Part shown: in pieces, positions 1-50,067 of the stretch | How the letters are laid out: each line of letters opens with the position of its first letter | Numbering within the stretch: the first letter of the stretch is position 1 | IMG/VR virus record: IMGVR_UViG_3300044691_000458 | Location: 1 to 50,067 of that record | DNA: 50,067 nucleotides | Reading direction: 5' to 3' (one strand) | Source: a virus | The notes under the pieces: model-generated | Database searches by the model: none | The model's input: the letters and a program-made list of their open reading frames with translations, nothing else | Told to the model about the DNA's origin: nothing | Position numbers and translations under genes: made by a program

Positions 1-126
1 TCATCACCAAATTGCGCTTGCCCTATAGCCATAGCCGACCCAAACTCAGTATTAACAATTGTTAAGGCTTGTCCTGGGTATGCTTCTTCTAGTCCATAAC
101 TTGTATTGAACTTCATTCTAACAGCT
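1..126. repeat. Contig-end direct overlap (copy 1), identical to 49934-50059
   Basis: Bases 1-126 are identical to 49934-50059, with the portal frame continuing through. This shows a circular map of 49,933 bp, or a terminally redundant or permuted phage; it is an assembly overlap rather than a biological repeat. Confidence 0.9.
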
Positions 127-1949
127 GCTGCAACGTCTGGTAGACTGGCTCCTCCATCAAGCTCAACAGCTATAAAGTCATAGATACTATTCATTGCGGT
201 TTCTGAATAGCCTAGGAATCTATCCTTTTGCTTCTTCATGATATTGAATCTAACAATGTCCTTAGCTCTCTCCTGTAAAAGATCAAGCTTAGCTTGTCTG
301 TCCTGATTCGATTCCTTGGCCTTAAAGGACTTCTGTGTTTTCACACCTTTGATTTGATTTCCATAAGCTTGCATCGCAGGCTCTAAAGCTTTTTCGGCAA
401 ACTTCTTTGCGAAGGAAGTCCCTCTACTCTTTACTTTCTTTAGAGCCGATCGCTTATTTTCAAGGTTACCTATAACGATATCTTCCCACGCGCTGAATTC
501 CGATTTAAATAAGCTGTGAACTTTTTCGGGAGGACTTTGAAGATCCAACTCTTCTTTTTTCCAGTGTGTGAGTGCATCGAGAGGTACAAAGACCTCTTCC
601 TGGACCGCCTTTTGTTCAGTTTCAGGTAGCGAAAACGCTTGCGGAGCCATAGAAAACTTTTGGATTTGCGATTCAAGAACGTCGTAATCAGAGTTAAGCG
701 GATCATATCCTAGTCGCTCCCGTCTTTCATTAACCGTTAAAACAGTCAGTGCTTTATCTTGGTCGATTCGTCTATCGAAGTCATCAAGGTAAGGAATGTG
801 GGAATTGTCAAACTCTAAAGTCCAACGGCTATCTAGGCCGAAACGCGACCAGAGTGAAGAGGCAACAATGGCCTGAACGAACATAAACTGAATAGGTTGA
901 ATGGTGTTTCTCCAAAAGAATTCCATTTCAGCATAAGCAGTCGCTCTATTCGACTGATCCCCTAGACCGAGAGCTGCGTTATTAGTGCCGCCCGCTGCTT
1001 TAAAGAGGGATACATTTTCCTTTAATAACTCGGTTAACCTCATCTCACCAAAGTTTGAGCCTTGGCCTTTCCAGCTAGCCCCTTTAGGAAGGATCTTATC
1101 GGCGTGCATGTTCTTTCGGCCTCCAAAGGCTTGCATGATCGACTTGGATAACCGTATAAGTTGCTCCATGTTCGACGTATCGGTTTCAATTATGCCGGCT
1201 GTGTTTCCACCTCGAAGCAAGAAACCTAGGACATACTCGCGGCCGTACTTATCTATGAGAGTAGGAAGAATAGAGGCTATGAAAGGGGAGAGACCCATAT
1301 AAGGACTAAACGGATTTGGATATTTAAAGTGAACGATTTCCTCGGGTGTAAGATTAACCCCCGCATTATCCGGCAAGTTACTAAGCTCACCACGGTCAAT
1401 GATTCGATAAGACAAAACTTGGTTATTATTGATTTGCGGATCTACTCGCTCAGCTGGAATGCGTCGCCTAGTCTTCAAATCTTTAGAAATGTACCAATAG
1501 GCATTACCAGTTAAGTTCATATCGGCAATGGTATTTGAATTCATGAAAGCTGCGTTTTCAACTTCTTGCCCAGCTGTTTTTAGAAAGGTCAGAAGAGGAT
1601 GATCATGAACGACTTGAACATCTTCACCTGTAGCCATTTTAAGAATCATTCGACTACTTAAGAATTGCTTAGAAACCGCGTTTGTGTTCGCGTTTATCCA
1701 AAATTCTTGCATATGAAGCTGCTTCATAGCCCGTATGGTTGGGATGAGATTGAACTCTCCCATAAACATACTGTTTTGACCGCCGCTACTTAAAGCTTGA
1801 TAGTTAAGCCAATCAAAATCTTTGTTCTCGGAATCATAGGCAGCTATTGCTCCCCAGTCTGCAAAATTAACTCGCGGCTTTTGCTCCTCAACTACTAAAG
1901 TTTTCTGAGGTTCAACTACATTGCTTTTTAATTTTAACCATTTGAACAT
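1..1949 (-). CDS. Portal protein fused to a MuF-like head domain (N-terminal part; continues across the contig seam)
   Basis: The portal forms the dodecameric ring at the capsid vertex through which DNA is packaged. The reading frame opens at ATG 1949 (MFKWLKLKS), overlaps the end of the upstream gene by 16 bp, and is open without a stop to base 1. The contig is circular (1-126 equals 49934-50059), so it continues in the same frame to a TGA at 49696, giving about 728 residues. The first ~420 residues read like the HK97-type portal family (for example WRNTIQPIQFMF and NERRERLGYDPL). The last ~120 residues resemble the SPP1 gp7/MuF minor head protein (motif VINCRC). Portal and MuF-type protein are usually separate genes, so this is a fusion. 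I see the continuous frame directly; the family calls are from motif recognition. Confidence 0.88.
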   Translation of the reverse strand, partial: MFKWLKLKSNVVEPQKTLVVEEQKPRVNFADWGAIAAYDSENKDFDWLNYQALSSGGQNSMFMGEFNLIPTIRAMKQLHMQEFWINANTNAVSKQFLSSRMILKMATGEDVQVVHDHPLLTFLKTAGQEVENAAFMNSNTIADMNLTGNAYWYISKDLKTRRRIPAERVDPQINNNQVLSYRIIDRGELSNLPDNAGVNLTPEEIVHFKYPNPFSPYMGLSPFIASILPTLIDKYGREYVLGFLLRGGNTAGIIETDTSNMEQLIRLSKSIMQAFGGRKNMHADKILPKGASWKGQGSNFGEMRLTELLKENVSLFKAAGGTNNAALGLGDQSNRATAYAEMEFFWRNTIQPIQFMFVQAIVASSLWSRFGLDSRWTLEFDNSHIPYLDDFDRRIDQDKALTVLTVNERRERLGYDPLNSDYDVLESQIQKFSMAPQAFSLPETEQKAVQEEVFVPLDALTHWKKEELDLQSPPEKVHSLFKSEFSAWEDIVIGNLENKRSALKKVKSRGTSFAKKFAEKALEPAMQAYGNQIKGVKTQKSFKAKESNQDRQAKLDLLQERAKDIVRFNIMKKQKDRFLGYSETAMNSIYDFIAVELDGGASLPDVAAAVRMKFNTSYGLEEAYPGQALTIVNTEFGSAMAIGQAQFGD

Positions 1950-2275
1950 TCTGGGGCCTTTTGAAGTTGATTTTGCCCGTCGAGTATGTCGTATATACGA
2001 CCTTTAACAATATTATTATATTGGAAAGCCGTGATTCTTGTCTTTAAGGAGAAAAGTTCTTCAATAGATAAGTCGACAAACTCGGACTCCGATAGCTTCT
2101 TAGCTAGCAAGTATAGGTCCATACAGTATTTAGCGTCTTTATTAGCGTCTAAATCTGGGATGTGAGCACCTAGTATTTCCACACAAATCGACCTAAAAGT
2201 TGCTTTTGCACCGTCGGGATGAAGGATTGCAGAGCCTTTGAAGTCAACGATAGGCGCGCATACGGATACTCTCAT
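1934..2275 (-). CDS. Hypothetical protein, 113 aa, upstream of portal
   Basis: I do not recognise the family. It is a soluble protein with no signal peptide or membrane segment; the C-terminal half is helical and rich in Leu, Ser and Glu. It lies 22 bp after the secreted paralogue and overlaps the portal start by 16 bp, so it is translationally coupled to the portal and probably a late head-related or accessory protein. A perfect 14-bp palindrome with core GTATATAC lies inside its coding sequence near 1988-2001, probably a by-product of the codons used there. Confidence 0.7.
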   Translation of the reverse strand: MRVSVCAPIVDFKGSAILHPDGAKATFRSICVEILGAHIPDLDANKDAKYCMDLYLLAKKLSESEFVDLSIEELFSLKTRITAFQYNNIVKGRIYDILDGQNQLQKAPECSNG

Positions 2276-2297
2276 TATTTAAACTCCATTTAACTAT

Positions 2298-2741
2298 TTA
2301 GAATGATTTTGCGTGGCAAAAACCGTCAAGTGTCCCAGCAGTAACAGAGTTCTTAGTATATACAACTCTTGCCCAACTCTCACCAAGGGATGTGACGTTG
2401 ATAAGATTAGTTCCTCCTGCCGATGTTATAGTAAAAGTCGCGCCGGATTTATCTATCCAATCAGAGGATGCAGGAGACGCAACCGATGATACTTGAACTT
2501 TAACAACTGCATCGATAGACCCGGCTGAAGTTAAACTTGCCCAAGTAACTTGTACCGACATACGTCCCATTTTTGATATATCGAAAGGTCTTCCGAACGC
2601 ACCTACGTCTGTAGAATTTCTATCCGTTCCAGCAGTTAACGCACTAAAAAATTTACAATCCCTAGCTTGAATGACCAAAGGGGCATCACCAAAAGCCTGA
2701 AAAGAAAGTCCGAAAGCAAGTAAAAGTAATAATTTTCTCAT
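2298..2741 (-). CDS. Secreted protein, tandem paralogue 2 (147 aa)
   Basis: Function unknown; predicted to be exported to the periplasm or outside. I place the start at ATG 2741 rather than 2753, because GGAG lies six bases upstream and the protein then begins with a clean Sec signal peptide (MRKLLLLLAFGLSFQAFGD). The mature part shares about half its residues with the next gene upstream (2762-3205), including ARDCKFF, LTAG, NSTD.GAFG.PFDIS, DAVVKVQVS, WARVVYT and a C-terminal CHA. With this start both proteins are exactly 147 residues. The paired cysteines (RDCKFF and CHA) may form a disulfide. It lies in the late operon between tail genes and portal, an odd place for a secreted protein. Confidence 0.75.
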   Translation of the reverse strand: MRKLLLLLAFGLSFQAFGDAPLVIQARDCKFFSALTAGTDRNSTDVGAFGRPFDISKMGRMSVQVTWASLTSAGSIDAVVKVQVSSVASPASSDWIDKSGATFTITSAGGTNLINVTSLGESWARVVYTKNSVTAGTLDGFCHAKSF

Positions 2742-2761
2742 AGGAATCTCCATTTAACTGT

Positions 2762-3205
2762 TTATTCTGCGTGGCAATAACCACTAATCTTCCCATTGGA
2801 GACCGTATTATGTGTATATACGACTCTTGCCCAATGTGCACTTAGATCTCTTATCTTGATATAATCTATTCCGTCACTAGACATTATTCTAAAAGTCGCT
2901 CCGGGTATATCAATCCAATTAGAGGGTGTATTGGATACTTGAACTTTAACGACAGCATCAAGATATGGAAATGCAGCCCAGTCTTTTTCTGTATAGGTGG
3001 TTAAATCATTCCATGAAATTAAAACGGACAACCGCCTTAATCTTGATATATCAAAGGGTTTCCCAAATGCTCCAAGATCTGTAGAATTCCAATCATAGCC
3101 AGCTGTCAGCTCTCTGAAAAATTTGCAATCTCTAGCTTTGATCACCTCACCAAAAGCTTGAAAGGGGAGGAATAAAATAGGCAAAAGCAGTATTTTTTTG
3201 ATCAT
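2762..3205 (-). CDS. Secreted protein, tandem paralogue 1 (147 aa)
   Basis: Exported protein of unknown role, paralogous to 2298-2741. I choose ATG 3205 (MIKKILLLPILFLPFQAFGE), which gives a normal signal peptide cut after AFG; the longer frame from 3325 would bury it and overlap the divergent gene. GGAG on the minus strand at 3220-3217 lies 11 bases upstream and belongs to a palindrome that also serves the plus-strand gene at 3225. Conserved features with its paralogue include ARDCKFF, GAFG.PFDIS, DAVVKVQVS, WARVVYT and CHA. The beta-rich, Trp-containing sequence could be a small binding domain, but I cannot name it. Confidence 0.75.
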   Translation of the reverse strand: MIKKILLLPILFLPFQAFGEVIKARDCKFFRELTAGYDWNSTDLGAFGKPFDISRLRRLSVLISWNDLTTYTEKDWAAFPYLDAVVKVQVSNTPSNWIDIPGATFRIMSSDGIDYIKIRDLSAHWARVVYTHNTVSNGKISGYCHAE

Positions 3206-3212
3206 TGTAAAA

Positions 3213-3220
3213 GGAGCTCC
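3213..3220. promoter_or_regulatory. Palindromic Shine-Dalgarno GGAGCTCC shared by divergent genes
   Basis: The perfect palindrome GGAGCTCC sits between start codons facing away from each other. On the plus strand GGAG ends 8 bases before ATG 3225; on the minus strand GGAG ends 11 bases before ATG 3205. Only 19 bp separate the two start codons, so neither gene has room for its own promoter in the gap. Confidence 0.6.
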
Positions 3221-3224
3221 AGAC

Positions 3225-3491
3225 ATGGACAGGAATCGCGTCATAGACAAATTCATTGAGATTGCCATCGGCCTAGCACTTACAAGTACTGTAGCAGTTT
3301 TAAGTGGACTTCGGAAGGATATCAATCAACTAAATGACACAATGATAACCGTCGTTCAAAGGCTTGCATTGTACGAACAAAGTTTTGTGGAGCTGAGGCA
3401 GGAGGTCAAAGACTCTTCCAAAGACTTGGATAGTCGTGTTAGAATTCTTGAGATCGCAATGTCATCCAATCAAAAGGGAAAAATTAAATGA
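3225..3491 (+). CDS. Small membrane protein with coiled coil, holin-like or XhlA-like (88 aa)
   Basis: Plus-strand gene embedded in the minus-strand late operon. ATG 3225 is chosen because AAGGAG lies 8 bases upstream; the longer frame from 3198 has no such site. It has one membrane segment near residues 10-26 (IEIAIGLALTSTVAVLSGL), then a charged coiled-coil helix to the end. Small phage proteins with one membrane helix and a coiled coil include holin-associated (XhlA-like) proteins, but the order here is membrane first. It overlaps the next gene by 4 bp (ATGA), so the two are co-translated. It could be a lysis accessory or membrane anchor; unproven. Confidence 0.7.
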   Translation: MDRNRVIDKFIEIAIGLALTSTVAVLSGLRKDINQLNDTMITVVQRLALYEQSFVELRQEVKDSSKDLDSRVRILEIAMSSNQKGKIK

Positions 3492-3856
3492 TTCAGAAAC
3501 TAGTTATGGGTTTTGTTATTAGCTTTGTCTTGAAACAATTAGAAAAGTTTGAATCTAAAATTGATTGGGAGAAAGTTAAAGCCGACATCGATGTTCGAGT
3601 CCGCGCTTTGGTGCCCGGCACATGGTTTGACGACGAAGCCGTTGAGTTAGCTAATACTGTTATCGACGCCATTGCTAAAATCATGGCATCTTCTGGCCAA
3701 ACTAAAAACATTTTGTCTCTTGTTGCTAATAAAAAATACTCTGAAGCTGGCAAGATTATTCAAGATCTAGTATTGAAAGCTTGGAAAGATTCCTCTTCTT
3801 CTTTAATGGCGCAAGAACAAGTTGCTCAAAGTGTTCTAACGGATTTCGTAGTTTAA
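3488..3856 (+). CDS. Hypothetical helical protein, 122 aa, partner of 3225-3491
   Basis: Starts at ATGA overlap with the preceding gene and ends convergent with the GIY-YIG gene, the two stop codons sharing a TTAA. The N-terminus (MIQKLVMGFVISFVLKQL) is hydrophobic and could be a membrane anchor; the rest is soluble and helical with acidic patches. I do not recognise the family. With its partner it forms a two-gene plus-strand island inside a minus-strand operon, next to a homing-type nuclease, which suggests acquisition as a cassette. Confidence 0.68.
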   Translation: MIQKLVMGFVISFVLKQLEKFESKIDWEKVKADIDVRVRALVPGTWFDDEAVELANTVIDAIAKIMASSGQTKNILSLVANKKYSEAGKIIQDLVLKAWKDSSSSLMAQEQVAQSVLTDFVV

Positions 3857-4446
3857 TATTGACGCTTTTTTCTGGTCACAGATATTTCTAGCCCGCTTCC
3901 CTTAAGTAATTTCTTCATAGTCTCGAAAGTGGGGTTCCCGTTTCCTTGTTCAAAGTCTGTAAGCAGACGCGGGGACACCTCACATAACTCAGCAAACTCA
4001 ACTTGAGATAATCCTAAGAAAGTTCTTATCTCTTTGCAAGCTTCCCAAATCGGAACGCCACCACGATCGACACGATCATAAAACTCATGGCGTTGACGTT
4101 CTTGTCTTAACTTTTCTATTCTTATTCTTTTCTCATCTGAGTTTTCTTTTTTAGCGAATTTAAACCGAGTGAGGGATTGATTATAACCGGTTGGCTCTAG
4201 GGTATGATGCTGTCGTATGTAATTTATTTCTGTCTCGGCTAATAATTCCGACGGGACATCGTCTTGTAAGATCTCAACCGTAAAGGATGAGGCACCGTAT
4301 TTGTAAGCGTCGTCTTGGAGTTCGTGGCAGCGTGTGATGCGCCACCACTTACCCCCACTATAACGCTCAACAAATCCTTCGGTGTCGGTTGCCCCTATGT
4401 AGGCTTTACCGGTTACAAGATTTGTTATTTTGTAAACTTTGCCCAT
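3853..4446 (-). CDS. GIY-YIG endonuclease fused to an XRE-type helix-turn-helix
   Basis: Probable DNA nuclease with a DNA-binding tail. Residues 1-95 show the GIY-YIG pattern: VYKITN then KAYIGAT, a conserved basic region, and a catalytic-type Glu in AETEINYI. The middle is a charged linker. Residues ~140-190 form a Cro/C1-type HTH (LGLSQVEFAELCEVSPRLLTDFEQG.GNPTFETMKKLL). GIY-YIG homing enzymes usually carry other DNA-binding modules, so an XRE-like tail is unusual. It stands beside an inverted two-gene island (3225-3856), as expected of a mobile homing-type element. A role in regulation or competitor cleavage is also possible. Confidence 0.8.
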   Translation of the reverse strand: MGKVYKITNLVTGKAYIGATDTEGFVERYSGGKWWRITRCHELQDDAYKYGASSFTVEILQDDVPSELLAETEINYIRQHHTLEPTGYNQSLTRFKFAKKENSDEKRIRIEKLRQERQRHEFYDRVDRGGVPIWEACKEIRTFLGLSQVEFAELCEVSPRLLTDFEQGNGNPTFETMKKLLKGSGLEISVTRKKRQY

Positions 4447-4458
4447 GTAAAAGATATA

Positions 4459-5379
4459 TCATTGATAACCTAATCTTGACCCGACTAAAAAATCAAGTCC
4501 CGGTGTTCTGAAGTCACCAGCGTCCGGTGTTTCCCATAAGCCACAACGTTGATGCCGGTATTCCCATTCATCGAATTTAAATTTTTGTAGCCACTCATTT
4601 ATATCTCCTCTGCCGCAATAGTGGTCAACCGTTGGCATTTGAGTCTCACGTGTGACGTCACAAAAATTATTCTTCACAATATTAGGCCATGTCTCACCCA
4701 AACTCTCTACGGTTTTTAGAGCAAGAAAACCGAGATGAATTCGAAAGCATGACTTCTTAGCTACGATGGTTGCCCGTGACCACTCACCAATTTCTAATCC
4801 TAAGAGAAGCTTAACATCGTCTGTAGGCTTTGTTCTTAGGTCAAGCTTATGTGCGAGTAGCTGAAGAACGTAATCGAAAAACTTCTCGAGTTTAGAATCA
4901 GACTTAGGGTTTAAATGTAAATCATGTTCGTCTACATATTTTAAATTTAATCTAATAGCCTCTTTCCAAGCATCTCGAGATCCTGGACACCTAGCAATTC
5001 TATCGGCTACTCCAAAGTAGAGACCCATGGCGCCGTCTAAGTTCCCGTCATCAGCAGCAAGTGTAGGATGTCTCATGAGAGTACCATTAGTTGAAACGAT
5101 CTCGTCTATAAGCTGCCTCTCGATTGCATCGCCCATCTCACACGAGAGACCGTATAGAGCAATACCAGACCAGATAAGAGAATCTCCAGCATTCGCAGGC
5201 TCACCATTCTTTCCTCTGCTAACGACACGATTATGATCAAGGAATTCATTAACGAGGCGTGTTGAGGCATCATGGTATAAATCCTTTTCAGATTTTGTTA
5301 TAGGTTGTGCAGCTTCTTCTTTATCCGGTTCGCCGCAAACCGTTAAACAAAAGAAAAATAAAACGTGAATAAGTTTCAT
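4459..5379 (-). CDS. Predicted lipoprotein, 306 aa
   Basis: The N-terminus MKLIHVLFFFCLTVC followed by GEP has a lipobox (LTVC), so it should be lipid-modified and anchored in the host envelope. The mature protein is helical with several cysteines and repeated acidic and Trp residues; the stretch DGNLDGAMGLYFGVADRIARC recalls helical-barrel enzymes but I cannot assign one. It lies at the distal end of the tail-fibre genes. A phage lipoprotein expressed late could block receptors or secondary infection, as known for other phages; that is inference. Confidence 0.7.
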   Translation of the reverse strand: MKLIHVLFFFCLTVCGEPDKEEAAQPITKSEKDLYHDASTRLVNEFLDHNRVVSRGKNGEPANAGDSLIWSGIALYGLSCEMGDAIERQLIDEIVSTNGTLMRHPTLAADDGNLDGAMGLYFGVADRIARCPGSRDAWKEAIRLNLKYVDEHDLHLNPKSDSKLEKFFDYVLQLLAHKLDLRTKPTDDVKLLLGLEIGEWSRATIVAKKSCFRIHLGFLALKTVESLGETWPNIVKNNFCDVTRETQMPTVDHYCGRGDINEWLQKFKFDEWEYRHQRCGLWETPDAGDFRTPGLDFLVGSRLGYQ

Positions 5380-5387
5380 GAGTTCCC

Positions 5388-5705
5388 CTAAAAAAATTCA
5401 GTTACGACAATATTTCCTGAACCCGTATTCCTAAGAGCCGACATGATCCCAGTCCAAATAAGAGGTCCTAAACAAATGTAAGATGAAAAGGTAGCCAGTA
5501 TGATGACCGGACTACTACTTGATGAGACAGGCCCCCAAGTTATGTATGCTGAGTTAGCTCCATTATTCCAGATGGAAAATCCTTTTCGGTTTTGATTAGC
5601 TGCACAAATAACGACAGAGGACAAAAGGACTGCTGTTGTTGTCGCAATCGATTGACTCACTTGAGTTGTCACAGAAGAAGCAATTGACTCTACTGACTTG
5701 GCCAT
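5388..5705 (-). CDS. Small tail-associated protein, 105 aa
   Basis: Short protein rich in Ser, Thr, Ala and Ile with beta-prone repeats (SSVVICAANQNRKGFSIWNNG and YITWGP). The pattern NRKGFSIWNNGANSAYITWG resembles small phage structural or fibre-cap proteins that bear a beta-sandwich. No signal peptide. It follows the 799-residue adhesin by 66 bp. A virion role (fibre tip or decoration) is likely from context but unproven. Confidence 0.6.
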   Translation of the reverse strand: MAKSVESIASSVTTQVSQSIATTTAVLLSSVVICAANQNRKGFSIWNNGANSAYITWGPVSSSSSPVIILATFSSYICLGPLIWTGIMSALRNTGSGNIVVTEFF

Positions 5706-5771
5706 TATCTTTTTTACCTTAATGGATACGTGAAAACGAGGAACGCAAAACCGTTGAATAAAAAGTTTTTT

Positions 5772-8171
5772 CTAGCTTCCTGTCCCGACGTAATAAGTAA
5801 TTACGGTATCTTGATTTGCCCCTGCTGTTGCTGAGTTCGTCCAAGCTGTCCCAATCATATCCCTTCTGATTGTTATGATACCCGTGTTGCTAATATCCCA
5901 ACGTCCAGGAGTTGCGCTGATTGTGTTATTATCCTTCATTGCTGGTATAAATCCCGATGCAATGGTTGACTGGATCGGTCTTGCGAAAGCATCTAGAGCT
6001 GTATTTGAAGTGAGTGTAGTACTTGATGTCCCGGTTGTCCCTTGAACAGAGTTCATATAAATTGTGACGAAATCACCCAATCTCTGATAGCGAAGAGTTA
6101 CTGATGGCGAAGTCCCACCTGCACCGTTGAATGTAAACGTAGTTGCTGTAGAGCTCGTGTAAGTGTTCACTAACCCTAATGATCCATCGGTTGTTTTTCC
6201 AAAACCAATAGCAACGCCACCAGCTACTTTTCTAACGCGCCACTTAGTAGTGCTTAAACTTGCCCATGTATTGTAATTACCAGCAGTGCCTGATGCATAA
6301 ATTCCTGTATTCGAAGCCCCAGAGGCAGCAAATTTAACATCAACATCCGTTGAATTTACAAAAGCTAAGAAAACACCGACAGAGTTTCCACCATTATATC
6401 CAAAAGATTGGATATTATTACCATCTTGTTCTGGAGTAAGCCATGGCCCTGTCCCTGCTATTTGGAATTCGAGAAATAATTTATCAGTTTGTTGAATCGG
6501 TGTTTGAAATCGTACTCTATAGTTTTGAACACTTGTTCCAAGTGATTGTGTAACACTTGGAACCCCACCACCAGCAGGACCATAGGCAAAAGATGTGGTA
6601 TCTCCACCTGTCGCAGTATTGGAATTATAAGCATATTCAGTGTCATTTTGAGCTACGTTAACCGTTCCTGAACCAGCCCATTCCGCAATTGGAATTCTAC
6701 ATCTAAATACAATGTGGGAAGTGTTGCTAAAAACTGATCCGGCATTTATTTTAGCGTAGGCATTAGATGCTGATGTATATGAGAAATATATATTTGCTGT
6801 ATCTGATCCATCGTAGATAATAAGACCGTTATTGCCACCAACAGCAAAAAAGTTAGAGGAACCTGCTGTCTGAATTTGTTCCCAATCACCAATCCCTTGG
6901 CCTGACGCATGTGATGAAAGAGCAGCGGAGTTTATAGTATAACCTGTTGGCATAGCAATCTTTGAAATACTAGCAGCTACTGTCCCAGCTTGAAATCTTC
7001 CTTGCACTACCATGTACTCGCCTACACGCTGCATCTCATATAAACCGTTTGATACAGTTCCAAAAGCTGCAGATGCTGGTGTAAATGTAACTGACGTTAC
7101 TGGCCCTACAACTGCCCCTTGAGGCTGTATACCCGGCCCAACTACAACGTTTCCAATAACTAGTGCAGTCGTTCCTGCTACTCCGGTTATATCTAACTCA
7201 TAAAAGTTGGATGTATCTGTATCAAAGGTTGTTGTGAATTTACCGTCCATATTAGGAATACCGGACACACCCGAGGAATCAGTTGACAAAGCTAGAGCTG
7301 TGTACGTTCCACCATATGATGATGTCGAGTTCGTTCGAACTTGAACCTTCAAATCCCCTGATGCATAGCCTGATAGAGCGTGTTGATACCACTCTACTTT
7401 TAACTTACGGTTTTTTAAAGAGGTGGGCATTGTCCATCTATAATAGACAGAATTGGTTCCACTTGCTCTTGTAATCTTGATTGCAGAACCGATATTTTGA
7501 CCTAATACGCCCGAAACAGAGTTCCCAAGTGGTAAGTCGGAAGTTGTGGTTGTTGTGGCTACAGTTATGTTTGCGCCTGAATACCAGTTAGCAGCGTCGT
7601 TAGGGTTGGATATTAAGTTAATCTCTGGAGCTGTATATGTTCTACTGTCGGTAGCCTTACCCAAAAAGAATTGATCCAAATAGATAACGGTTGCCGAAGC
7701 GGCAGCAGATACACAAATCTTTAACGAGCCACTAGACGGAATAGCAAAAGATATTTCATCGTTTGCATAGTTTGTCGATGTGGTGATTAAGTGCTGACCA
7801 ATTACGTTACTTGATCCGTCTTGAACCGACCATGAATAGTTGGTAGCATCCCCACCTTTGTACATGAGCGCAGCTTTACCGATAGCGCCATATAAACCGG
7901 TTGGAATAGTATAGGCCGCTGAGCAAAATGTTTGCGCGCCTGTAGGGGTCCATGAAGCTGAAGTGCTTCCGTAACCGATGTTTGAAGATGTGTCGAGGGC
8001 AAATGTCCCACCGACTGTCCATCTAGCCTTGCCGGATTCGAATCCTGGGTTCTCAAGAAGGTTGATAGTTCTCATCTCGCTTTGTTGAGCCATGGAGAAT
8101 GAAGACCCAGTCAGAGCATATGAAGGATACGCAATTAAGTATGAAAGAATAAAACAAAGAAATTTTTTCAT
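5772..8171 (-). CDS. Large adhesin or tail fibre with a signal peptide and carbohydrate-binding-like N-terminus (799 aa)
   Basis: Likely receptor-binding or surface protein. It starts with a convincing Sec signal peptide (MKKFLCFILSYLIAYPSYALT), strange for a virion part. Residues ~35-175 (NLLENPGFESGKARW ... IYLDQFFLG) look like a galactose-binding/CBM-type beta-sandwich often found in phage tail proteins, and a second similar segment follows (~185-345, NLISNPNDAANWY ...). The remaining ~450 residues are low-charge, Gly/Ser/Thr-rich beta repeats typical of fibres. It starts one base after the stop of the preceding fibre gene. Either the virion protein has a signal-like hydrophobic anchor, or it is exported from the infected cell. 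Confidence 0.75.
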   Translation of the reverse strand: MKKFLCFILSYLIAYPSYALTGSSFSMAQQSEMRTINLLENPGFESGKARWTVGGTFALDTSSNIGYGSTSASWTPTGAQTFCSAAYTIPTGLYGAIGKAALMYKGGDATNYSWSVQDGSSNVIGQHLITTSTNYANDEISFAIPSSGSLKICVSAAASATVIYLDQFFLGKATDSRTYTAPEINLISNPNDAANWYSGANITVATTTTTSDLPLGNSVSGVLGQNIGSAIKITRASGTNSVYYRWTMPTSLKNRKLKVEWYQHALSGYASGDLKVQVRTNSTSSYGGTYTALALSTDSSGVSGIPNMDGKFTTTFDTDTSNFYELDITGVAGTTALVIGNVVVGPGIQPQGAVVGPVTSVTFTPASAAFGTVSNGLYEMQRVGEYMVVQGRFQAGTVAASISKIAMPTGYTINSAALSSHASGQGIGDWEQIQTAGSSNFFAVGGNNGLIIYDGSDTANIYFSYTSASNAYAKINAGSVFSNTSHIVFRCRIPIAEWAGSGTVNVAQNDTEYAYNSNTATGGDTTSFAYGPAGGGVPSVTQSLGTSVQNYRVRFQTPIQQTDKLFLEFQIAGTGPWLTPEQDGNNIQSFGYNGGNSVGVFLAFVNSTDVDVKFAASGASNTGIYASGTAGNYNTWASLSTTKWRVRKVAGGVAIGFGKTTDGSLGLVNTYTSSTATTFTFNGAGGTSPSVTLRYQRLGDFVTIYMNSVQGTTGTSSTTLTSNTALDAFARPIQSTIASGFIPAMKDNNTISATPGRWDISNTGIITIRRDMIGTAWTNSATAGANQDTVITYYVGTGS

Positions 8172-8172
8172 G

Positions 8173-10113
8173 TTATGAGAACCTCACTGAAGTTGCAGAT
8201 GGAAGAAAGGACACGTCAGCCGTGTCGGTATCAGTTGCATAATTCCTTGTGATCTTTACTCGTAGAAGATCGCCGGCAGCTATAGCAACACTGTTGATCG
8301 TGCCTGTTGAGCTTGATAGGTCAAGCGTAGTACTGCGATACATGTTAGCCACAGTATTTGTGAGAGCTGAATTAGTAGATGAATAACTATTAGTAGTAGC
8401 TGATAGAGCAGTACTGTTCTTCGCAAACAGATAGGTAGTCGCAACGAGCAGAATGGTGTTCGATGCACTAGCTGAATAGAGTCCGATATCCATATTGATT
8501 TGAGAGCCTGCCACATATCCATTAGGGACTTTTACATAGATATCTAATTCAGCATCGATCGCATCTGGAAACAAATAAACTTTTTCGCTGAACTGTTCAC
8601 TTAGTAAAGCACCCACACCCGATGGAGCGTTCCATGTCCCAGAGCTTCCACCTCCACCACCGCTGCCAACAACATTGTAATTCGTTCCATCACCAACGTA
8701 GAGAGTCTTAAGATCGGTTGCCCATACTAACATACCCGATGTTTTTGTCAGACCATCGAGATTGGTCTTCGTGTCCTTAGGAATGTAGAAACGATTTGTG
8801 GCTGATGCTGTCCCTCCATCATAAATTTTGTTTGTGATGGTAGCTGCTATCGAATCACCTAAAATTGTGCATGTAGCTATCGGCATAGTCCAAATAGCCG
8901 CAACGGTCATCCCAACTGCAGGACGTCTAAACGTTCCCAACCAGTCGGCACCTGAGCTAGCCGTTGCATTGTTCAACACAAGATCACTTGAATCGGTTTT
9001 CAAGGTGAGAGAAGACATGAGGCCCGCTACTCTAACCGTTGAGGATGTACCACCGAGCGTTAAAGTATTTGCTCCGATGGAAGCGCCGACAGACACAGCA
9101 CCAGCAGCCCAATCTATAGCGCCCGACGCAGCTAGAGTGATTGAAGCCACCACAGTGAGAGTTTTATTAGATAAGGTTTCAGCAAGTGCAAGAGAGGCCA
9201 AAGTCGCAGTCGCAAGGGGCATAGTCCAGACGGCGGCACCTGTCATGCCGGAGGATGGTCTTCTAATCGTTCCTAGCCAATCCGCTGCGGACCCAGCTGC
9301 CCCACTGTTCAGCACTAGGTCATTTGAATCAGTCTTAAGAGTTAAAGCAGACATGAGGCCAGCAACTCGAACGGTTGACGATGCACCCCCAATAGTCATG
9401 GTGTTAGCACCGATAGAGGCACCCAATGCTACGTTACCAGCTGCCCAGTCAATGGCACCCGATGCGACTAGAGTAATAGAGGCAGCTAAAGTTAACGTCT
9501 TATTTGATAGGGTTTCAGCTAGCGCAAGGGTAGCTATAGTCGACGTAGCCGTCGGCATCGTCCATATAGCAGCAGCAGACATGCCCGAAGATGGACGCCT
9601 AATCGTACCTTTCCAATCGGTTGTTGAGCCAGCGGCATCATAATTAAGAACAAGGTCGTTTCCATCGGCTCTTAATTCAGCTGCTTCGATGTTACCCGTT
9701 GTGACAATGCTACAGTTTGCATCGAAATCGGAAGAGGTAACATTGTAACGGTATCCAATAACATAAATTAGAAATGTCTTAGAACCACCCGAAACATTTT
9801 GAACCGATATAATTGATGTACTTGTCTGAGTGATGGTATAAGCAGCGACAATTTGAGCCTCTGTTAACTGTACTCCACTCTCAAATATAATGATTTTAAG
9901 CTTACCAATAGCTAGACCAAAATTGTGTGTCACAGCTTGAGAGGCTGAATTGGCTAACGTGTATGTGAAATACCTTCCTAACAAATGGTCAGAAAACTGT
10001 GTGAACATTGTGGACAAAGCAAGATGCAATGCAGTCCCACCGTCCAGAGTATCAAACCCTAAGTCGGGATCAGCAACTGCTAGCCTACCTCTACTTGTAG
10101 TAGTCTGCGACAT
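8173..10113 (-). CDS. Tail fibre protein with internal ~112-residue tandem repeats (646 aa)
   Basis: The gene starts in a TAATG overlap with its upstream neighbour. Residues 1-140 are a soluble head domain (QAVTHNFGLAIGKLKI... resembles fibre attachment domains). Residues ~181-404 hold two nearly identical ~112-residue units beginning AAIWTMP or AAVWTMP and including LALAETLSNKTLT, ASGAIDWAAG, GASIGANT, STVRVAGLMS and DLVLN; a third unit diverges after its start. The C-terminal ~130 residues begin after a Gly-rich hinge (SGGGGGSSG) and may be the receptor-binding tip. No signal peptide. Confidence 0.82.
   Translation of the reverse strand: MSQTTTSRGRLAVADPDLGFDTLDGGTALHLALSTMFTQFSDHLLGRYFTYTLANSASQAVTHNFGLAIGKLKIIIFESGVQLTEAQIVAAYTITQTSTSIISVQNVSGGSKTFLIYVIGYRYNVTSSDFDANCSIVTTGNIEAAELRADGNDLVLNYDAAGSTTDWKGTIRRPSSGMSAAAIWTMPTATSTIATLALAETLSNKTLTLAASITLVASGAIDWAAGNVALGASIGANTMTIGGASSTVRVAGLMSALTLKTDSNDLVLNSGAAGSAADWLGTIRRPSSGMTGAAVWTMPLATATLASLALAETLSNKTLTVVASITLAASGAIDWAAGAVSVGASIGANTLTLGGTSSTVRVAGLMSSLTLKTDSSDLVLNNATASSGADWLGTFRRPAVGMTVAAIWTMPIATCTILGDSIAATITNKIYDGGTASATNRFYIPKDTKTNLDGLTKTSGMLVWATDLKTLYVGDGTNYNVVGSGGGGGSSGTWNAPSGVGALLSEQFSEKVYLFPDAIDAELDIYVKVPNGYVAGSQINMDIGLYSASASNTILLVATTYLFAKNSTALSATTNSYSSTNSALTNTVANMYRSTTLDLSSSTGTINSVAIAAGDLLRVKITRNYATDTDTADVSFLPSATSVRFS
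8902..9573 (-). repeat. Two tandem 336-bp coding repeats in the tail fibre
   Basis: Unit 1 covers about 9573-9238 and unit 2 about 9237-8902, each encoding 112 residues beginning A-A-(I/V)-W-T-M-P. The protein copies are highly similar while the DNA has diverged at many third positions, so the repeat is old or selected at protein level. Such repeats can change fibre length by recombination. Confidence 0.75.
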
Positions 10114-10499
10114 TATTCTCGCCTCTCATGGTAATAAGTTCCGTTCTCTAAAACTAAATAAAAATTAGCTTCATTGTCTTCAAGCTCGATTCCTATAACT
10201 TTGAAACTTGGATCTTGCAGAGGCCATTCAGCCTTATAGGTTATATTTTTAAAACAATAGGCTGGGCAGCTAATCATAGTCGTTATTGAAAGATCACCCA
10301 AGCTTAACCCGTCTATATATACGGTTTTAATTTCATCTTTGAATTCAGATAAGGCTAGATTAAGAGAGGGGTAATCCGTGTAAGGAGTCCAAGGTCCATC
10401 ATATTGACCTCTGGTGATAGTGTCGATCCTCCACCTCAATCTAAAAAGAGAGTAAGGGGCAGGAACCTCGTAGGATTTGGAAATATTTATTTCGATCAT
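10113..10499 (-). CDS. Hypothetical tail-region protein, 128 aa
   Basis: No family recognised. I prefer ATG 10499 (MIEINISKSYEVPAPYS), one base after the stop of the upstream gene, over the longer frame from 10535 that would overlap it. The sequence is mixed alpha/beta with several aromatic and Pro residues (APYSLFRLRWRID, QYDGPWTPYTDYP, PAYCF). Its stop overlaps the fibre start (TAATG). Position between the tail tip and the fibre suggests a fibre adaptor or assembly chaperone. Confidence 0.65.
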   Translation of the reverse strand: MIEINISKSYEVPAPYSLFRLRWRIDTITRGQYDGPWTPYTDYPSLNLALSEFKDEIKTVYIDGLSLGDLSITTMISCPAYCFKNITYKAEWPLQDPSFKVIGIELEDNEANFYLVLENGTYYHERRE

Positions 10500-10500
10500 C

Positions 10501-11079
10501 TCAGCTCGTGAAGTTGAAAGTGAAGTAAGTATCAAACTGTCTGCGACCAGCTTCCACCTCTGCTGCTGGTGTCACATATCTTACATTCATATGTAGCCTA
10601 TCACCAAACGTCGTACTTCCTATAGGACCAAGAGTACCAGCAACGGGAGCCGAAGCATCGACCTCGGTTCCTGTACTGTTGTAACTCATAGCAGCGACCG
10701 GAATGAGAATACGGTGTGGGAACGTGTCACCAATACCAGACTTGAAAACCGTATAATTAAAAGGACTATCAAACGGGGTGGAGGCATCCCACCTAAAATC
10801 GATTTGATAACCATTCCCACCATCACCATGAGATAGCAACTTGGTAAGATCAGAGTTAGCCGAATAATCGCCGCCATATGTGCCCGAGTATCCTTTGACA
10901 TTCACAGCAAAGTTGGTTACTTCGAATGTCCCGTTTTGAGTCAAAAAGATTGGATATGTTAAGGGTGTAAGATTACCTGTTTCGCTTTCGCCTAGATCAT
11001 GACCAGAGGATCCTCCAGTCAATACGTCGGCAATAGCACTGCCTGTAAGGGTTTTAGATGCTGTTACTGATACGGTCAT
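10501..11079 (-). CDS. Minor tail protein, 192 aa
   Basis: Starts in a TAATG overlap with the tail-hub gene and is Gly/Thr/Ser-rich with beta character (GYSGTYGGDY; HRILIPVAAMSYN; QFDTYFTFNF). No signal peptide or membrane segment. The position between the hub-like protein and fibre genes supports a tail-tip structural role; the exact family is not recognised. Confidence 0.65.
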   Translation of the reverse strand: MTVSVTASKTLTGSAIADVLTGGSSGHDLGESETGNLTPLTYPIFLTQNGTFEVTNFAVNVKGYSGTYGGDYSANSDLTKLLSHGDGGNGYQIDFRWDASTPFDSPFNYTVFKSGIGDTFPHRILIPVAAMSYNSTGTEVDASAPVAGTLGPIGSTTFGDRLHMNVRYVTPAAEVEAGRRQFDTYFTFNFTS

Positions 11080-13097
11080 TATGTTACATCCTCTATCGAT
11101 TGAGCCGCTGAGCTTAGAAACCTAGCACTGTTTGAGGGCGCATAGCCAGTGTAAGGAAAATTTGCAAAGCTTAGTAGCTTTAACAAGATGCTTCCATTCG
11201 CAAGGTTGATTGCATAATCCCTAATTTGCATAGGGGCGTTAGCATAGTCTATCGAACCTATGGAATAGTTCAAACCTACTAAGGAACCGAGTTCGCGTAA
11301 AAGGTGAACCCAACACACTTCGGCTTCTATGAAGGTAAGGCCTGTTGAATAGAATCTTAAAAATTCTATAAGTTGATAAAGGACATCGGCTTCAACATAT
11401 AGATTAGGGCAATCGATTCCTTTGATAACTCTCTTTCCACTTTTGCTTATACTTGTAAGGTTGGCCTTTTGGCCAGTTGTTAACATTGTCTTATCTGTAA
11501 TCGAAGTGAAACCGTAATTGATTTGAGCTTGATTAAAAAATGTTAACTCATCGGCCTTACTGGTGGCCGATTCTTCATTGATCTCTACCTGCTCTATTCT
11601 CACAAGGTCAGCTTGAGCTGTGAACTCGTCAGGATGCAGAGCTCTTAGAGCTATCATATTGTTTCTGTCTACAAACATTTCAACACGAACCTGCTCGAGT
11701 AAGCTTAAGACTATCTCAAGAATGTTTTTATCGTTTGCACCTATCCATACTCGAGCTTTGATCGTTGTGAAATCAGCGGAAGCCGGTGAACTCTTAGCTT
11801 TTAAGGCTGCCCAACTCGTAGAATCAAAATCGGTTGCATAGGTGAGTCCGCCAAGAGTGACAAGGATCTCTTGAGCTATTTGGATAATGTTGCTGTAAGA
11901 CGTTCCAGTGTAGGGAACCTTTATGTTTATAACTGCTACATCACCTGACTGGTATGCATACGGGGTTAATGCGATCCCATCAATGTTTGCAAGAGAGCTC
12001 ACTCCAATACTCCAATAACCTGCAGTATTAGCCGGGGTTAATGTGGAATTACAATGCATCAAAGCATCACCACGCTTTATATAAATAGCAGTAGCATTAT
12101 CCGGTGTATAAGAACCGATAGAAAAAACAAACCCTCCCCCTCCGACATAATACCCAATAACCCCACCATAAAATGAATTAGGCGACGCAACCTTAACATA
12201 GGTTTGAACTCCAAATCCGTCGTCTACACTTATTTGTGATTGATAAGTATTCACATTAAACCCTACCGACCAATCTCCTAGAACAAACGGAATAACTTTA
12301 CCTAGCACATCGGTTGGGGCACTAGGAAAGTCCGTATCATTTATAAAGGGTAGGTTAGGCTTGATATTCAACTCATCAAATCTATCGTTAGCTCTTATAG
12401 TAATACTCTCGCGAGCGACTGTAAATCCGCCTTGATCGGGTACTATTCCAGTAAAGATCGTTAAAAAAGAAGCGGCCACATCCCTTAAGCCAATCTTAAT
12501 TTGAAGAACAGAACCGATAAAAGAAAAATAGCTTACGCCCGAGGTAAGATAAGCGTTATAGAATCCGTCCATGTTTGCCAGAACAACTTCAAATTGCGAA
12601 AACTGAAGAGTTGGGGCTAAGAGATCGCCTATTGTTTTCTTCACTTGAGGGAAACTAGCTCGGCCTTCATAGAAGTCATTCCCTACAAACTTAGGACGAT
12701 CGGCAAATCTAATCGTCCATGTTCGCGTCCACATGTGTACACCCGATTGCGTCCCGCTTGTATTTATAGCAGTTCCGCCTACAGTAGCCGATAGGTTGAA
12801 AGTGGTGCCTGACTTGTTGATAAGATAGTAAGTTCCACCAGCTGTGAGCCCCGTATAAAGTGCCCCTGTGGTTGTCAATGCTACAGGATCACCATTAACC
12901 AATCCTTGGTCCGGAGACGTGAACACAGCAGGAGAAGCAAGTGTAACAGTGAATACACCTGAAAGAGTTTTGGTAAGAATCCCGACAGCCTCTATCTGAT
13001 TCTCACCACCTAAAAAGGTTTCATCTAACATATCTTGCGAAAGAGTTGTTGCAAGCTCGTATGCATTCTTTCGTCTATCGTCGGCTGTACTTGGCAT
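11079..13097 (-). CDS. Tail tip/hub-like protein, 672 aa
   Basis: Probable component of the tail tip complex. Residues ~45-125 contain an inserted beta domain (VTLASPAVFTSPDQGLVNGD... NLSATVGGTAINTSGTQSG) of a type common in phage structural proteins. Later segments (FEVVLANMDGFYNAYL, IGLRDVAASFLTIFTGIVPDQ, ITIRANDRFDEL) resemble hub proteins that bind the tail tube. The gene lies directly after the putative distal tail protein in a TAATG overlap. Assignment as hub or tip is from order and style, not from a decisive motif. Confidence 0.7.
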   Translation of the reverse strand: MPSTADDRRKNAYELATTLSQDMLDETFLGGENQIEAVGILTKTLSGVFTVTLASPAVFTSPDQGLVNGDPVALTTTGALYTGLTAGGTYYLINKSGTTFNLSATVGGTAINTSGTQSGVHMWTRTWTIRFADRPKFVGNDFYEGRASFPQVKKTIGDLLAPTLQFSQFEVVLANMDGFYNAYLTSGVSYFSFIGSVLQIKIGLRDVAASFLTIFTGIVPDQGGFTVARESITIRANDRFDELNIKPNLPFINDTDFPSAPTDVLGKVIPFVLGDWSVGFNVNTYQSQISVDDGFGVQTYVKVASPNSFYGGVIGYYVGGGGFVFSIGSYTPDNATAIYIKRGDALMHCNSTLTPANTAGYWSIGVSSLANIDGIALTPYAYQSGDVAVINIKVPYTGTSYSNIIQIAQEILVTLGGLTYATDFDSTSWAALKAKSSPASADFTTIKARVWIGANDKNILEIVLSLLEQVRVEMFVDRNNMIALRALHPDEFTAQADLVRIEQVEINEESATSKADELTFFNQAQINYGFTSITDKTMLTTGQKANLTSISKSGKRVIKGIDCPNLYVEADVLYQLIEFLRFYSTGLTFIEAEVCWVHLLRELGSLVGLNYSIGSIDYANAPMQIRDYAINLANGSILLKLLSFANFPYTGYAPSNSARFLSSAAQSIEDVT

Positions 13098-14083
13098 TAA
13101 CGAGCCTCATCATATTCGAGATCAAACGTTGTGTAGCCTGTCGCTGTATCTATGAAGAGATGGGTTTCATTTGGCATCTGTTTTAACTTCGCAAATATGG
13201 TGAACTTATACTTAAGAACTTCCGAACTCGGATCAACAATGACCAAGGCTTTTAGAGTGTCTCGATTATAACGTAAATAACGTTTAAGTAATTTATAATT
13301 AGTTTTCGCCACTGTATCTAGATTTTTAAATGAAAGCTTCATTGCCTTCTTTAATGCTCGGTTATTCGAAATAGTTGAGAAACCATTTAGCTTAAACTCA
13401 TCTTTGTATGACTGCTCATTATAATCAATAGTGTCTAAACAATTCTCACCTGCGAACACAAGAGAAGAACCCCCTAAGATTCTACCTATTCGAAGATAAG
13501 GAGCTGGGTTCGTCGTGTCTGCTATCTCTAGACGCCAATGCCTAAAGCTAGACGTTGGCAAGTGTGGTGATACATATAGAAGGTTTTTCTCGTCGGGATC
13601 ATCTACTAGAGGCAATGTCGCGTAAACGGGTACAACAGTCCAGTCGCCGGGAGCTGCATCGCTTTGTGATCCTGATCCTCTAAGATTGACAACGGCCGAA
13701 GTCGTTAAGTTGTGATCGATTACGGCAAAGGTATCCATAGATATGACTTTACCAACGCCCGCATCAAACTGTATCCATTCGGCGGTTATGCCGGTCGACT
13801 GCCAATATTTTTCTACGATGTCACTCTTAAGGTTGATAGGAGCCTTGTCGACCCCTGCTGAAGAGGAAGCCGTGTAGTTGTTGGCTGTCGTACCATCCGA
13901 CATAATCTCCCAGAGAAACCGTAAATTAGTAGTGTTATAGGTGATGATACGAACTTGAGTTCCAAGTGTGAAGGTGTTTTGAATAACACTTCGAACCTGT
14001 GTCTTAAGCACATTCGTACCTGTAGGAGCGCACCAAGCATAATTACACCAATCGGTATCAGCCCAATTATTAACATAACTCAT
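13097..14083 (-). CDS. Putative distal tail / minor tail protein, 328 aa
   Basis: It follows the tape measure with a 4-bp ATGA overlap, the usual place for the distal tail protein that caps the tube. The central part (EWIQFDAGVGKVISMDTFAVIDHNL and FRHWRLEIADTTNPAPYLRIGRI) has the look of a discoidin-like beta-sandwich, which can bind sugars. The C-terminal ~100 residues are basic and helical, then beta. I infer the role from position and domain style. Confidence 0.65.
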   Translation of the reverse strand: MSYVNNWADTDWCNYAWCAPTGTNVLKTQVRSVIQNTFTLGTQVRIITYNTTNLRFLWEIMSDGTTANNYTASSSAGVDKAPINLKSDIVEKYWQSTGITAEWIQFDAGVGKVISMDTFAVIDHNLTTSAVVNLRGSGSQSDAAPGDWTVVPVYATLPLVDDPDEKNLLYVSPHLPTSSFRHWRLEIADTTNPAPYLRIGRILGGSSLVFAGENCLDTIDYNEQSYKDEFKLNGFSTISNNRALKKAMKLSFKNLDTVAKTNYKLLKRYLRYNRDTLKALVIVDPSSEVLKYKFTIFAKLKQMPNETHLFIDTATGYTTFDLEYDEAR

Positions 14084-17000
14084 TGTCTGACTCCGTTTTG
14101 TCTAACGATCCATGTCCCATTTCTTGATTCTCTGCGTAATGTGTCTATGATTTGAGGCATAGCTTGTTTCACTGCGTCTTTATCAAAGGTTGATCCAGCT
14201 GCTACGTTGAAATTAAAATTGTAAACACTAGGCTGTAAGGAATTAGAAGATGACGATGATGAGGACGAGGATACGCTTCTTGTAACAGAAGCAGTAGGCA
14301 CAATTCCGCCTTGACTAAAGCCTTGAACTATGCCGCCTTTGTTAAGGTGATTAGCCTCAAACATGCTCATCATCATCTTATTGACGTAAGGCATAACTAA
14401 ATCCCAAGCAGCGCTTAGGCTCATATCTTTAATATCATGATAGACCGAGCTTATTCCTCCACCAACACTCTTAGCTGTATCGCTGATAGCACCACCTACT
14501 TGACCAAGAAACCCACCCATATGATGCGGAGCAGTTAAGAGCTGTCCAACCATTCCAGCTATTGCAGGATCAGCCATAAGGGATCTAGGAATGACTGCCT
14601 CTCCCGGTGAAAGGTAAGCAATAACTCTGTCATTCATTATGTGATCACCCGGCGTTAATGCTGTACCGGGAACCATACCCCCTTGAGCGAAGTTAAGAAA
14701 AGGTACGTCAATACCTAATGCTTTCTCAACGGTTCCTTTACCTGAATAAGAGACGCCACCAATTGCTGAAGGTATCTTAAACATCTTTTCAAATAAGCTT
14801 GAAGGGTTCAAGGCACTAAACATATCAGTGAAAAACTTAGTTAAAGTATTTAAACCGATCTTTAAACCGTTCCATATACCAGTCCCGAGGTCGATGAATA
14901 TAGTTCCGACAGCCCCTAAAGCTGTTTTCAAACCGTTCCATATACTCGTCCCTATATTTGAGAATATAGTAGAGGCAGCACCTAGAGCAGTGCTTAAACC
15001 AGTCCATATAGCTGTACCTATACTGCCTAACCATATAAGAGCTTTGTTGCCTGCCCCTACAAGACCATTCCATATATTAGTCCCTAACGTTTCAAGCCAT
15101 GCCATAAGAGCCGAATCAACAAACCCTTGCCATATCTTTACACCCCAAGATTTTAATCCGTCGGCTAATGCTACGAGCCCATTCCAAATAGTTGCAGGAA
15201 GGCCAGTGAACCACTTATCGAGCTGCTTAAGAATTTGGTCCCACGCATCTTTCATGTAATCGGTAAAACTCTTACCTGCTGTTTTAACCGTACTATCAAA
15301 GGTATCTGCAAAACTGTCTGCTTTGCTTTGTTGACTAAGATCTTTAATCTTAAACTCAGAGTTGCCAGCATTAGGATCCGATGAACCAAACCCTTTGAAT
15401 GCTGGGGCTTGCGTAGCTTGAGCTGCAGAGTTTATTAAGTCCCCACCAAAGAGCATCGCCCAAAAGTTGTGAAACATATCTTTAAGGGCTTGCCATAAAC
15501 CGGATACGGCTTCGGTCCAAAAATTCACACTAAAAAGGGTTCGATAACCAGAAACTATAATTTCCGGGATCTTTGTAAGTATATATTCAATATTCCCTAA
15601 AATATGCTGCGGCAAATCGATTATAGCTTGAATAATACCATCTATCAGAGCCTTGAACTGTGCTCCTGACATATTTAATAAATTTACAATAGAAGCTACG
15701 AGACTTCCTATAGGACCCGTCAAAGTTCCGATTGTACTAATTATAGAGGATAGGCCACCCTGTATTGAGTTAACAACCCCTGTAGCTTCGCCAATCATGG
15801 TGTCCGTACTAGCACTACCAGTTGTTTGAGACGAAGCAACGTCAGACTTGCGCCCAGCTTCAGCCGCTGCCTTGTCATACTGAGATTGCATGATCTCACC
15901 CTTATCAAGCTTCTCTTGCAGCAGCACTAACTCTTGATCGTATTGAGTTTTGATTACGCCTAGAGTATCTCCAGACTTTTCGGCTATCCATAGAGCATCT
16001 GAGTTGTTAAGTGTCTGCTCATCTTGTGAATGCTTACGATCTAACTCATTAAGAGCTGCATAGTATTCAAAGTTTAGGATATCTTTCTTCTTAAGCTTCT
16101 CGTCTAATTGTGAGACTTCAAGGGCATATTGAGTGTCAAGGATTTGATACTGATCACCGCTAAGCCTAGCCGCATCAGAGCGCTGTTGAATGCTCGCCAA
16201 TCTTTGTTTATCTACGTAGTCATCTAATAATAAGACTTGAGCTTGATTGATTTGCTTTGTGAAGTTGAACCCTTTAAGCTTAGTCGACGCTGCAAACTCG
16301 TCTATCTTTTTTTCACTCGTCATATAAGCGGCTTCGGTTTCATTCATACTACGAAGCTTTAGCTCTAAGATTTGAGCTTCTATTGTTTTTGTAAACCCTA
16401 GGCGTTCAGTCTTTAACTGCTCATTCTCTGGTAATTGGAGCTGACCTATTCCCTTATAAGAAGAACCGAATGATTCAGACTCAGCTTTTTTATTGGTAGC
16501 TTGAGCCGTGCTCGTGTCGAAAGGGTTGCCGCTTAGCTGAGCCGCTAGCTTAGCGTTGTTCTTTGCAAAATCATCGTCGGCTACCTTGCCTAATGTCTTA
16601 TCGGCACCTGTATATGAAAGCTTAGGTGTTGTGACACCACCCGTCGTCACTGCATCAAACTTAAGCCCTTTAAGCACAGAAAATATCTTAACCAATCTAT
16701 TAGCCGCTTGCTCAAAAGGATAGAGAGCAACCGTTACAGTCGTTACTAAGGCGTTCTTCATGGTTGTTATGAGATCAACTAACACACCAAACACGGTTGA
16801 TAAGACTTTAATCGTAGGGACAAATGTCGAAGCGATAGCACTTCCGAAGTCAACAAAGGCTTGCCTATTATTGTGCACAGCATCAGTAAACTCATCCATT
16901 AGCGCTTTGATCTCGTCAAGGTGACCCGGTATGTTTAACCCTTCAAAGAAGGCTATGCCAATAGTCTTAATGATATCTTCAAAGGCAACCTTAACCCGTA

Positions 17001-17616
17001 AGAGTGCACCACCAGTTGTCGACATGTCTGCTGTGATAAACTTATTAAACTTCTGACCTACAATGTCGATCGCTGCCCCTTGTGATAGAGCTACTTTGTT
17101 CAAAGAGGAGAACTCTTTGCCTACGTCTCTTAACCCTCTCACTTGACCATTCAATGATTGAATCAAAGTTGAGTTAGCCGTAGCAAGGTCAACCCCTTGA
17201 GCTTTCGACAACCCCAAAGCAGCTTGAGTCATGGCTTCGGCCTGCTTGACGTTCAACCCTAAGGCGATGTTTGTTGATGTGACATTCATTACCAGTTCGT
17301 CTTGAACACCGGATAGAGACTGCATACTCTCAGCAAAATTTTTGATGGATTCAAAATTTTTGTCGACACTAATTCCCATAATGTCGAGAGTGATCTTTAG
17401 CTTATTAGCCGCCTTTTCATACTCCAAAGCATATTCAGCTAACACTTTGAAAAGCTCTTTCCCTTTTTCAAAGATACTATCTAATGCTAAATAGGAAACT
17501 GCTGTAGCGGTCAGCTTTTGAGATAAGTTTTCTGCTTGCTTAGCAGTATCCTCAAAGGCTTTAGCCACCGATGAGTTAGACTTGCCTTCGAACTCTATTG
17601 GTATTTTGATAGCCAT
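14080..17616 (-). CDS. Tape measure protein, 1178 aa
   Basis: Sets tail length and is likely ejected with DNA. Evidence: the largest gene, directly after the tail chaperone pair (TAATG overlap), with long helical and coiled-coil stretches (residues ~1-560), hydrophobic segments at ~610-700 (VNSIQGGLSSIISTIGTLTG, IVNLLNMSG), and a run of Trp repeats of about 25-30 residues (KIWQGF, NIWNGL, AIWTGL, SIWNGL, GIWNGL) around residues 820-950. The C-terminus includes Gly-rich segments, a Ser run and a conserved-looking tail (NFNFNVAAGSTFD). Using the rule of about 0.15 nm per residue, the tail should be roughly 175 nm; that is inference. Confidence 0.9.
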   Translation of the reverse strand: MAIKIPIEFEGKSNSSVAKAFEDTAKQAENLSQKLTATAVSYLALDSIFEKGKELFKVLAEYALEYEKAANKLKITLDIMGISVDKNFESIKNFAESMQSLSGVQDELVMNVTSTNIALGLNVKQAEAMTQAALGLSKAQGVDLATANSTLIQSLNGQVRGLRDVGKEFSSLNKVALSQGAAIDIVGQKFNKFITADMSTTGGALLRVKVAFEDIIKTIGIAFFEGLNIPGHLDEIKALMDEFTDAVHNNRQAFVDFGSAIASTFVPTIKVLSTVFGVLVDLITTMKNALVTTVTVALYPFEQAANRLVKIFSVLKGLKFDAVTTGGVTTPKLSYTGADKTLGKVADDDFAKNNAKLAAQLSGNPFDTSTAQATNKKAESESFGSSYKGIGQLQLPENEQLKTERLGFTKTIEAQILELKLRSMNETEAAYMTSEKKIDEFAASTKLKGFNFTKQINQAQVLLLDDYVDKQRLASIQQRSDAARLSGDQYQILDTQYALEVSQLDEKLKKKDILNFEYYAALNELDRKHSQDEQTLNNSDALWIAEKSGDTLGVIKTQYDQELVLLQEKLDKGEIMQSQYDKAAAEAGRKSDVASSQTTGSASTDTMIGEATGVVNSIQGGLSSIISTIGTLTGPIGSLVASIVNLLNMSGAQFKALIDGIIQAIIDLPQHILGNIEYILTKIPEIIVSGYRTLFSVNFWTEAVSGLWQALKDMFHNFWAMLFGGDLINSAAQATQAPAFKGFGSSDPNAGNSEFKIKDLSQQSKADSFADTFDSTVKTAGKSFTDYMKDAWDQILKQLDKWFTGLPATIWNGLVALADGLKSWGVKIWQGFVDSALMAWLETLGTNIWNGLVGAGNKALIWLGSIGTAIWTGLSTALGAASTIFSNIGTSIWNGLKTALGAVGTIFIDLGTGIWNGLKIGLNTLTKFFTDMFSALNPSSLFEKMFKIPSAIGGVSYSGKGTVEKALGIDVPFLNFAQGGMVPGTALTPGDHIMNDRVIAYLSPGEAVIPRSLMADPAIAGMVGQLLTAPHHMGGFLGQVGGAISDTAKSVGGGISSVYHDIKDMSLSAAWDLVMPYVNKMMMSMFEANHLNKGGIVQGFSQGGIVPTASVTRSVSSSSSSSSSNSLQPSVYNFNFNVAAGSTFDKDAVKQAMPQIIDTLRRESRNGTWIVRQNGVRQ

Positions 17617-18550
17617 TATTTTGTCCCGCCAAGAATCATTGAGAGGATTTTAAACTTGTCAGCTTTGTCATGATACTGCCAAGACATAATGAGATTGTTA
17701 AGAAGATTAACTTCTTCCTCCTTCATACTATCAATTCCTTCACCATTCGGACACTGCCCAAGTTGCCAAGAAAGATAATAAGTCTCCATTAAGCTACAAA
17801 ACTCATGATCGTCTCTAAATAATTTGGATGGACAGAAGGTGTGCCCTTGAGAGCCTTCGAAGAGTTGTATAGGGAAGGGTGCTCCGGTGTTGTCCCAAGA
17901 GTCTTCGTTACAGCGACGAATCGCCTGTATTTCTTTTGAACAGTTACGACAATCGAACTTTAGACCAGTCTTGGCTGAAATTTCTTTCAAGTCTGCAAAG
18001 TGCCACTCAACCCAAGCGGTTACTTTTTTTTAGCATCGAGAGAAGGCTTCTTATTGATAACCGATATAATAGCAGTTGAGAGCTCTTCAAAGACACCGCT
18101 GTCTTCTAATCCTTGCATGTATGCATCAGTGATCACACCGTCGCGACGTGGAGCCAGCTCTAAAATACCACCGTCTAGACCTTCTTCAGTTCCCATATAG
18201 GCAACGTTAAAGATATCCGTGAATAGATCACTCTTACCACTAACACCCCTTGCAAGGTTGTTTGACCAGACGGATCTAATCTTACGGCTGATCTCAACTT
18301 TCAAAGGATGATTGAAGATAAACATAGTAGGCTTGAGATCAACGGTTTGACCTGTTACGTGATCAATCTCAGTAAGAAATACGAGCCTAGATATCTCGTG
18401 ATCTTTCTCATAAAGCTTTTGTTTGTCTTCTAAAGTGTAGTCATCATTGCCTTGGCTGAAAGATTTATCCCAATCAATAGCACTGTCTAGTACCGATATG
18501 ATCTTAAGAAGTTTGTCGCTGCCAGTAACTTTTTTGATTTGAATAGCCAT
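17616..18550 (-). CDS. Tail assembly chaperone G-T (made by -1 frameshift), about 311 aa
   Basis: Extended chaperone that recruits the tape measure and tail tube protein during tail assembly. The first 176 codons are those of the G product. At A AAA AAG (18029-18023) the ribosome can slip back one base, avoid the TAA at 18022-18020, and read GTA ACC GCT TGG... The -1 frame is open from the slip to 17616, adding 135 residues (VTAWVEWHFADLKEISAKTG...) with a Cys pair region (CRNCSK). A TTG at 17990 could start the downstream frame alone, but it has no good ribosome site. Position before the tape measure and the slippery site are the standard signature of lambda-like G/GT. Confidence 0.8.
18020..18550 (-). 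CDS. Tail assembly chaperone G, 176 aa
   Basis: Short chaperone produced when no frameshift occurs. It is soluble and mixed alpha/beta, with a Lys-rich end (SLDAKKK) encoded by the slippery run. The start ATG 18550 is preceded by GAGG inside the last codons of terL, so translation is coupled to terL. Family assignment rests on gene order (immediately before the tape measure) and on the frameshift site, since these proteins diverge quickly. Confidence 0.75.
   Translation of the reverse strand: MAIQIKKVTGSDKLLKIISVLDSAIDWDKSFSQGNDDYTLEDKQKLYEKDHEISRLVFLTEIDHVTGQTVDLKPTMFIFNHPLKVEISRKIRSVWSNNLARGVSGKSDLFTDIFNVAYMGTEEGLDGGILELAPRRDGVITDAYMQGLEDSGVFEELSTAIISVINKKPSLDAKKK
18023..18029 (-). promoter_or_regulatory. 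Programmed -1 ribosomal frameshift site A AAA AAG
   Basis: In the zero frame the codons are GCT AAA AAA AAG TAA. The heptamer A AAA AAG is the same as the slippery sequence of E. coli dnaX and is followed at once by the stop codon. The -1 frame is open on both sides of the slip and joins the G-like gene to the downstream T part. Confidence 0.8.
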
Positions 18551-18554
18551 ATAA

Positions 18555-20579
18555 TTAATCCTCTAAAATTTTAAGATAGTGCTCCATGCTGTCAAGAAGC
18601 CCAACTGTCATTAAGTTATCTTTGTTCTTTTTATAGCATTGGTAAGCGAGAGCCAAAGACCATACAGCCGGGCAAGATAAACCCTCAGGTGCTTCATAGT
18701 TAATGTTTCCTTTATCGGTTAAAGATGATCGTAACAGGGACATATGATCGAATAACAATCCTATCGGAGGATAGTTTAAATCTTGAGAATCTTTCAACTC
18801 AATAAACATCTGATCGATCTCTGGTGGGTATTGCTTAAACATGTCTATCGTCCACGGTTCACTTAACATCATCGTTTGCAGTGTTTCAGCATAACCGGAC
18901 TCTTGGATGTGAAAGGCTGCCTCTTTACGCTCAACGATAGCTTTGATACGTATGAGTGTATCTTTAGGCATAACACCATAAATAGTTATGACACAAAAGA
19001 TGACACCTTCATTATTGATACCTACTAAGCAACCATCGGATGTTTTCTTGTCGTAATAGATGCCGAAGAAATAAGCCCTTGATTCAGTAGTTCGGATATA
19101 GGGATCTTCATCTATGAAACTTTGAGGTGAACCGAATAATTCAAAGAGCCCAGAGAATACGGCTGTCTTGCCAAACTCTTCTAAGTGATTGATAGCTTGA
19201 GTCATCGCATCAACTTGATCGTCGTTAGTGCCACGAGGAAACACCGCGCACTCATCTATGAAGTCTATTAGCCACGGCTCGTTAGCTGGAAGGTGTATAT
19301 TACCAGACTCAAGAATAGGAGTCATAGCGACAGCCCTAGACTCTTTCGACCCTCTGGGTTCGATGCCAAGCATCCCAGAGACCTTTGATTTAAGAGCAGA
19401 GATAACAGCTGGGCCGTTGGCTTTGTTCTCTACCAATATCGGCTTGGCTCTAGGATATAACGCCGATAAAAGCTTAACAGCTTCTGTAGTCGCGACGAAA
19501 TCCATTTTGCCTCTGACTTGAGCAAGTAGATAGTAATCGGCTCCAATCTTGCCCCAAACCTGACCAACAACAAAGCTTCCATCGTCCGTGTCTTTGAACG
19601 CACAATCCCAAGAGGTCACCATCATTTCAAACCGTGAAGGGTGAACTGTATACAGTTTCCAATATTCACGTTTGATAACCATACCCTCAGCAGGTGTTGG
19701 GTTTTGCTGATAAAGAGAAGAGAATACGACACTACCCACAGAGGCTTTAATCCCTACGAGACGAGCATAGTCATACTTGAAAGGCCATAATGCTTCCCCT
19801 ATTTCTCTTGGATCGTTAGGCTGTTTCTGCTCACATATAGCGGGAAAGTTTATAATGTCCCAACGATCCGATTCAGGATCTTTCTCTTGAAGATCTAGCA
19901 GTCTTCCAGCTAGATCATCCTCATGCCAGCGAGTAACCGTTAAAAGAATAGATCCATTCTTCTCTAGTCGAGTGTAAAGAGTTGACCCGTACCAATCCCA
20001 TAACTTGTTTCGATATATCTTAGAGTTTGCTTCCTCTTGATTCTTGATCGGATCATCTATGATAATGAAGTCCCCACCCATACCCGTAATACCACCGCCA
20101 ACACCAGCTGAACGATAACTGCCACCATGCTCAACAACTTCAAATATATCTGAGTTACGAAGCCATGAGCCTTTAGCGACTGATCTAATATTTTTCCCAT
20201 TTAAAGATGTATCTGGAAAGATGTCTCGATACAGGTCTGAGTCAATAATCCTTTGAACATCCCTATTCATCATGCTCGCAAGGTCTGCTGAGTAGCTTGT
20301 TGCAATGATAGATGCTTTAGGATTCTTACCTAATAAGAAAGCTGGGAGGCGTCTAGATACTAATTCAGACTTTCCATGCCGCGGGGGCATAAAGATCATG
20401 AGGCGCTTGATCTTTCCCGAGATGAAGTCATTCAATTTCCGGCATACATATTTATGATGCCAGTTAACTGTGTAGGTGGGCATGACATAAAGAACGAACT
20501 GTAATAAATCCTCTTTAGCTTTACGCTTAAGCCTCTCTTCTAAGAGGGCAATGAGTTCAAGCTTCTCATTCCTGGTCAT
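18555..20579 (-). CDS. terL: Terminase large subunit with an extra C-terminal domain (674 aa)
   Basis: Motor and nuclease that packages DNA into the prohead. Walker A is FMPPRHGKSE (~residues 63-72), Walker B DFIIIDDP (~175-182); the coupling segment LTVTRWHEDDLAGRL is typical of the family. The nuclease starts at TSWDCAFKDTDDGS (~322-335) and ends with DDQVDAMTQAINHL (~454-467). A normal TerL would stop near residue 480. Here ~190 more residues follow, beginning AYFFGIYYDKKTSDGCLVGI and ending AVWSLALAYQCYKK, a layout that echoes a second, degenerate RNase H-like fold. The start overlaps terS by 14 bp. Confidence 0.9.
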   Translation of the reverse strand: MTRNEKLELIALLEERLKRKAKEDLLQFVLYVMPTYTVNWHHKYVCRKLNDFISGKIKRLMIFMPPRHGKSELVSRRLPAFLLGKNPKASIIATSYSADLASMMNRDVQRIIDSDLYRDIFPDTSLNGKNIRSVAKGSWLRNSDIFEVVEHGGSYRSAGVGGGITGMGGDFIIIDDPIKNQEEANSKIYRNKLWDWYGSTLYTRLEKNGSILLTVTRWHEDDLAGRLLDLQEKDPESDRWDIINFPAICEQKQPNDPREIGEALWPFKYDYARLVGIKASVGSVVFSSLYQQNPTPAEGMVIKREYWKLYTVHPSRFEMMVTSWDCAFKDTDDGSFVVGQVWGKIGADYYLLAQVRGKMDFVATTEAVKLLSALYPRAKPILVENKANGPAVISALKSKVSGMLGIEPRGSKESRAVAMTPILESGNIHLPANEPWLIDFIDECAVFPRGTNDDQVDAMTQAINHLEEFGKTAVFSGLFELFGSPQSFIDEDPYIRTTESRAYFFGIYYDKKTSDGCLVGINNEGVIFCVITIYGVMPKDTLIRIKAIVERKEAAFHIQESGYAETLQTMMLSEPWTIDMFKQYPPEIDQMFIELKDSQDLNYPPIGLLFDHMSLLRSSLTDKGNINYEAPEGLSCPAVWSLALAYQCYKKNKDNLMTVGLLDSMEHYLKILED

Positions 20580-20967
20580 GCTTCAATGCCATTAATTCTT
20601 GGATTCTTCTATCTATAGAGTCATCAGTAAGGTTGGTGATTGTCACCTCACTAGTACCAGTATGCTCAACGGCTGTGCTCTGTCTCCAATGCTTAAACCT
20701 TCTTCCCATAGAGAAGGTCCATATATTTTCTTTGATTTTTATCTTTCCCATCATCGCGCCCCTCCCGATTTTCTCCATTGCTGCTTGACTTTTTGTCTGA
20801 GCTATGTGGACAGCCTCGGAAAAAAGGGGGTGTACCTTAGCCCATTCAAACACCGTGTCTTGATTAACGCTTATCTCAGCTGCAAATTCACACAGAGATG
20901 CCCCGTTGCTCATGAACTCAATAATTTGATCGCAGTACTCTTCTTTATATTTCGATGGTCTTCCCAT
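20566..20967 (-). CDS. terS: Terminase small subunit, 133 aa
   Basis: Recognises phage DNA and hands it to TerL. It begins MGRPSKYKEEYCDQIIEFM, and residues ~1-45 form a helix-turn-helix (SLCEFAAEISVNQDTVFEWAKVHP), the usual TerS DNA-binding head; the rest is helical (oligomer core) with an acidic C-terminus. First gene of the late operon, divergent from the 21035 gene. Confidence 0.88.
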   Translation of the reverse strand: MGRPSKYKEEYCDQIIEFMSNGASLCEFAAEISVNQDTVFEWAKVHPLFSEAVHIAQTKSQAAMEKIGRGAMMGKIKIKENIWTFSMGRRFKHWRQSTAVEHTGTSEVTITNLTDDSIDRRIQELMALKHDQE

Positions 20968-20977
20968 TCATTCTCCC

Positions 20978-21006
20978 TTGATTCGTATATACCTTAAAGC
21001 TATGTT
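20978..21006 (+). promoter_or_regulatory. Sigma-70-type promoter with GTATATAC operator-like palindrome in the spacer
   Basis: TTGATT (20978-20983), a 17-bp spacer and TATGTT (21001-21006) precede the plus-strand gene at 21035. The palindrome GTATATAC lies at 20985-20992 inside the spacer, where a bound protein would block RNA polymerase. The same core recurs at 22418-22425 and 26494-26501, both upstream of plus-strand genes. Confidence 0.5.
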
Positions 21007-21034
21007 AACACAATGACAACTGGAGAAAAAGTTA

Positions 21035-21220
21035 ATGCGAGAATTAAAGAAGATTAGTGAGAACCGTAAAGATAAAAAAGTCTTAATTAAGATGACTATA
21101 AAGGAACATCAACAATTAAAGAAGCAAGCAGAAAAATATACTAATGGCAATCTATCGGACTGGCTTCGATATTCAGGAATGCTCGAGCCAAAGAGAGAAG
21201 ACATAAAGGTCAAACCGTGA
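21035..21220 (+). CDS. Small ribbon-helix-helix-like protein, 61 aa
   Basis: Begins MRELKKISENRKDKKVLIKMTIKEHQQLK and continues to DWLRYSGM. The core (VLIKMTIKEHQQLKKQAEKYTN.NLSDWLRYSG) fits RHH/MobC-like folds: one strand, then two helices. Such proteins often repress their own promoter, and an operator-like palindrome lies in the promoter just upstream. It overlaps the methyltransferase gene by 4 bp (GTGA). DNA binding is inference. Confidence 0.6.
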   Translation: MRELKKISENRKDKKVLIKMTIKEHQQLKKQAEKYTNGNLSDWLRYSGMLEPKREDIKVKP

Positions 21221-22365
21221 AAATGAAAATCAGTGATCTCGTCCCCGATCCTGCTAACGTAAGAAAACATTCTAAGAAAAACTTAGATGCTATCAAAGGA
21301 TCGCTTGCAAGGTTCGGCCAGCAAAAACCGATAGTCATAAGTAAGGATAACATAGTTATTGCAGGCAACGGGACATTGGAAGCAGCTAAAAGTTTGAAGT
21401 GGAGCGAGATAGATATTGTACGCAGTGAGCTCGTAGGTTCAGACATTACGGCCTATGGGATTGCAGACAATCGAACAGGCGAGCTTGCTGAATGGGATGA
21501 TGAAGCTCTCTCGGTTTCTTTGAAAGCTTTGAGGGAAGACGATTTTGATTTAGGGGCGATAGGGTTTGATGAGAATGATTTAGCAAGAATCATAAAAGAA
21601 ATAGAGGTTGTACCTGGATGTGATGAGGATGAAGTTACTGAAGGGCAAGTTGAAACTAAATGCCAGCTTGGTGATTTATGGATCCTAGGAAATCATCGGC
21701 TATTATGCGGGGACAGCACAGACATCTTGCAAGTCGAGAGACTGATGGATGGTGAGAAGGCCGATATGGTGTTTACTGATCCACCCTATGGAATAGATGT
21801 AAACACAGACCGAAACGATCGTAGTGATGGCCTAGCAGAAAGGGAATCATTTTCTAAAATAATTGGGGACGATTCTATAGATACGGCTTTAGCCGCTTAT
21901 TCTATATGTGAAATGTTCTCAGAAATTATATGTTTTTGGGGTGGCAATTATTACTGTCATAAATTTTTACCTTCATCCGCTTGGATCGTATGGGATAAGC
22001 GAGTAGAGGAAAATCAAAGAGATGTAAACAGTGATTGTGAGCTAGCTTATGTCAAACACCCCACCAAGAAATCGGTAAGAATCTTTAGGCATCTATGGAA
22101 AGGGATGATAAAAGGATCAGAAAACGGCGAGAAGAGAGTACACCCTACCCAGAAACCCATAGCTCTTGCCGAGTGGTGCTTTCAAGAGTTAAACCCTAAA
22201 GGCTCAACGGTTCTAGACCTCTTCCTAGGCTCCGGATCGACCCTCATCGCCTGCGAAAAAACCAACCGTAAATGTTATGGTATGGAACTGGACCCACATT
22301 ACTGCGACATTATTATACAAAGGTGGGAGAAGTTTAGCGGCAAGACTGCAGCTTTAGCTCCGTAA
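21217..22365 (+). CDS. ParB-like nuclease/Srx domain fused to a DNA adenine/cytosine methyltransferase (382 aa)
   Basis: Residues ~1-90 form a ParB/sulfiredoxin-like domain (DLVPDPANVRKHSKKNL...; VIAGNGTLEAAKSL). Residues ~150-375 form an N6/N4-type methyltransferase of the beta order: catalytic TDPPYG (187-192) first and the SAM-binding DLFLGSGST (~334-342) later. Such fusions are common in phages and can protect phage DNA from restriction or mark it for other functions. GTG 21217 is used because AAAGG lies 7 bases upstream; ATG 21223 is the alternative. Confidence 0.88.
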   Translation: MKMKISDLVPDPANVRKHSKKNLDAIKGSLARFGQQKPIVISKDNIVIAGNGTLEAAKSLKWSEIDIVRSELVGSDITAYGIADNRTGELAEWDDEALSVSLKALREDDFDLGAIGFDENDLARIIKEIEVVPGCDEDEVTEGQVETKCQLGDLWILGNHRLLCGDSTDILQVERLMDGEKADMVFTDPPYGIDVNTDRNDRSDGLAERESFSKIIGDDSIDTALAAYSICEMFSEIICFWGGNYYCHKFLPSSAWIVWDKRVEENQRDVNSDCELAYVKHPTKKSVRIFRHLWKGMIKGSENGEKRVHPTQKPIALAEWCFQELNPKGSTVLDLFLGSGSTLIACEKTNRKCYGMELDPHYCDIIIQRWEKFSGKTAALAP

Positions 22366-22413
22366 AAATAACTGGTTACAAAATAGGCTAATTTTTTAGT
22401 TCCCTTTGGTCGT

Positions 22414-22429
22414 AAACGTATATACGTTT
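22414..22429. promoter_or_regulatory. 16-bp perfect palindrome, operator-like
   Basis: AAACGTATATACGTTT is its own reverse complement and lies 30 bp upstream of the ATG at 22460. It contains the GTATATAC core seen in two other upstream regions. Probably a regulator binding site; no clear -10/-35 pair was found around it. Confidence 0.45.
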
Positions 22430-22459
22430 GATGTATACCCACCAAAAAGGAAACTTTAT

Positions 22460-22756
22460 ATGCGATTAACTATTTATAGCTGGTACACAGATGAAACCCT
22501 AATCACTCTAAAGCTAACTGAAGCAGCGCAGAAAATTCGATATTTCACCCACCCAAACAATTCTCAAAAAACAAGATTAGGCGAAAGGCCCTTTACTCTA
22601 GCCGAGATATTAAGAATGCCATCACCGTTATTGCGAAAGTTCTTCGGAACTTTGACGCAAAAGCAATTAGACAAACTAACAGCAGTTATTAAAAGTGAGT
22701 TTAAAAAAGAACGAATAAATGCGGTTTGTTTTAATAGATTCACAAAAGCGGCTTAA
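22460..22756 (+). CDS. Hypothetical protein, 98 aa
   Basis: ATG 22460 is used because AAAAGGAAA lies just upstream; the longer frame from 22406 would run over the palindrome. The protein is basic and helical at the C-terminus (FKKERINAVCFNRFTKAA) and contains RPFTLAEILRMPSPLLRKFFGTL, which recalls a helix-turn-helix-like bundle. No signal peptide. Function unknown; its place after the operator suggests a regulated early gene. Confidence 0.6.
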   Translation: MRLTIYSWYTDETLITLKLTEAAQKIRYFTHPNNSQKTRLGERPFTLAEILRMPSPLLRKFFGTLTQKQLDKLTAVIKSEFKKERINAVCFNRFTKAA

Positions 22757-22763
22757 TAATGGC

Positions 22764-22803
22764 GCTAGCTGGTATATATCCCAAATGATTCATACCAGCT
22801 AGC
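22764..22803. repeat. 12-bp perfect inverted repeat, 16-nt loop
   Basis: GCTAGCTGGTAT at 22764-22775 is repeated inverted (ATACCAGCTAGC) at 22792-22803. In RNA it makes a stable stem. There is no T-run on either side, so it is not a classical terminator; it may be an operator or an RNA processing site between the 22460 and 22838 genes. Confidence 0.5.
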
Positions 22804-22837
22804 AAATGGTTATTACCACATAATAAATGAGTTATCT

Positions 22838-23056
22838 ATGACAAAAGATGAGGAAAGAAGGATAGCCGAGCATAGAATAATTAGACTACAAGGCCAAATT
22901 GCCGACATTATTGGCGAAGAAGGCCTTGAATATTACACAGAATTAAATGCCCATATTTGTCTATATATGGAAGGTAATAAATCGAAACCGGTTAGTCAAA
23001 TAATTGCCTGTCTTACCCGAATCTTAGACGATGTTTCAAATAAAAAAGAAGAATAG
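22838..23056 (+). CDS. Hypothetical protein, 72 aa
   Basis: Small helical cytosolic protein (DEERRIAEHRIIRLQGQIADIIGEEGLEYYTELNAHICLY). No recognised domain. The ribosome-binding site is weak. The first sigma-28-type promoter begins 3 bp after its stop, so it ends one transcription unit. Confidence 0.55.
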   Translation: MTKDEERRIAEHRIIRLQGQIADIIGEEGLEYYTELNAHICLYMEGNKSKPVSQIIACLTRILDDVSNKKEE

Positions 23057-23058
23057 CC

Positions 23059-23085
23059 TAAAGTTTTCCGGGGGTATGCCGATAA
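23059..23085 (+). promoter_or_regulatory. Sigma-28 (FliA) promoter 1, perfect consensus
   Basis: TAAAGTTT (23059-23066), 11-bp spacer, GCCGATAA (23078-23085) matches the classical E. coli/Salmonella sigma-28 consensus TAAAGTTT-N11-GCCGATAA at all 16 positions. It is followed by GAAGTATGTAAGT and a GGGGGATTT leader before ATG 23117. Confidence 0.9.
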
Positions 23086-23116
23086 GAAGTATGTAAGTAA
23101 ATTTGAAGGGGGATTT

Positions 23117-23623
23117 ATGAAACTCGTAGCAACATTTTCCTTTATAGCATTATTGACTCTCATATTACTAACAACTAGAAAACCGGAATTAACGGATGTC
23201 GTTTGGACAACTGGATGCATAGATAACACTATTGAAAATAGGGTTTTTAAAGAAGACGGTACATTCATCCATACGGTTTTAGAATATAATTGGTTATTTG
23301 CTAAAGACTGCGAAAAACTAGACAGTGAAAAAGTCATAACAGCACACTACACAGTGGACAAAGACAGAATTAGAATCACTTATTTAAAAGTAACTATGAC
23401 CGCACGCAACTCTTATGCAGAGGACATGTTTCGCAGTGGACATGATTACGGATATGGTGATGACCCCCATCCTTGGATGATGAATAAAGCTATGGATATC
23501 ACTGGTCTCAAGCTCTATAGGGATGTTAGAAGCGAATACCCTTATGGCTTTAATACCTCTACATGGTTTAAATTGACTAAAAACACACTTAAATTAGGCC
23601 AGCTAACCCTTAGTAATAATTGA
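23117..23623 (+). CDS. Exported or membrane-anchored protein under FliA promoter 1, 168 aa
   Basis: The N-terminus (MKLVATFSFIALLTLILLTTRK) is a signal peptide or anchor, so the body is likely periplasmic. The rest is beta-rich with Cys pairs (WTTGCIDN, FAKDCEK) and a lipocalin- or immunoglobulin-like feel (DGTFIHTVLEYN, YTVDKDRIRITYLKV). No known domain recognised. SD GGGGG lies 4 bp upstream of the ATG. Expected to be expressed when the host motility sigma factor is active. Confidence 0.68.
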   Translation: MKLVATFSFIALLTLILLTTRKPELTDVVWTTGCIDNTIENRVFKEDGTFIHTVLEYNWLFAKDCEKLDSEKVITAHYTVDKDRIRITYLKVTMTARNSYAEDMFRSGHDYGYGDDPHPWMMNKAMDITGLKLYRDVRSEYPYGFNTSTWFKLTKNTLKLGQLTLSNN

Positions 23624-23638
23624 TTTATAAAGAAACCC

Positions 23639-23665
23639 TAAAGTTTTTACGGAATATGCCGATAA
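23639..23665 (+). promoter_or_regulatory. Sigma-28 (FliA) promoter 2, perfect consensus
   Basis: TAAAGTTT (23639-23646), N11, GCCGATAA (23658-23665). The following leader (GAAGTATGTAAGT...GGGGGATTTATG) is nearly identical to that of promoter 1, so promoter plus leader was duplicated as a unit. Confidence 0.9.
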
Positions 23666-23695
23666 GAAGTATGTAAGTAAACTTAAGGGGGATTT

Positions 23696-23896
23696 ATGGA
23701 AAACTTAAAATGCGGAATACATAAACTGACAATTGAAACAAACCGTAAAGGTGAAAAAACAATAGCTGTTAGCACTAAAACCGGCTCTGATAGTATGGTT
23801 TCTAGGTACTCATTGGACGAGTATGAGCGGGCATTAGCCTGTTTTAAAAGACTTACAGCAGAAAGTGAAAAACCCGTAAAAGTAATAATGGTTTAA
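23696..23896 (+). CDS. Hypothetical protein, 66 aa
   Basis: Small cytosolic protein with a beta-hairpin-like start (CGIHKLTIETNRKGEKTIAVSTK) and a helix (LDEYERALACFKRLTAES). It is the first gene after FliA promoter 2 and shares the transcript with the metalloprotease-like gene 14 bp downstream. Family unknown; a regulator or chaperone of its partner is possible. Confidence 0.6.
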   Translation: MENLKCGIHKLTIETNRKGEKTIAVSTKTGSDSMVSRYSLDEYERALACFKRLTAESEKPVKVIMV

Positions 23897-23909
23897 CAAA
23901 GGGGGATTT

Positions 23910-24434
23910 ATGAAACTGAACATAGTAAACACTAATAAAGTCATAAGCAGCCTAGCCTTAATAGCCATGTTGTCTGGGTTTAATACCAAAGATGTTGACC
24001 CTAAAGCTTCATTTGTTCAAGTAGCCTCAAAAGAATCTAGAATGCTTTATACATATGTAGAAGAATTCGCTGAAGAAGCTCAAAAACGAGGGATTGAAGT
24101 GGATAAAGCTAGTCTAGCTTCGATTGATCTGGTGGCAGATACGACTGGAAGCCCTGAAAGACTAGGCGATTGTCAGAGTAACTATGGGGTTAAAAGAATC
24201 AAAGTTGTTCTCGTTATAACCCCGCGTTTTTATGATAGTTTAAGGAATATTGTTTTCCACGAATTAGGCCATTGTTTACTAGACTTAGACTACTCAGCCA
24301 ACCCAAAAGATATAATGTACCATCAAATCAATGATCTTAGCCTTACACATTGGGAAAAATCATTAGATAGATTGTTTGCCTCATATAAACCAGAAGAAGG
24401 ATTACGTGAAATTTTTTCACTAAAGTTTTTCTAG
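23910..24434 (+). CDS. Exported metzincin-like metalloprotease, 174 aa
   Basis: The N-terminus (MKLNIVNTNKVISSLALIAMLSG) looks like a signal peptide. Residues 117-127 read HELGHCLLDLD: a zinc-binding HExxH with Asp in the third-ligand position six residues after the second His (HExxHxxxxxD, as in snapalysin-type metzincins), followed by DIMYHQ with a plausible Met-turn at Met136. Cys88 and Cys122 may pair. This supports a small secreted peptidase acting in the periplasm or outside. It sits in a FliA-driven unit. The short length leaves only a minimal catalytic domain; activity is not shown. Confidence 0.7.
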   Translation: MKLNIVNTNKVISSLALIAMLSGFNTKDVDPKASFVQVASKESRMLYTYVEEFAEEAQKRGIEVDKASLASIDLVADTTGSPERLGDCQSNYGVKRIKVVLVITPRFYDSLRNIVFHELGHCLLDLDYSANPKDIMYHQINDLSLTHWEKSLDRLFASYKPEEGLREIFSLKFF

Positions 24435-24447
24435 AATGTGCCGATAA
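24421..24447 (+). promoter_or_regulatory. Sigma-28 (FliA) promoter 3, perfect consensus
   Basis: TAAAGTTT (24421-24428), N11, GCCGATAA (24440-24447). The -35 element lies inside the last codons of the metalloprotease gene (stop at 24432-24434). The downstream genes are 24490-24570 and 24588-24953. Confidence 0.9.
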
Positions 24448-24489
24448 GAAGTATGTGAGTCGGGATACGAAACCAAACGAGGGGGACAT

Positions 24490-24570
24490 ATGCCAGAAAA
24501 CATTAAATACGCCTTAGTTTCTGTAATCATACTAGGTAGTGCCGTTATCGCAAGCTTCATGGTGATGTAA
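24490..24570 (+). CDS. Membrane microprotein, 26 aa
   Basis: MPENIKYALVSVIILGSAVI followed by ASFMVM: essentially one membrane helix after a short head. GGGGG lies just before the ATG, and FliA promoter 3 is 42 bp upstream. First gene of that transcript. Likely a small inner-membrane peptide; function unknown. Confidence 0.55.
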   Translation: MPENIKYALVSVIILGSAVIASFMVM

Positions 24571-24587
24571 CACTTAAAGAGGTCAAT

Positions 24588-24953
24588 ATGAAAATCTTTG
24601 TAATAAATACTAAAAAAGTAATTCTATATACAAGCCTAGCCCTTTTCATAGGAACCGTATCAGTCTTTACATGGGCTTTCGCCACCGTAACACCATTAGA
24701 TAAATGCATGATTCAAGAAGAACTACATTCAGGACAATGGAAACTAACTACTTTCAGCAATTATTCAAATAAGATTTGCTTAGCACAAATGATTACTGGA
24801 AGACATTTATACAAAGGTTATTACGATGCATTGCCACAACACGAAACCCCTGAAATATTCTTCGAAAGAATGGCATTAGACCATGTCATATCAGAATATA
24901 CTTCTGAGAAATTAGAAGAGCTAGTTGCATACCAAGAAGCACACAAAAAATAA
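24588..24953 (+). CDS. Membrane-anchored or exported protein, 121 aa
   Basis: The start MKIFVINTKKVILYTSLALF resembles the start of the metalloprotease gene (MKLNIVNTNKVISSLALIA), so the two share a related leader. One membrane segment (~residues 11-32) then a periplasmic helical part with two cysteines (LDKCMIQ, KICLAQM) and a C-terminal helix. SD AAAGAGG precedes ATG. Same FliA transcript as the 26-aa microprotein. Confidence 0.6.
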   Translation: MKIFVINTKKVILYTSLALFIGTVSVFTWAFATVTPLDKCMIQEELHSGQWKLTTFSNYSNKICLAQMITGRHLYKGYYDALPQHETPEIFFERMALDHVISEYTSEKLEELVAYQEAHKK

Positions 24954-24965
24954 TAAGAGGGATTT

Positions 24966-25034
24966 ATGTCAGAATTTGAAATTAAGTTACAAATAATAAG
25001 AGATCAAATAGCACAATTAGTTAAGGGGAAATAA
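24966..25034 (+). CDS. Microprotein, 22 aa
   Basis: Short frame (MSEFEIKLQIIRDQIAQLVK and GK) with AGAGGG before the ATG. It is amphipathic and helical, ending 2 bp before the next gene, so it may be a leader or a real peptide. Confidence 0.35.
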   Translation: MSEFEIKLQIIRDQIAQLVKGK

Positions 25035-25036
25035 AA

Positions 25037-25270
25037 ATGAGTGATTTTCTTGATAGGCTTACTAAAGAAGAAAGTGCGTTTTTCGCACACTGTATAAATG
25101 AGTTTGTTTGTCCGGGCCCTCTGATTGACTCTGACGTTTTAAAATACATGACCGAAGACGGGATCCAAAGCGCTTTTGAAGAAATTGAAAAGCAGCTAAA
25201 TAAAGTTTACCAAGGGGAAGTTTTGGAAAAAGTTCTAATGTTGTTCTCTTCTATAAAAGCAAAAAGATGA
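25037..25270 (+). CDS. Hypothetical protein, 77 aa
   Basis: Acidic helical cytosolic protein (MSDFLDRLTKEESAFFAHCI ... EEIEKQLNKVYQGEVLEKVL). Good SD (AAGGGGA) inside the end of the 22-aa frame. No domain recognised. Confidence 0.55.
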   Translation: MSDFLDRLTKEESAFFAHCINEFVCPGPLIDSDVLKYMTEDGIQSAFEEIEKQLNKVYQGEVLEKVLMLFSSIKAKR

Positions 25271-25280
25271 AGGTGATTTT

Positions 25281-25412
25281 ATGAAGTTATTAATCATAAG
25301 TATATTATTCATGATTTGCGGTTGTGTACAAAAACCCAAGGCGTTGAAATGGGAATCGGGGTCTGACCCAAAAATGATGAGAGAGAATATGAGCAAAGGG
25401 GATAAACCATGA
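25281..25412 (+). CDS. Small lipoprotein, 43 aa
   Basis: MKLLIISILFMICG then Cys: a lipobox-like signal peptide giving a ~28-residue lipid-anchored peptide (after CVQKPKALKWESGSDPK). Length recalls o-spanins (Rz1) but it is far from the lysis genes. SD AAGGTGA lies upstream. Confidence 0.5.
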   Translation: MKLLIISILFMICGCVQKPKALKWESGSDPKMMRENMSKGDKP

Positions 25413-25460
25413 TGCTAGGTCTTAGTTTTCTTTTAATGCAAATAAAAACGAAAGGTTGAA

Positions 25461-25583
25461 ATGAAAGAATTTTGTTTAGGATGGTTCTTTATCCTTGGAA
25501 CTGTGCTTTTTTATTCCGTTCTTATTGTAACATCCCCAATTTGGGGCTCTTTTCTTGTTTATGAGTATTTTGCAAAGTCGTGA
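25461..25583 (+). CDS. Small membrane protein, 40 aa
   Basis: MKEFCLGWFFILGTVLFYSV and onward is almost entirely hydrophobic with a short polar tail (YEYFAKS), giving one long or two short membrane helices. SD AAAGG lies just upstream of the ATG. Role unknown; it ends 20 bp before FliA promoter 4. Confidence 0.45.
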   Translation: MKEFCLGWFFILGTVLFYSVLIVTSPIWGSFLVYEYFAKS

Positions 25584-25603
25584 TTTTACAAGCTATTTTC
25601 CAC

Positions 25604-25630
25604 TAAAGTATTTCGCTAAAATGTCGATAA
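25604..25630 (+). promoter_or_regulatory. Sigma-28 (FliA) promoter 4, 14 of 16 consensus positions
   Basis: TAAAGTAT (25604-25611), N11, GTCGATAA (25623-25630), with the same downstream context (AAGTACTATGTAAGT) as promoters 1-3. It precedes the collagen-like lipoprotein gene. Confidence 0.8.
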
Positions 25631-25668
25631 GTACTATGTAAGTGAGGTTGATAAACAACGGGGGATTT

Positions 25669-26412
25669 ATGAAAAAGCTTTTAATGATACCACTAATCTT
25701 GATCGGATGTGGACAGCAACCAGCGGCAGCCCCTAGCACACAAGCCGCAGCAGTAACAACTACAACATCGACAGTAGCAAGTTTCGGGGCTCAGTTAGTT
25801 AAAGATAAAAAAGAATTCGAATGTACTGATAAAAATAATGGTCAACTTATATATGATCAATCGACAAAAGGTTTCTTTTATTGCAACACAGATAACTGGG
25901 TTTCAATAGATTTAGCTGGCAAAGATGGTAAAGACGGAACTAATGGGATCGATGGTGTTGCTGGTGTTAACGGTAAAGATGGAACTGATGGTGCTACAGG
26001 AACCGGAATCGCTGGCACAAATGGAACCGATGGTAAAAATGGAATTGATGGCAAAGATGGTACTAATGGCACAAACGGTATTGACGGGCAAAAAGGATCA
26101 GCTGCTTTTGCTTTTGACTGGACTGATACAGTGACTGGCAAATCATGGCTCATTAAAGGTTGGGACATATTAACCTCAGGTGCCACATGCGGATACGAAT
26201 ACCACACCCCTACAGAAGCCGAAGCAAGGGCAGCTGTGACAGATGGTCTTTTAGATTCAGGTGCCCCTAAAATTATATTGACTACAAAATTATTTGTATC
26301 ACAAAATAATTATGTGTTTCAATGGCTAGACGCTAGCGATGAAACAAACATGATTTTAAAAACAATGACAATTGATAGTCCACAAATGGTTGGCGTTTAT
26401 TGTGTTAAATAA
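25669..26412 (+). CDS. Collagen-like lipoprotein, 247 aa
   Basis: Surface lipoprotein. ATG 25669 with GGGG upstream gives MKKLLMIPLILIGC (lipobox LIGC). After a Thr/Ala-rich linker and a small domain with Cys pairs (FECTDK, FFYCNT), residues ~93-150 are Gly-X-Y triplets (GKDGKDGTNGID... GQKG), then a C-terminal globular domain with two cysteines (ATCGYEY, GVYCVK). Lipoprotein plus collagen-like stalk plus head makes a trimeric fibre-like surface projection plausible. Driven by FliA promoter 4. Collagen-like repeats also occur in phage fibres, but the lipobox argues for the host envelope. Confidence 0.8.
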   Translation: MKKLLMIPLILIGCGQQPAAAPSTQAAAVTTTTSTVASFGAQLVKDKKEFECTDKNNGQLIYDQSTKGFFYCNTDNWVSIDLAGKDGKDGTNGIDGVAGVNGKDGTDGATGTGIAGTNGTDGKNGIDGKDGTNGTNGIDGQKGSAAFAFDWTDTVTGKSWLIKGWDILTSGATCGYEYHTPTEAEARAAVTDGLLDSGAPKIILTTKLFVSQNNYVFQWLDASDETNMILKTMTIDSPQMVGVYCVK

Positions 26413-26479
26413 TCCGCGGTTAAGCCCTCGTACCCCTACCCCACCCTTATCTATCTAAAATCATTACATATATCTATTT

Positions 26480-26513
26480 CGTCTTGCCTTTTGGTATATA
26501 CCTAGGTAAGACG
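26480..26513 (+). promoter_or_regulatory. Nested palindromes over a putative promoter
   Basis: CGTCTTGCCT (26480-26489) pairs with AGGTAAGACG (26504-26513) with one G-T mismatch, around a 10-bp palindrome GGTATATACC (26493-26502). A weak sigma-70-like pair fits in the same place: TTGCCT (26484-26489), 17 bp, TAAGAC (26507-26512). Probably an operator-controlled promoter for the 26551-27906 genes. Confidence 0.5.
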
Positions 26514-26550
26514 TTTTATTGTATTGTTAATAAATTTGGGGGTTTACCTA

Positions 26551-26898
26551 TTGGCTACTCTAAAAACACATTTAAAAGATAATCAAATCACCCCTTATCA
26601 AAAGAAAATGGGCGATTACCTAGGTCGAGTCTATACTCTTTGCGGTCTTCGTCCGAAACCGTCGATTGTTAAAGACTCGCCTACTTGTTTGATTTGCTCG
26701 AAATTAAATAAAGATAGAAAAGATAATGAAAATTGGCACTCACTGCATTTGGCTAGATTAAAAGACGAAGCTAAAAGCCGAATTAATATGCTTAGATTCT
26801 ACAATGCAAAACCGGGATTAAAAGAATTGTCGGGGTACATTACCCTTGCCATTAAAGCTGTGAAGGATAAGGAAAATGAAACTAAAGCTAAGAACTGA
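26551..26898 (+). CDS. Hypothetical protein with a CxxC, 115 aa
   Basis: I choose TTG 26551 (MATLKTHLKDNQITPYQKKM), 8 bases after GGGGG, over an earlier TTG at 26524. The protein is very basic and helical with one CxxC (PTCLICSKLN). First gene of a tight cluster of small early-type genes (26551-27906). Nucleic-acid binding is plausible from charge only. Confidence 0.6.
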   Translation: MATLKTHLKDNQITPYQKKMGDYLGRVYTLCGLRPKPSIVKDSPTCLICSKLNKDRKDNENWHSLHLARLKDEAKSRINMLRFYNAKPGLKELSGYITLAIKAVKDKENETKAKN

Positions 26899-27091
26899 GA
26901 GCGAAGTAAAAGCCTATTACGAAGGGATTATTAACGGCGTTCGCATGTGCGAAACGGATGAAGACTTTAAACAAAAAATCCTTCCTATCATAAAGGAAAT
27001 GGAAATTCTGGCTTTAGATAATTTGAGAAGAATAAAATTAGAAATTGATTTCGAAAGCGCATGCATGAAGAAAGAGATAGGTGAGGAATAA
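26876..27091 (+). CDS. Hypothetical protein, 71 aa
   Basis: Overlaps its upstream neighbour by 23 bp and ends in a TAATG overlap with the next gene. Acidic and helical (RTESEVKAYYEGIINGVRMCETDEDFKQKILPI). No domain recognised. Confidence 0.55.
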   Translation: MKLKLRTESEVKAYYEGIINGVRMCETDEDFKQKILPIIKEMEILALDNLRRIKLEIDFESACMKKEIGEE

Positions 27092-27372
27092 TGCAAGTTA
27101 AAGATTTGATTTACATTCTATCTAAATTAAAACCAGAATCTGAAATTCATTACCACGTTGAGGATGATGAGGTCAACTCAGAGTGGAATTTAGACACCCC
27201 TGAATCTCTTCTTTGGATAATCGAGCATGAGAAAGACAGTAATCGGGTTTATATTAACGTTTCGGATGTAGCCTATGAGCAGCGAACAAGGGTAGAGGCT
27301 GAATTTGATGTTCATATGAAAAAAGTATCAGCCGAAATACTTCAAGACTATTCACCAGAGGAACCAAAATGA
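27091..27372 (+). CDS. Hypothetical protein, 93 aa
   Basis: Starts in the TAATG overlap. MQVKDLIYILSKLKPESEIH then an acidic beta-rich part (YHVEDDEVNSEWNLDTPES) recalls small phage proteins that begin with a LIxxLxxxxPxxxV element of unknown function. Very acidic overall. Ends in an ATGA overlap with 27369. Confidence 0.6.
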   Translation: MQVKDLIYILSKLKPESEIHYHVEDDEVNSEWNLDTPESLLWIIEHEKDSNRVYINVSDVAYEQRTRVEAEFDVHMKKVSAEILQDYSPEEPK

Positions 27373-27590
27373 ATTTCACTAAAGAAGAATGGGCTGAGCT
27401 TGTAGAGGACACAAAAGATCCTGAAAACCAATGGGTGAAGTTTATAGAAAAAGAGACAGCAAAAAATGAAAAGTTAAATTTAGATGAAGCGGAAAGATTA
27501 GCTGTTTTATTTGCTCTGATGTCTAGAAGATTAATAAAAGCGGCGAAAATATATTGTTCAAATCATGATATATCAATTTCCTGGCTTTGA
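27369..27590 (+). CDS. Hypothetical protein, 73 aa
   Basis: ATGA overlap with its neighbour. Helical (FTKEEWAELVEDTKDPEN; EAERLAVLFALMSRRLIKAAKIY). No known domain. Confidence 0.55.
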   Translation: MNFTKEEWAELVEDTKDPENQWVKFIEKETAKNEKLNLDEAERLAVLFALMSRRLIKAAKIYCSNHDISISWL

Positions 27591-27597
27591 AAAATTT

Positions 27598-27732
27598 ATG
27601 CGTTCAACAATATCAAAAACATTAGAAGTCGACGCGGAAAAAATAGCAAAAGATCTTAGGGGTGACGGAGTTATAATTGGAGATAATAAGTTTTTCTTAG
27701 ACAATGATAATAATCTTATAATTGGGGGGTAA
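27598..27732 (+). CDS. Small protein, 44 aa
   Basis: MRSTISKTLEVDAEKIAKDL followed by a hairpin-like GDGVIIGDNKFFLDNDN. It follows the previous gene by 7 bp and ends 3 bp before the next start. No strong ribosome site is seen, so translation may depend on coupling. Confidence 0.4.
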   Translation: MRSTISKTLEVDAEKIAKDLRGDGVIIGDNKFFLDNDNNLIIGG

Positions 27733-27735
27733 AGA

Positions 27736-27906
27736 ATGAACTGTCCATCCCCTACATGGTATATAGTTTCCCACTACATATGGGCTATCTGTGCGTGCCT
27801 AAGCCTTTTTCTTCTTTGTTACCAAGTAAAACTAAATGTTGAAACGAGACGCCTAAATGCAGAACTAGAAAAAGAGTACCATCAAATAAGAATCCGAAGG
27901 GAATGA
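27736..27906 (+). CDS. Small membrane protein with coiled-coil tail, 56 aa
   Basis: MNCPSPTWYIVSHYIWAICA and CLSLFLLCYQ form one membrane helix, followed by a charged helix (NVETRRLNAELEKEYHQIRI). SD GGGGGG lies 6 bp upstream of ATG. The layout (N-terminal membrane helix, periplasmic or cytosolic coiled coil) is like an i-spanin but very short, and it is not near the lysis genes. Confidence 0.5.
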   Translation: MNCPSPTWYIVSHYIWAICACLSLFLLCYQVKLNVETRRLNAELEKEYHQIRIRRE

Positions 27907-27973
27907 TTAAAAAAACCTCGCACACAAAAAGAATATAAAGGAGAAAACTCGCAAGAATGAAGTCTGAGTGCGT

Positions 27974-27979
27974 ATAATT
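27974..27979 (+). promoter_or_regulatory. Putative -10 element TATAAT for the toxin cassette
   Basis: A perfect TATAAT at 27974-27979 lies 31 bp before ATG 28011, preceded by TGCG, close to an extended -10. No good -35 was found. Confidence 0.4.
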
Positions 27980-28010
27980 GTTTAACTTAATTTTTTAAAG
28001 GAATTTCTGT

Positions 28011-28409
28011 ATGAAAAAAATTGCATTCGTATTGTTCTGTTTCGTTTCTTCTTTCAACGCTTATTCTAAATGTAGCGATCATTATGATGATTATATGGCG
28101 TGGCAAAAGAAACTAAAGGATGGTCAAAAAACAGTAGCTGTCGTTTCTGGGGCTTCTTCATTTTTTTTAGGCCCGGTTGGTGTCTTTTTTACTACTGCCG
28201 TTGGAGCTTCTGGACTAGCTGCGATGGATAAAGAAGCTACTAAACATTACAACAAGTACATTGACTGCCAAAAGGAACTCAAAGATAAAATAGCGGCTCA
28301 AGAAATCGAAAATCAAAGATTGCTAGCTCATTATGCTCGACTACAAGCCGAGGAAGAAGAAGCTAAGAAGAAAAAAGAGAAAGAAAAGCTAGAAAGCGTA
28401 GACATATGA
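28011..28409 (+). CDS. Secreted helical protein with a Gly-rich hydrophobic segment (132 aa), first gene of the toxin cassette
   Basis: Signal peptide MKKIAFVLFCFVSSFNAYSK, then a short helical part with Cys (KCSDHYDDY), a Gly/Ala-rich hydrophobic segment (VVSGASSFFLGPVGVFFTTA..., glycine-zipper-like) and a long charged coiled-coil tail (ENQRLLAHYARLQAEEEEAKKK). SD AAAGGAA lies before the ATG. It overlaps the toxin-like gene by 4 bp (ATGA). It may be a membrane-inserting partner or export/delivery aid for the toxin; unproven. Confidence 0.65.
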   Translation: MKKIAFVLFCFVSSFNAYSKCSDHYDDYMAWQKKLKDGQKTVAVVSGASSFFLGPVGVFFTTAVGASGLAAMDKEATKHYNKYIDCQKELKDKIAAQEIENQRLLAHYARLQAEEEEAKKKKEKEKLESVDI

Positions 28410-29470
28410 AGAAATGGATTCTCATTTTTCTTTTGTGTTACACAAATGCTTTCGGGCAAATCTCTAGTACTCTAGTCGGTCATGGCACTTCTAATCAAGG
28501 TGGAGGAAGCAGCTCGTCGTCTAGGGGACCGGCACCTTTCGAAGGTGGCAGCAGTCATAGAGGAACTTATGGCAGTTCATGCGGTGAGGCCTCAATGCCC
28601 TCTAGATATGAGCCCCCTGCTTATGTCGAAAGTAAAGCTGTCACAACGCTGAACGAAGCTAATGCCAATCTTAGACAACAAGTCCAGAGACGTAATGATG
28701 TTCGCGAACAAATTAAATCGATGGACTCATACGAAACTCGTTCTGAGATAGTAGACCTTGCAACTGAGTCGCTAAGAATTTCGCGAGAAAATTATCTAAC
28801 CGATAATTATGAAGAAGGTCACGTAGCAGGCCAAATTGCCGATGTTGCTTTAGACCTCGCTACTAGTTTGACCCCCGGCGTAGGCTGGGCACGAGATATC
28901 TACGAAGCGATTAGCGGCAAGGATTTACATTCCGGTGAGATCCTAGGTACCTTCTCTCGATCCATGGCTGTGCTGGGTGCTGCTACTCTTGGTTTTGGAA
29001 GCAAGGCAGGTAGGGCTATCTCTGTCTTTGAGAAACTTGCTAAGGCGACAGGCCCATTCGCGGATGCTAGGAAACTTCTTTACAGTAAACCGCTATCTGA
29101 ACTTAAGGAGACTGTCGGATATTTTAAGAAGTATAAGTTTTGGACACAAACAGATGAATCCGCTGTCTTGTTTTCTAATGCTTTTATGAAGAATGCGAAA
29201 CGTACTGTGCTAACCGAAGATAGAATAGCTTACAGATACTATAATCCAGCGAAAACCAATCCTCGGGGAAACTGGCTTACTTTTACAAAGTTGGATAACC
29301 ACGTTGAAGATTTAGCATTGCCGCATTCATCAGGATACGTTGCGTATAAATGGATCATACCCAAAGGGACTGAGATTTTAGAGGGTTTTGCGGCACCTAA
29401 CTTTGCAAGAAAAGGTGGCGCTCATCAAATAGTTGTCGGTGATATATCAGTTTTAAAGGAGATTTTATGA
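28406..29470 (+). CDS. Secreted polymorphic-toxin-like protein (354 aa)
   Basis: Signal peptide (MKKWILIFLLCYTNAFGQ), Ser/Gly linker (~25-65), helical region (~75-130), then a segment at ~147-200 (VALDLATSLTPGVGWARDIYEAISGKD...) typical of the pre-toxin domains of polymorphic toxins. The C-terminal ~110 residues (DRIAYRYYNP ... GNWLTF ... LALPHSSGYVAYKWIIPKG ... GFAAPNFARKGGAHQIVV) resemble NAD-acting toxin tips (TNT-like NADase or ADP-ribosyltransferase-like), with a characteristic IPKGT...G.AAP...GG.xQ pattern near the end. It overlaps the next gene by 4 bp. The family call is by motif; enzyme activity is inference. Confidence 0.75.
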   Translation: MKKWILIFLLCYTNAFGQISSTLVGHGTSNQGGGSSSSSRGPAPFEGGSSHRGTYGSSCGEASMPSRYEPPAYVESKAVTTLNEANANLRQQVQRRNDVREQIKSMDSYETRSEIVDLATESLRISRENYLTDNYEEGHVAGQIADVALDLATSLTPGVGWARDIYEAISGKDLHSGEILGTFSRSMAVLGAATLGFGSKAGRAISVFEKLAKATGPFADARKLLYSKPLSELKETVGYFKKYKFWTQTDESAVLFSNAFMKNAKRTVLTEDRIAYRYYNPAKTNPRGNWLTFTKLDNHVEDLALPHSSGYVAYKWIIPKGTEILEGFAAPNFARKGGAHQIVVGDISVLKEIL

Positions 29471-29739
29471 ATGATGATCTTTTGAATGAAGCTTTGAAAG
29501 TAAAAGAATTGTTCGACAGAACAATGGAAGTTCCATTTCCAACGTATGCAGACAACCCAAGGTATCTGCAGCTACTTGCGATGATCGAAGAAGCGAAGTC
29601 AGGGAACTTAACCGAACATAAACATTTTAACTATCATGGGAACGGAGCTGATGAATTAGTCCCCTATAAAGAATTAATGTATATGGTCGATATGTTTTAC
29701 ATAAATTGGAGACAAGCTCTAGCTAGTAGACCCACATAG
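29467..29739 (+). CDS. Candidate immunity protein for the toxin, 90 aa
   Basis: ATGA overlap with the toxin gene, no signal peptide, acidic and soluble (MNDDLLNEALKVKELFDRTM; GNLTEHKHFNYHGNGADELV). A small acidic cytosolic gene coupled to a toxin is the standard place for an immunity protein. No known family recognised. Its end overlaps the convergent endolysin gene by 17 bp. Confidence 0.6.
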   Translation: MNDDLLNEALKVKELFDRTMEVPFPTYADNPRYLQLLAMIEEAKSGNLTEHKHFNYHGNGADELVPYKELMYMVDMFYINWRQALASRPT

Positions 29740-30067
29740 CCGGTGTGTCTCTAATGTCCATGTGGAAGAATGATTTAGCTACACCGATACCGTTGAATTC
29801 TGTATGAACCAACTTTAAAAGCTGAAGACGTTTCTCGGCTGTCATATTAGCCGTTGAAACGTCTATAGCTTTTCCAAACAAGTGTAGTGAAGCCTGCTTT
29901 CCGCCCACCTCAGCGTTATGCTTCACACACCTATAACCGGAATTGATATGTAATGGTATCCCTAGCTGGTCTCTTATCTTATCGATTTTATTCATAACGA
30001 TTGGACTTACCGCATTCACTTTGCCACAACAAGGGCAGGCAAACTCTTCTAGTTTGAAATATTTCAT
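29723..30067 (-). CDS. M15-family peptidase endolysin, 114 aa
   Basis: Cuts peptide cross-links in host peptidoglycan. Start ATG 30067 (MKYFKLEEFACPCCG) has GGGAG 8 bases upstream and an ATGA overlap with the upstream gene; the longer frame from TTG 30097 is not needed. Motifs of the M15A/VanY type are visible: SGYRC, then SLHLFGKAIDV (SxHxxGxAxD, zinc ligands His and Asp) and FHMDIR (HxD ligand). A CxC-C pair near the N-terminus (FACPCCGK) is usual in this group. It ends the minus-strand lysis operon. Confidence 0.9.
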   Translation of the reverse strand: MKYFKLEEFACPCCGKVNAVSPIVMNKIDKIRDQLGIPLHINSGYRCVKHNAEVGGKQASLHLFGKAIDVSTANMTAEKRLQLLKLVHTEFNGIGVAKSFFHMDIRDTPAMWVY

Positions 30068-30252
30068 TTCTGGTACTCCCGCTTGCATTTGTCCCAATAT
30101 TCTTTATGAAGCTCTAAAGCTGTTCTTGCGTACTCTTCTTTATCCTCTTTGGTTATGGGATGTATTTCTTTATCGAAAGAATAGCTAGACACTAAATAAT
30201 CATAAATCACTTGAATAAAATACTCTTCGCTCACGTCTTTATCTAAGATCAT
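30064..30252 (-). CDS. Hypothetical protein between holin candidate and endolysin, 62 aa
   Basis: ATGA overlaps join it on both sides to the holin candidate and the endolysin. Acidic, helical, soluble (EYFIQVIYDYLVSSYSFDKE; ARTALELHKEYWDKCKREYQ). Position suggests a lysis accessory, but nothing in the sequence proves it. Confidence 0.6.
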   Translation of the reverse strand: MILDKDVSEEYFIQVIYDYLVSSYSFDKEIHPITKEDKEEYARTALELHKEYWDKCKREYQK

Positions 30253-30431
30253 TTAATCAACCTCATCACATTTTCCACGCAACAGGTGGCACCATACCCC
30301 GCCAACAAACAAAGCAAAACCGCAATAATTACGCGAGTCGTACCACCAAAAGTGTCAGACAACTTGGCGCTTCCAACCACGACTAAAAGACCGAAAGTGA
30401 AAGAACCGATAAGGTAAGAGATGATGTTCAT
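30249..30431 (-). CDS. Putative holin, 60 aa, two membrane helices
   Basis: Two hydrophobic helices (IISYLIGSFTFGLLVVVGSA; TRVIIAVLLCLLAGYGATCC) with short polar ends and a basic C-terminus (RLIK) fit a class II-type holin that opens the inner membrane to let the endolysin out. It is two genes before the M15 endolysin, all joined by ATGA overlaps. Family not recognised; call rests on topology and context. Confidence 0.65.
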   Translation of the reverse strand: MNIISYLIGSFTFGLLVVVGSAKLSDTFGGTTRVIIAVLLCLLAGYGATCCVENVMRLIK

Positions 30432-30451
30432 TGTTTGCTCTTTTTAAAAGT

Positions 30452-30550
30452 GAGTGGGCAAGCAGGCCTAAAAATTCTCTTCTTAGATTTCTTCCGCGGG
30501 GTAAAAGTTCACTTAAGAGCTTACATCCGCCGAACCTGCTTCCCACACTC
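30452..30550 (-). ncRNA. Long-range inverted repeat / structured leader of the lysis genes
   Basis: GAGTGGGCAAGCAGG (30452-30466) can pair with CCTGCTTCCCACACTC (30535-30550), leaving small bulges, to close a ~68-nt structured loop. It lies between the 30565 gene and the holin start. There is no gene here that I trust (a 65-residue frame overlapping it starts with TTG and runs into the holin). It could be a folded 5' leader or small RNA controlling lysis timing. Confidence 0.35.
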
Positions 30551-30564
30551 AAAAAAAATCGTTT

Positions 30565-30759
30565 TTATGGGGTAGGTTCTTCCCTTAGTATTTCACTTAT
30601 ACGCTCACATTCTTGCCAGCCTTGTATAAAAGAATCGGTACATCTATCAACTGTCCATTTAGCATCAGAAGAATACATTTTCGTGTGCAGAAATTGAGCT
30701 ATTGTTTCATAGTCTTCTTCTTCTATGGCTTTTAAAAGATCATCATGTATTTTTTTCAT
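30565..30759 (-). CDS. Hypothetical protein, 64 aa
   Basis: Acidic helical protein (MKKIHDDLLKAIEEEDYETI; DSFIQGWQECERISEILREE). It lies 10 bp after the 39-aa gene in the same minus-strand operon. No domain recognised; the ribosome site is weak. Confidence 0.55.
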   Translation of the reverse strand: MKKIHDDLLKAIEEEDYETIAQFLHTKMYSSDAKWTVDRCTDSFIQGWQECERISEILREEPTP

Positions 30760-30769
30760 TTTTTCTTAC

Positions 30770-30889
30770 TTAAGTTTGATATTCAACAAGCACCTGAATT
30801 TTTTCTTTCAACGTGAGTTGTCTTTCAGGGACGATGCCGCCCACTCTCTCGATCCCTAGCATAGCCCTAAAACGTGAGCTAATACTCAT
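30770..30889 (-). CDS. Small protein, 39 aa
   Basis: MSISSRFRAMLGIERVGGIV and onward, with GAGGAG four bases before ATG 30889 and 8 bp after the upstream stop. Basic helical start and a coiled C-terminus (RQLTLKEKIQVLVEYQT). The good ribosome site and operon spacing support a real gene. Confidence 0.5.
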   Translation of the reverse strand: MSISSRFRAMLGIERVGGIVPERQLTLKEKIQVLVEYQT

Positions 30890-30897
30890 CCAGCTCC

Positions 30898-31095
30898 TCA
30901 TACCTTCAAGCTCTCTTTAACCGACACAGGTAGCGCTCTGCCCTTCCAAATGTACTTAATCTTATCTTTGGTAAGAGTCTTAATCATTCTCACGAGCAAA
31001 AGCTTATTAGGATACACGATGGCGGTATCAACGCCGTCTTGAACGTGGACTAAAAGATATTGAGCCGCCTTTTTCTTAATCACTTCTGTCTCCAT
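30898..31095 (-). CDS. Hypothetical protein, 65 aa, first gene of the lysis-side operon
   Basis: METEVIKKKAAQYLLVHVQD then a strand-rich part (TAIVYPNKLLLVRMIKTLTK). AGAGGTG lies upstream of the ATG. Basic and small; no domain recognised. A minus-strand promoter is likely at 31134-31161. Confidence 0.55.
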   Translation of the reverse strand: METEVIKKKAAQYLLVHVQDGVDTAIVYPNKLLLVRMIKTLTKDKIKYIWKGRALPVSVKESLKV

Positions 31096-31133
31096 AGCAC
31101 ACCTCTTTTGAAAGTTGTATGGCCATTTTATAC

Positions 31134-31161
31134 CCTATAACCCGTATATATTACAATGCAA
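31134..31161 (-). promoter_or_regulatory. Putative minus-strand promoter for the 31095-29723 operon
   Basis: On the minus strand TTGCAT (31161-31156), 16 bp, TATAGG (31139-31134). The spacer holds ATATATAC, similar to the GTATATAC operator cores elsewhere. Confidence 0.35.
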
Positions 31162-31197
31162 TAACCGTTATATGAAAGGGTTTCGGAGGTGGTTTGT

Positions 31198-31284
31198 ATG
31201 TGTATTGCAAAATCACCGCACTTTTACGAGTTAACTGATTATTTTATAAGCGATTGCTACATTAATAAGCTGAAAACGCTATAA
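31198..31284 (+). CDS. Possible leader peptide, 28 aa
   Basis: ATG 31198 is 8 bases after a perfect GGAGG. The frame (MCIAKSPHFYELTDYFISDC, then YINKLKTL) ends just before the origin-like repeats. No similarity recognised. It is the only plus-strand frame in this intergenic region. Confidence 0.35.
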   Translation: MCIAKSPHFYELTDYFISDCYINKLKTL

Positions 31285-31318
31285 AAGTGGGCAAATGTAT
31301 AATTAATATACTAAAAAA

Positions 31319-31570
31319 GGTAACAAAGTAACAAAAGGTAACGGAGCCCGTTACGGCGGAAACCCTTGATGCTCTAGGGAGGTAACAAAGTAACAATAAA
31401 TCATAAGAAATATAGATATAGATAGATAGATAGATAGAAGAATCTAATTATTATTCTTATAATATATATGCCTCTATAAATTTGCGTTACTTTTGTGTTT
31501 TTGTTACCTCCCTAGAGGCTCTAAGAAAAAACGGGTAACAGAGATTTTTTTCCCCGTTACCACGTTACTA
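31319..31570. other. Putative replication origin: iterons, inverted repeat and AT-rich core
   Basis: A 250-bp stretch without genes, just after (in genome map) the primase-helicase stop. It contains a 16-bp direct repeat GGTAACAAAGTAACAA at 31319-31334 and 31381-31396, about eleven GTAAC/GTTAC cores in all, and an 18-bp perfect inverted repeat (CTCTAGGGAGGTAACAAA at 31372-31389; TTTGTTACCTCCCTAGAG at 31500-31517). Between the arms lie (GATA)n repeats and an AT-rich tract (31397-31480) suited to strand opening. This is the classic layout of an origin with initiator-binding iterons. No initiator is known here. Confidence 0.55.
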
Positions 31571-31593
31571 TTTGCTTATTTCTTGTGCAAAAA

Positions 31594-34035
31594 TTACTTA
31601 AAAAGGTGCTGAAGTGGTATAATAATAGCCCGAGATCTGACACCGCTGAAGTTTACTGCGCTATTAGAAGGCATGGCACCAGGTAACCGAGCTAAAGATT
31701 TCTTCCAGTCTACCCACTTTGTTCTTTCATAAAACTTGGCCAATTGACTGTGCTTATTAGCTATGCTTAAAAGGCCATCATCTAATAACATACCGTAAGC
31801 TTTAAGCCCCTTTATAGGTAATGAATCATTATTCTGAATTATGCTTCCTATCGTATCCTCGCCAATGCTTTTATCTGCATCGTAGCGAATACGCTGGCTT
31901 AGTAAATGATTCAAACAATCATATTCATCGGTTTCCTTAGATTCTCGGACTTCTTCGGTCCAGTTTACACTTTCGATGAGTTGGCGCGCTTCTATCTGAG
32001 TACAAACTTGATCGCTTATAATCGAGAAAAACGCAGCTGTGAGCATCCCATTTTGCTGTGCGAAGCGTGCACCGTACTTAATCGCAAAGATACGATAAAA
32101 AACTTCATATGAAGCAAGTATTGTGGGAATTTTACCGGCTGACCTTGCAAACAAGCGTTCCCCAAACTCTGGGGTGATCTTTAAAAACTCTTCCCTCAAA
32201 GATGGCCATCCTTCAACGTCAGCTAATGCTAGCTCTAAAACCGAAAATCGAGACTTGTCAGCGTCGTTATCCAAAGACACCCTAATACTTGCTACACATG
32301 CGCAAAAGCTTAGGTTGTACTGCACAGCTGATCCAGAGGCACTGCCCTTTAGTATCGATCCATTCGTATGAGACCACGATTGGCGCATGAGCTCAATGAT
32401 GCTTGCAATCTTTTCTTTATTCTGTGCAGTCGTCTCGAATTCGTCGAAGATAATAGGTAGTGAGTCACTCTTAAGTGATTGCCTTATGCCTGCCTCTGTC
32501 GAGCTCCCTTGTGGGTAGACCTTTCCTTTGGGGCCACCGAGAGCGTTGTTAACGATCATTTCCATTACGGTTGACTTGCCCGAGCCTTTTCCGCCCGTGA
32601 TCCAAATGTGAGGACGTACCGGCAACACACCCGCAATTCTTGCTATGGCCAGCCAGCCAGCTAACAAGATGCCCGATTTTTTATCCTTCCAGTTCACACC
32701 GTAACAGCAGACATCAACCAATTGTTTCGCCTCCTCAACGGAAAGGGGGTTGGGGTGTAAATTGGGAATTCTGTTTATAGTTTGAACATATACATACCAT
32801 GACTTAATTGAAGCAAGGGACATTTCCTTACCGTCAAGAATAAGGCTTGAACCCGTATTGATTACGACTCGTCCTTCATCCAACCAAACACCGGTTCCAC
32901 GTATGCGCATGCTGTTAAAGGGGCCGATTTGCGTGGCTGTTTGTATCAAATCATGGGAAGCAAGATTGAGGTTAGGGGATCCATTCTCGGTTAAATATTT
33001 TGAGTTCCAATATTCGAGCGGCGCCAATCTATACATCTGAGTGTTAGTAAAGTTTGTAGCCTTAACGATGTCCTTCGAGGGTATGTGATAAAAGAAGTAG
33101 GTCCCCTCATCATAACCGAGAGAAATGAACCCCGTCTTCCTCTCAACCGGTTTTGCTGTGAGCTGCTCACGTAACTTGTCGAGCCCGTAAAGGACGTGCA
33201 AGTCATTGAAGTCAGATGATTCAAGATCAGTTTCAGGAAAGATAGGGAACGCAAGAAGCCCGTTCGTAACGATTGATGCTTTTTTAGCCTTCTCTCGTCC
33301 GGGGTTCTCTTTACGTTTACGATCATCATCTCCGCAAATCGTAAATTCAGTATCTGCGTATTTATCTTGCACATCTTTCGCTACATCGACAAGGTTCCCA
33401 GCGTTGAAAGCAACAACAACACCTTTCCCCGTGGCTAAATGTATCGAAACGCCAGTGGCGAACCCTTCACAGATATAAGCGGAGTTCTCGATCTTACCAA
33501 TAATGTGAAAACACCCCGCTACTCTCTGACCTTTCATGAAAATCTTTGAGCCGTCGGCAAGTATGGTCTGTATGCCCCAAATCTTACCGGTTATGTCTTT
33601 TGTGGGAACTTGTAGAGAGTCATTATAGACGCCAGCACCGAACAGTGAGGGGATCATCTTGCGATGCATGTAGCTTGTGAGGATAGAATCATCAGAGGGT
33701 TTAAATATCTTAGCTGCTTTATCTGCTGCTTCACACTGTTTTAACTTTTTTTCTTTTTCTATTCTTACTTGTCTAGCTTTGATTTGCTCGTCGATTGCTT
33801 TTTTGTCTACAGGTGGAAGACCGTCAGGTTTAAAGATATGCTTACTGCCCGAGATCCAGTCACCAAACAAAACCACATAATAAAATTCACCGTTCTTTAA
33901 TTTCGCATTTTGCCAAGCTATATACCAACCTGCATCTTTCGAACCGTTGTGAGGAAACCTGTGTAATTCGCCGTTAGGGTTGAATGTGTCGGGCCGATAA
34001 CCTAATGAAGTAAGATAATCTAGAGCTTTCTGCAT
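31594..34035 (-). CDS. Primase-helicase (TOPRIM plus DUF927-type helicase), 813 aa
   Basis: Makes primers and unwinds DNA at the fork. Start ATG 34035 (MQKALDYLTSLGYRP) has AAAGGA 6 bases upstream; a TTG six codons earlier is less likely. The TOPRIM-like part includes YICEGFATG (~185-195) and the GDDD acid cluster (~235-238). The C-terminal half has the DUF927 pattern (GFISLGYDEGTYFFY) and a Walker A (WITGGKGSGKST, ~481-489) with an arginine/acidic helicase core (PIIFDEFETT as Walker B). Last gene of the replication operon, beside the putative origin. Confidence 0.88.
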   Translation of the reverse strand: MQKALDYLTSLGYRPDTFNPNGELHRFPHNGSKDAGWYIAWQNAKLKNGEFYYVVLFGDWISGSKHIFKPDGLPPVDKKAIDEQIKARQVRIEKEKKLKQCEAADKAAKIFKPSDDSILTSYMHRKMIPSLFGAGVYNDSLQVPTKDITGKIWGIQTILADGSKIFMKGQRVAGCFHIIGKIENSAYICEGFATGVSIHLATGKGVVVAFNAGNLVDVAKDVQDKYADTEFTICGDDDRKRKENPGREKAKKASIVTNGLLAFPIFPETDLESSDFNDLHVLYGLDKLREQLTAKPVERKTGFISLGYDEGTYFFYHIPSKDIVKATNFTNTQMYRLAPLEYWNSKYLTENGSPNLNLASHDLIQTATQIGPFNSMRIRGTGVWLDEGRVVINTGSSLILDGKEMSLASIKSWYVYVQTINRIPNLHPNPLSVEEAKQLVDVCCYGVNWKDKKSGILLAGWLAIARIAGVLPVRPHIWITGGKGSGKSTVMEMIVNNALGGPKGKVYPQGSSTEAGIRQSLKSDSLPIIFDEFETTAQNKEKIASIIELMRQSWSHTNGSILKGSASGSAVQYNLSFCACVASIRVSLDNDADKSRFSVLELALADVEGWPSLREEFLKITPEFGERLFARSAGKIPTILASYEVFYRIFAIKYGARFAQQNGMLTAAFFSIISDQVCTQIEARQLIESVNWTEEVRESKETDEYDCLNHLLSQRIRYDADKSIGEDTIGSIIQNNDSLPIKGLKAYGMLLDDGLLSIANKHSQLAKFYERTKWVDWKKSLARLPGAMPSNSAVNFSGVRSRAIIIPLQHLFK

Positions 34036-34081
34036 ACATCGTCCTTTGGTCAAAAAGGTTGGTCAAATAGAGGCCAGAAGC

Positions 34082-34101
34082 CGGAGGTGACCAAACCTCC
34101 G
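34082..34101 (-). terminator. Stem-loop between VRR-NUC and primase-helicase genes
   Basis: On the minus strand CGGAGGT, loop TTGGTC, ACCTCCG forms a 7-bp GC-rich stem just after the VRR-NUC stop. No T-run follows, so it may be a pause, a processing site or a partial terminator inside the operon. Confidence 0.35.
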
Positions 34102-34104
34102 CAG

Positions 34105-34437
34105 TTATATACCTGCTGCTTCTGATTGGATTTTCTTTACTACGCTTATAACGTCTCGAGCAAGAATATAAATCCCTCCCATTTTCATAATCATTTTCTG
34201 AAAATTTATTTGTCCTTCGGTTTGCACAGCACGTCCTGTTTTACATTCGATCTCGAGTCTCTTGCCACCTATCAGAATCCCACTAATATCAGCACTTCCT
34301 ATTAATCCGTAACGAATCAACCTGTCGTTTCGATACGCAGCACCTGTATCTTGTCTCCACACCATGCATAGCTTTGTAGCAGATAGAGCAACCAACAAAT
34401 TTCTTACAAGTAGTTCGTGCGCTTCGTTTTGTGCCAT
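34105..34437 (-). CDS. VRR-NUC-type nuclease, 110 aa
   Basis: Compact phage nuclease of the PD-(D/E)XK class. The pattern YRNDRLIRYGLIGSADISGILIGGKRLEIECKTGRAVQTEGQINFQKMI... is shown in order: a Gly-Ser-Asp segment (GSADISG), the catalytic E-x-K (EIECKTG), then Q (EGQINFQ). Such proteins act on branched or recombination intermediates. It is 9 bp after the SF2 helicase. Confidence 0.85.
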   Translation of the reverse strand: MAQNEAHELLVRNLLVALSATKLCMVWRQDTGAAYRNDRLIRYGLIGSADISGILIGGKRLEIECKTGRAVQTEGQINFQKMIMKMGGIYILARDVISVVKKIQSEAAGI

Positions 34438-34446
34438 AAAAATCCT

Positions 34447-35883
34447 CTATAGTTTTAGAGCTGTTTTTATAGCATTCATTTCTAGTCGTATGAATTTGTA
34501 ATGTTGGTTTGCTTTGTTACTTCCGTATACACCTTTCATTTTGTGATAGACCCAGTTTGGGTTATATCCTCTCGTTAAAGCTGTCTTTGCCTTGTCTAAT
34601 ATGAATTCTCTGATTTCTGGATCACCCTCAAAAACTATCGGTTTCACCTCCTGTAGCTCAATGCTGGCGTCAACAATGGCACATCTTGCAACACCTTCTA
34701 TCTTCTCGGGTACAAACCCACAGTTAGGGCAACCTTCCTCTTCTTCTTTTGACGGTTCATAAATGAAATAGCATTCTTTACATGTAGCAATAGGAGTCAG
34801 GCGATCCCCTTTAGGTAAACCGTCAAGGTTGCAAGGGCGTTCGTCTGTTACGAACCCGTGTTCGGAAACAACCCCCGCATGGTCGAGAACAATAAACCTC
34901 TCTTTTCCCGGAAAAATACGGGTTCCTCTACACACCATTTGAAAGTAAAGATTGTATGATTTGGTAGGTCTCGCGAAAATAATGGCACCTAGGCATGGGA
35001 TATCGACACCTGTACTAAGAACACCAACACTTGTGATGAGTTTCTTCTCACCATCCTCTAATCTTTTAATCATCGCATTTCGAACACTGTCTTTAATAGT
35101 TGCATCCATGTGTTCTGTGATAATGCCTGCGTTATTAAATAACTCTGCAACTGACTTACTGTGTTTTACGTCTACACAAAAGACGAGACCGGATAAATTG
35201 TTAGCTAGTTTTTTATACGAAGCGACCATATCCCCAAACAGGTTCGCTTTACCAACCAGCTCCCCAAGCTGTGAGGTATTATAATCCCCGGTTTTCTTGT
35301 CGATCTCAATCCCTGTAAGATCAGGAGCAGACGGGGCATAATAAGTAGCATCACAAAGAAATCCCTGGCCGATAAGTTCACTTGCTGAAATAGGATACAC
35401 AACTTCGTCGGCAATATGCCTTAAACCGGTTTTAACAAAAGGGGTTGCAGATACGGGAAGGTAATAAGCATTGGGGTATTGTTGTACGAGCCACTTATAA
35501 GAGGGGGTAGATGCATTGTGGCACTCGTCGATGACGATAAGGTCAACCTCTGGAAGATTTAATTTGTCTCGTCTACTGTAGAGTGTGTCGATCGAGCATA
35601 CGAATATTGAAGAGTTCGGTCTGTCTCTCCAGTGACCACTCATGATCACACCATGTGGGACTTGTTCTCTTTCGAGTCTTTGAGATGCTTGATCTACAAG
35701 CTTTCTAGACTTGACGACGATGATAGCTTTTTTGTTCTTATCGTAGGCACCTTTGAGGATCGTACAGAAGACTGATGTTTTACCGGCGCCACCCATGAGG
35801 TGTAAGAGTACTTTTTTTGTACCAGCTGCGTAATGAGCTTTGATTTCTTTTATCGCGTCTACTTGATACGGCCTTAATTTCAT
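34447..35883 (-). CDS. Superfamily 2 DNA/RNA helicase, 478 aa
   Basis: ATP-driven DNA translocase. It begins MKLRPYQVDAIKEIKAHY (Q-motif-like), Walker A LMGGAGKTS (~29-37), motif II DECH, motif III VSATP, and motif VI-like FQMVCRGTRIF. A four-cysteine zinc knuckle follows (ATCKECYF ... EGCPNCGFVP, ~residues 375-410). The C-terminal ~60 residues are basic and helical. Family: phage UvsW/RecG-like or DEAD/DEAH restriction-type helicases. Part of the replication operon. Confidence 0.87.
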   Translation of the reverse strand: MKLRPYQVDAIKEIKAHYAAGTKKVLLHLMGGAGKTSVFCTILKGAYDKNKKAIIVVKSRKLVDQASQRLEREQVPHGVIMSGHWRDRPNSSIFVCSIDTLYSRRDKLNLPEVDLIVIDECHNASTPSYKWLVQQYPNAYYLPVSATPFVKTGLRHIADEVVYPISASELIGQGFLCDATYYAPSAPDLTGIEIDKKTGDYNTSQLGELVGKANLFGDMVASYKKLANNLSGLVFCVDVKHSKSVAELFNNAGIITEHMDATIKDSVRNAMIKRLEDGEKKLITSVGVLSTGVDIPCLGAIIFARPTKSYNLYFQMVCRGTRIFPGKERFIVLDHAGVVSEHGFVTDERPCNLDGLPKGDRLTPIATCKECYFIYEPSKEEEEGCPNCGFVPEKIEGVARCAIVDASIELQEVKPIVFEGDPEIREFILDKAKTALTRGYNPNWVYHKMKGVYGSNKANQHYKFIRLEMNAIKTALKL

Positions 35884-35895
35884 ATGTCTCGCCTA

Positions 35896-35950
35896 TTCGG
35901 GAGACAAAAAAGAAGCCTCCCGAAAAATAAAGGTTAAAATTTTCGGGAAG
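35896..35950 (-). terminator. Hairpin with T-run and a competing alternative stem, before the helicase
   Basis: Minus strand: arm A (35950-35940, CTTCCCGAAAA) pairs with arm B (35926-35916, TTTTCGGGAGG), followed by CTTCTTTTTTG, as in an intrinsic terminator. Arm B can instead pair with arm C (CTCCCGAA, 35903-35896), located just before the helicase start. Mutually exclusive stems suggest attenuation or translational control of the helicase. Confidence 0.45.
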
Positions 35951-35959
35951 CCAAGGAAA

Positions 35960-36469
35960 CTAGAACGGGATAGAAACTAGATCGTCGTCAGAGGCAACAG
36001 GGGCCGGAGCTGGTTTAACACCTTGTGCCGATGCTAAGTTAATAAAGTCGGCTTCAAGTCCCATGCCGGATGCCATGGCTACAATGAAGTCTTTTCTAGA
36101 CATCATATCTTTAAAGCTAGCATCTAGACTGTTCACCCATTGCACCCGTGCGTACACTTTACCGGTTGAAGGGCTCGGCTCATGTATAACTTCAACACTC
36201 ACTTCTTTGTCTAACCTTAGAGCCCCACCATCTTTACCTAGTGCTAAATTTGCTAACTTGCTTGGGTCATCTAGACCGCAAAGCATAAGAGCTTTCAACG
36301 CGATATCTCTAGCCGTACCTTGTTTAAACGATCCTTGCCAAAACACTCTCTCAACGCTTCCACCTTCAGTCATACATGCAAAAGCTATTGTGGGGGCTGG
36401 TTCACCGGCTTTTGTTCTCTTAATTCCGTAATCTTGAACTTTTGCTTTATAAGTGCCTGCGTTAATCAT
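35960..36469 (-). CDS. Single-stranded DNA-binding-like protein, 169 aa
   Basis: Probably coats single-stranded DNA for recombination and replication. ATG 36469 (MINAGTYKAKVQDYGIKRTK) has GGAG 7 bases upstream and lies within the end of the zinc microprotein gene. The N-terminal half is a beta-barrel-like OB-type sequence (YKAKVQDYGI, PTIAFACMTEGGSVERVFWQG), and the C-terminus ends with an acidic tail DDDLVSIPF, close to the SSB tail (DDDIPF) that recruits partner enzymes. Neighbours are the RecA-like ATPase and SF2 helicase. The family (DUF669-like) is from memory of sequence style. Confidence 0.75.
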   Translation of the reverse strand: MINAGTYKAKVQDYGIKRTKAGEPAPTIAFACMTEGGSVERVFWQGSFKQGTARDIALKALMLCGLDDPSKLANLALGKDGGALRLDKEVSVEVIHEPSPSTGKVYARVQWVNSLDASFKDMMSRKDFIVAMASGMGLEADFINLASAQGVKPAPAPVASDDDLVSIPF

Positions 36470-36575
36470 TTGCTTTCTCCTTGTTTGCGTTTCCTGTACC
36501 GTTACATACCGAACATGTTTCGAAACTATCATCATCGATTTTTTCTATGCCTGTACCGTTACATTTAGGACACAT
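36462..36575 (-). CDS. Zinc microprotein with two CxxCxGxG motifs, 37 aa
   Basis: MCPKCNGTGIEKIDDDSFET, then CSVCNGTGNANKEK. Two CxxCxGTG elements, as in the DnaJ zinc domain, give the four cysteines for one zinc site. The ATG overlaps the end of the RecA-like gene and the stop overlaps the SSB-like start, so it is translationally coupled to both. A tiny stand-alone version of this finger is unusual; it may be a cofactor of one of its neighbours. Confidence 0.55.
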   Translation of the reverse strand: MCPKCNGTGIEKIDDDSFETCSVCNGTGNANKEKAND

Positions 36576-37488
36576 TAGATACCCCGTTTAGTTCTTTGAC
36601 TCTTATTAAGTATTTTTGTAGAGCTGCGATATCCGTTCCCGCAGTCATCACAGACTCTACAACCTTTGCTTTCAAAGCCTCGTCTTTAATTAACGCAATT
36701 TGCTTATCAAGATTAAAATGAATTTCTTCAAGTGAAGGCAGCTTGACCTCATCATCACCACACAACCCTACAAATTCTTTCCAGCCGATAGATAAAGGAA
36801 TGGATTCAGGTAGGCCAAACCTATTCTTTGCTTCGAAACCATGCTGCCAACTGGTGTTTAACACGCGTTCACCCGAGTACATGGGTTGAATAGCGTCACC
36901 TACCTTTAAATCCACGGTTCTGTAGCTGGCAAAAAGCATGATATCAACCCAACCCGTGAACACACCGACAGACTTCTTATGCAATTTAAGCTCAAACCGG
37001 TTGTAACTAAGACCCGTTTGCGGGTTCGTCTGACTAATGCAGTGAGGATGAGCCAATAGAATGATGTTCATTTGCCTAGTGTCACGTAGGTTTGTAAGCT
37101 TCTCGGTAAACCTAGACCACTCGGTTTCAGCCTCCGAATAGGCTTTCCCATAACCTTTTGCCGCAAGTTCCATGTTTTGCACACCCCAACGCTTACAAAT
37201 CATACTGTGTAATAAGACTTCACTAGCGTCTAGTGTGTCAATTATAAGCGTTTCGAAGTCGTGAGTCTTCGTGGTTAATTCGTCCACAGCTAAAATCATA
37301 TCTTCAAACGTTTTAGGCTTAGGAAACCGTGAAGTATTGATATTGTCGGTCCCTTGTTCAGGTCCTAAGAATATCGGTTTTGGTGCACGTGATGCAAACG
37401 TGCTCTTTCCTATACCACCTGGACCATATATAAGTGCAAGTACTGGTCTCTTAATTTTGCCACTAGTCACACCTGATAACATGCTCAT
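36565..37488 (-). CDS. RecA-like recombination ATPase (Sak4-like), 307 aa
   Basis: ATP-dependent strand-annealing or exchange protein. Walker A GPGGIGKST (~23-31), a Walker B-like TLIIDTLD (~82-89), and a following segment (NIILLAHPHCI, ~140-150) with a conserved Gln/His sensor style. Such phage RecA-like ATPases (Sak4/AAA_24 group) are usually encoded next to an SSB, as here. It overlaps the small HTH-like gene at its start by 4 bp. Confidence 0.8.
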   Translation of the reverse strand: MSMLSGVTSGKIKRPVLALIYGPGGIGKSTFASRAPKPIFLGPEQGTDNINTSRFPKPKTFEDMILAVDELTTKTHDFETLIIDTLDASEVLLHSMICKRWGVQNMELAAKGYGKAYSEAETEWSRFTEKLTNLRDTRQMNIILLAHPHCISQTNPQTGLSYNRFELKLHKKSVGVFTGWVDIMLFASYRTVDLKVGDAIQPMYSGERVLNTSWQHGFEAKNRFGLPESIPLSIGWKEFVGLCGDDEVKLPSLEEIHFNLDKQIALIKDEALKAKVVESVMTAGTDIAALQKYLIRVKELNGVSNVS

Positions 37489-37670
37489 TTTTTAACTCCG
37501 TCTTCTATGATTAATTTACTCACACGATCTTGTTCTCTGAATGGTATTTGTCCTCTTAATATCCATTTTTCAATTGTTTGTGTTGTTTCATACTGTAACA
37601 AATACGCTAGTTTTGCCTTAGTATTCCCCGGCTTTTTCAACCATTTTTTTAAATCTGAAATCGTTAACAT
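37485..37670 (-). CDS. Small helix-turn-helix-like protein, 61 aa
   Basis: MLTISDLKKWLKKPGNTKAK then LAYLLQYETTQTIEKWILRGQIP: helix-turn-helix-like with a recognition helix around TQTIEKWILRG, similar to small Cro-like regulators. GGAGA precedes the ATG. It is the first gene of the replication operon and may repress its own divergent promoter region (37671-37800). Confidence 0.6.
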   Translation of the reverse strand: MLTISDLKKWLKKPGNTKAKLAYLLQYETTQTIEKWILRGQIPFREQDRVSKLIIEDGVKK

Positions 37671-37800
37671 TTGTCTTTATCTCCTAAGTGAAACCATATA
37701 TACATTTTTTCAGGTGACGGAGTACAGATAAAAAAAAGGTTGTATTTCACGGTACATTATTAAACACATTAGAATTGATTAAGAATCAAAAGGACAAAAA

Positions 37801-37926
37801 ATGTACATTATTAAGAATCTCTTAAGAACGATGTTCGATTTAGATACAGACGAAGAAATAGATTTATATGAGGATGATAAAAGAGCAGATGATATTGAAA
37901 GAATGGATGCTATAAGAAGTTTATGA
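37801..37926 (+). CDS. Small acidic protein, 41 aa
   Basis: MYIIKNLLRTMFDLDTDEEI followed by a strongly acidic helix (DLYEDDKRADDIERMD). SD AAAGGA precedes ATG 37801. First gene of the rightward early cluster. Acidic DNA-mimic style proteins can inhibit host factors, but this is only a guess. Confidence 0.5.
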   Translation: MYIIKNLLRTMFDLDTDEEIDLYEDDKRADDIERMDAIRSL

Positions 37927-37948
37927 TGTATAAATTTTTAGGGGCATA

Positions 37949-38158
37949 ATGATGAGAATGGTGAAAATTTCTGAGGAAGAGAAGCTAGAAATTCGCGAAA
38001 TTACCAGCAAATCAATTGAAAAAGCCGGCTCAATTTCTGCTGTCTGTAAACTTTTTAGACTACGAAGCGAAGATGTTCGCAGATGGATTACTCTTTACGG
38101 TTCACCATCACAGAGATCGTTGATTAGTATCGCAAAACTTAAGGAATACATTAAATGA
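37949..38158 (+). CDS. Helix-turn-helix-like regulator, 69 aa
   Basis: MMRMVKISEEEKLEIREITS ... GSISAVCKLFRLRSEDVRRWITLYGSPS shows a transposase/HTH-like turn (SISAVCKLFRLRSEDVRRWI). Basic and small; likely DNA-binding. Stop overlaps the next start by 4 bp. Confidence 0.6.
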   Translation: MMRMVKISEEEKLEIREITSKSIEKAGSISAVCKLFRLRSEDVRRWITLYGSPSQRSLISIAKLKEYIK

Positions 38159-38265
38159 TAAGAGTAACTTTTATGTTAGTCCTCATTGTTTCTTATGTGA
38201 TGCTAAAACTTTACACTCTTCCTAAGCTAGAAAAGCCACCAATACACATCGAAAGCTCTAAATGA
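38155..38265 (+). CDS. Single-helix membrane microprotein, 36 aa
   Basis: MIRVTFMLVLIVSYVMLKLY then LPKLEKPP: an N-terminal membrane helix and a short polar tail. ATGA overlaps connect it to both neighbours, which supports expression. Confidence 0.45.
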   Translation: MIRVTFMLVLIVSYVMLKLYTLPKLEKPPIHIESSK

Positions 38266-38441
38266 AAAAGCCAACCACTAGTTACGATTGGTTAACAAAG
38301 AAATGGAATATCGTAATTAAGGCTAACGGTTGCCATATGAAACTAGGGGCGTACGACACAGAAGAAGAAGCGAAAGAGGCACAAATTAGAGTTGTCGAAA
38401 GATATTTTGATCGACTGAAAGTAGGAAAGAAGAAAAAATGA
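38262..38441 (+). CDS. AP2-like small DNA-binding protein, 59 aa
   Basis: Core SYDWLTKKWNIVIKANGCHM then KLGAYDTEEEAKEAQ fits the short AP2-type fold (three strands with a conserved Trp and LGxYxTxEEA, then a helix), often found beside HNH enzymes in phages. Basic C-terminus (GKKKK). ATGA overlaps on both sides. Confidence 0.6.
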   Translation: MKKPTTSYDWLTKKWNIVIKANGCHMKLGAYDTEEEAKEAQIRVVERYFDRLKVGKKKK

Positions 38442-38860
38442 AATTAAAAGAAATTGAGAAATTGTGTGAAGAAGCTACAAGCGGGCCTTGGTTTTCATCT
38501 GAAACAACTAGTTTAAACGATAATATAAAACTTCAAACGCCGGTTATTCGTGCAGCATCTCACTTGACTGCTCATGGGACTTTAAAAATATGTTCGGTGG
38601 GTAATGGCAACAAAGAAGAAAGAGATAAACTTAACGCCAAATTCATAGCAGCATCCCGAACTTTCATGCCCAAGCTCCTAGCTATAGCTAAAGAGATGAA
38701 GAATTTTGATCAAATGTATTGGTTTCAACCAAGTGAGGAAAGCGGAGTTTGTTGCTTTTGCGATGGGGGACAAGATCCAGCATTTATAGATAATCATGAG
38801 CCAACGTGTTTAATCCAAAAAATTCATGATGCCCTCGAAGATTTGGAGGAAGAAGAATGA
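38438..38860 (+). CDS. Ead/Ea22-like protein, 140 aa
   Basis: Phage early protein of unknown function. The typical pattern is ATSGPW near the start and NAKFIAASRTFMPKLL in the middle, as in the Ead/Ea22-like family. A Cys-rich tail (GVCCFCDGG, EPTCL) may bind metal, which is less common in that group. Confidence 0.7.
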   Translation: MKLKEIEKLCEEATSGPWFSSETTSLNDNIKLQTPVIRAASHLTAHGTLKICSVGNGNKEERDKLNAKFIAASRTFMPKLLAIAKEMKNFDQMYWFQPSEESGVCCFCDGGQDPAFIDNHEPTCLIQKIHDALEDLEEEE

Positions 38861-38949
38861 TGACCGTTGCCTTATGCTGCTTAACACTATGTGCAGCAAT
38901 CAGTTTGTTCATAATCTTAACTATACTAGAGAGTGAAATTAATAAATAA
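38857..38949 (+). CDS. Membrane microprotein, 30 aa
   Basis: MMTVALCCLTLCAAISLFII and onward is a single membrane helix with several cysteines. ATGA overlap with the Ead-like gene; the stop abuts the next ATG. Confidence 0.4.
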   Translation: MMTVALCCLTLCAAISLFIILTILESEINK

Positions 38950-39186
38950 ATGGCTACATTCTACTCAAAAGAAACGCAAAAATACGATGAAGGACAATAT
39001 GGTTGTGCCCCTGGTGAGGTCACTTGGGAATATAATACGACCTCTGATATTTTAACTCTAAAATTTAAAGAAGAAGAAATGCAAAGTTATAGCGGGCCTG
39101 TACCTACTCACGAGTTCACACAACTCATAGGTAATTCACAAGCCGCGGCTATGTATTACGCGCTTAAAGAATGGATTGAACGATGA
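38950..39186 (+). CDS. Hypothetical protein, 78 aa
   Basis: Soluble protein with a beta-rich part (APGEVTWEYNTTSDILTLKF) and a C-terminal helix (AAAMYYALKEWIER). It overlaps the next gene by 4 bp. No family recognised. Confidence 0.5.
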   Translation: MATFYSKETQKYDEGQYGCAPGEVTWEYNTTSDILTLKFKEEEMQSYSGPVPTHEFTQLIGNSQAAAMYYALKEWIER

Positions 39187-39515
39187 AATTTGAAGTTGGA
39201 AAGTTTTATAAAACGAGATCGGGTAGAAAGTGCGAAATTCTATTTATATGTCCGCAAAAGTATAGGGCAACCTATCCTGTTATGGTTGGTCTAGAGCCGC
39301 ATGTTTGGAGTGTGAATTCCGACGGAAAGTCCCAAGTAACTGAGGATTACGATATAGTTTCAGAGTGGAAAGAACCGATAAAGATAGAGAGTTGGGTTAA
39401 TGTTTATGAAGATGGGATTGGTAGACGAATATTTGATACTAAAGAAATAGCAGATGAGAATGCTATTGAGGGAAAAAGAATAGCCTGCATAAAAGTTTCA
39501 GGAGTCGAAGAATAA
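39183..39515 (+). CDS. Hypothetical protein, 110 aa
   Basis: Beta-rich, SH3-like start (MKFEVGKFYKTRSGRKCEIL) found in many small phage proteins; the end is a short beta/alpha tail. The stop is in a TAATG overlap with the exonuclease gene. Confidence 0.55.
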   Translation: MKFEVGKFYKTRSGRKCEILFICPQKYRATYPVMVGLEPHVWSVNSDGKSQVTEDYDIVSEWKEPIKIESWVNVYEDGIGRRIFDTKEIADENAIEGKRIACIKVSGVEE

Positions 39516-40378
39516 TGGAACAACAATCAGAAACCTGGCACGAATGGCGTGGTAAAGGTCTTGGCTCTTCCGACGCCCCAATAATCATGGGAACTAGCCC
39601 ATGGAAGACGGCCTATCAACTTTGGGAAGAGAAAACCAAGAAGGTTAAAAACACCTTTAAAGGCAACTTTGCGACAGATAGAGGAAATAGACTTGAGCCG
39701 ATGATAAGGGCTTGTTATGAATTCGAGCAGAATCATGAAGCCCCTCCAATATTATGTTCAAACCCTCAATATCCTTTCATTCGAGCAAGTCTCGACGGTT
39801 ATTGTGTGGCAAAGAACATAATCCTAGAGATCAAAGCACCGGGGCAAGTTGATCATGCCACGGCTCTCGAAGGCAAAGTACCAGAGAAGTATTACCCACA
39901 GTTACAACATCAACTGTTAGCTATGCCAGAGGCTAAACTTTGTCATTACTATAGTTCAGACGGTAAAGAGAGCCGAGCTTTAGTCGAGGTCACACGTGAC
40001 CCTGAATATCAAGAGAAACTTTTAGAGGCTCTTACTAAGTTTTGGAAATGTGTTGCAGAGGACACACCCCCAGAGCTTACAGACAGGGATTTTAAAAGGA
40101 TCTCATCTAGAGAACTTGAAGACCTACTTATAGATTATGGTCATCTGACTCAAAACATAGCAAAGCTTGAAGAAACTCTTTCGGAGATCAAGGCCAAAAT
40201 ACTGAACCATACAGAAGTAGAAAACCGAAGGGTTCAAATTGGGGACAAGTGGAAAATTGGAATCACCCACCGTAAAGGATCGATCGATTATGGAAAGATC
40301 CCTATACTAAAGGGCATGGATTTGGAACCGTATAGAAAATCAGGCAGTACTTTCAGAACAATCGCAGGGAGTAATTGA
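39515..40378 (+). CDS. YqaJ-type (lambda-exonuclease-like) recombinase, 287 aa
   Basis: 5'-3' DNA exonuclease that makes single-stranded tails for annealing. Visible motifs: EWRGKGLGSSDAPIIMGTSPW near the N-terminus, DRGNRLEPMIR, then IRASLDGYC (catalytic Asp) and IILEIKAPG (catalytic E-x-K), then YYPQLQHQL. It works with the RecA-like ATPase and SSB-like protein encoded 2-3 kb away on the other strand. Confidence 0.88.
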   Translation: MEQQSETWHEWRGKGLGSSDAPIIMGTSPWKTAYQLWEEKTKKVKNTFKGNFATDRGNRLEPMIRACYEFEQNHEAPPILCSNPQYPFIRASLDGYCVAKNIILEIKAPGQVDHATALEGKVPEKYYPQLQHQLLAMPEAKLCHYYSSDGKESRALVEVTRDPEYQEKLLEALTKFWKCVAEDTPPELTDRDFKRISSRELEDLLIDYGHLTQNIAKLEETLSEIKAKILNHTEVENRRVQIGDKWKIGITHRKGSIDYGKIPILKGMDLEPYRKSGSTFRTIAGSN

Positions 40379-40379
40379 G

Positions 40380-40784
40380 ATGGATAATTTGGTAAAAATC
40401 ACTGAAGACCTCATGGCCGAAAATAAACGGTTAACCGATAGAATGATTAGGGCCATGGATGCGGAGACCCTGATTTCAAACGAGATCATTATTTCTCTGC
40501 GAGCAAAAATAGAAGCATTGGAAGAAGTCATTGTGCAAAAGGAAACCGAGTATGGATTAGATAGAGACCAGTTAAGGGCTATCTATAAAACAGACATGGT
40601 TGAATTGAAACATGATCATGCGAAATTGTCTCACGAGAATTCCTTGCTCACAGAGGCAAAACTACTAGCACTTAATGCTATGCACGAATTACTCAGAAGA
40701 CCAGACGGCTTCAAAAAGATATATGGTGAGTCCGCATACATAAACTTTAAGCTAGCGTTCACCCATTTAGGCGGAACTCTTTAA
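40380..40784 (+). CDS. Coiled-coil protein, 134 aa
   Basis: MDNLVKITEDLMAENKRLTD... continuous heptad-like helices through residue ~115, with an extra charged middle (EEVIVQKETEYGLDRDQL). It starts 1 bp after the exonuclease stop. Perhaps a partner of the exonuclease; no known domain. Confidence 0.55.
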   Translation: MDNLVKITEDLMAENKRLTDRMIRAMDAETLISNEIIISLRAKIEALEEVIVQKETEYGLDRDQLRAIYKTDMVELKHDHAKLSHENSLLTEAKLLALNAMHELLRRPDGFKKIYGESAYINFKLAFTHLGGTL

Positions 40785-40878
40785 TAACAAAAATCCGGGA
40801 CCAGCCCAGACTTTCGCTACACAACAACAATGTGCGAATAGTATATCGCGGCTGGTTAGACCTTGAAAGGAATATTTT

Positions 40879-41748
40879 ATGGCGGACCGACGCGAGTATA
40901 TGCGTGATTATCGAGCAAAAATGAAAGCTAAGGAAGAACCGGAGATTCACTTAGTAACCGACAACCTTGTTTGTAACGACCCATTACGAGAGTTACGAGA
41001 ACAACTCGAAACTCTAAAAACACCTGTTACAGAGTTACGCGAACAGCTAGAGAACTTACGAGTAACACCTGTAACAGAGTTACAAGAACCAGAAAAACAC
41101 TCAATGATAACAGTCTGTTCACATAACGTAACAGCACACGAACAACCTGTAACAGTATTCAAGCGGGCATTCTCAACTTACATAGCCGCATTGTGTCTTG
41201 TCCTCTTTCTTATCCTCAACACCTCTTTCCTCATAAAAGAGCAAATCAATTTTTATGAGTTAAAAGGAAACACTTTTTCCTACTCCCTATTTGTCGCCAC
41301 ATTGACCGAAATAGCAGCAATCTTTTTATCCTTTTATGGGACTTGGTATCGTCGCCCAATTCTATTTGCACTTTTAGCCCCCACCTTGGCTCTTATTTTC
41401 GCGGTTATTTTCTTGGGGCTAGAGCGTAAACAAGACACAGAGACTACGACTAGCAAGCAATCAGAAATACTTGCCGAAGAGATCGGACTTCTAAAATCCC
41501 AAAAGGCGAACGTCGAAAAACAAATTGAAGAGGGCAAGAATTTACAAACGGCGCTTCAAAGATTGCAAAACCGGTTAGAATATAAGCAGGAAGAATATCG
41601 TCATAGCTTGGTGACAAGAGGTTCAAATATGGAGTTGTGGGTGTTGGCGGCTTTAAGAATCTTGGCTATTGTATGGAATATAGCTTTCGCGTCACTCATC
41701 GCTTTCATTTGGAAAGGGGCATCTAGTACCCCACTCTTTCCCAAGTAA
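40879..41748 (+). CDS. Membrane protein with four helices and a coiled coil, 289 aa
   Basis: The N-terminus MADRREYMRDYRAKMKAKEE has a charged motif common in phage proteins; residues ~28-75 are coiled with repeated VTELREQLE. Four membrane helices follow: ~92-112 (YIAALCLVLFLILNTSFL), ~130-148, ~155-178 and ~258-280, with a cytosolic coiled coil (~185-240) between the third and fourth. SD AAAGGAA precedes ATG 40879. Role unknown; it resembles phage-encoded membrane proteins that interfere with host envelope or superinfection. Confidence 0.65.
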   Translation: MADRREYMRDYRAKMKAKEEPEIHLVTDNLVCNDPLRELREQLETLKTPVTELREQLENLRVTPVTELQEPEKHSMITVCSHNVTAHEQPVTVFKRAFSTYIAALCLVLFLILNTSFLIKEQINFYELKGNTFSYSLFVATLTEIAAIFLSFYGTWYRRPILFALLAPTLALIFAVIFLGLERKQDTETTTSKQSEILAEEIGLLKSQKANVEKQIEEGKNLQTALQRLQNRLEYKQEEYRHSLVTRGSNMELWVLAALRILAIVWNIAFASLIAFIWKGASSTPLFPK

Positions 41749-41752
41749 AAAA

Positions 41753-41774
41753 AAGAGGGGCTTGTCCCCCTCTT
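41753..41774 (-). terminator. Intrinsic terminator (minus strand), also a stem for the plus strand
   Basis: AAGAGGGG (41753-41760) pairs with CCCCTCTT (41767-41774). On the minus strand the stem is followed by a run of Ts, which ends the 41896-41780 transcript. On the plus strand no T-run follows, so stopping of the 40879 transcript would be weaker. Confidence 0.75.
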
Positions 41775-41779
41775 ACTAC

Positions 41780-41896
41780 TTACTCTTCGTCTTCAACTTC
41801 TTCATCTTCACTTTCATAAACAGAGTCTTCCAAAGCATCGGCCATTCTTTCCAAAGCATCAACAGCGCGCGCTAGTAATTCTAAGGCTTGATCCAT
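41780..41896 (-). CDS. Small acidic protein, 38 aa
   Basis: MDQALELLARAVDALERMAD then ALEDSVYESEDEEVEDEE: a helix followed by a strongly acidic tail. GGGAG lies 7 bp upstream of the ATG, and a strong terminator follows directly. DNA-mimic or chaperone-like; unknown. Confidence 0.55.
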   Translation of the reverse strand: MDQALELLARAVDALERMADALEDSVYESEDEEVEDEE

Positions 41897-41953
41897 CTGG
41901 TAGCTCCCTCTATTTAAATTTTGTATTCTCAAAGAGTATAGAGGATAAACGAT

Positions 41954-42133
41954 TTAAAATCTTTGTTTTTGTCTCGTTAAATGAAAGCCCCGACAGTATG
42001 GACAGCGATAAACAAACAACGCCACTTTCTTATATCTGCCGACTTTATGCGCAGCGTCCCACGCTTTAGACGGCTTTTCAAAACGCTTCTTTGTCCGGCA
42101 CATTCTCATTTCTTTTTCGACTGCTCCAGACAC
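41954..42133 (-). CDS. Small zinc-ribbon-like protein, 59 aa
   Basis: GTG 42133 has AAAGGA 8 bases upstream (MSGAVEKEMRMCRTKKRFEK); ATG 42109 is the alternative. The pattern CRTKKRFEKPSKAWDAA ... YRCPYCRGFHLTRQ is a familiar small phage protein with Cys-Cys...CPxC..xHL that should bind zinc. Basic and likely nucleic-acid binding. Minus strand, between two terminators. Confidence 0.7.
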   Translation of the reverse strand: MSGAVEKEMRMCRTKKRFEKPSKAWDAAHKVGRYKKVALFVYRCPYCRGFHLTRQKQRF

Positions 42134-42163
42134 AAAAGCCGTCCTTTTAAGGAGAATTCTATC

Positions 42164-42361
42164 ATGGCCGTTACCTTAGTCAGGCTTTTACTTTACGATA
42201 TCGGTTTCACAGACCCCAAGATATTAGATGAATTTGAAGCAAAAATATTAGAAGAGTTAAAAAAAATGCCCGCTAGTGAAGCGGGCGAGGAACCTTTAGA
42301 GGTAACTCATAGTGATAGCGTCGAGCCCACCACTAGTAGTAGCCATTGCTGGCCCCTCTAA
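42164..42361 (+). CDS. Small plus-strand protein overlapping the major tail gene end, 65 aa
   Basis: ATG 42164 (MAVTLVRLLLYDIGFTDPKI) with AAGGAG 9 bases upstream. A helix-rich start then an acidic, Ser/Thr-rich tail that runs 66 bp into the antisense end of the major tail gene and over its terminator. The good ribosome site supports it; the overlap argues against. AAGGAG is part of TCCTTTTAAGGA, whose other strand serves the 42133 gene. Confidence 0.4.
   Translation: MAVTLVRLLLYDIGFTDPKILDEFEAKILEELKKMPASEAGEEPLEVTHSDSVEPTTSSSHCWPL
42259..42286 (-). terminator. Intrinsic terminator of the late operon
   Basis: On the minus strand GCCCGC, loop TTCACTA, GCGGGC, then A and eight Ts, placed 9 bp after the major tail protein stop. 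A textbook terminator ending the long minus-strand operon that begins at terS. Confidence 0.85.
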
Positions 42362-43894
42362 GGTCATTGTTATGTGTCCTTTGTCTGGAATTTCGATTGC
42401 CGGGATCTTGAAGAACACTCTAGGGAAAACCCAAGTGATGTGTCGTCCACTTGCCGACCCTAGAACAATCTTTACAGATGAGGTTTGAAATTCTTTAGCT
42501 CTAACAATTTGATTAGCTTGTTGTGCACTTAAGACAACATCAAGCTTAATGTTAATGTCTGAGCGATCAGAGATTGAATAACCGCGATTAGTATTAAAGC
42601 CGTACCAGTCATCGAAACTTTCAATCTTAGGATCGAATTTCAATTCTACGGTTTTGATTTCGTCGATTGTGGTAGCTCCACCATCAAGTGAAACAGTTCC
42701 AGTTAAACCGGTTAATGGGTTATCTGTACCTGTTTGATCGAATACGTGAGGCATCCAAGGAACTAGAAAGCCAAGATCGGCAACAGTAACCGTCGTTGAT
42801 AGGACAACGGTATCAGAGCCGTCTGTCCTACTAGCCACAGTTAAGGAACCATCTTGACCAGCTACCACTGTCCGTCCGTCTGGACTAACAACCATAACAT
42901 AAGCGCCGATATCGAATCTTGTAGATTCACCAGCTGTGAGAATGACTGTAGCAGATGCAGCAACTGCACCGCTGATCTTTGACACAGAAGCATAGAGACC
43001 GTCACGAGCCTTGATAGGCAAGGTCATTTTGGCTTCACCGCTGCCGGGAAGTGCAAAAGTTCCTTGTGTCACATAACAACCGTTAAAGTAACGAGCGAAT
43101 GTATTGTTACCTTGTACCATTGTGTAAAACTTAGATTGCGGAGCCCCACTATCGAAACGAATTTCTGAACTTCCGACTGTCGTTTTTACACCAAATAGAC
43201 CAGTAAGAAGAGAAGCCATTGGGGTATCTAGAGTAGGAGATCCACCGGATGCAACGTTGAAATAAGCTTGTATTTCCCCGTCTGCCATCTTCTTTTTCTT
43301 GATGATGTTAAAGCTTTGGCGGCCTGACTTATGCTCAGACGGTTGAATGTCTTGAGTCATTTTCAAACTAGCTTTAGTAGCGTAAAGAAAATCACCACCA
43401 ACTGTACCAACGACTTCAACGCCGGTGTTAGCAAGACCGATTTTAAGGTCCACGGAAACGTCGTTAGAGACACCAGCTGTAACAACAACGCTAGAAAGAA
43501 GACCTGTCTTCTGACTTTTGATTGTATAGATAGTTGAAAAAGCAACCCACACGCGAGCGTCGTAACCAGCTGTGCTCAACGCTGTATTGATTCCTGTTTC
43601 CATAGCTGCCGCAATCAACACCCCAGATGATAAACCCGCTACAGTTAAAGAAACGCTTACGATGCCAAGACCGTCGACGTTAATCTTAAAAGTAGTATTA
43701 GTTCCACCTGATAAATCAATCGAAGGGGAAGAGGCAGAAGCCGAAGACCCTTGAGTCCCAATCCCTGGAGCTAAGAACGTTCCAGCTGTTACTTCTTCTT
43801 TAAGGTGAATAAAGTTTTCGATACCGATAGCAATTCCCTGCTTATAAGAAGCGTAGGAAGTTGCAAAGTTTTGTGATGAGCGAAATTTAGCCAT
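42296..43894 (-). CDS. Major tail (tube) protein with an inserted domain, 532 aa
   Basis: Builds the tail tube. The beginning (residues 1-50) and the part from ~168 (FLYATKASLKMTQDIQPSEHK...) to the end match the general layout of siphovirus tube proteins (GIENFIHLKEEVTAGT; SSEIRFDSGAPQSKFYTMVQ; LDVVLSAQQANQIVRAKEF). Residues ~56-165 (SPSIDLSGGTNTTFKINVDG ... GVEVVGTVGG) form an extra ~110-residue domain shared with the secreted protein encoded just upstream. Near the C-terminus a beta domain (ITMTLEGPAMA) closes the barrel. Last gene of the late operon. Confidence 0.82.
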   Translation of the reverse strand: MAKFRSSQNFATSYASYKQGIAIGIENFIHLKEEVTAGTFLAPGIGTQGSSASASSPSIDLSGGTNTTFKINVDGLGIVSVSLTVAGLSSGVLIAAAMETGINTALSTAGYDARVWVAFSTIYTIKSQKTGLLSSVVVTAGVSNDVSVDLKIGLANTGVEVVGTVGGDFLYATKASLKMTQDIQPSEHKSGRQSFNIIKKKKMADGEIQAYFNVASGGSPTLDTPMASLLTGLFGVKTTVGSSEIRFDSGAPQSKFYTMVQGNNTFARYFNGCYVTQGTFALPGSGEAKMTLPIKARDGLYASVSKISGAVAASATVILTAGESTRFDIGAYVMVVSPDGRTVVAGQDGSLTVASRTDGSDTVVLSTTVTVADLGFLVPWMPHVFDQTGTDNPLTGLTGTVSLDGGATTIDEIKTVELKFDPKIESFDDWYGFNTNRGYSISDRSDINIKLDVVLSAQQANQIVRAKEFQTSSVKIVLGSASGRHITWVFPRVFFKIPAIEIPDKGHITMTLEGPAMATTSGGLDAITMSYL

Positions 43895-43908
43895 GTGCTA
43901 CTACCTCT

Positions 43909-45306
43909 TTAATTTTGTAGGGTAACTGTATGGTAACGGATTCTGTATTTAACGATGTTCGCAACGTTACCATTGGTAAAGTTACTTGCTTGAAATTGAA
44001 CTGGCTTATTAGCGTTTAGAGTTACGTCGAACCCAGTTGCCGAGCCTGTTGCACCGTCTAAAGCGTAAGAAGAAGGCTTGATAATCTTGTTGCTACTAGC
44101 TGTATCAGTAACAAAAGTACTGTCGACTAGAGTGATATTATCGCCTGTAGTTCCGTATTCAACAGCAAGGTCTGAACCTGTCGCATAAGCTGCTGTGCTG
44201 TATGTGTGAAGCAATTCTACTTCATCTACAATGTGTACTGTACCAGCTCCACCAGCAGCGATTGCAGAAATTGGGGTACCAATTGCTTGCAACTGAGCTT
44301 GTGTAAGTGTGCCCGTCACTTCTTTCATAACTGGAGCAGCTAAATCAGCAACTACAACACTACTAGTTAAGTTCAATTTGCTATAAGAAACGGCAGCTGA
44401 AGAACTGATGTCAGCGTTTGCAATGGTTCCCGGAGCATAGATTTGTGCATCTGTGATAGTTGCGTTGATTGTTGGGCCTGTGCAGCTCAAAGCGTTTGAA
44501 GCTATTTGTCTAACAACTGCTGTGCTTGGTAAAGCCAAAGAACAAGCGGTGTAACCACTGTTTCCGATAGCTGTAGAGCCGACGGTTGTTTTAGCTGAAA
44601 CGTTGCTTTCGCAAAGAGCCAATCCTTTAATACCAGCAACTTCAACACCTGAATTAGTAACACCAATCTTTAAATTATCGGCTACGTTCAAGCTTAAACC
44701 ATCTGTAACAACAACACTAGAACGAGCTCCTAGAAGTCTGCTTGTGATTGTGTACAAAGTTCCGTAAACAACGTCGACGCGAGCCCCTTGATTAGCTGCT
44801 GCTAGTGCCGAGTTGATTTGTGAGGTTAAACCTGTAGCAATTGCAGCACCTGAACTTAAACCGGTTAAAGTCAAAGTGACAGACACAGCCGGATTTCCAT
44901 CGACAGCGATTTTAAAATTCGTGTCCGAGCCTCCACTAATGTCTGTGGAAGGGGAAGTATTTGAAACGCTGGTTGCATATGTATTCCCATAGCCAGCGTA
45001 CAGGTAGACCGTCGTATCAGAGGCACTCCCCCACATGGTGTTACAAACACCTTGAGTTAAATTGATGTCTTTAGTTACATCGTACATGGTTCCAGAGATG
45101 TCTAGGGAACCGTAATTAGAAGAGGACAAAGCCGAACCGTTAAACGAAGTAAGCTTGAAAACAGTCGCTGAATTCTTAACAACTTTAAGATTCCAAAACG
45201 CTTTCTTGTTCAAAGATATAGCATCTTTGTTTTGGGGTTCAAGTTTTACACCGTAAGCAGCCGACGTCATTAACACGGTTAACAATAAAGCTAAAAAATT
45301 TCTCAC
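43909..45306 (-). CDS. Secreted protein sharing a domain with the tail tube (465 aa)
   Basis: Signal peptide MRNFLALLLTVLMTSAAYGV, so the product should leave the cytoplasm, although the gene lies between the tail terminator and the tail tube gene. Residues ~119-226 (SPSTDISGGSDTNFKIAVDG ... VTNSGVEVAGI) are clearly related to residues ~56-165 of the tube protein. Later parts are Ala/Ser/Thr-rich beta repeats (LTSSVVVADLAAPVMKEVTG). Possible roles: decoy or mimic of the tube domain, envelope decoration, or a virion protein with an unusual leader. Confidence 0.72.
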   Translation of the reverse strand: MRNFLALLLTVLMTSAAYGVKLEPQNKDAISLNKKAFWNLKVVKNSATVFKLTSFNGSALSSSNYGSLDISGTMYDVTKDINLTQGVCNTMWGSASDTTVYLYAGYGNTYATSVSNTSPSTDISGGSDTNFKIAVDGNPAVSVTLTLTGLSSGAAIATGLTSQINSALAAANQGARVDVVYGTLYTITSRLLGARSSVVVTDGLSLNVADNLKIGVTNSGVEVAGIKGLALCESNVSAKTTVGSTAIGNSGYTACSLALPSTAVVRQIASNALSCTGPTINATITDAQIYAPGTIANADISSSAAVSYSKLNLTSSVVVADLAAPVMKEVTGTLTQAQLQAIGTPISAIAAGGAGTVHIVDEVELLHTYSTAAYATGSDLAVEYGTTGDNITLVDSTFVTDTASSNKIIKPSSYALDGATGSATGFDVTLNANKPVQFQASNFTNGNVANIVKYRIRYHTVTLQN

Positions 45307-45328
45307 TGGGATCCTCCTTAAAATAAAA

Positions 45329-45799
45329 TCATCCGGTGTAAGTCTTTCTTAGACTAGTCAACCGTAAACGCATTACGTAAGTTCTATTCGCTTCCACTAG
45401 ATTTAAATCACCTCGACAATTAAGAAGATTAATGGATTGTACAACCCCTCCGAGTGTAATTCCACTATTACCGGTGGCATTAGCAGACCCACCAAATAGA
45501 CACTTTATAATGTCGGACTTAAAGTCTTCCATCATTCCGTCGGTCCATTCTTTAGGAGCCACTAAAAAAAGAATGACCGTTAGCTCAGACCAATAAGAGG
45601 CCGACGCACCTTCATGATTGTATGAATCTTCCTCGCTTACAATCTCAATAAGTGGCAGGTCTGTTTCTGGAGTGTTCAATGTCATTTCAGCGATACTATA
45701 AATAATTCTTCTCACGGTTACTGAATAACCAATCGTCGTGCTTATAGTGGCTAACTGATCTTTTAGGGCTTCGATGATTAGTCTTCCACGGCTACTCAA
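45329..45799 (-). CDS. Tail terminator protein, 156 aa
   Basis: Caps the tail tube for joining to the head. I choose TTG 45799, since GGAGG lies 6 bases upstream (45810-45806); the first ATG in the frame (45826) lies inside the upstream gene. Protein start: MSSRGRLIIEALKDQLATIS. Mixed alpha/beta with the typical start (helix, then YSVTVRRIIYS), DLPLIEIVSEED and a final strand (RTYVMRLRLTSL), as in gpU-like or tail terminator proteins. Gene order (after the gp10-like protein) supports it. Confidence 0.72.
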   Translation of the reverse strand: MSSRGRLIIEALKDQLATISTTIGYSVTVRRIIYSIAEMTLNTPETDLPLIEIVSEEDSYNHEGASASYWSELTVILFLVAPKEWTDGMMEDFKSDIIKCLFGGSANATGNSGITLGGVVQSINLLNCRGDLNLVEANRTYVMRLRLTSLRKTYTG

Positions 45800-46406
45800 T
45801 GATGACCTCCGCTTGCAAAGGTGCAAAAGATGCCATAAGAGCCACCTTCACCTTTTCATTTGTTTGCATGGCATCAATAGCCGGTTGTATATACGGACGG
45901 GGTTTTATCTCTACATGTTTTCGTAACGCGTAGGCTGCAATACCCATTCTAGTCATTAAAACAAGACCCCATTGCGGATCGGTTCCCATAATCAAATCGA
46001 ATTCCCGAGCTCTATGGCCTCTAAAATCAGATGAGATAGGGATTGTTAAATACTTAGATCTCTTTGGGTATATGTGCATCCCCCACTCTTGAGCTGCTGC
46101 GTACGGGACACCCACTCCCCCCACCGTTACGCTTAAGCCGTCCCCAGAACCTTCGATTTGAACCGATCGATAAAGAGCCCCGCTTCGGCCTTGAGTAGCA
46201 GCGGTTCCGCCCATACTTGCACGTGTTAAAGGGCTTCTATCCGACCGATCCCCACCAAAAGTATTTAGAATATTTTGCTGAATATTTGACTGTAAGCCTT
46301 GAGCAATTTCGAGCTGAAACTGCATCATAGATTTCAATGTCTTATCGCGGACTATTTTCAAGTCCTGCATGAAATTATGGATAGTTGTTTCAGTCGCTGT
46401 CGCCAT
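45792..46406 (-). CDS. Tail completion / head closure protein (HK97 gp10-like), 204 aa
   Basis: Joins head and tail. The central motif VPYAAAQEWGMHIYPKRSKY and the ending KPRPYIQPAIDAMQ are typical of gp10-like/virion morphogenesis proteins (PYA..xEfG ... PRPFlxPAl). It begins 3 bp after the connector stop and overlaps the tail terminator start. Confidence 0.8.
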   Translation of the reverse strand: MATATETTIHNFMQDLKIVRDKTLKSMMQFQLEIAQGLQSNIQQNILNTFGGDRSDRSPLTRASMGGTAATQGRSGALYRSVQIEGSGDGLSVTVGGVGVPYAAAQEWGMHIYPKRSKYLTIPISSDFRGHRAREFDLIMGTDPQWGLVLMTRMGIAAYALRKHVEIKPRPYIQPAIDAMQTNEKVKVALMASFAPLQAEVIIE

Positions 46407-46409
46407 TTT

Positions 46410-47066
46410 TTAACTAACTCTTGTAAACATGACTGATAAGGGAGCTTCAAATCTTTGATACTGTTTTAAGATACCACAAACTTCTTCTCTTAATGCGAAA
46501 GCACCTAAGGCGTCATCTTTTGTTTGGGATTCATGCATTTTTGAAATTTGCTTAACACCAACAAAAGAGTCTCCCTTACCAATTTGCCTATAAGCCCATT
46601 GAAATTGCATGAGAGCCGCAAAAGTTATGTCTTTCGGAATGACTGTATACCCTGCTGTGTATACAACTTGGATCAAACTTCTTCCAATTGGCGTCCTCAC
46701 ACCACCTAAAAACTTAATAGAGTAACGATCAACCGCGTAATTAGAGGGATCTATGCCTGTAGCGCTTGCAAAATTATTACCAACCGCAAACTTAATGGTA
46801 TCCACACTTATCAAAGGTCTTTCTCTTGTGACGATCTCATCGCTTGCTGCTCCGTCCCAGACTTCTGTATAAGAAGCTGCGATGATATCACTATCAATAA
46901 ATGATTTGATTTGCTTCGCTATAATTTCGGACAATAAAGAAATACTAAAAATATTTTGAGAAGTTAGAGGAACCGTTAAATTTGTAGATAGATCATCCAC
47001 ACCGAACACGAACTTTGAAAGTTCTTCGGCTGTGAACAAACATCCAGCTGGTAATGTAAAAGGCAT
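46410..47066 (-). CDS. Head-tail connector (gp6-like adaptor), 218 aa
   Basis: Binds under the portal ring. The pattern with a long helical start (LSEIIAKQIKSFIDSDIIAAS), then PLISVDTIKF, followed by a beta-rich middle (YSIKFLGGVRTPIGRSLIQV) and YTAGYTVIPKDITFAALMQFQW, is characteristic of phage connector/DNA-packaging adaptor proteins. It shares a single base with the upstream gene. Confidence 0.8.
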   Translation of the reverse strand: MPFTLPAGCLFTAEELSKFVFGVDDLSTNLTVPLTSQNIFSISLLSEIIAKQIKSFIDSDIIAASYTEVWDGAASDEIVTRERPLISVDTIKFAVGNNFASATGIDPSNYAVDRYSIKFLGGVRTPIGRSLIQVVYTAGYTVIPKDITFAALMQFQWAYRQIGKGDSFVGVKQISKMHESQTKDDALGAFALREEVCGILKQYQRFEAPLSVMFTRVS

Positions 47067-47338
47067 TAAATTTTAACCCTTACTTTCTTTTCTTCTTCAA
47101 TTACAACTGGACCTTCATCCTTAAACATTTTTCTATCATATAGTGGACCATCGTCTCTCATAAATAACATTTGGTATTGAGGCTCTGTTATTTGGAAAGT
47201 ACATCCTGGCTGTACAACTAAGATAGCTTGTGGCCCTTCAACTTTGATTTCAGTTACTATCAAAGGTCTTAACGGTTTCGTATGCGGGACGTATCTAAAA
47301 ACTCTAGGGAATACTGCTTTTGGTCCGATTTGAAACAT
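47066..47338 (-). CDS. Small head-region protein, 90 aa
   Basis: MFQIGPKAVFPRVFRYVPHT then a beta-rich acidic part ending in a basic tail (EEKKVRVKI). It lies after the MCP terminator hairpin and overlaps the connector gene by one base (TAATG-type). Not recognised; a head-fibre, decoration or assembly protein is plausible from position. Confidence 0.55.
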   Translation of the reverse strand: MFQIGPKAVFPRVFRYVPHTKPLRPLIVTEIKVEGPQAILVVQPGCTFQITEPQYQMLFMRDDGPLYDRKMFKDEGPVVIEEEKKVRVKI

Positions 47339-47354
47339 ATCATTATCCTTTGTG

Positions 47355-47391
47355 AAAAAGGCCAGCCAATGGGAGTCACTGGGCTGGCCTT
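47355..47391 (-). terminator. Hairpin terminator after the major capsid gene
   Basis: On the minus strand AAGGCCAGCC, a 14-nt loop, GGCTGGCCTT and then TTT. The 10-bp stem is perfect. Placed between the capsid gene and the next gene, it may let most transcripts stop after the capsid gene, raising its relative expression. Confidence 0.75.
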
Positions 47392-47413
47392 AAATATTAT
47401 AGAAAATCTATAT

Positions 47414-48853
47414 TTAGGTCAGTGATATATTGTAAGCGATAGCTACAGACTGCTCTGAGCCTGACAATTGCGGAACTCCACCGAATGTGAATCTTTCCTT
47501 AGCAGACAATAACATTCTGTCAGAGTTTGGTAGAGAAGGCATAGCCCAGATTTTCATTGGAGCACGGCTTCCAATAATGAAACGGCTCTTCTTAACGCAA
47601 ATGATTGAAGTTAATACTTGAGAAGATGCATAAACACCGCTTGCGTTAACATCTTCACGAACCCATTCAGACTCGTATTGTTCGATACCAGCAACTTTAG
47701 GAAGAACACCGGTAAGGATCGTTGCAGTGTTAAGACCAGCGTTTTGAGCTGTTAACATTTCAGGAACGCTTCCGAATACGAACTTATTAGCTATTGTCGG
47801 GCCGACGATCAAAAGAAGGTCACCCTTGTCTTTTGCGAATTTTCCAAGAACTGGGACCAAACCGTTATAAGTAGAAAGAGAAACGCCAGCTCCGGCGTTA
47901 TCGTAGACGAAAGAAGCTGCTAAAGCTCTTTTACGAAGACCTTTAAAGCCTTTGTTGAACAGTGTAGCAGCGCCACCAGCTACGTCACTATCCATATGTC
48001 CGTCACCTTGAACAGATGAAGTGATAGTATCGTCACCGTTTATGATAGCATCTTCTTTTGAACGTTGGATTCCGAGAGCAACTTCTCTACGAAGACGCTC
48101 AAAACCGCCAGCATTCGGCACCATATCTTGCATAAGATCTTCAGTGATATCTGTGTGAACTACGCAATCCTGAGCTGTGATGCTATAGTTTGACTGTGTG
48201 TTGTATTGAGCGCTGTATGTAGCTGTGTCAGCCTCTAGACGACCCTTAAGACGAGCTGTAGCTCCTGGGACGTTAGATATTCTTGACATCATTTGAAATT
48301 CTGGGAAATAAGTATCGATAGCTGGAGCTAATTCGAATTCTTCGAAATAGAAGCCAGTGTTTAATGTAGGAACCCATGAGCTAAAGTCGGTTAAAGAAAA
48401 CGCTTTAGCTTTAGGCATAACTACGTGCTTCCAGTTAGCCATATCAGTAATAACAGCAGGCATCATTTTTGAATGAGCCATGATTTGGCGCTGAAGCTCA
48501 GCACTATGGATTGCTTTTTTGAATGAAAGCAATTCTCTTTTGATATCGGCGTCGATATGTGTATATGATTTTTTGCAACCAAGATTGATTGAAGGGTGAA
48601 CGTGTGAAGGGACCATGCCTTCTTTAGGTATGTCACCAACACCAAGGACTTCGGCCAAGTTCTTTTTGCCGAACATTTCAGCCGATTTTGAAACGAAATG
48701 GTTAAGACCTTTGTGATATGCTGGAGCTTGATTCCCTTCGAACATGTTTCCCCCTAAGGATTTATCTACGGATTGAGTAACATTATCTGAAGATTCAGCT
48801 ACAGCACTTTTGATTTGCTCACTAGCACCCTTAACTCTTTGTAATGCTGACAT
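47414..48853 (-). CDS. Major capsid protein, 479 aa
   Basis: HK97-fold shell protein. It follows the protease/scaffold gene directly (stop TAG abuts ATG). The N-terminal ~120 residues are helical and charged (delta-domain-like scaffold region, MSALQRVKGASEQIKSAVAE...); the rest includes FSSWVPTLNTGFYFEEFEL, RLKGRLEADTATYSAQ and RSKEDAIINGDDT (a familiar MCP motif, often followed by a Gly-rich loop), and a C-terminal IICVKKSRFIIGSRAPMKIW strand. No other gene in the region fits. Confidence 0.88.
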   Translation of the reverse strand: MSALQRVKGASEQIKSAVAESSDNVTQSVDKSLGGNMFEGNQAPAYHKGLNHFVSKSAEMFGKKNLAEVLGVGDIPKEGMVPSHVHPSINLGCKKSYTHIDADIKRELLSFKKAIHSAELQRQIMAHSKMMPAVITDMANWKHVVMPKAKAFSLTDFSSWVPTLNTGFYFEEFELAPAIDTYFPEFQMMSRISNVPGATARLKGRLEADTATYSAQYNTQSNYSITAQDCVVHTDITEDLMQDMVPNAGGFERLRREVALGIQRSKEDAIINGDDTITSSVQGDGHMDSDVAGGAATLFNKGFKGLRKRALAASFVYDNAGAGVSLSTYNGLVPVLGKFAKDKGDLLLIVGPTIANKFVFGSVPEMLTAQNAGLNTATILTGVLPKVAGIEQYESEWVREDVNASGVYASSQVLTSIICVKKSRFIIGSRAPMKIWAMPSLPNSDRMLLSAKERFTFGGVPQLSGSEQSVAIAYNISLT

Positions 48854-49696
48854 CTATTTCTTCTCCCCTTTTATTAGCCCTTGTTTTTCTAGATTATCAC
48901 ATAATTCATTTATTGCTTGCTCAGATTCTAGGATTTGACTTTTTAGAGATGTATTCTCATTTAACAGCTTTGTGATTTGATCTTTCAAAGATTTTTTATC
49001 ATCTTCGTCCGGCTCAACGTCGGCACCAGCAGGAGGCTCAGCCTTCATCATTTTTTCTACCATGTCGTGAATTTTCTTAGTACAGTCTGTGTTTTCACCG
49101 ACCATAGATTTTAATTCAGCGTAGGAATCTTCGCTCTTGCTAACCTGTGACATAATTTTTCCTTCAAATGATTTAACCGATGTTACTATAGAATCTTGCT
49201 GCATCGGGATGGAGACTACACTAATTTCCAAAAGCTCGACGTCAGTATATCTAACGATCTCCTCGGCCTCATCCCATTCAATAACACGTGGGAGAAATCC
49301 TACAGAGTTAGTTCTAAGTATTCCTTGAGCCAAAAGTGACCGAGCCTTAACTTGATCCTCTGTCAGAGGGGCGCTTTGAGGGTTGCCGATCTGAGCTCGG
49401 AAGTGGAGACCATTCTTATCAGTACTAAAATCTAGACATACACCGATAGGGCGGTTTCTGTCATGCTCCAATAAGATAATAGGATTCTTCTTATAGTTTT
49501 CGAAGTCCCAAGCCTCCGGCATAATCAGCTCATCGCATCGGTCCGGTATAGCAGCGTTGGCTATACCTTCTATGATCATTTCCTTATCGACGTTAAAGGA
49601 TTTCACTTCCATTTGAGGACGGACAAATCTTTTTCCGAAGAAAGTTAAAACTTCTTTGGGGAGTCCTGGATCGGTAATTTTATAAGTTTTTTTCAT
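48854..49696 (-). CDS. Prohead protease with C-terminal scaffold, 280 aa
   Basis: Cleaves the capsid and scaffold during maturation. Residues ~30-165 match the HK97 prohead protease family (U35): PIILLEHDRNRPIG with catalytic-type His78, then RTNSVGFLPR with Ser131, and VELLEISVVSIPM. The C-terminal ~100 residues (LKSMVGENTD... KSLKDQITKLLNENTSLKSQ) are a coiled coil that can act as scaffold. Its start overlaps the portal stop by one base (TGATG). Confidence 0.9.
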   Translation of the reverse strand: MKKTYKITDPGLPKEVLTFFGKRFVRPQMEVKSFNVDKEMIIEGIANAAIPDRCDELIMPEAWDFENYKKNPIILLEHDRNRPIGVCLDFSTDKNGLHFRAQIGNPQSAPLTEDQVKARSLLAQGILRTNSVGFLPRVIEWDEAEEIVRYTDVELLEISVVSIPMQQDSIVTSVKSFEGKIMSQVSKSEDSYAELKSMVGENTDCTKKIHDMVEKMMKAEPPAGADVEPDEDDKKSLKDQITKLLNENTSLKSQILESEQAINELCDNLEKQGLIKGEKK

Positions 49697-50059
49697 CAGT
49701 CATTCCAAGTTACAGGGCTGTATTGAATTGTACAACGACAATTTATGACCTCTTTAGCCTCACCTATAGGATCTTTAGGATATCTTAAATTGTTATTAAA
49801 AAGCTCATCCATAACGCCATCGCTATCCCCGGTGATATCGAAGCCATCTAGTTCCAAATGGGAGTCGCGAGTATGCCCGTCGTCGCCCATAGATATCCAA
49901 GTTTTAGTCATTTCTTTAGTGACTGAAGCCAAATCATCACCAAATTGCGCTTGCCCTATAGCCATAGCCGACCCAAACTCAGTATTAACAATTGTTAAGG
50001 CTTGTCCTGGGTATGCTTCTTCTAGTCCATAACTTGTATTGAACTTCATTCTAACAGCT
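49696..50059 (-). CDS. Portal-MuF fusion, C-terminal part across the seam
   Basis: This is the end of the frame that starts at 1949. It holds the MuF-like domain: TKTWISMGDDGHTRDSHLELDG, RYPKDPIG and EVINCRCTIQYSPVTW. The internal ATG near 50049 (MKFNTSYGLEEAYPG) is probably not a gene start; the frame is open upstream through base 1 after circularisation. The stop overlaps the protease start. Confidence 0.85.
49934..50059. repeat. Contig-end direct overlap (copy 2), identical to 1-126
   Basis: See copy 1. The identity stops at 50059, where the true sequence should continue as in base 127, but the window continues with adapter sequence. Confidence 0.9.
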
Positions 50060-50067
50060 AGATCGGA
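50060..50067. other. Sequencing adapter remnant (agatcgga)
   Basis: These eight bases differ from the expected continuation (bases 127-134) and match the first eight bases of the common Illumina adapter (AGATCGGAAGAGC). Confidence 0.85.

Follow-up and report, generated by a model that had tools for sequence, protein, structure and literature searches.

Leader-bearing candidate genes beside the tail fibre and tail tube of a phage with a probably Bdellovibrio-like host

The exported proteins familiar from phages are either small lipoproteins or membrane proteins. Lom and Bor of lambda, a temperate phage, are exported but short (206 and 97 aa) and not fibre-like in build; lom lies between the tail-fibre genes J and orf-401. 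In phage T5, llp adjoins the receptor-binding gene, and the llp of BF23 is unrelated in sequence with the same role (accessible part of PMC4728585). Streptococcal PblB, as described in the accessible part of PMC4508584, is phage tail-like, carries a domain predicted to bind galactose as well as a putative signal peptide, and serves as a bacterial adhesin; it comes from a Gram-positive prophage, and the adhesin itself is a tail-fibre homologue that is important for tail morphogenesis. Bdellovibrio bacteriovorus has 21 tail-fibre-like proteins with signal peptides, the MATs, members of which work at the predator surface; 13 of the 21 have an S74 chaperone-protease, an NS74 subgroup lacks S74, and in their layout the signal peptide precedes a beta-rich domain some 130 aa long (accessible part of PMC10769870). 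The Bdellovibrio phage phi1422, a myovirus, encodes gp68, a leader-bearing, fibre-like protein annotated as hypothetical, directly after its leaderless tail fibre. In the open-access literature we found no report of leaders on gp68 or on other Bdellovibrio-phage fibres, and the term 'signal peptide' is absent from the accessible text of PMC3391216.

We compared these systems with a stretch of 50,067 nucleotides, the whole of IMG/VR record IMGVR_UViG_3300044691_000458, hereafter called the window, which is a complete, integrase-less tailed phage. Neither a tyrosine integrase nor a serine recombinase was found when the window was searched, and the phage is probably virulent. Its primase and helicase find their best matches among 50,697 records in phi1422, which further replication genes also match; its capsid and portal do not match that phage. 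The host is probably a bacterium-eating bacterium, one probably like Bdellovibrio.

Leaders were scored with a rule-based signal-peptide predictor (pass threshold 5.5), which was calibrated on E. coli: of the exported proteins 12 of 13 passed, of the cytoplasmic ones 0 of 22 and of those in the inner membrane 1 of 11; by chance, 1 of 48 spurious window ORFs and 15 of 3150 shuffled N-termini reached at least 5.5. The hand-chosen window gene set comprised 63 genes plus the portal fragment, with ORFs below 60 aa excluded and no separate leader score for the portal extension (49696-50049). The lambda comparison used 68 CDS, with nu3, orf206b, lambdap35, orf28 and S' excluded. The late-block features discussed here are the following.

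3 to 2003, minus strand: portal gene with head-morphogenesis extension (PF04860, E 1.7e-30); the ORF is open at its end and spans the record ends
2298 to 2741, minus strand: 147-aa exported protein (predicted), paralogue 2, leader QAFG before DA, score 6.15
2762 to 3205, minus strand: 147-aa exported protein (predicted), paralogue 1, leader QAFG before EV, score 6.39
4459 to 5379, minus strand: 306-aa protein with borderline leader, score 5.3, eight Cys, non-canonical lipobox LTVC
5772 to 8171, minus strand: 799-aa fibre-like protein, predicted Sec leader MKKFLCFILSYLIAYPSYA before LT, score 5.74
8173 to 10113, minus strand: 646-aa leaderless tail fibre whose first 139 aa are conserved in the fibre of phage L005
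42296 to 43894, minus strand: major tail (tube) protein with inserted domain, no leader (PF18906 Phage_tube_2, E 1.2e-5; phrog_290, E 7.9e-9)
43909 to 45306, minus strand: 465-aa chimera, predicted to be exported, Sec leader AAYG before VK, score 5.91

The initial annotation had named five of these genes (799, 465 and 306 aa and the 147-aa pair) as virion-operon members with clean leaders. All five are present at the positions listed, on the minus strand, and each is preceded by a Shine-Dalgarno-like sequence. Judged by their scores against the chance level, the leaders of the 799-aa, the 465-aa and both 147-aa proteins are clean, whereas that of the 306-aa protein is borderline. Tight gaps place three of the genes inside the late operon: the 799-aa gene begins 1 nt past the stop of the 646-aa fibre gene, the 306-aa gene lies 8 nt from its preceding neighbour, and the 465-aa gene, which starts with GTG behind AAGGAGG, has flanking gaps of 22 and 14 nt. 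The 147-aa pair, by contrast, is separated from the rest by two plus-strand ORFs (3198-3856), with the portal coming next. These two neighbours are 57% identical to each other, with two aligned Cys, and GGAG precedes the ATG of paralogue 2 at 2741; their structure model (pLDDT 34) is uninformative. As virion parts, the premise of the initial annotation, all five are putative.

The 306-aa protein had been called a lipoprotein, which is doubtful: its score is below threshold and its lipobox, L-T-V-C, puts V at -1, where the consensus usually has G, A or S (PMC6139136). A signal peptidase I site, VCG before EP, is as plausible as the lipobox, and the protein has no Pfam, PHROG or PDB match. The lipoprotein assignment was dropped as unproven.

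Among the 26 late-block genes, TerS, TerL, portal, protease, capsid, tail tube, tape measure and the 646-aa fibre all lack leaders. Leader genes number 4 of 26 in this block and 4 of 38 elsewhere (Fisher p = 0.71), and we dropped the idea that they cluster there; that their density does not exceed that of the rest of the genome counts against reading them as exported accessories. The window as a whole has 8 leader genes among 64, lambda 4 among 68 (p = 0.23). A moron would bring its own promoter and terminator; in two regions compared with shuffled sequence, promoter-like sites showed no excess (12 against 18.0 and 5 against 7.1), and terminator-like sites numbered 2 against 6.4 and 7 against 3.2, respectively.

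Further leader genes lie on the plus strand, where sigma-28-type sites precede genes that include exported candidates:

23059 to 25630, plus strand: four predicted sigma-28 (FliA) type promoters, perfect at 23059, 23639 and 24421, with two mismatches at 25604
24588 to 24953, plus strand: 121-aa exported protein (predicted), AFA before TV, score 6.15
25669 to 26412, plus strand: collagen-like lipoprotein (predicted), lipobox LIGC, inner ATG start behind Shine-Dalgarno-like GGGGGA (PF01391, E 4.7e-8)
28011 to 28409, plus strand: 132-aa exported protein (predicted), AYS before KC, score 6.32
28406 to 29470, plus strand: 354-aa exported protein (predicted) with pre-toxin TG domain, score 6.2 (PF14449, E 3.7e-10)

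At least three perfect sigma-28 matches occurred in 0 of 100 shuffles. An extended form of the motif, scanned against a genome collection, gave one Nitrospira record, and the scan therefore did not place the host. A shorter form hit five viral contigs; visual inspection of the spacing and of the genes that follow led us to regard most of these hits as chance, with L013 the likeliest to be real.

In the late block the leader genes lie mainly in two slots, one behind the tail fibre and one ahead of the tail tube, which vary among phages and are empty or otherwise filled in relatives that share the capsid and tail tube. The slot after the fibre holds leader-bearing proteins in the window (799 aa), in phi1422 (gp68, score 6.66) and in phage L021 (658 aa, 5.94), each preceded by a leaderless fibre or fibre-like gene. 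Gp68 and the L021 protein have a common stalk (43% identity over 338 aa) and differ at both ends, a divergence that resembles the pattern of receptor-binding fibres. The slot before the tail tube holds leader-bearing proteins in the window (465 aa), L004 (111 aa, 6.4) and L024 (126 aa, 7.1), among which no convincing alignment was found, and no gene in L005.

The two largest of the five named proteins carry putative adhesion domains. In a weak model (mean pLDDT 43), the 799-aa protein resembles a CBM-like jelly roll towards its N-terminus (Z 11.1 to 8xmz), where a beta-rich stretch of this CBM-like kind covers roughly aa 48-174. The protein has no homologue in the viral contigs, phage records, Pfam or PHROGs searched, its similarity to gp68 is marginal (E 0.047), and neither it nor a gp68/L021 profile matched a PDB sequence; no Bdellovibrio- or MAT-labelled chain stands among the 50 matches listed for its model in either of two listings, an absence that carries no weight. 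The 646-aa fibre matches the L005 fibre (35% identity over 141 aa, E 2e-26) through an N-terminal domain that is absent from the 799-aa protein, and no domain common to the 799-aa and 646-aa proteins was detectable. The 465-aa protein carries at aa 122-218 an inserted domain of tail-tube type, which matches the window's own tail tube at 53.6% and that of L024 at 44.5%, and at aa 276-396 a virion-type domain that matches 'orf16' of PDB 9eg4_H (E 6.3e-7), a chain present in seven copies in the solved assembly. The PF18906 match of the tail tube itself narrowly misses the curated cut-off.

We consider it likely that the leader proteins are exported accessories rather than structural parts, and their best reading from sequence is that they are assembled from virion-type adhesion domains. 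Of the two routes that the initial annotation had offered, the variable slots, the leaderless core virion genes and the missing fibre N-terminus of the 799-aa protein favour the first, in which the phage exports several proteins to the envelope. Guided by their leaders, these proteins would leave the cytoplasm by Sec, after which they could attach to the host envelope through putative sugar-binding domains and adhesion domains of virion type. Their most likely role, by analogy with Llp of T5 and BF23, would be to mask, late in infection, the receptors that the phage itself uses; superinfection would thereby be blocked, and progeny would not stick to the dying cell and its debris. That they are such accessories and also act mainly by masking receptors is possible, at somewhat less than even chances. 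The likeness to Llp lies in the predicted export and, for the 799-aa but not the 465-aa protein, in a gene position next to the one for receptor binding in a siphovirus; versions unrelated in sequence would likewise have one role. Llp is, however, a lipoprotein, whereas the 799-, 465- and 147-aa proteins have no canonical lipobox and the 306-aa protein has LTVC, a difference that speaks against masking. The window proteins also differ from Llp in their length of up to 799 aa and in their fibre-type and virion-type domains, and their receptor blocking is putative; masking is weaker for the 799-aa protein because it has no detectable domain in common with the 646-aa fibre.

Alternatively, the predator host might display these proteins as phage-supplied, MAT-like fibres to bind or handle prey, with its prey range altered while infected. 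The MATs of B. bacteriovorus, the leader-bearing fibre-like proteins of both phi1422 and the window, and the exchanged tips of gp68 and the L021 protein are consistent with this. In build, too, the window proteins may resemble MATs, as tail-fibre-like mosaics of beta-rich domains with a signal peptide and a probable Bdellovibrio link. MATs are, however, encoded in the predator genome, and the window has no S74 domain (PF13884) and no detectable similarity to MAT tips, which diverge widely; the PDB searches yielded no match although MAT tips have been solved. Late expression in a lytic cycle would leave little time for a host benefit, and the Bdellovibrio-like host assignment is indirect. We regard this explanation as rather unlikely.

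Late exported proteins might instead help to breach the bdelloplast or outer membrane, since progeny inside a predator inside its prey must cross extra envelopes. In L021 the leader-bearing fibre gene is followed by a holin (PF05105) and by genes with leaders or lipoboxes, and the window encodes further candidates for export, among them one whose matrixin match is sub-threshold, as well as an M15 peptidase at another place. Yet no lytic or protease domain was detectable in the five named proteins (Pfam, PHROGs), and slot B, one of the two variable slots, is distant from the M15 gene. A role in exit seems unlikely. An outer-membrane lipoprotein signal of the spanin type was not found in the 799-, 465- or 147-aa proteins, and for the 306-aa protein it is conceivable.

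The second route of the initial annotation would make the leader proteins genuine components of the virion, first exported and then added to the particle at the membrane or once it has been released, for example as decorating fibres. Close packing among virion genes would fit, and for the 465-aa protein, built of a tail-tube and an 'orf16'-type domain, membrane-linked assembly is conceivable; we found no positive evidence for it. Against it, virions of tailed phages assemble in the cytoplasm, capsid and tail tube are shared with relatives in which the slots are empty or hold other proteins, and the 799-aa protein lacks the N-terminus common to the 646-aa and L005 fibres. We regard this explanation as quite unlikely. 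That the leaders arise by chance or from wrong start codons is scarcely credible, for although simple predictors can be fooled, as by the one spurious ORF, and the 306-aa case is borderline, 15 of 3150 shuffles pass, Shine-Dalgarno-like sequences lie upstream of the leader starts and leaders recur at the same slots in other phages.

Read as exported accessories, these proteins extend a known theme, viruses coating their host, to exported look-alikes of a phage's own attachment parts. If true, the recurrent slots by the tail fibre and tail tube would give a simple rule to find host-surface modifiers in uncultured phages, and would connect, in a way that can be tested, the tail fibres of phages with the tail-fibre-like adhesins that Bdellovibrio uses on prey. 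A bolder claim, that phages of predators place their own exported mosaic adhesins of virion domains on the infected predator and so alter its binding or that of other phages, we hold to be quite unlikely. If it holds, and if the sigma-28 promoters draw on the attack-phase sigma factor of the predator to express a second set of exported genes, it would describe a phage programme that remodels the predator surface and from which the MAT fibres of the predator might stem.

Predicted Sec or lipoprotein leaders were identified with a rule-based predictor (score threshold 5.5) written for this analysis and tested on two annotated E. coli stretches, in which proteins were classed from product names and general background. 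The predictor passes 12 of the 13 exported E. coli proteins, none of the 22 cytoplasmic ones and 1 of the 11 from the inner membrane, rates that are optimistic because the threshold was chosen by eye on the same proteins; chance controls pass at 1/48 (spurious ORFs) and 15/3150 (shuffled N-termini). Eight of the window's 64 genes pass:

5772-8171, minus strand, 799-aa protein
43909-45306, minus strand, 465-aa protein
2762-3205 and 2298-2741, minus strand, paired 147-aa proteins
24588, 25642, 28011 and 28406, plus strand, four further leader genes

The initial annotation had listed five clean leaders in the late block; these four minus-strand proteins bear it out, and the fifth, of 306 aa, falls short with a score of 5.3. 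Ribosome-binding-site-like sequences are present at the leader genes, and core virion genes carry no leaders. The late block is not enriched in leaders (4/26 versus 4/38 elsewhere, p = 0.71). In lambda, 4 of 68 genes pass (lom, Rz, Rz1, bor; Rz retains its N-terminal segment as an anchor), and the window's share is not significantly higher (p = 0.23); against the Bdellovibrio phage phi1422 (2/76) pooled with phi1402 (2/42), p = 0.027. Among the compared viruses, the counts are 0/19 (L005), 1/8 (L004), 0/6 (L003) and 0/20 (L002).

Two late-block positions hold leader genes. The first follows the tail fibre, a leaderless 646-aa protein whose N-terminal 139 residues align with the beginning of the 969-aa fibre in the relative L005 (35%, E 2e-26). 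The 799-aa leader protein begins one base past the fibre stop and lacks the N-terminal domain common to both fibres. In phi1422, the leaderless fibre gp67 is directly followed by gp68, with the leader MKFMIAFIIALFSVTMATA|Q, and in the virus L021, leaderless genes, called fibre by position only, precede a 658-aa leader protein and then a holin. The latter and gp68 have 338 residues in common at 43% and differ at both ends; common descent of gp68 and the 799-aa protein is not established, because their match is marginal (E 0.047). At this position L005 has no leader gene, and carries an amidase-like gene and one more, both named from sequence only. In a single-sequence model of residues 20-376 of the 799-aa protein, poor overall (pLDDT 43), the first domain, with pLDDT of roughly 50-77 by block, aligns with carbohydrate-binding modules, namely 8xmz (Z 11.1, with an rmsd of 2.5 across 105 residues) and CBM4-2 (Z about 10); TmCBM61 is a weak sequence match.

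The second position, before the tail tube, holds a leader protein in three of the four phages, the window included, whose tail tube shares 39% identity or more with that of the window:

window, 465 aa
L004, 111 aa, score 6.4
L024, 126 aa, score 7.1 from an inner ATG

Their mature parts give no convincing alignment, and the position is empty in L005, as it is in L025 and L026, distant phages with tail tubes at 28-29%. Upstream of the L026 head-tail genes there is a 394-aa gene (231-1415) with a leader score of 5.51. Farther along in the window, ahead of the portal, comes the 147-aa pair, for which no counterpart was found; two aligned cysteines kept in both proteins would fit a disulfide formed outside the cytoplasm.

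Of the 50,697 phage records searched, phi1422 is the best match for both primase (34.8% over 100%, 494 bits) and helicase (40.1% over 96%, 337 bits), the next-highest records among the matches listed reaching 371 and 237 bits, respectively. Three more genes match gp18 (E 4e-18), gp10 (E 2e-41) and gp13 (E 1e-40) of this phage; capsid and portal have no match to it in the phage-record searches. The plus strand carries three perfect copies of the sigma-28 consensus TAAAGTTT-N11-GCCGATAA, versus none in 100 shuffles. Sigma-28 (FliA) type promoters, three perfect and one near-perfect:

23059-23085, plus strand
23639-23665, plus strand
24421-24447, plus strand
25604-25630, plus strand

The genes downstream are small, plus-strand, and several are predicted to be exported. 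Of 140 attack-phase promoters mapped in B. bacteriovorus, 92 have a FliA-type motif (PMC3627812). Motif matches in the relatives L003, L004 and L005 are no better than three mismatches. A Bdellovibrio-like host is likely rather than proven, because sigma-28 is widespread among motile bacteria and no perfect site occurs in phi1422. The sole genome-collection match to the extended motif (2418-2450 of a Nitrospira MAG record, L008) precedes a 966-aa protein whose N-terminus resembles a leader.

Several plus-strand products merit separate mention. Because the promoter directly adjoins the GTG listed as its start, the collagen-like lipoprotein at 25669-26412 (GTDG/KDG repeats, lipobox LIGC) probably begins at an inner ATG. 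The predicted exported protein at 28406-29470 combines a pre-toxin TG domain (PF14449) with a further C-terminal region, and the preceding gene, overlapping by 4 bases, is also leader-bearing. The product of 23910-24434, with a HELGHCLLDLD motif, a sub-threshold matrixin match and a hydrophobic N-terminus, is a possible exported metalloprotease.

The record is an IMG/VR virus contig. Its genome is complete at about 49.9 kb, since bases 1-126 are exactly duplicated at 49934-50059 and the portal ORF spans both record ends; the final bases, 50060-50067 (AGATCGGA), lie outside this repeat and resemble the start of a sequencing adapter. The genome encodes portal, prohead protease, tail tube, helicase, YqaJ and methylase; TerL, tape-measure and capsid genes were also assigned, by sequence, by place in the gene order or by similarity. 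The phage is probably virulent, as neither a tyrosine integrase (PF00589) nor a serine recombinase (PF00239) was found. TerL (18555-20579, minus strand) has 674 aa, of which the phage matches listed span about residues 1-501, leaving the last 170-odd as an extension without explanation. A short protein at 3853-4446 (minus strand) has a GIY-YIG-like N-terminus (PF19835, below cut-off) and a helix-turn-helix domain (PF01381).

The closest precedent for a masking role of the leader proteins is Llp: in T5, llp adjoins the receptor-binding gene and its product blocks the receptor, and the Llp proteins of T5 and BF23 are unrelated in sequence (PMC4728585). The leaders, ribosome-binding-site-like sequences, late-block positions, leaderless core virion genes and shared domains of the window are computational results. 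Its leader proteins would be exported through Sec, lie outside the virion and bind the surface, and by analogy with Llp they may mask the receptor. Two results count against Llp-like masking: no domain common to the 799-aa protein and the 646-aa fibre was detectable, and these candidates have no canonical lipobox. Alternatively, the exported proteins may serve MAT-like adhesion to prey (PMC10769870), or they may aid exit through a double envelope. Finally, the leader proteins may be true virion members: the 465-aa protein carries the domain inserted in the tail tubes, matching the window's tail tube at 53.6% over 97 aa and the L024 tail tube at 44.5% over 155 aa, and its C-terminal stretch matches, with notable composition bias, PDB chain 9eg4_H 'orf16' (E 6.3e-7), which has seven chains in the entry and which we infer to be a virion protein.

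Phage-exported envelope proteins are already known. The largely open-access literature searched contained no description of exported fibre-like chimeras in such positions. Their recurrence in fixed late-block slots of Bdellovibrio-linked phages looks like a new variant of phage protein export.

Follow-up and report, generated by a model that had tools for sequence, protein, structure and literature searches.

A domain shared by a phage tail tube protein and its exported neighbour, with a possible role in competing with the tail

Accessory domains are common on phage tails, and their roles are mostly guessed. Those described include the Ig-like and other accessory domains of YSD1 and of multi-domain sheath proteins; for accessory tail domains, weak adhesion or stability is usually proposed (PMC7385642, PMC9230969). 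The domain reported here resembles these in being an addition to a tail building block, outside its conserved core, and differs from them in its long helix packed with strands and in having a second copy on an exported protein. It also recalls the accessory domain of DUF3383 tail sheath proteins (E217 gp31): three of 11 domain members have hits to the Pfam DUF3383 model (best 1e-5), and one carrier (L031) is sheath-like. Neither copy studied here matches any Pfam model, and their carriers are a non-contractile tube protein and an exported protein rather than a contractile sheath; L031 is the only sheath-like carrier. The tube protein itself is of the T5 and P74-26 type, from which it departs in sequence (~9-13% identity only) and in its inserted domain.

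A second set of comparisons concerns phage proteins that leave the cytoplasm. T4 spackle reportedly acts inside the envelope, on the baseplate lysozyme of an incoming phage. T5 Llp, an exported phage protein, abolishes binding at the FhuA receptor, and a further proposal is that exclusion proteins keep phages from futile adsorption to debris (PMC9586334). By analogy, the exported protein described below has an export signal and could act against adsorption or entry; it has no lipobox and no recognised sequence relation to either precedent, and it differs from them in being encoded in a structural cluster and in bearing a tail domain. A four-cysteine core found in exported proteins of related phages shares its fold with small beta-sandwich proteins (BFVD; many of 86-100 aa) of uncultured tailed phages; a signal peptide and four invariant cysteines set the exported family apart from these.

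The DNA analysed is virus record IMGVR_UViG_3300044691_000458, referred to over its full length of 50,067 nt as the window. Features of the locus are collected in Table 1.

Table 1. Features of the tube locus and its exported neighbour
Feature	Position	Strand	Description or basis
Record IMGVR_UViG_3300044691_000458	1-50,067		virus DNA, 50,067 nt
Tail tube protein, T5/P74-26 type	42296..43894	-	532 aa; Foldseek, Phage_tube_2 sub-threshold, 19 relatives
Shared domain of tube protein	43397..43738	-	residues 53-166, between N-terminal strands and remaining tube fold
Exported neighbour	43909..45306	-	465 aa, GTG start; ORF
C-terminal part of exported neighbour	43912..44409	-	residues 300-465; begins with fibre-like NADISSSAAVSYSKL stretch
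Shared domain of exported protein	44623..44964	-	residues 115-228
Predicted signal peptide MRNFLALLLTVLMTSAAYG	45250..45306	-	Sec pattern by rule-based test; lipobox cysteine absent
Shine-Dalgarno AAGGAGG	45313..45319	-	well spaced before GTG at 45306
Tail-terminator-like gene bounding slot	45329..45826	-	by position and size; weak match phrog_5185 (unknown function)

The shared domain and its carriers

An initial annotation of this DNA had proposed that the tube protein and its upstream neighbour contain the same ~110-residue domain, and this was borne out. BLASTP aligned the two proteins with 67 of 128 positions identical (52%) and one gap (117 bits, E=1e-32; 107 bits and E=2e-29 after composition adjustment), and the local score of 294 lies far above that of the shuffled domain region (47.1 +/- 7.9, maximum 75 in 500 shuffles). 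By profile, each copy spans 114 residues. In an AlphaFold model built from 20 aligned tube sequences, the tube copy is compact (pLDDT ~94, compared with a mean of 83 for the whole tube model). Its predicted elements are strands at residues 68-73 and 79-82, an 18-residue helix at 91-108 and strands at 115-119, 123-130 and 136-140. Low complexity, which the annotation had offered as the alternative source of the common pattern, is ruled out by the shuffles, the modelled fold and ~40 relatives. An Ig-like domain was also considered and rejected: the helix has strands on both sides, and the model shows no all-beta Ig sandwich. At invariant positions Gly, Ser, Asn and hydrophobic residues predominate, and no sugar-binding site is visible. 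The DNA of the two copies is only ~68% identical over the best 158 bp, indicating that they are old and not the product of a fresh duplication. No third copy was detected in the window record.

The assignment of one carrier as the tail tube protein, also made in that annotation, agrees with structural comparison. Foldseek places the AlphaFold model among T5/P74-26-type tubes, with matches to the SH-Ab15497 major tail protein (E=1.3e-11), the P74-26 tube (E=1.4e-10) and the T5 tube (E=8.4e-9); across tube and tail-tip proteins of SH-Ab15497, P74-26, T5 and DT57C, values range from E=1.3e-11 to 6e-6. The match to Pfam Phage_tube_2 (25.5 bits) falls below the cut-off of 27. Nineteen relatives align end to end with the tube protein; a search of named phages gave none. 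The 20 aligned tube proteins all carry the domain at the identical site, after a PRIGTQG stretch and before a FLLYTTGG stretch, and this fixed insertion site argues that the domain is old in the clade. Foldseek matches of the tube model also include the E217 and Pa193 sheaths and FliD, which are suggestive for the domain and not more, because the output gives no query range. A second well-modelled all-beta region, at tube residues ~305-380 (42755-42982), is conserved in the clade (VMxVxxDGRTILAGxDGSL) and is possibly another insert.

The neighbour had been annotated as carrying a Sec signal peptide. This appears credible from its sequence features, given the strong Shine-Dalgarno at the GTG and the signal-peptide genes found likewise in the corresponding position of 14 contigs (next section). 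The surroundings of the likely cleavage site read TSAAYG/VK, and the lipobox of T5 Llp-like lipoproteins is absent. The protein has no significant Pfam or PHROG family. For its body and C-terminal part, searches of phages (best E=0.4) and of the related contigs examined returned no significant relatives.

Domain loci in viral contigs numbered six in a first profile scan and 31 in a second, and 42 copies, including further loci, were placed in a tree; the collection scans use short patterns, which miss distant relatives. The ~40 phage proteins found to carry the domain comprise tube, sheath-like, connector-like, terminator-like and fibre-like proteins, the last three roles being assigned from sequence reading and weak PHROG matches. 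One contig carries it in a different long tube-like protein, inserted near residue 250 (L006), and another in a tube paralogue that scores 23.6 bits against Phage_tail_2, just below the cut-off of 23.8 (L003). The sheath-like carrier of L031 matches solved sheaths; the alignment of its second half to residues 152-222 of solved sheath 7kh1 is weak. The connector-like carrier is in L041, the terminator-like one in L043 and the fibre-like ones in L027-L030, L032-L034, L036, L037, L039 and L004. Judged by these sequence matches, the domain is a promiscuous, horizontally spread virion module, probably akin to a sheath domain and unnamed in the libraries searched. A single-pattern search of GTDB genome contigs gave no bacterial relatives, and the only hit for the domain among named phages was a Methanosarcinales virus. 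In that archaeal virus (vir525, L004) the domain lies in a fibre-like protein at 7389-8708, and a 935-residue protein of another contig contains it twice (L042, 5395-8202).

Because such modules are general among phage virion proteins, neighbouring copies alone do not imply mutual binding, and the interaction that the annotation had thought possible does not follow from adjacency. Its idea that the exported copy could decorate the tube or saturate a surface target is not supported as stated either, and nor is local duplication. The window's exported copy is most similar to the tube domain of L008, with 59% identity against 54% to the tube copy of its own genome. In the tree, the exported copies of the window and of L007 are placed apart among tube copies, with low support. 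AU tests rejected none of three groupings: the window copies together (p=0.54), the L007 copies together (p=0.39) and both exported copies together (p=0.42). A recent local duplication was set aside on the weak DNA similarity and a tree that does not resolve the matter; that the exported copies derived by duplication from a tube gene, at whatever time, is plausible.

Exported proteins beside the tube gene in related phages

Directly upstream of the tube gene, 14 related contigs encode one to three small proteins with predicted signal peptides (L007, L008, L014, L018, L021, L022, L024, L045, L046, L047, L048, L051, L052 and L053, of which L047 and L048 are near-identical). The order of terminator-like gene, slot and tube gene is the same in the related contigs, and the window's exported gene occupies this slot, lying between the terminator-like and tube genes and bearing a predicted signal peptide. 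Exported proteins in the terminator-tube slot are thus a recurrent feature of the clade. The slot is empty of exported genes in at least six further clade phages with the tube domain, and in G017 (L054), where it is also empty, an exported pair is found close to other late genes, at a distance of ~22 kb from the tube gene. We found no earlier description of a recurrent slot of exported, cysteine-rich, virion-like proteins beside the tube gene.

The four cysteines of the exported family in these relatives are invariant, which fits an oxidising compartment. The mature part of their four-cysteine core is modelled with a pLDDT of ~97 and has 55 matches at E<=0.001 to small beta-sandwich proteins of tailed phages (best query TM-score ~0.6). 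Relatives of the core were absent from GTDB genome contigs and from named phages. Bacillus Ena pili and cupins were considered as kin and rejected, the similarity being weak (E=0.002, TM ~0.46). The exported protein of the window also has four cysteines (88, 232, 255 and 275), in a pattern that differs from that of the family; since the core profile does not match it at E<0.01, we left it outside the family. In L007 the core profile does match, and the shared domain separates the two core halves. In exported paralogues of ~240 residues a different insert precedes the core, with a weak match in one of them to tail sheath phrog_165 (E=0.0017). Tail-type domains therefore recur on exported proteins, with the shared domain in the window and in L007 and another insert in the ~240-residue paralogues.

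All signal peptides were called by a simple rule-based test, passed by 28 of 28 exported proteins (27 of relatives plus that of the window) when any start near the N-terminus was allowed, and by 11 of 600 shuffled sequences, for which a single start was considered. Fibre-like and small sandwich late proteins of relatives pass the rule as well; the signal peptide of the G009 fibre is uncertain, because its start may lie downstream of the hydrophobic segment. Members of one small sandwich family bear a signal peptide in G003, G009, G010 and G017 and lack it in G004 and G011, the G011 member being ~40% identical to the others over the common part. The same family forms the C-terminal domain of neighbouring late proteins and is distantly related to the four-cysteine core (hhalign 92%, E=7e-7). 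Its occurrence with and without a signal peptide points to gain or loss of such peptides among the virion-type proteins of this group.

From these observations we raise the possibility, in our view a doubtful one, that siphophages of this clade route virion-type modules (four-cysteine sandwiches, tail-domain carriers and fibre-like proteins) through Sec. Folding and disulfide formation would then take place outside the cytoplasm, and the products would go on to coat the envelope or, once the cell has lysed, to join virions, amounting to an extracytoplasmic branch of tail assembly or to an exported decoy kit. A literature search for virion proteins with signal peptides found nothing fitting, which is weak evidence of absence. 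Fibre proteins of Bdellovibrio were weighed as a parallel and set aside. Should the exported proteins end on virions, tailed-phage assembly would be more than cytoplasmic; should they not, they would form a new group of envelope-acting phage proteins.

Possible roles of the exported copy

The anatomy described above, that of a virion module inserted in the tube protein and found again behind an export signal, is very probably correct. For its function, our best guess among several is that the exported copy is a competitor of the tail domain, a role that we advance with rather low confidence. Module anatomy and competitor role taken as one explanation make a tentative account, somewhat less likely than not. 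The role is suggested by the shared surface and, through analogy, by precedents such as T5 Llp. Tail and exported protein would present the same surface in different places: tube copies would face outward and stud the outside of the tail, and the exported copy, accumulating in the periplasm during late infection, would be released together with the virions at lysis. It could then compete for the envelope component touched by the tail domain, which would either keep progeny from adhering to the cell that produced them and to its remains or exclude a second phage. The presence of the same domain on the tail and on a separately exported protein makes its binding testable without the virion.

Several observations count against a competitor. 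The invariant residues of the domain form no visible sugar-binding site. The exported protein has neither a lipobox nor a recognised outer-membrane anchor, which leaves a route to the surface before lysis unexplained. Exported genes are missing from the slot of the clade phages noted above despite their tube domain, and the G017 pair is distant. In addition, the existence of a virion-type family with and without signal peptides would fit a virion role equally well.

That virion role is the main rival, although we consider it doubtful. The protein would be a late-attaching appendage that is exported to form disulfides, waits in the periplasm and binds tails at lysis through the shared domain or its fibre-like part. 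The position of the exported genes within the structural cluster is consistent with late attachment, as are the tailed-phage proteins matched in structure by the four-cysteine core, the relation of that core to the sandwich family and the signal peptides on fibre-like late proteins. Against it, tailed phages assemble in the cytoplasm, and the body of the window's exported protein is not placed in the four-cysteine family from which part of this evidence is drawn.

Neutral module shuffling, in which the domain recombined into a nearby gene without acquiring any role linked to that of the tube domain, seems unlikely. It would be in keeping with a promiscuous domain, with an exported body that has no relatives and with a tree that neither supports nor rejects local duplication. 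Retention of 52% protein identity with one gap, against the ~68% identity of the DNA in its best stretch, instead suggests selection at the protein level, and in L007 this slot holds another exported protein that bears the domain.

We think it less likely still that the protein is a periplasmic exclusion factor, binding the incoming tail inside the envelope, possibly domain to domain. The export signal and shared domain would suit this role and T4 spackle offers a precedent, but the location of the gene in a structural cluster suggests late expression, the tube domain should remain outside the cell, and there is no sign that the domain binds itself.

Least probable by some way is an ordinary minor tail protein whose N-terminal hydrophobic segment is no secretion signal; the simplicity of the signal-peptide rule and the gene's place among tail genes speak for it, and the 28 of 28 exported proteins passing at any near-N-terminal start (against the 11 of 600 shuffles at one start), the ribosome-binding site at the GTG and the cysteines conserved in relatives speak against it.

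Genome ends and other late proteins of the window

The first 126 bases of the window recur at 49934-50059 and are followed there by AGATCGGA, which resembles a sequencing-adapter remnant (window 1-126, 49934-50067). Despite its classification as linear, the record probably represents a complete genome of ~49,933 bp, either circular or terminally redundant. Terminase matches fall across many hosts.

Three other late proteins of the window pass the signal-peptide rule. Two, at 2298-2753 and 2762-3325, are tandem paralogues among the late genes (RDCKFF..LTAG). The third, at 5772-8171, is a fibre-like protein of 799 residues that directly follows a fibre-like protein at 8173-10113 without a signal peptide. 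A lipoprotein-like protein (LTVC) is encoded at 4459-5379, and lipoprotein-like late proteins of similar size occur in G003, G009, G010, G011, G016 and G017. At 25642-26412, a lipoprotein signal is followed by collagen-like glycine repeats.
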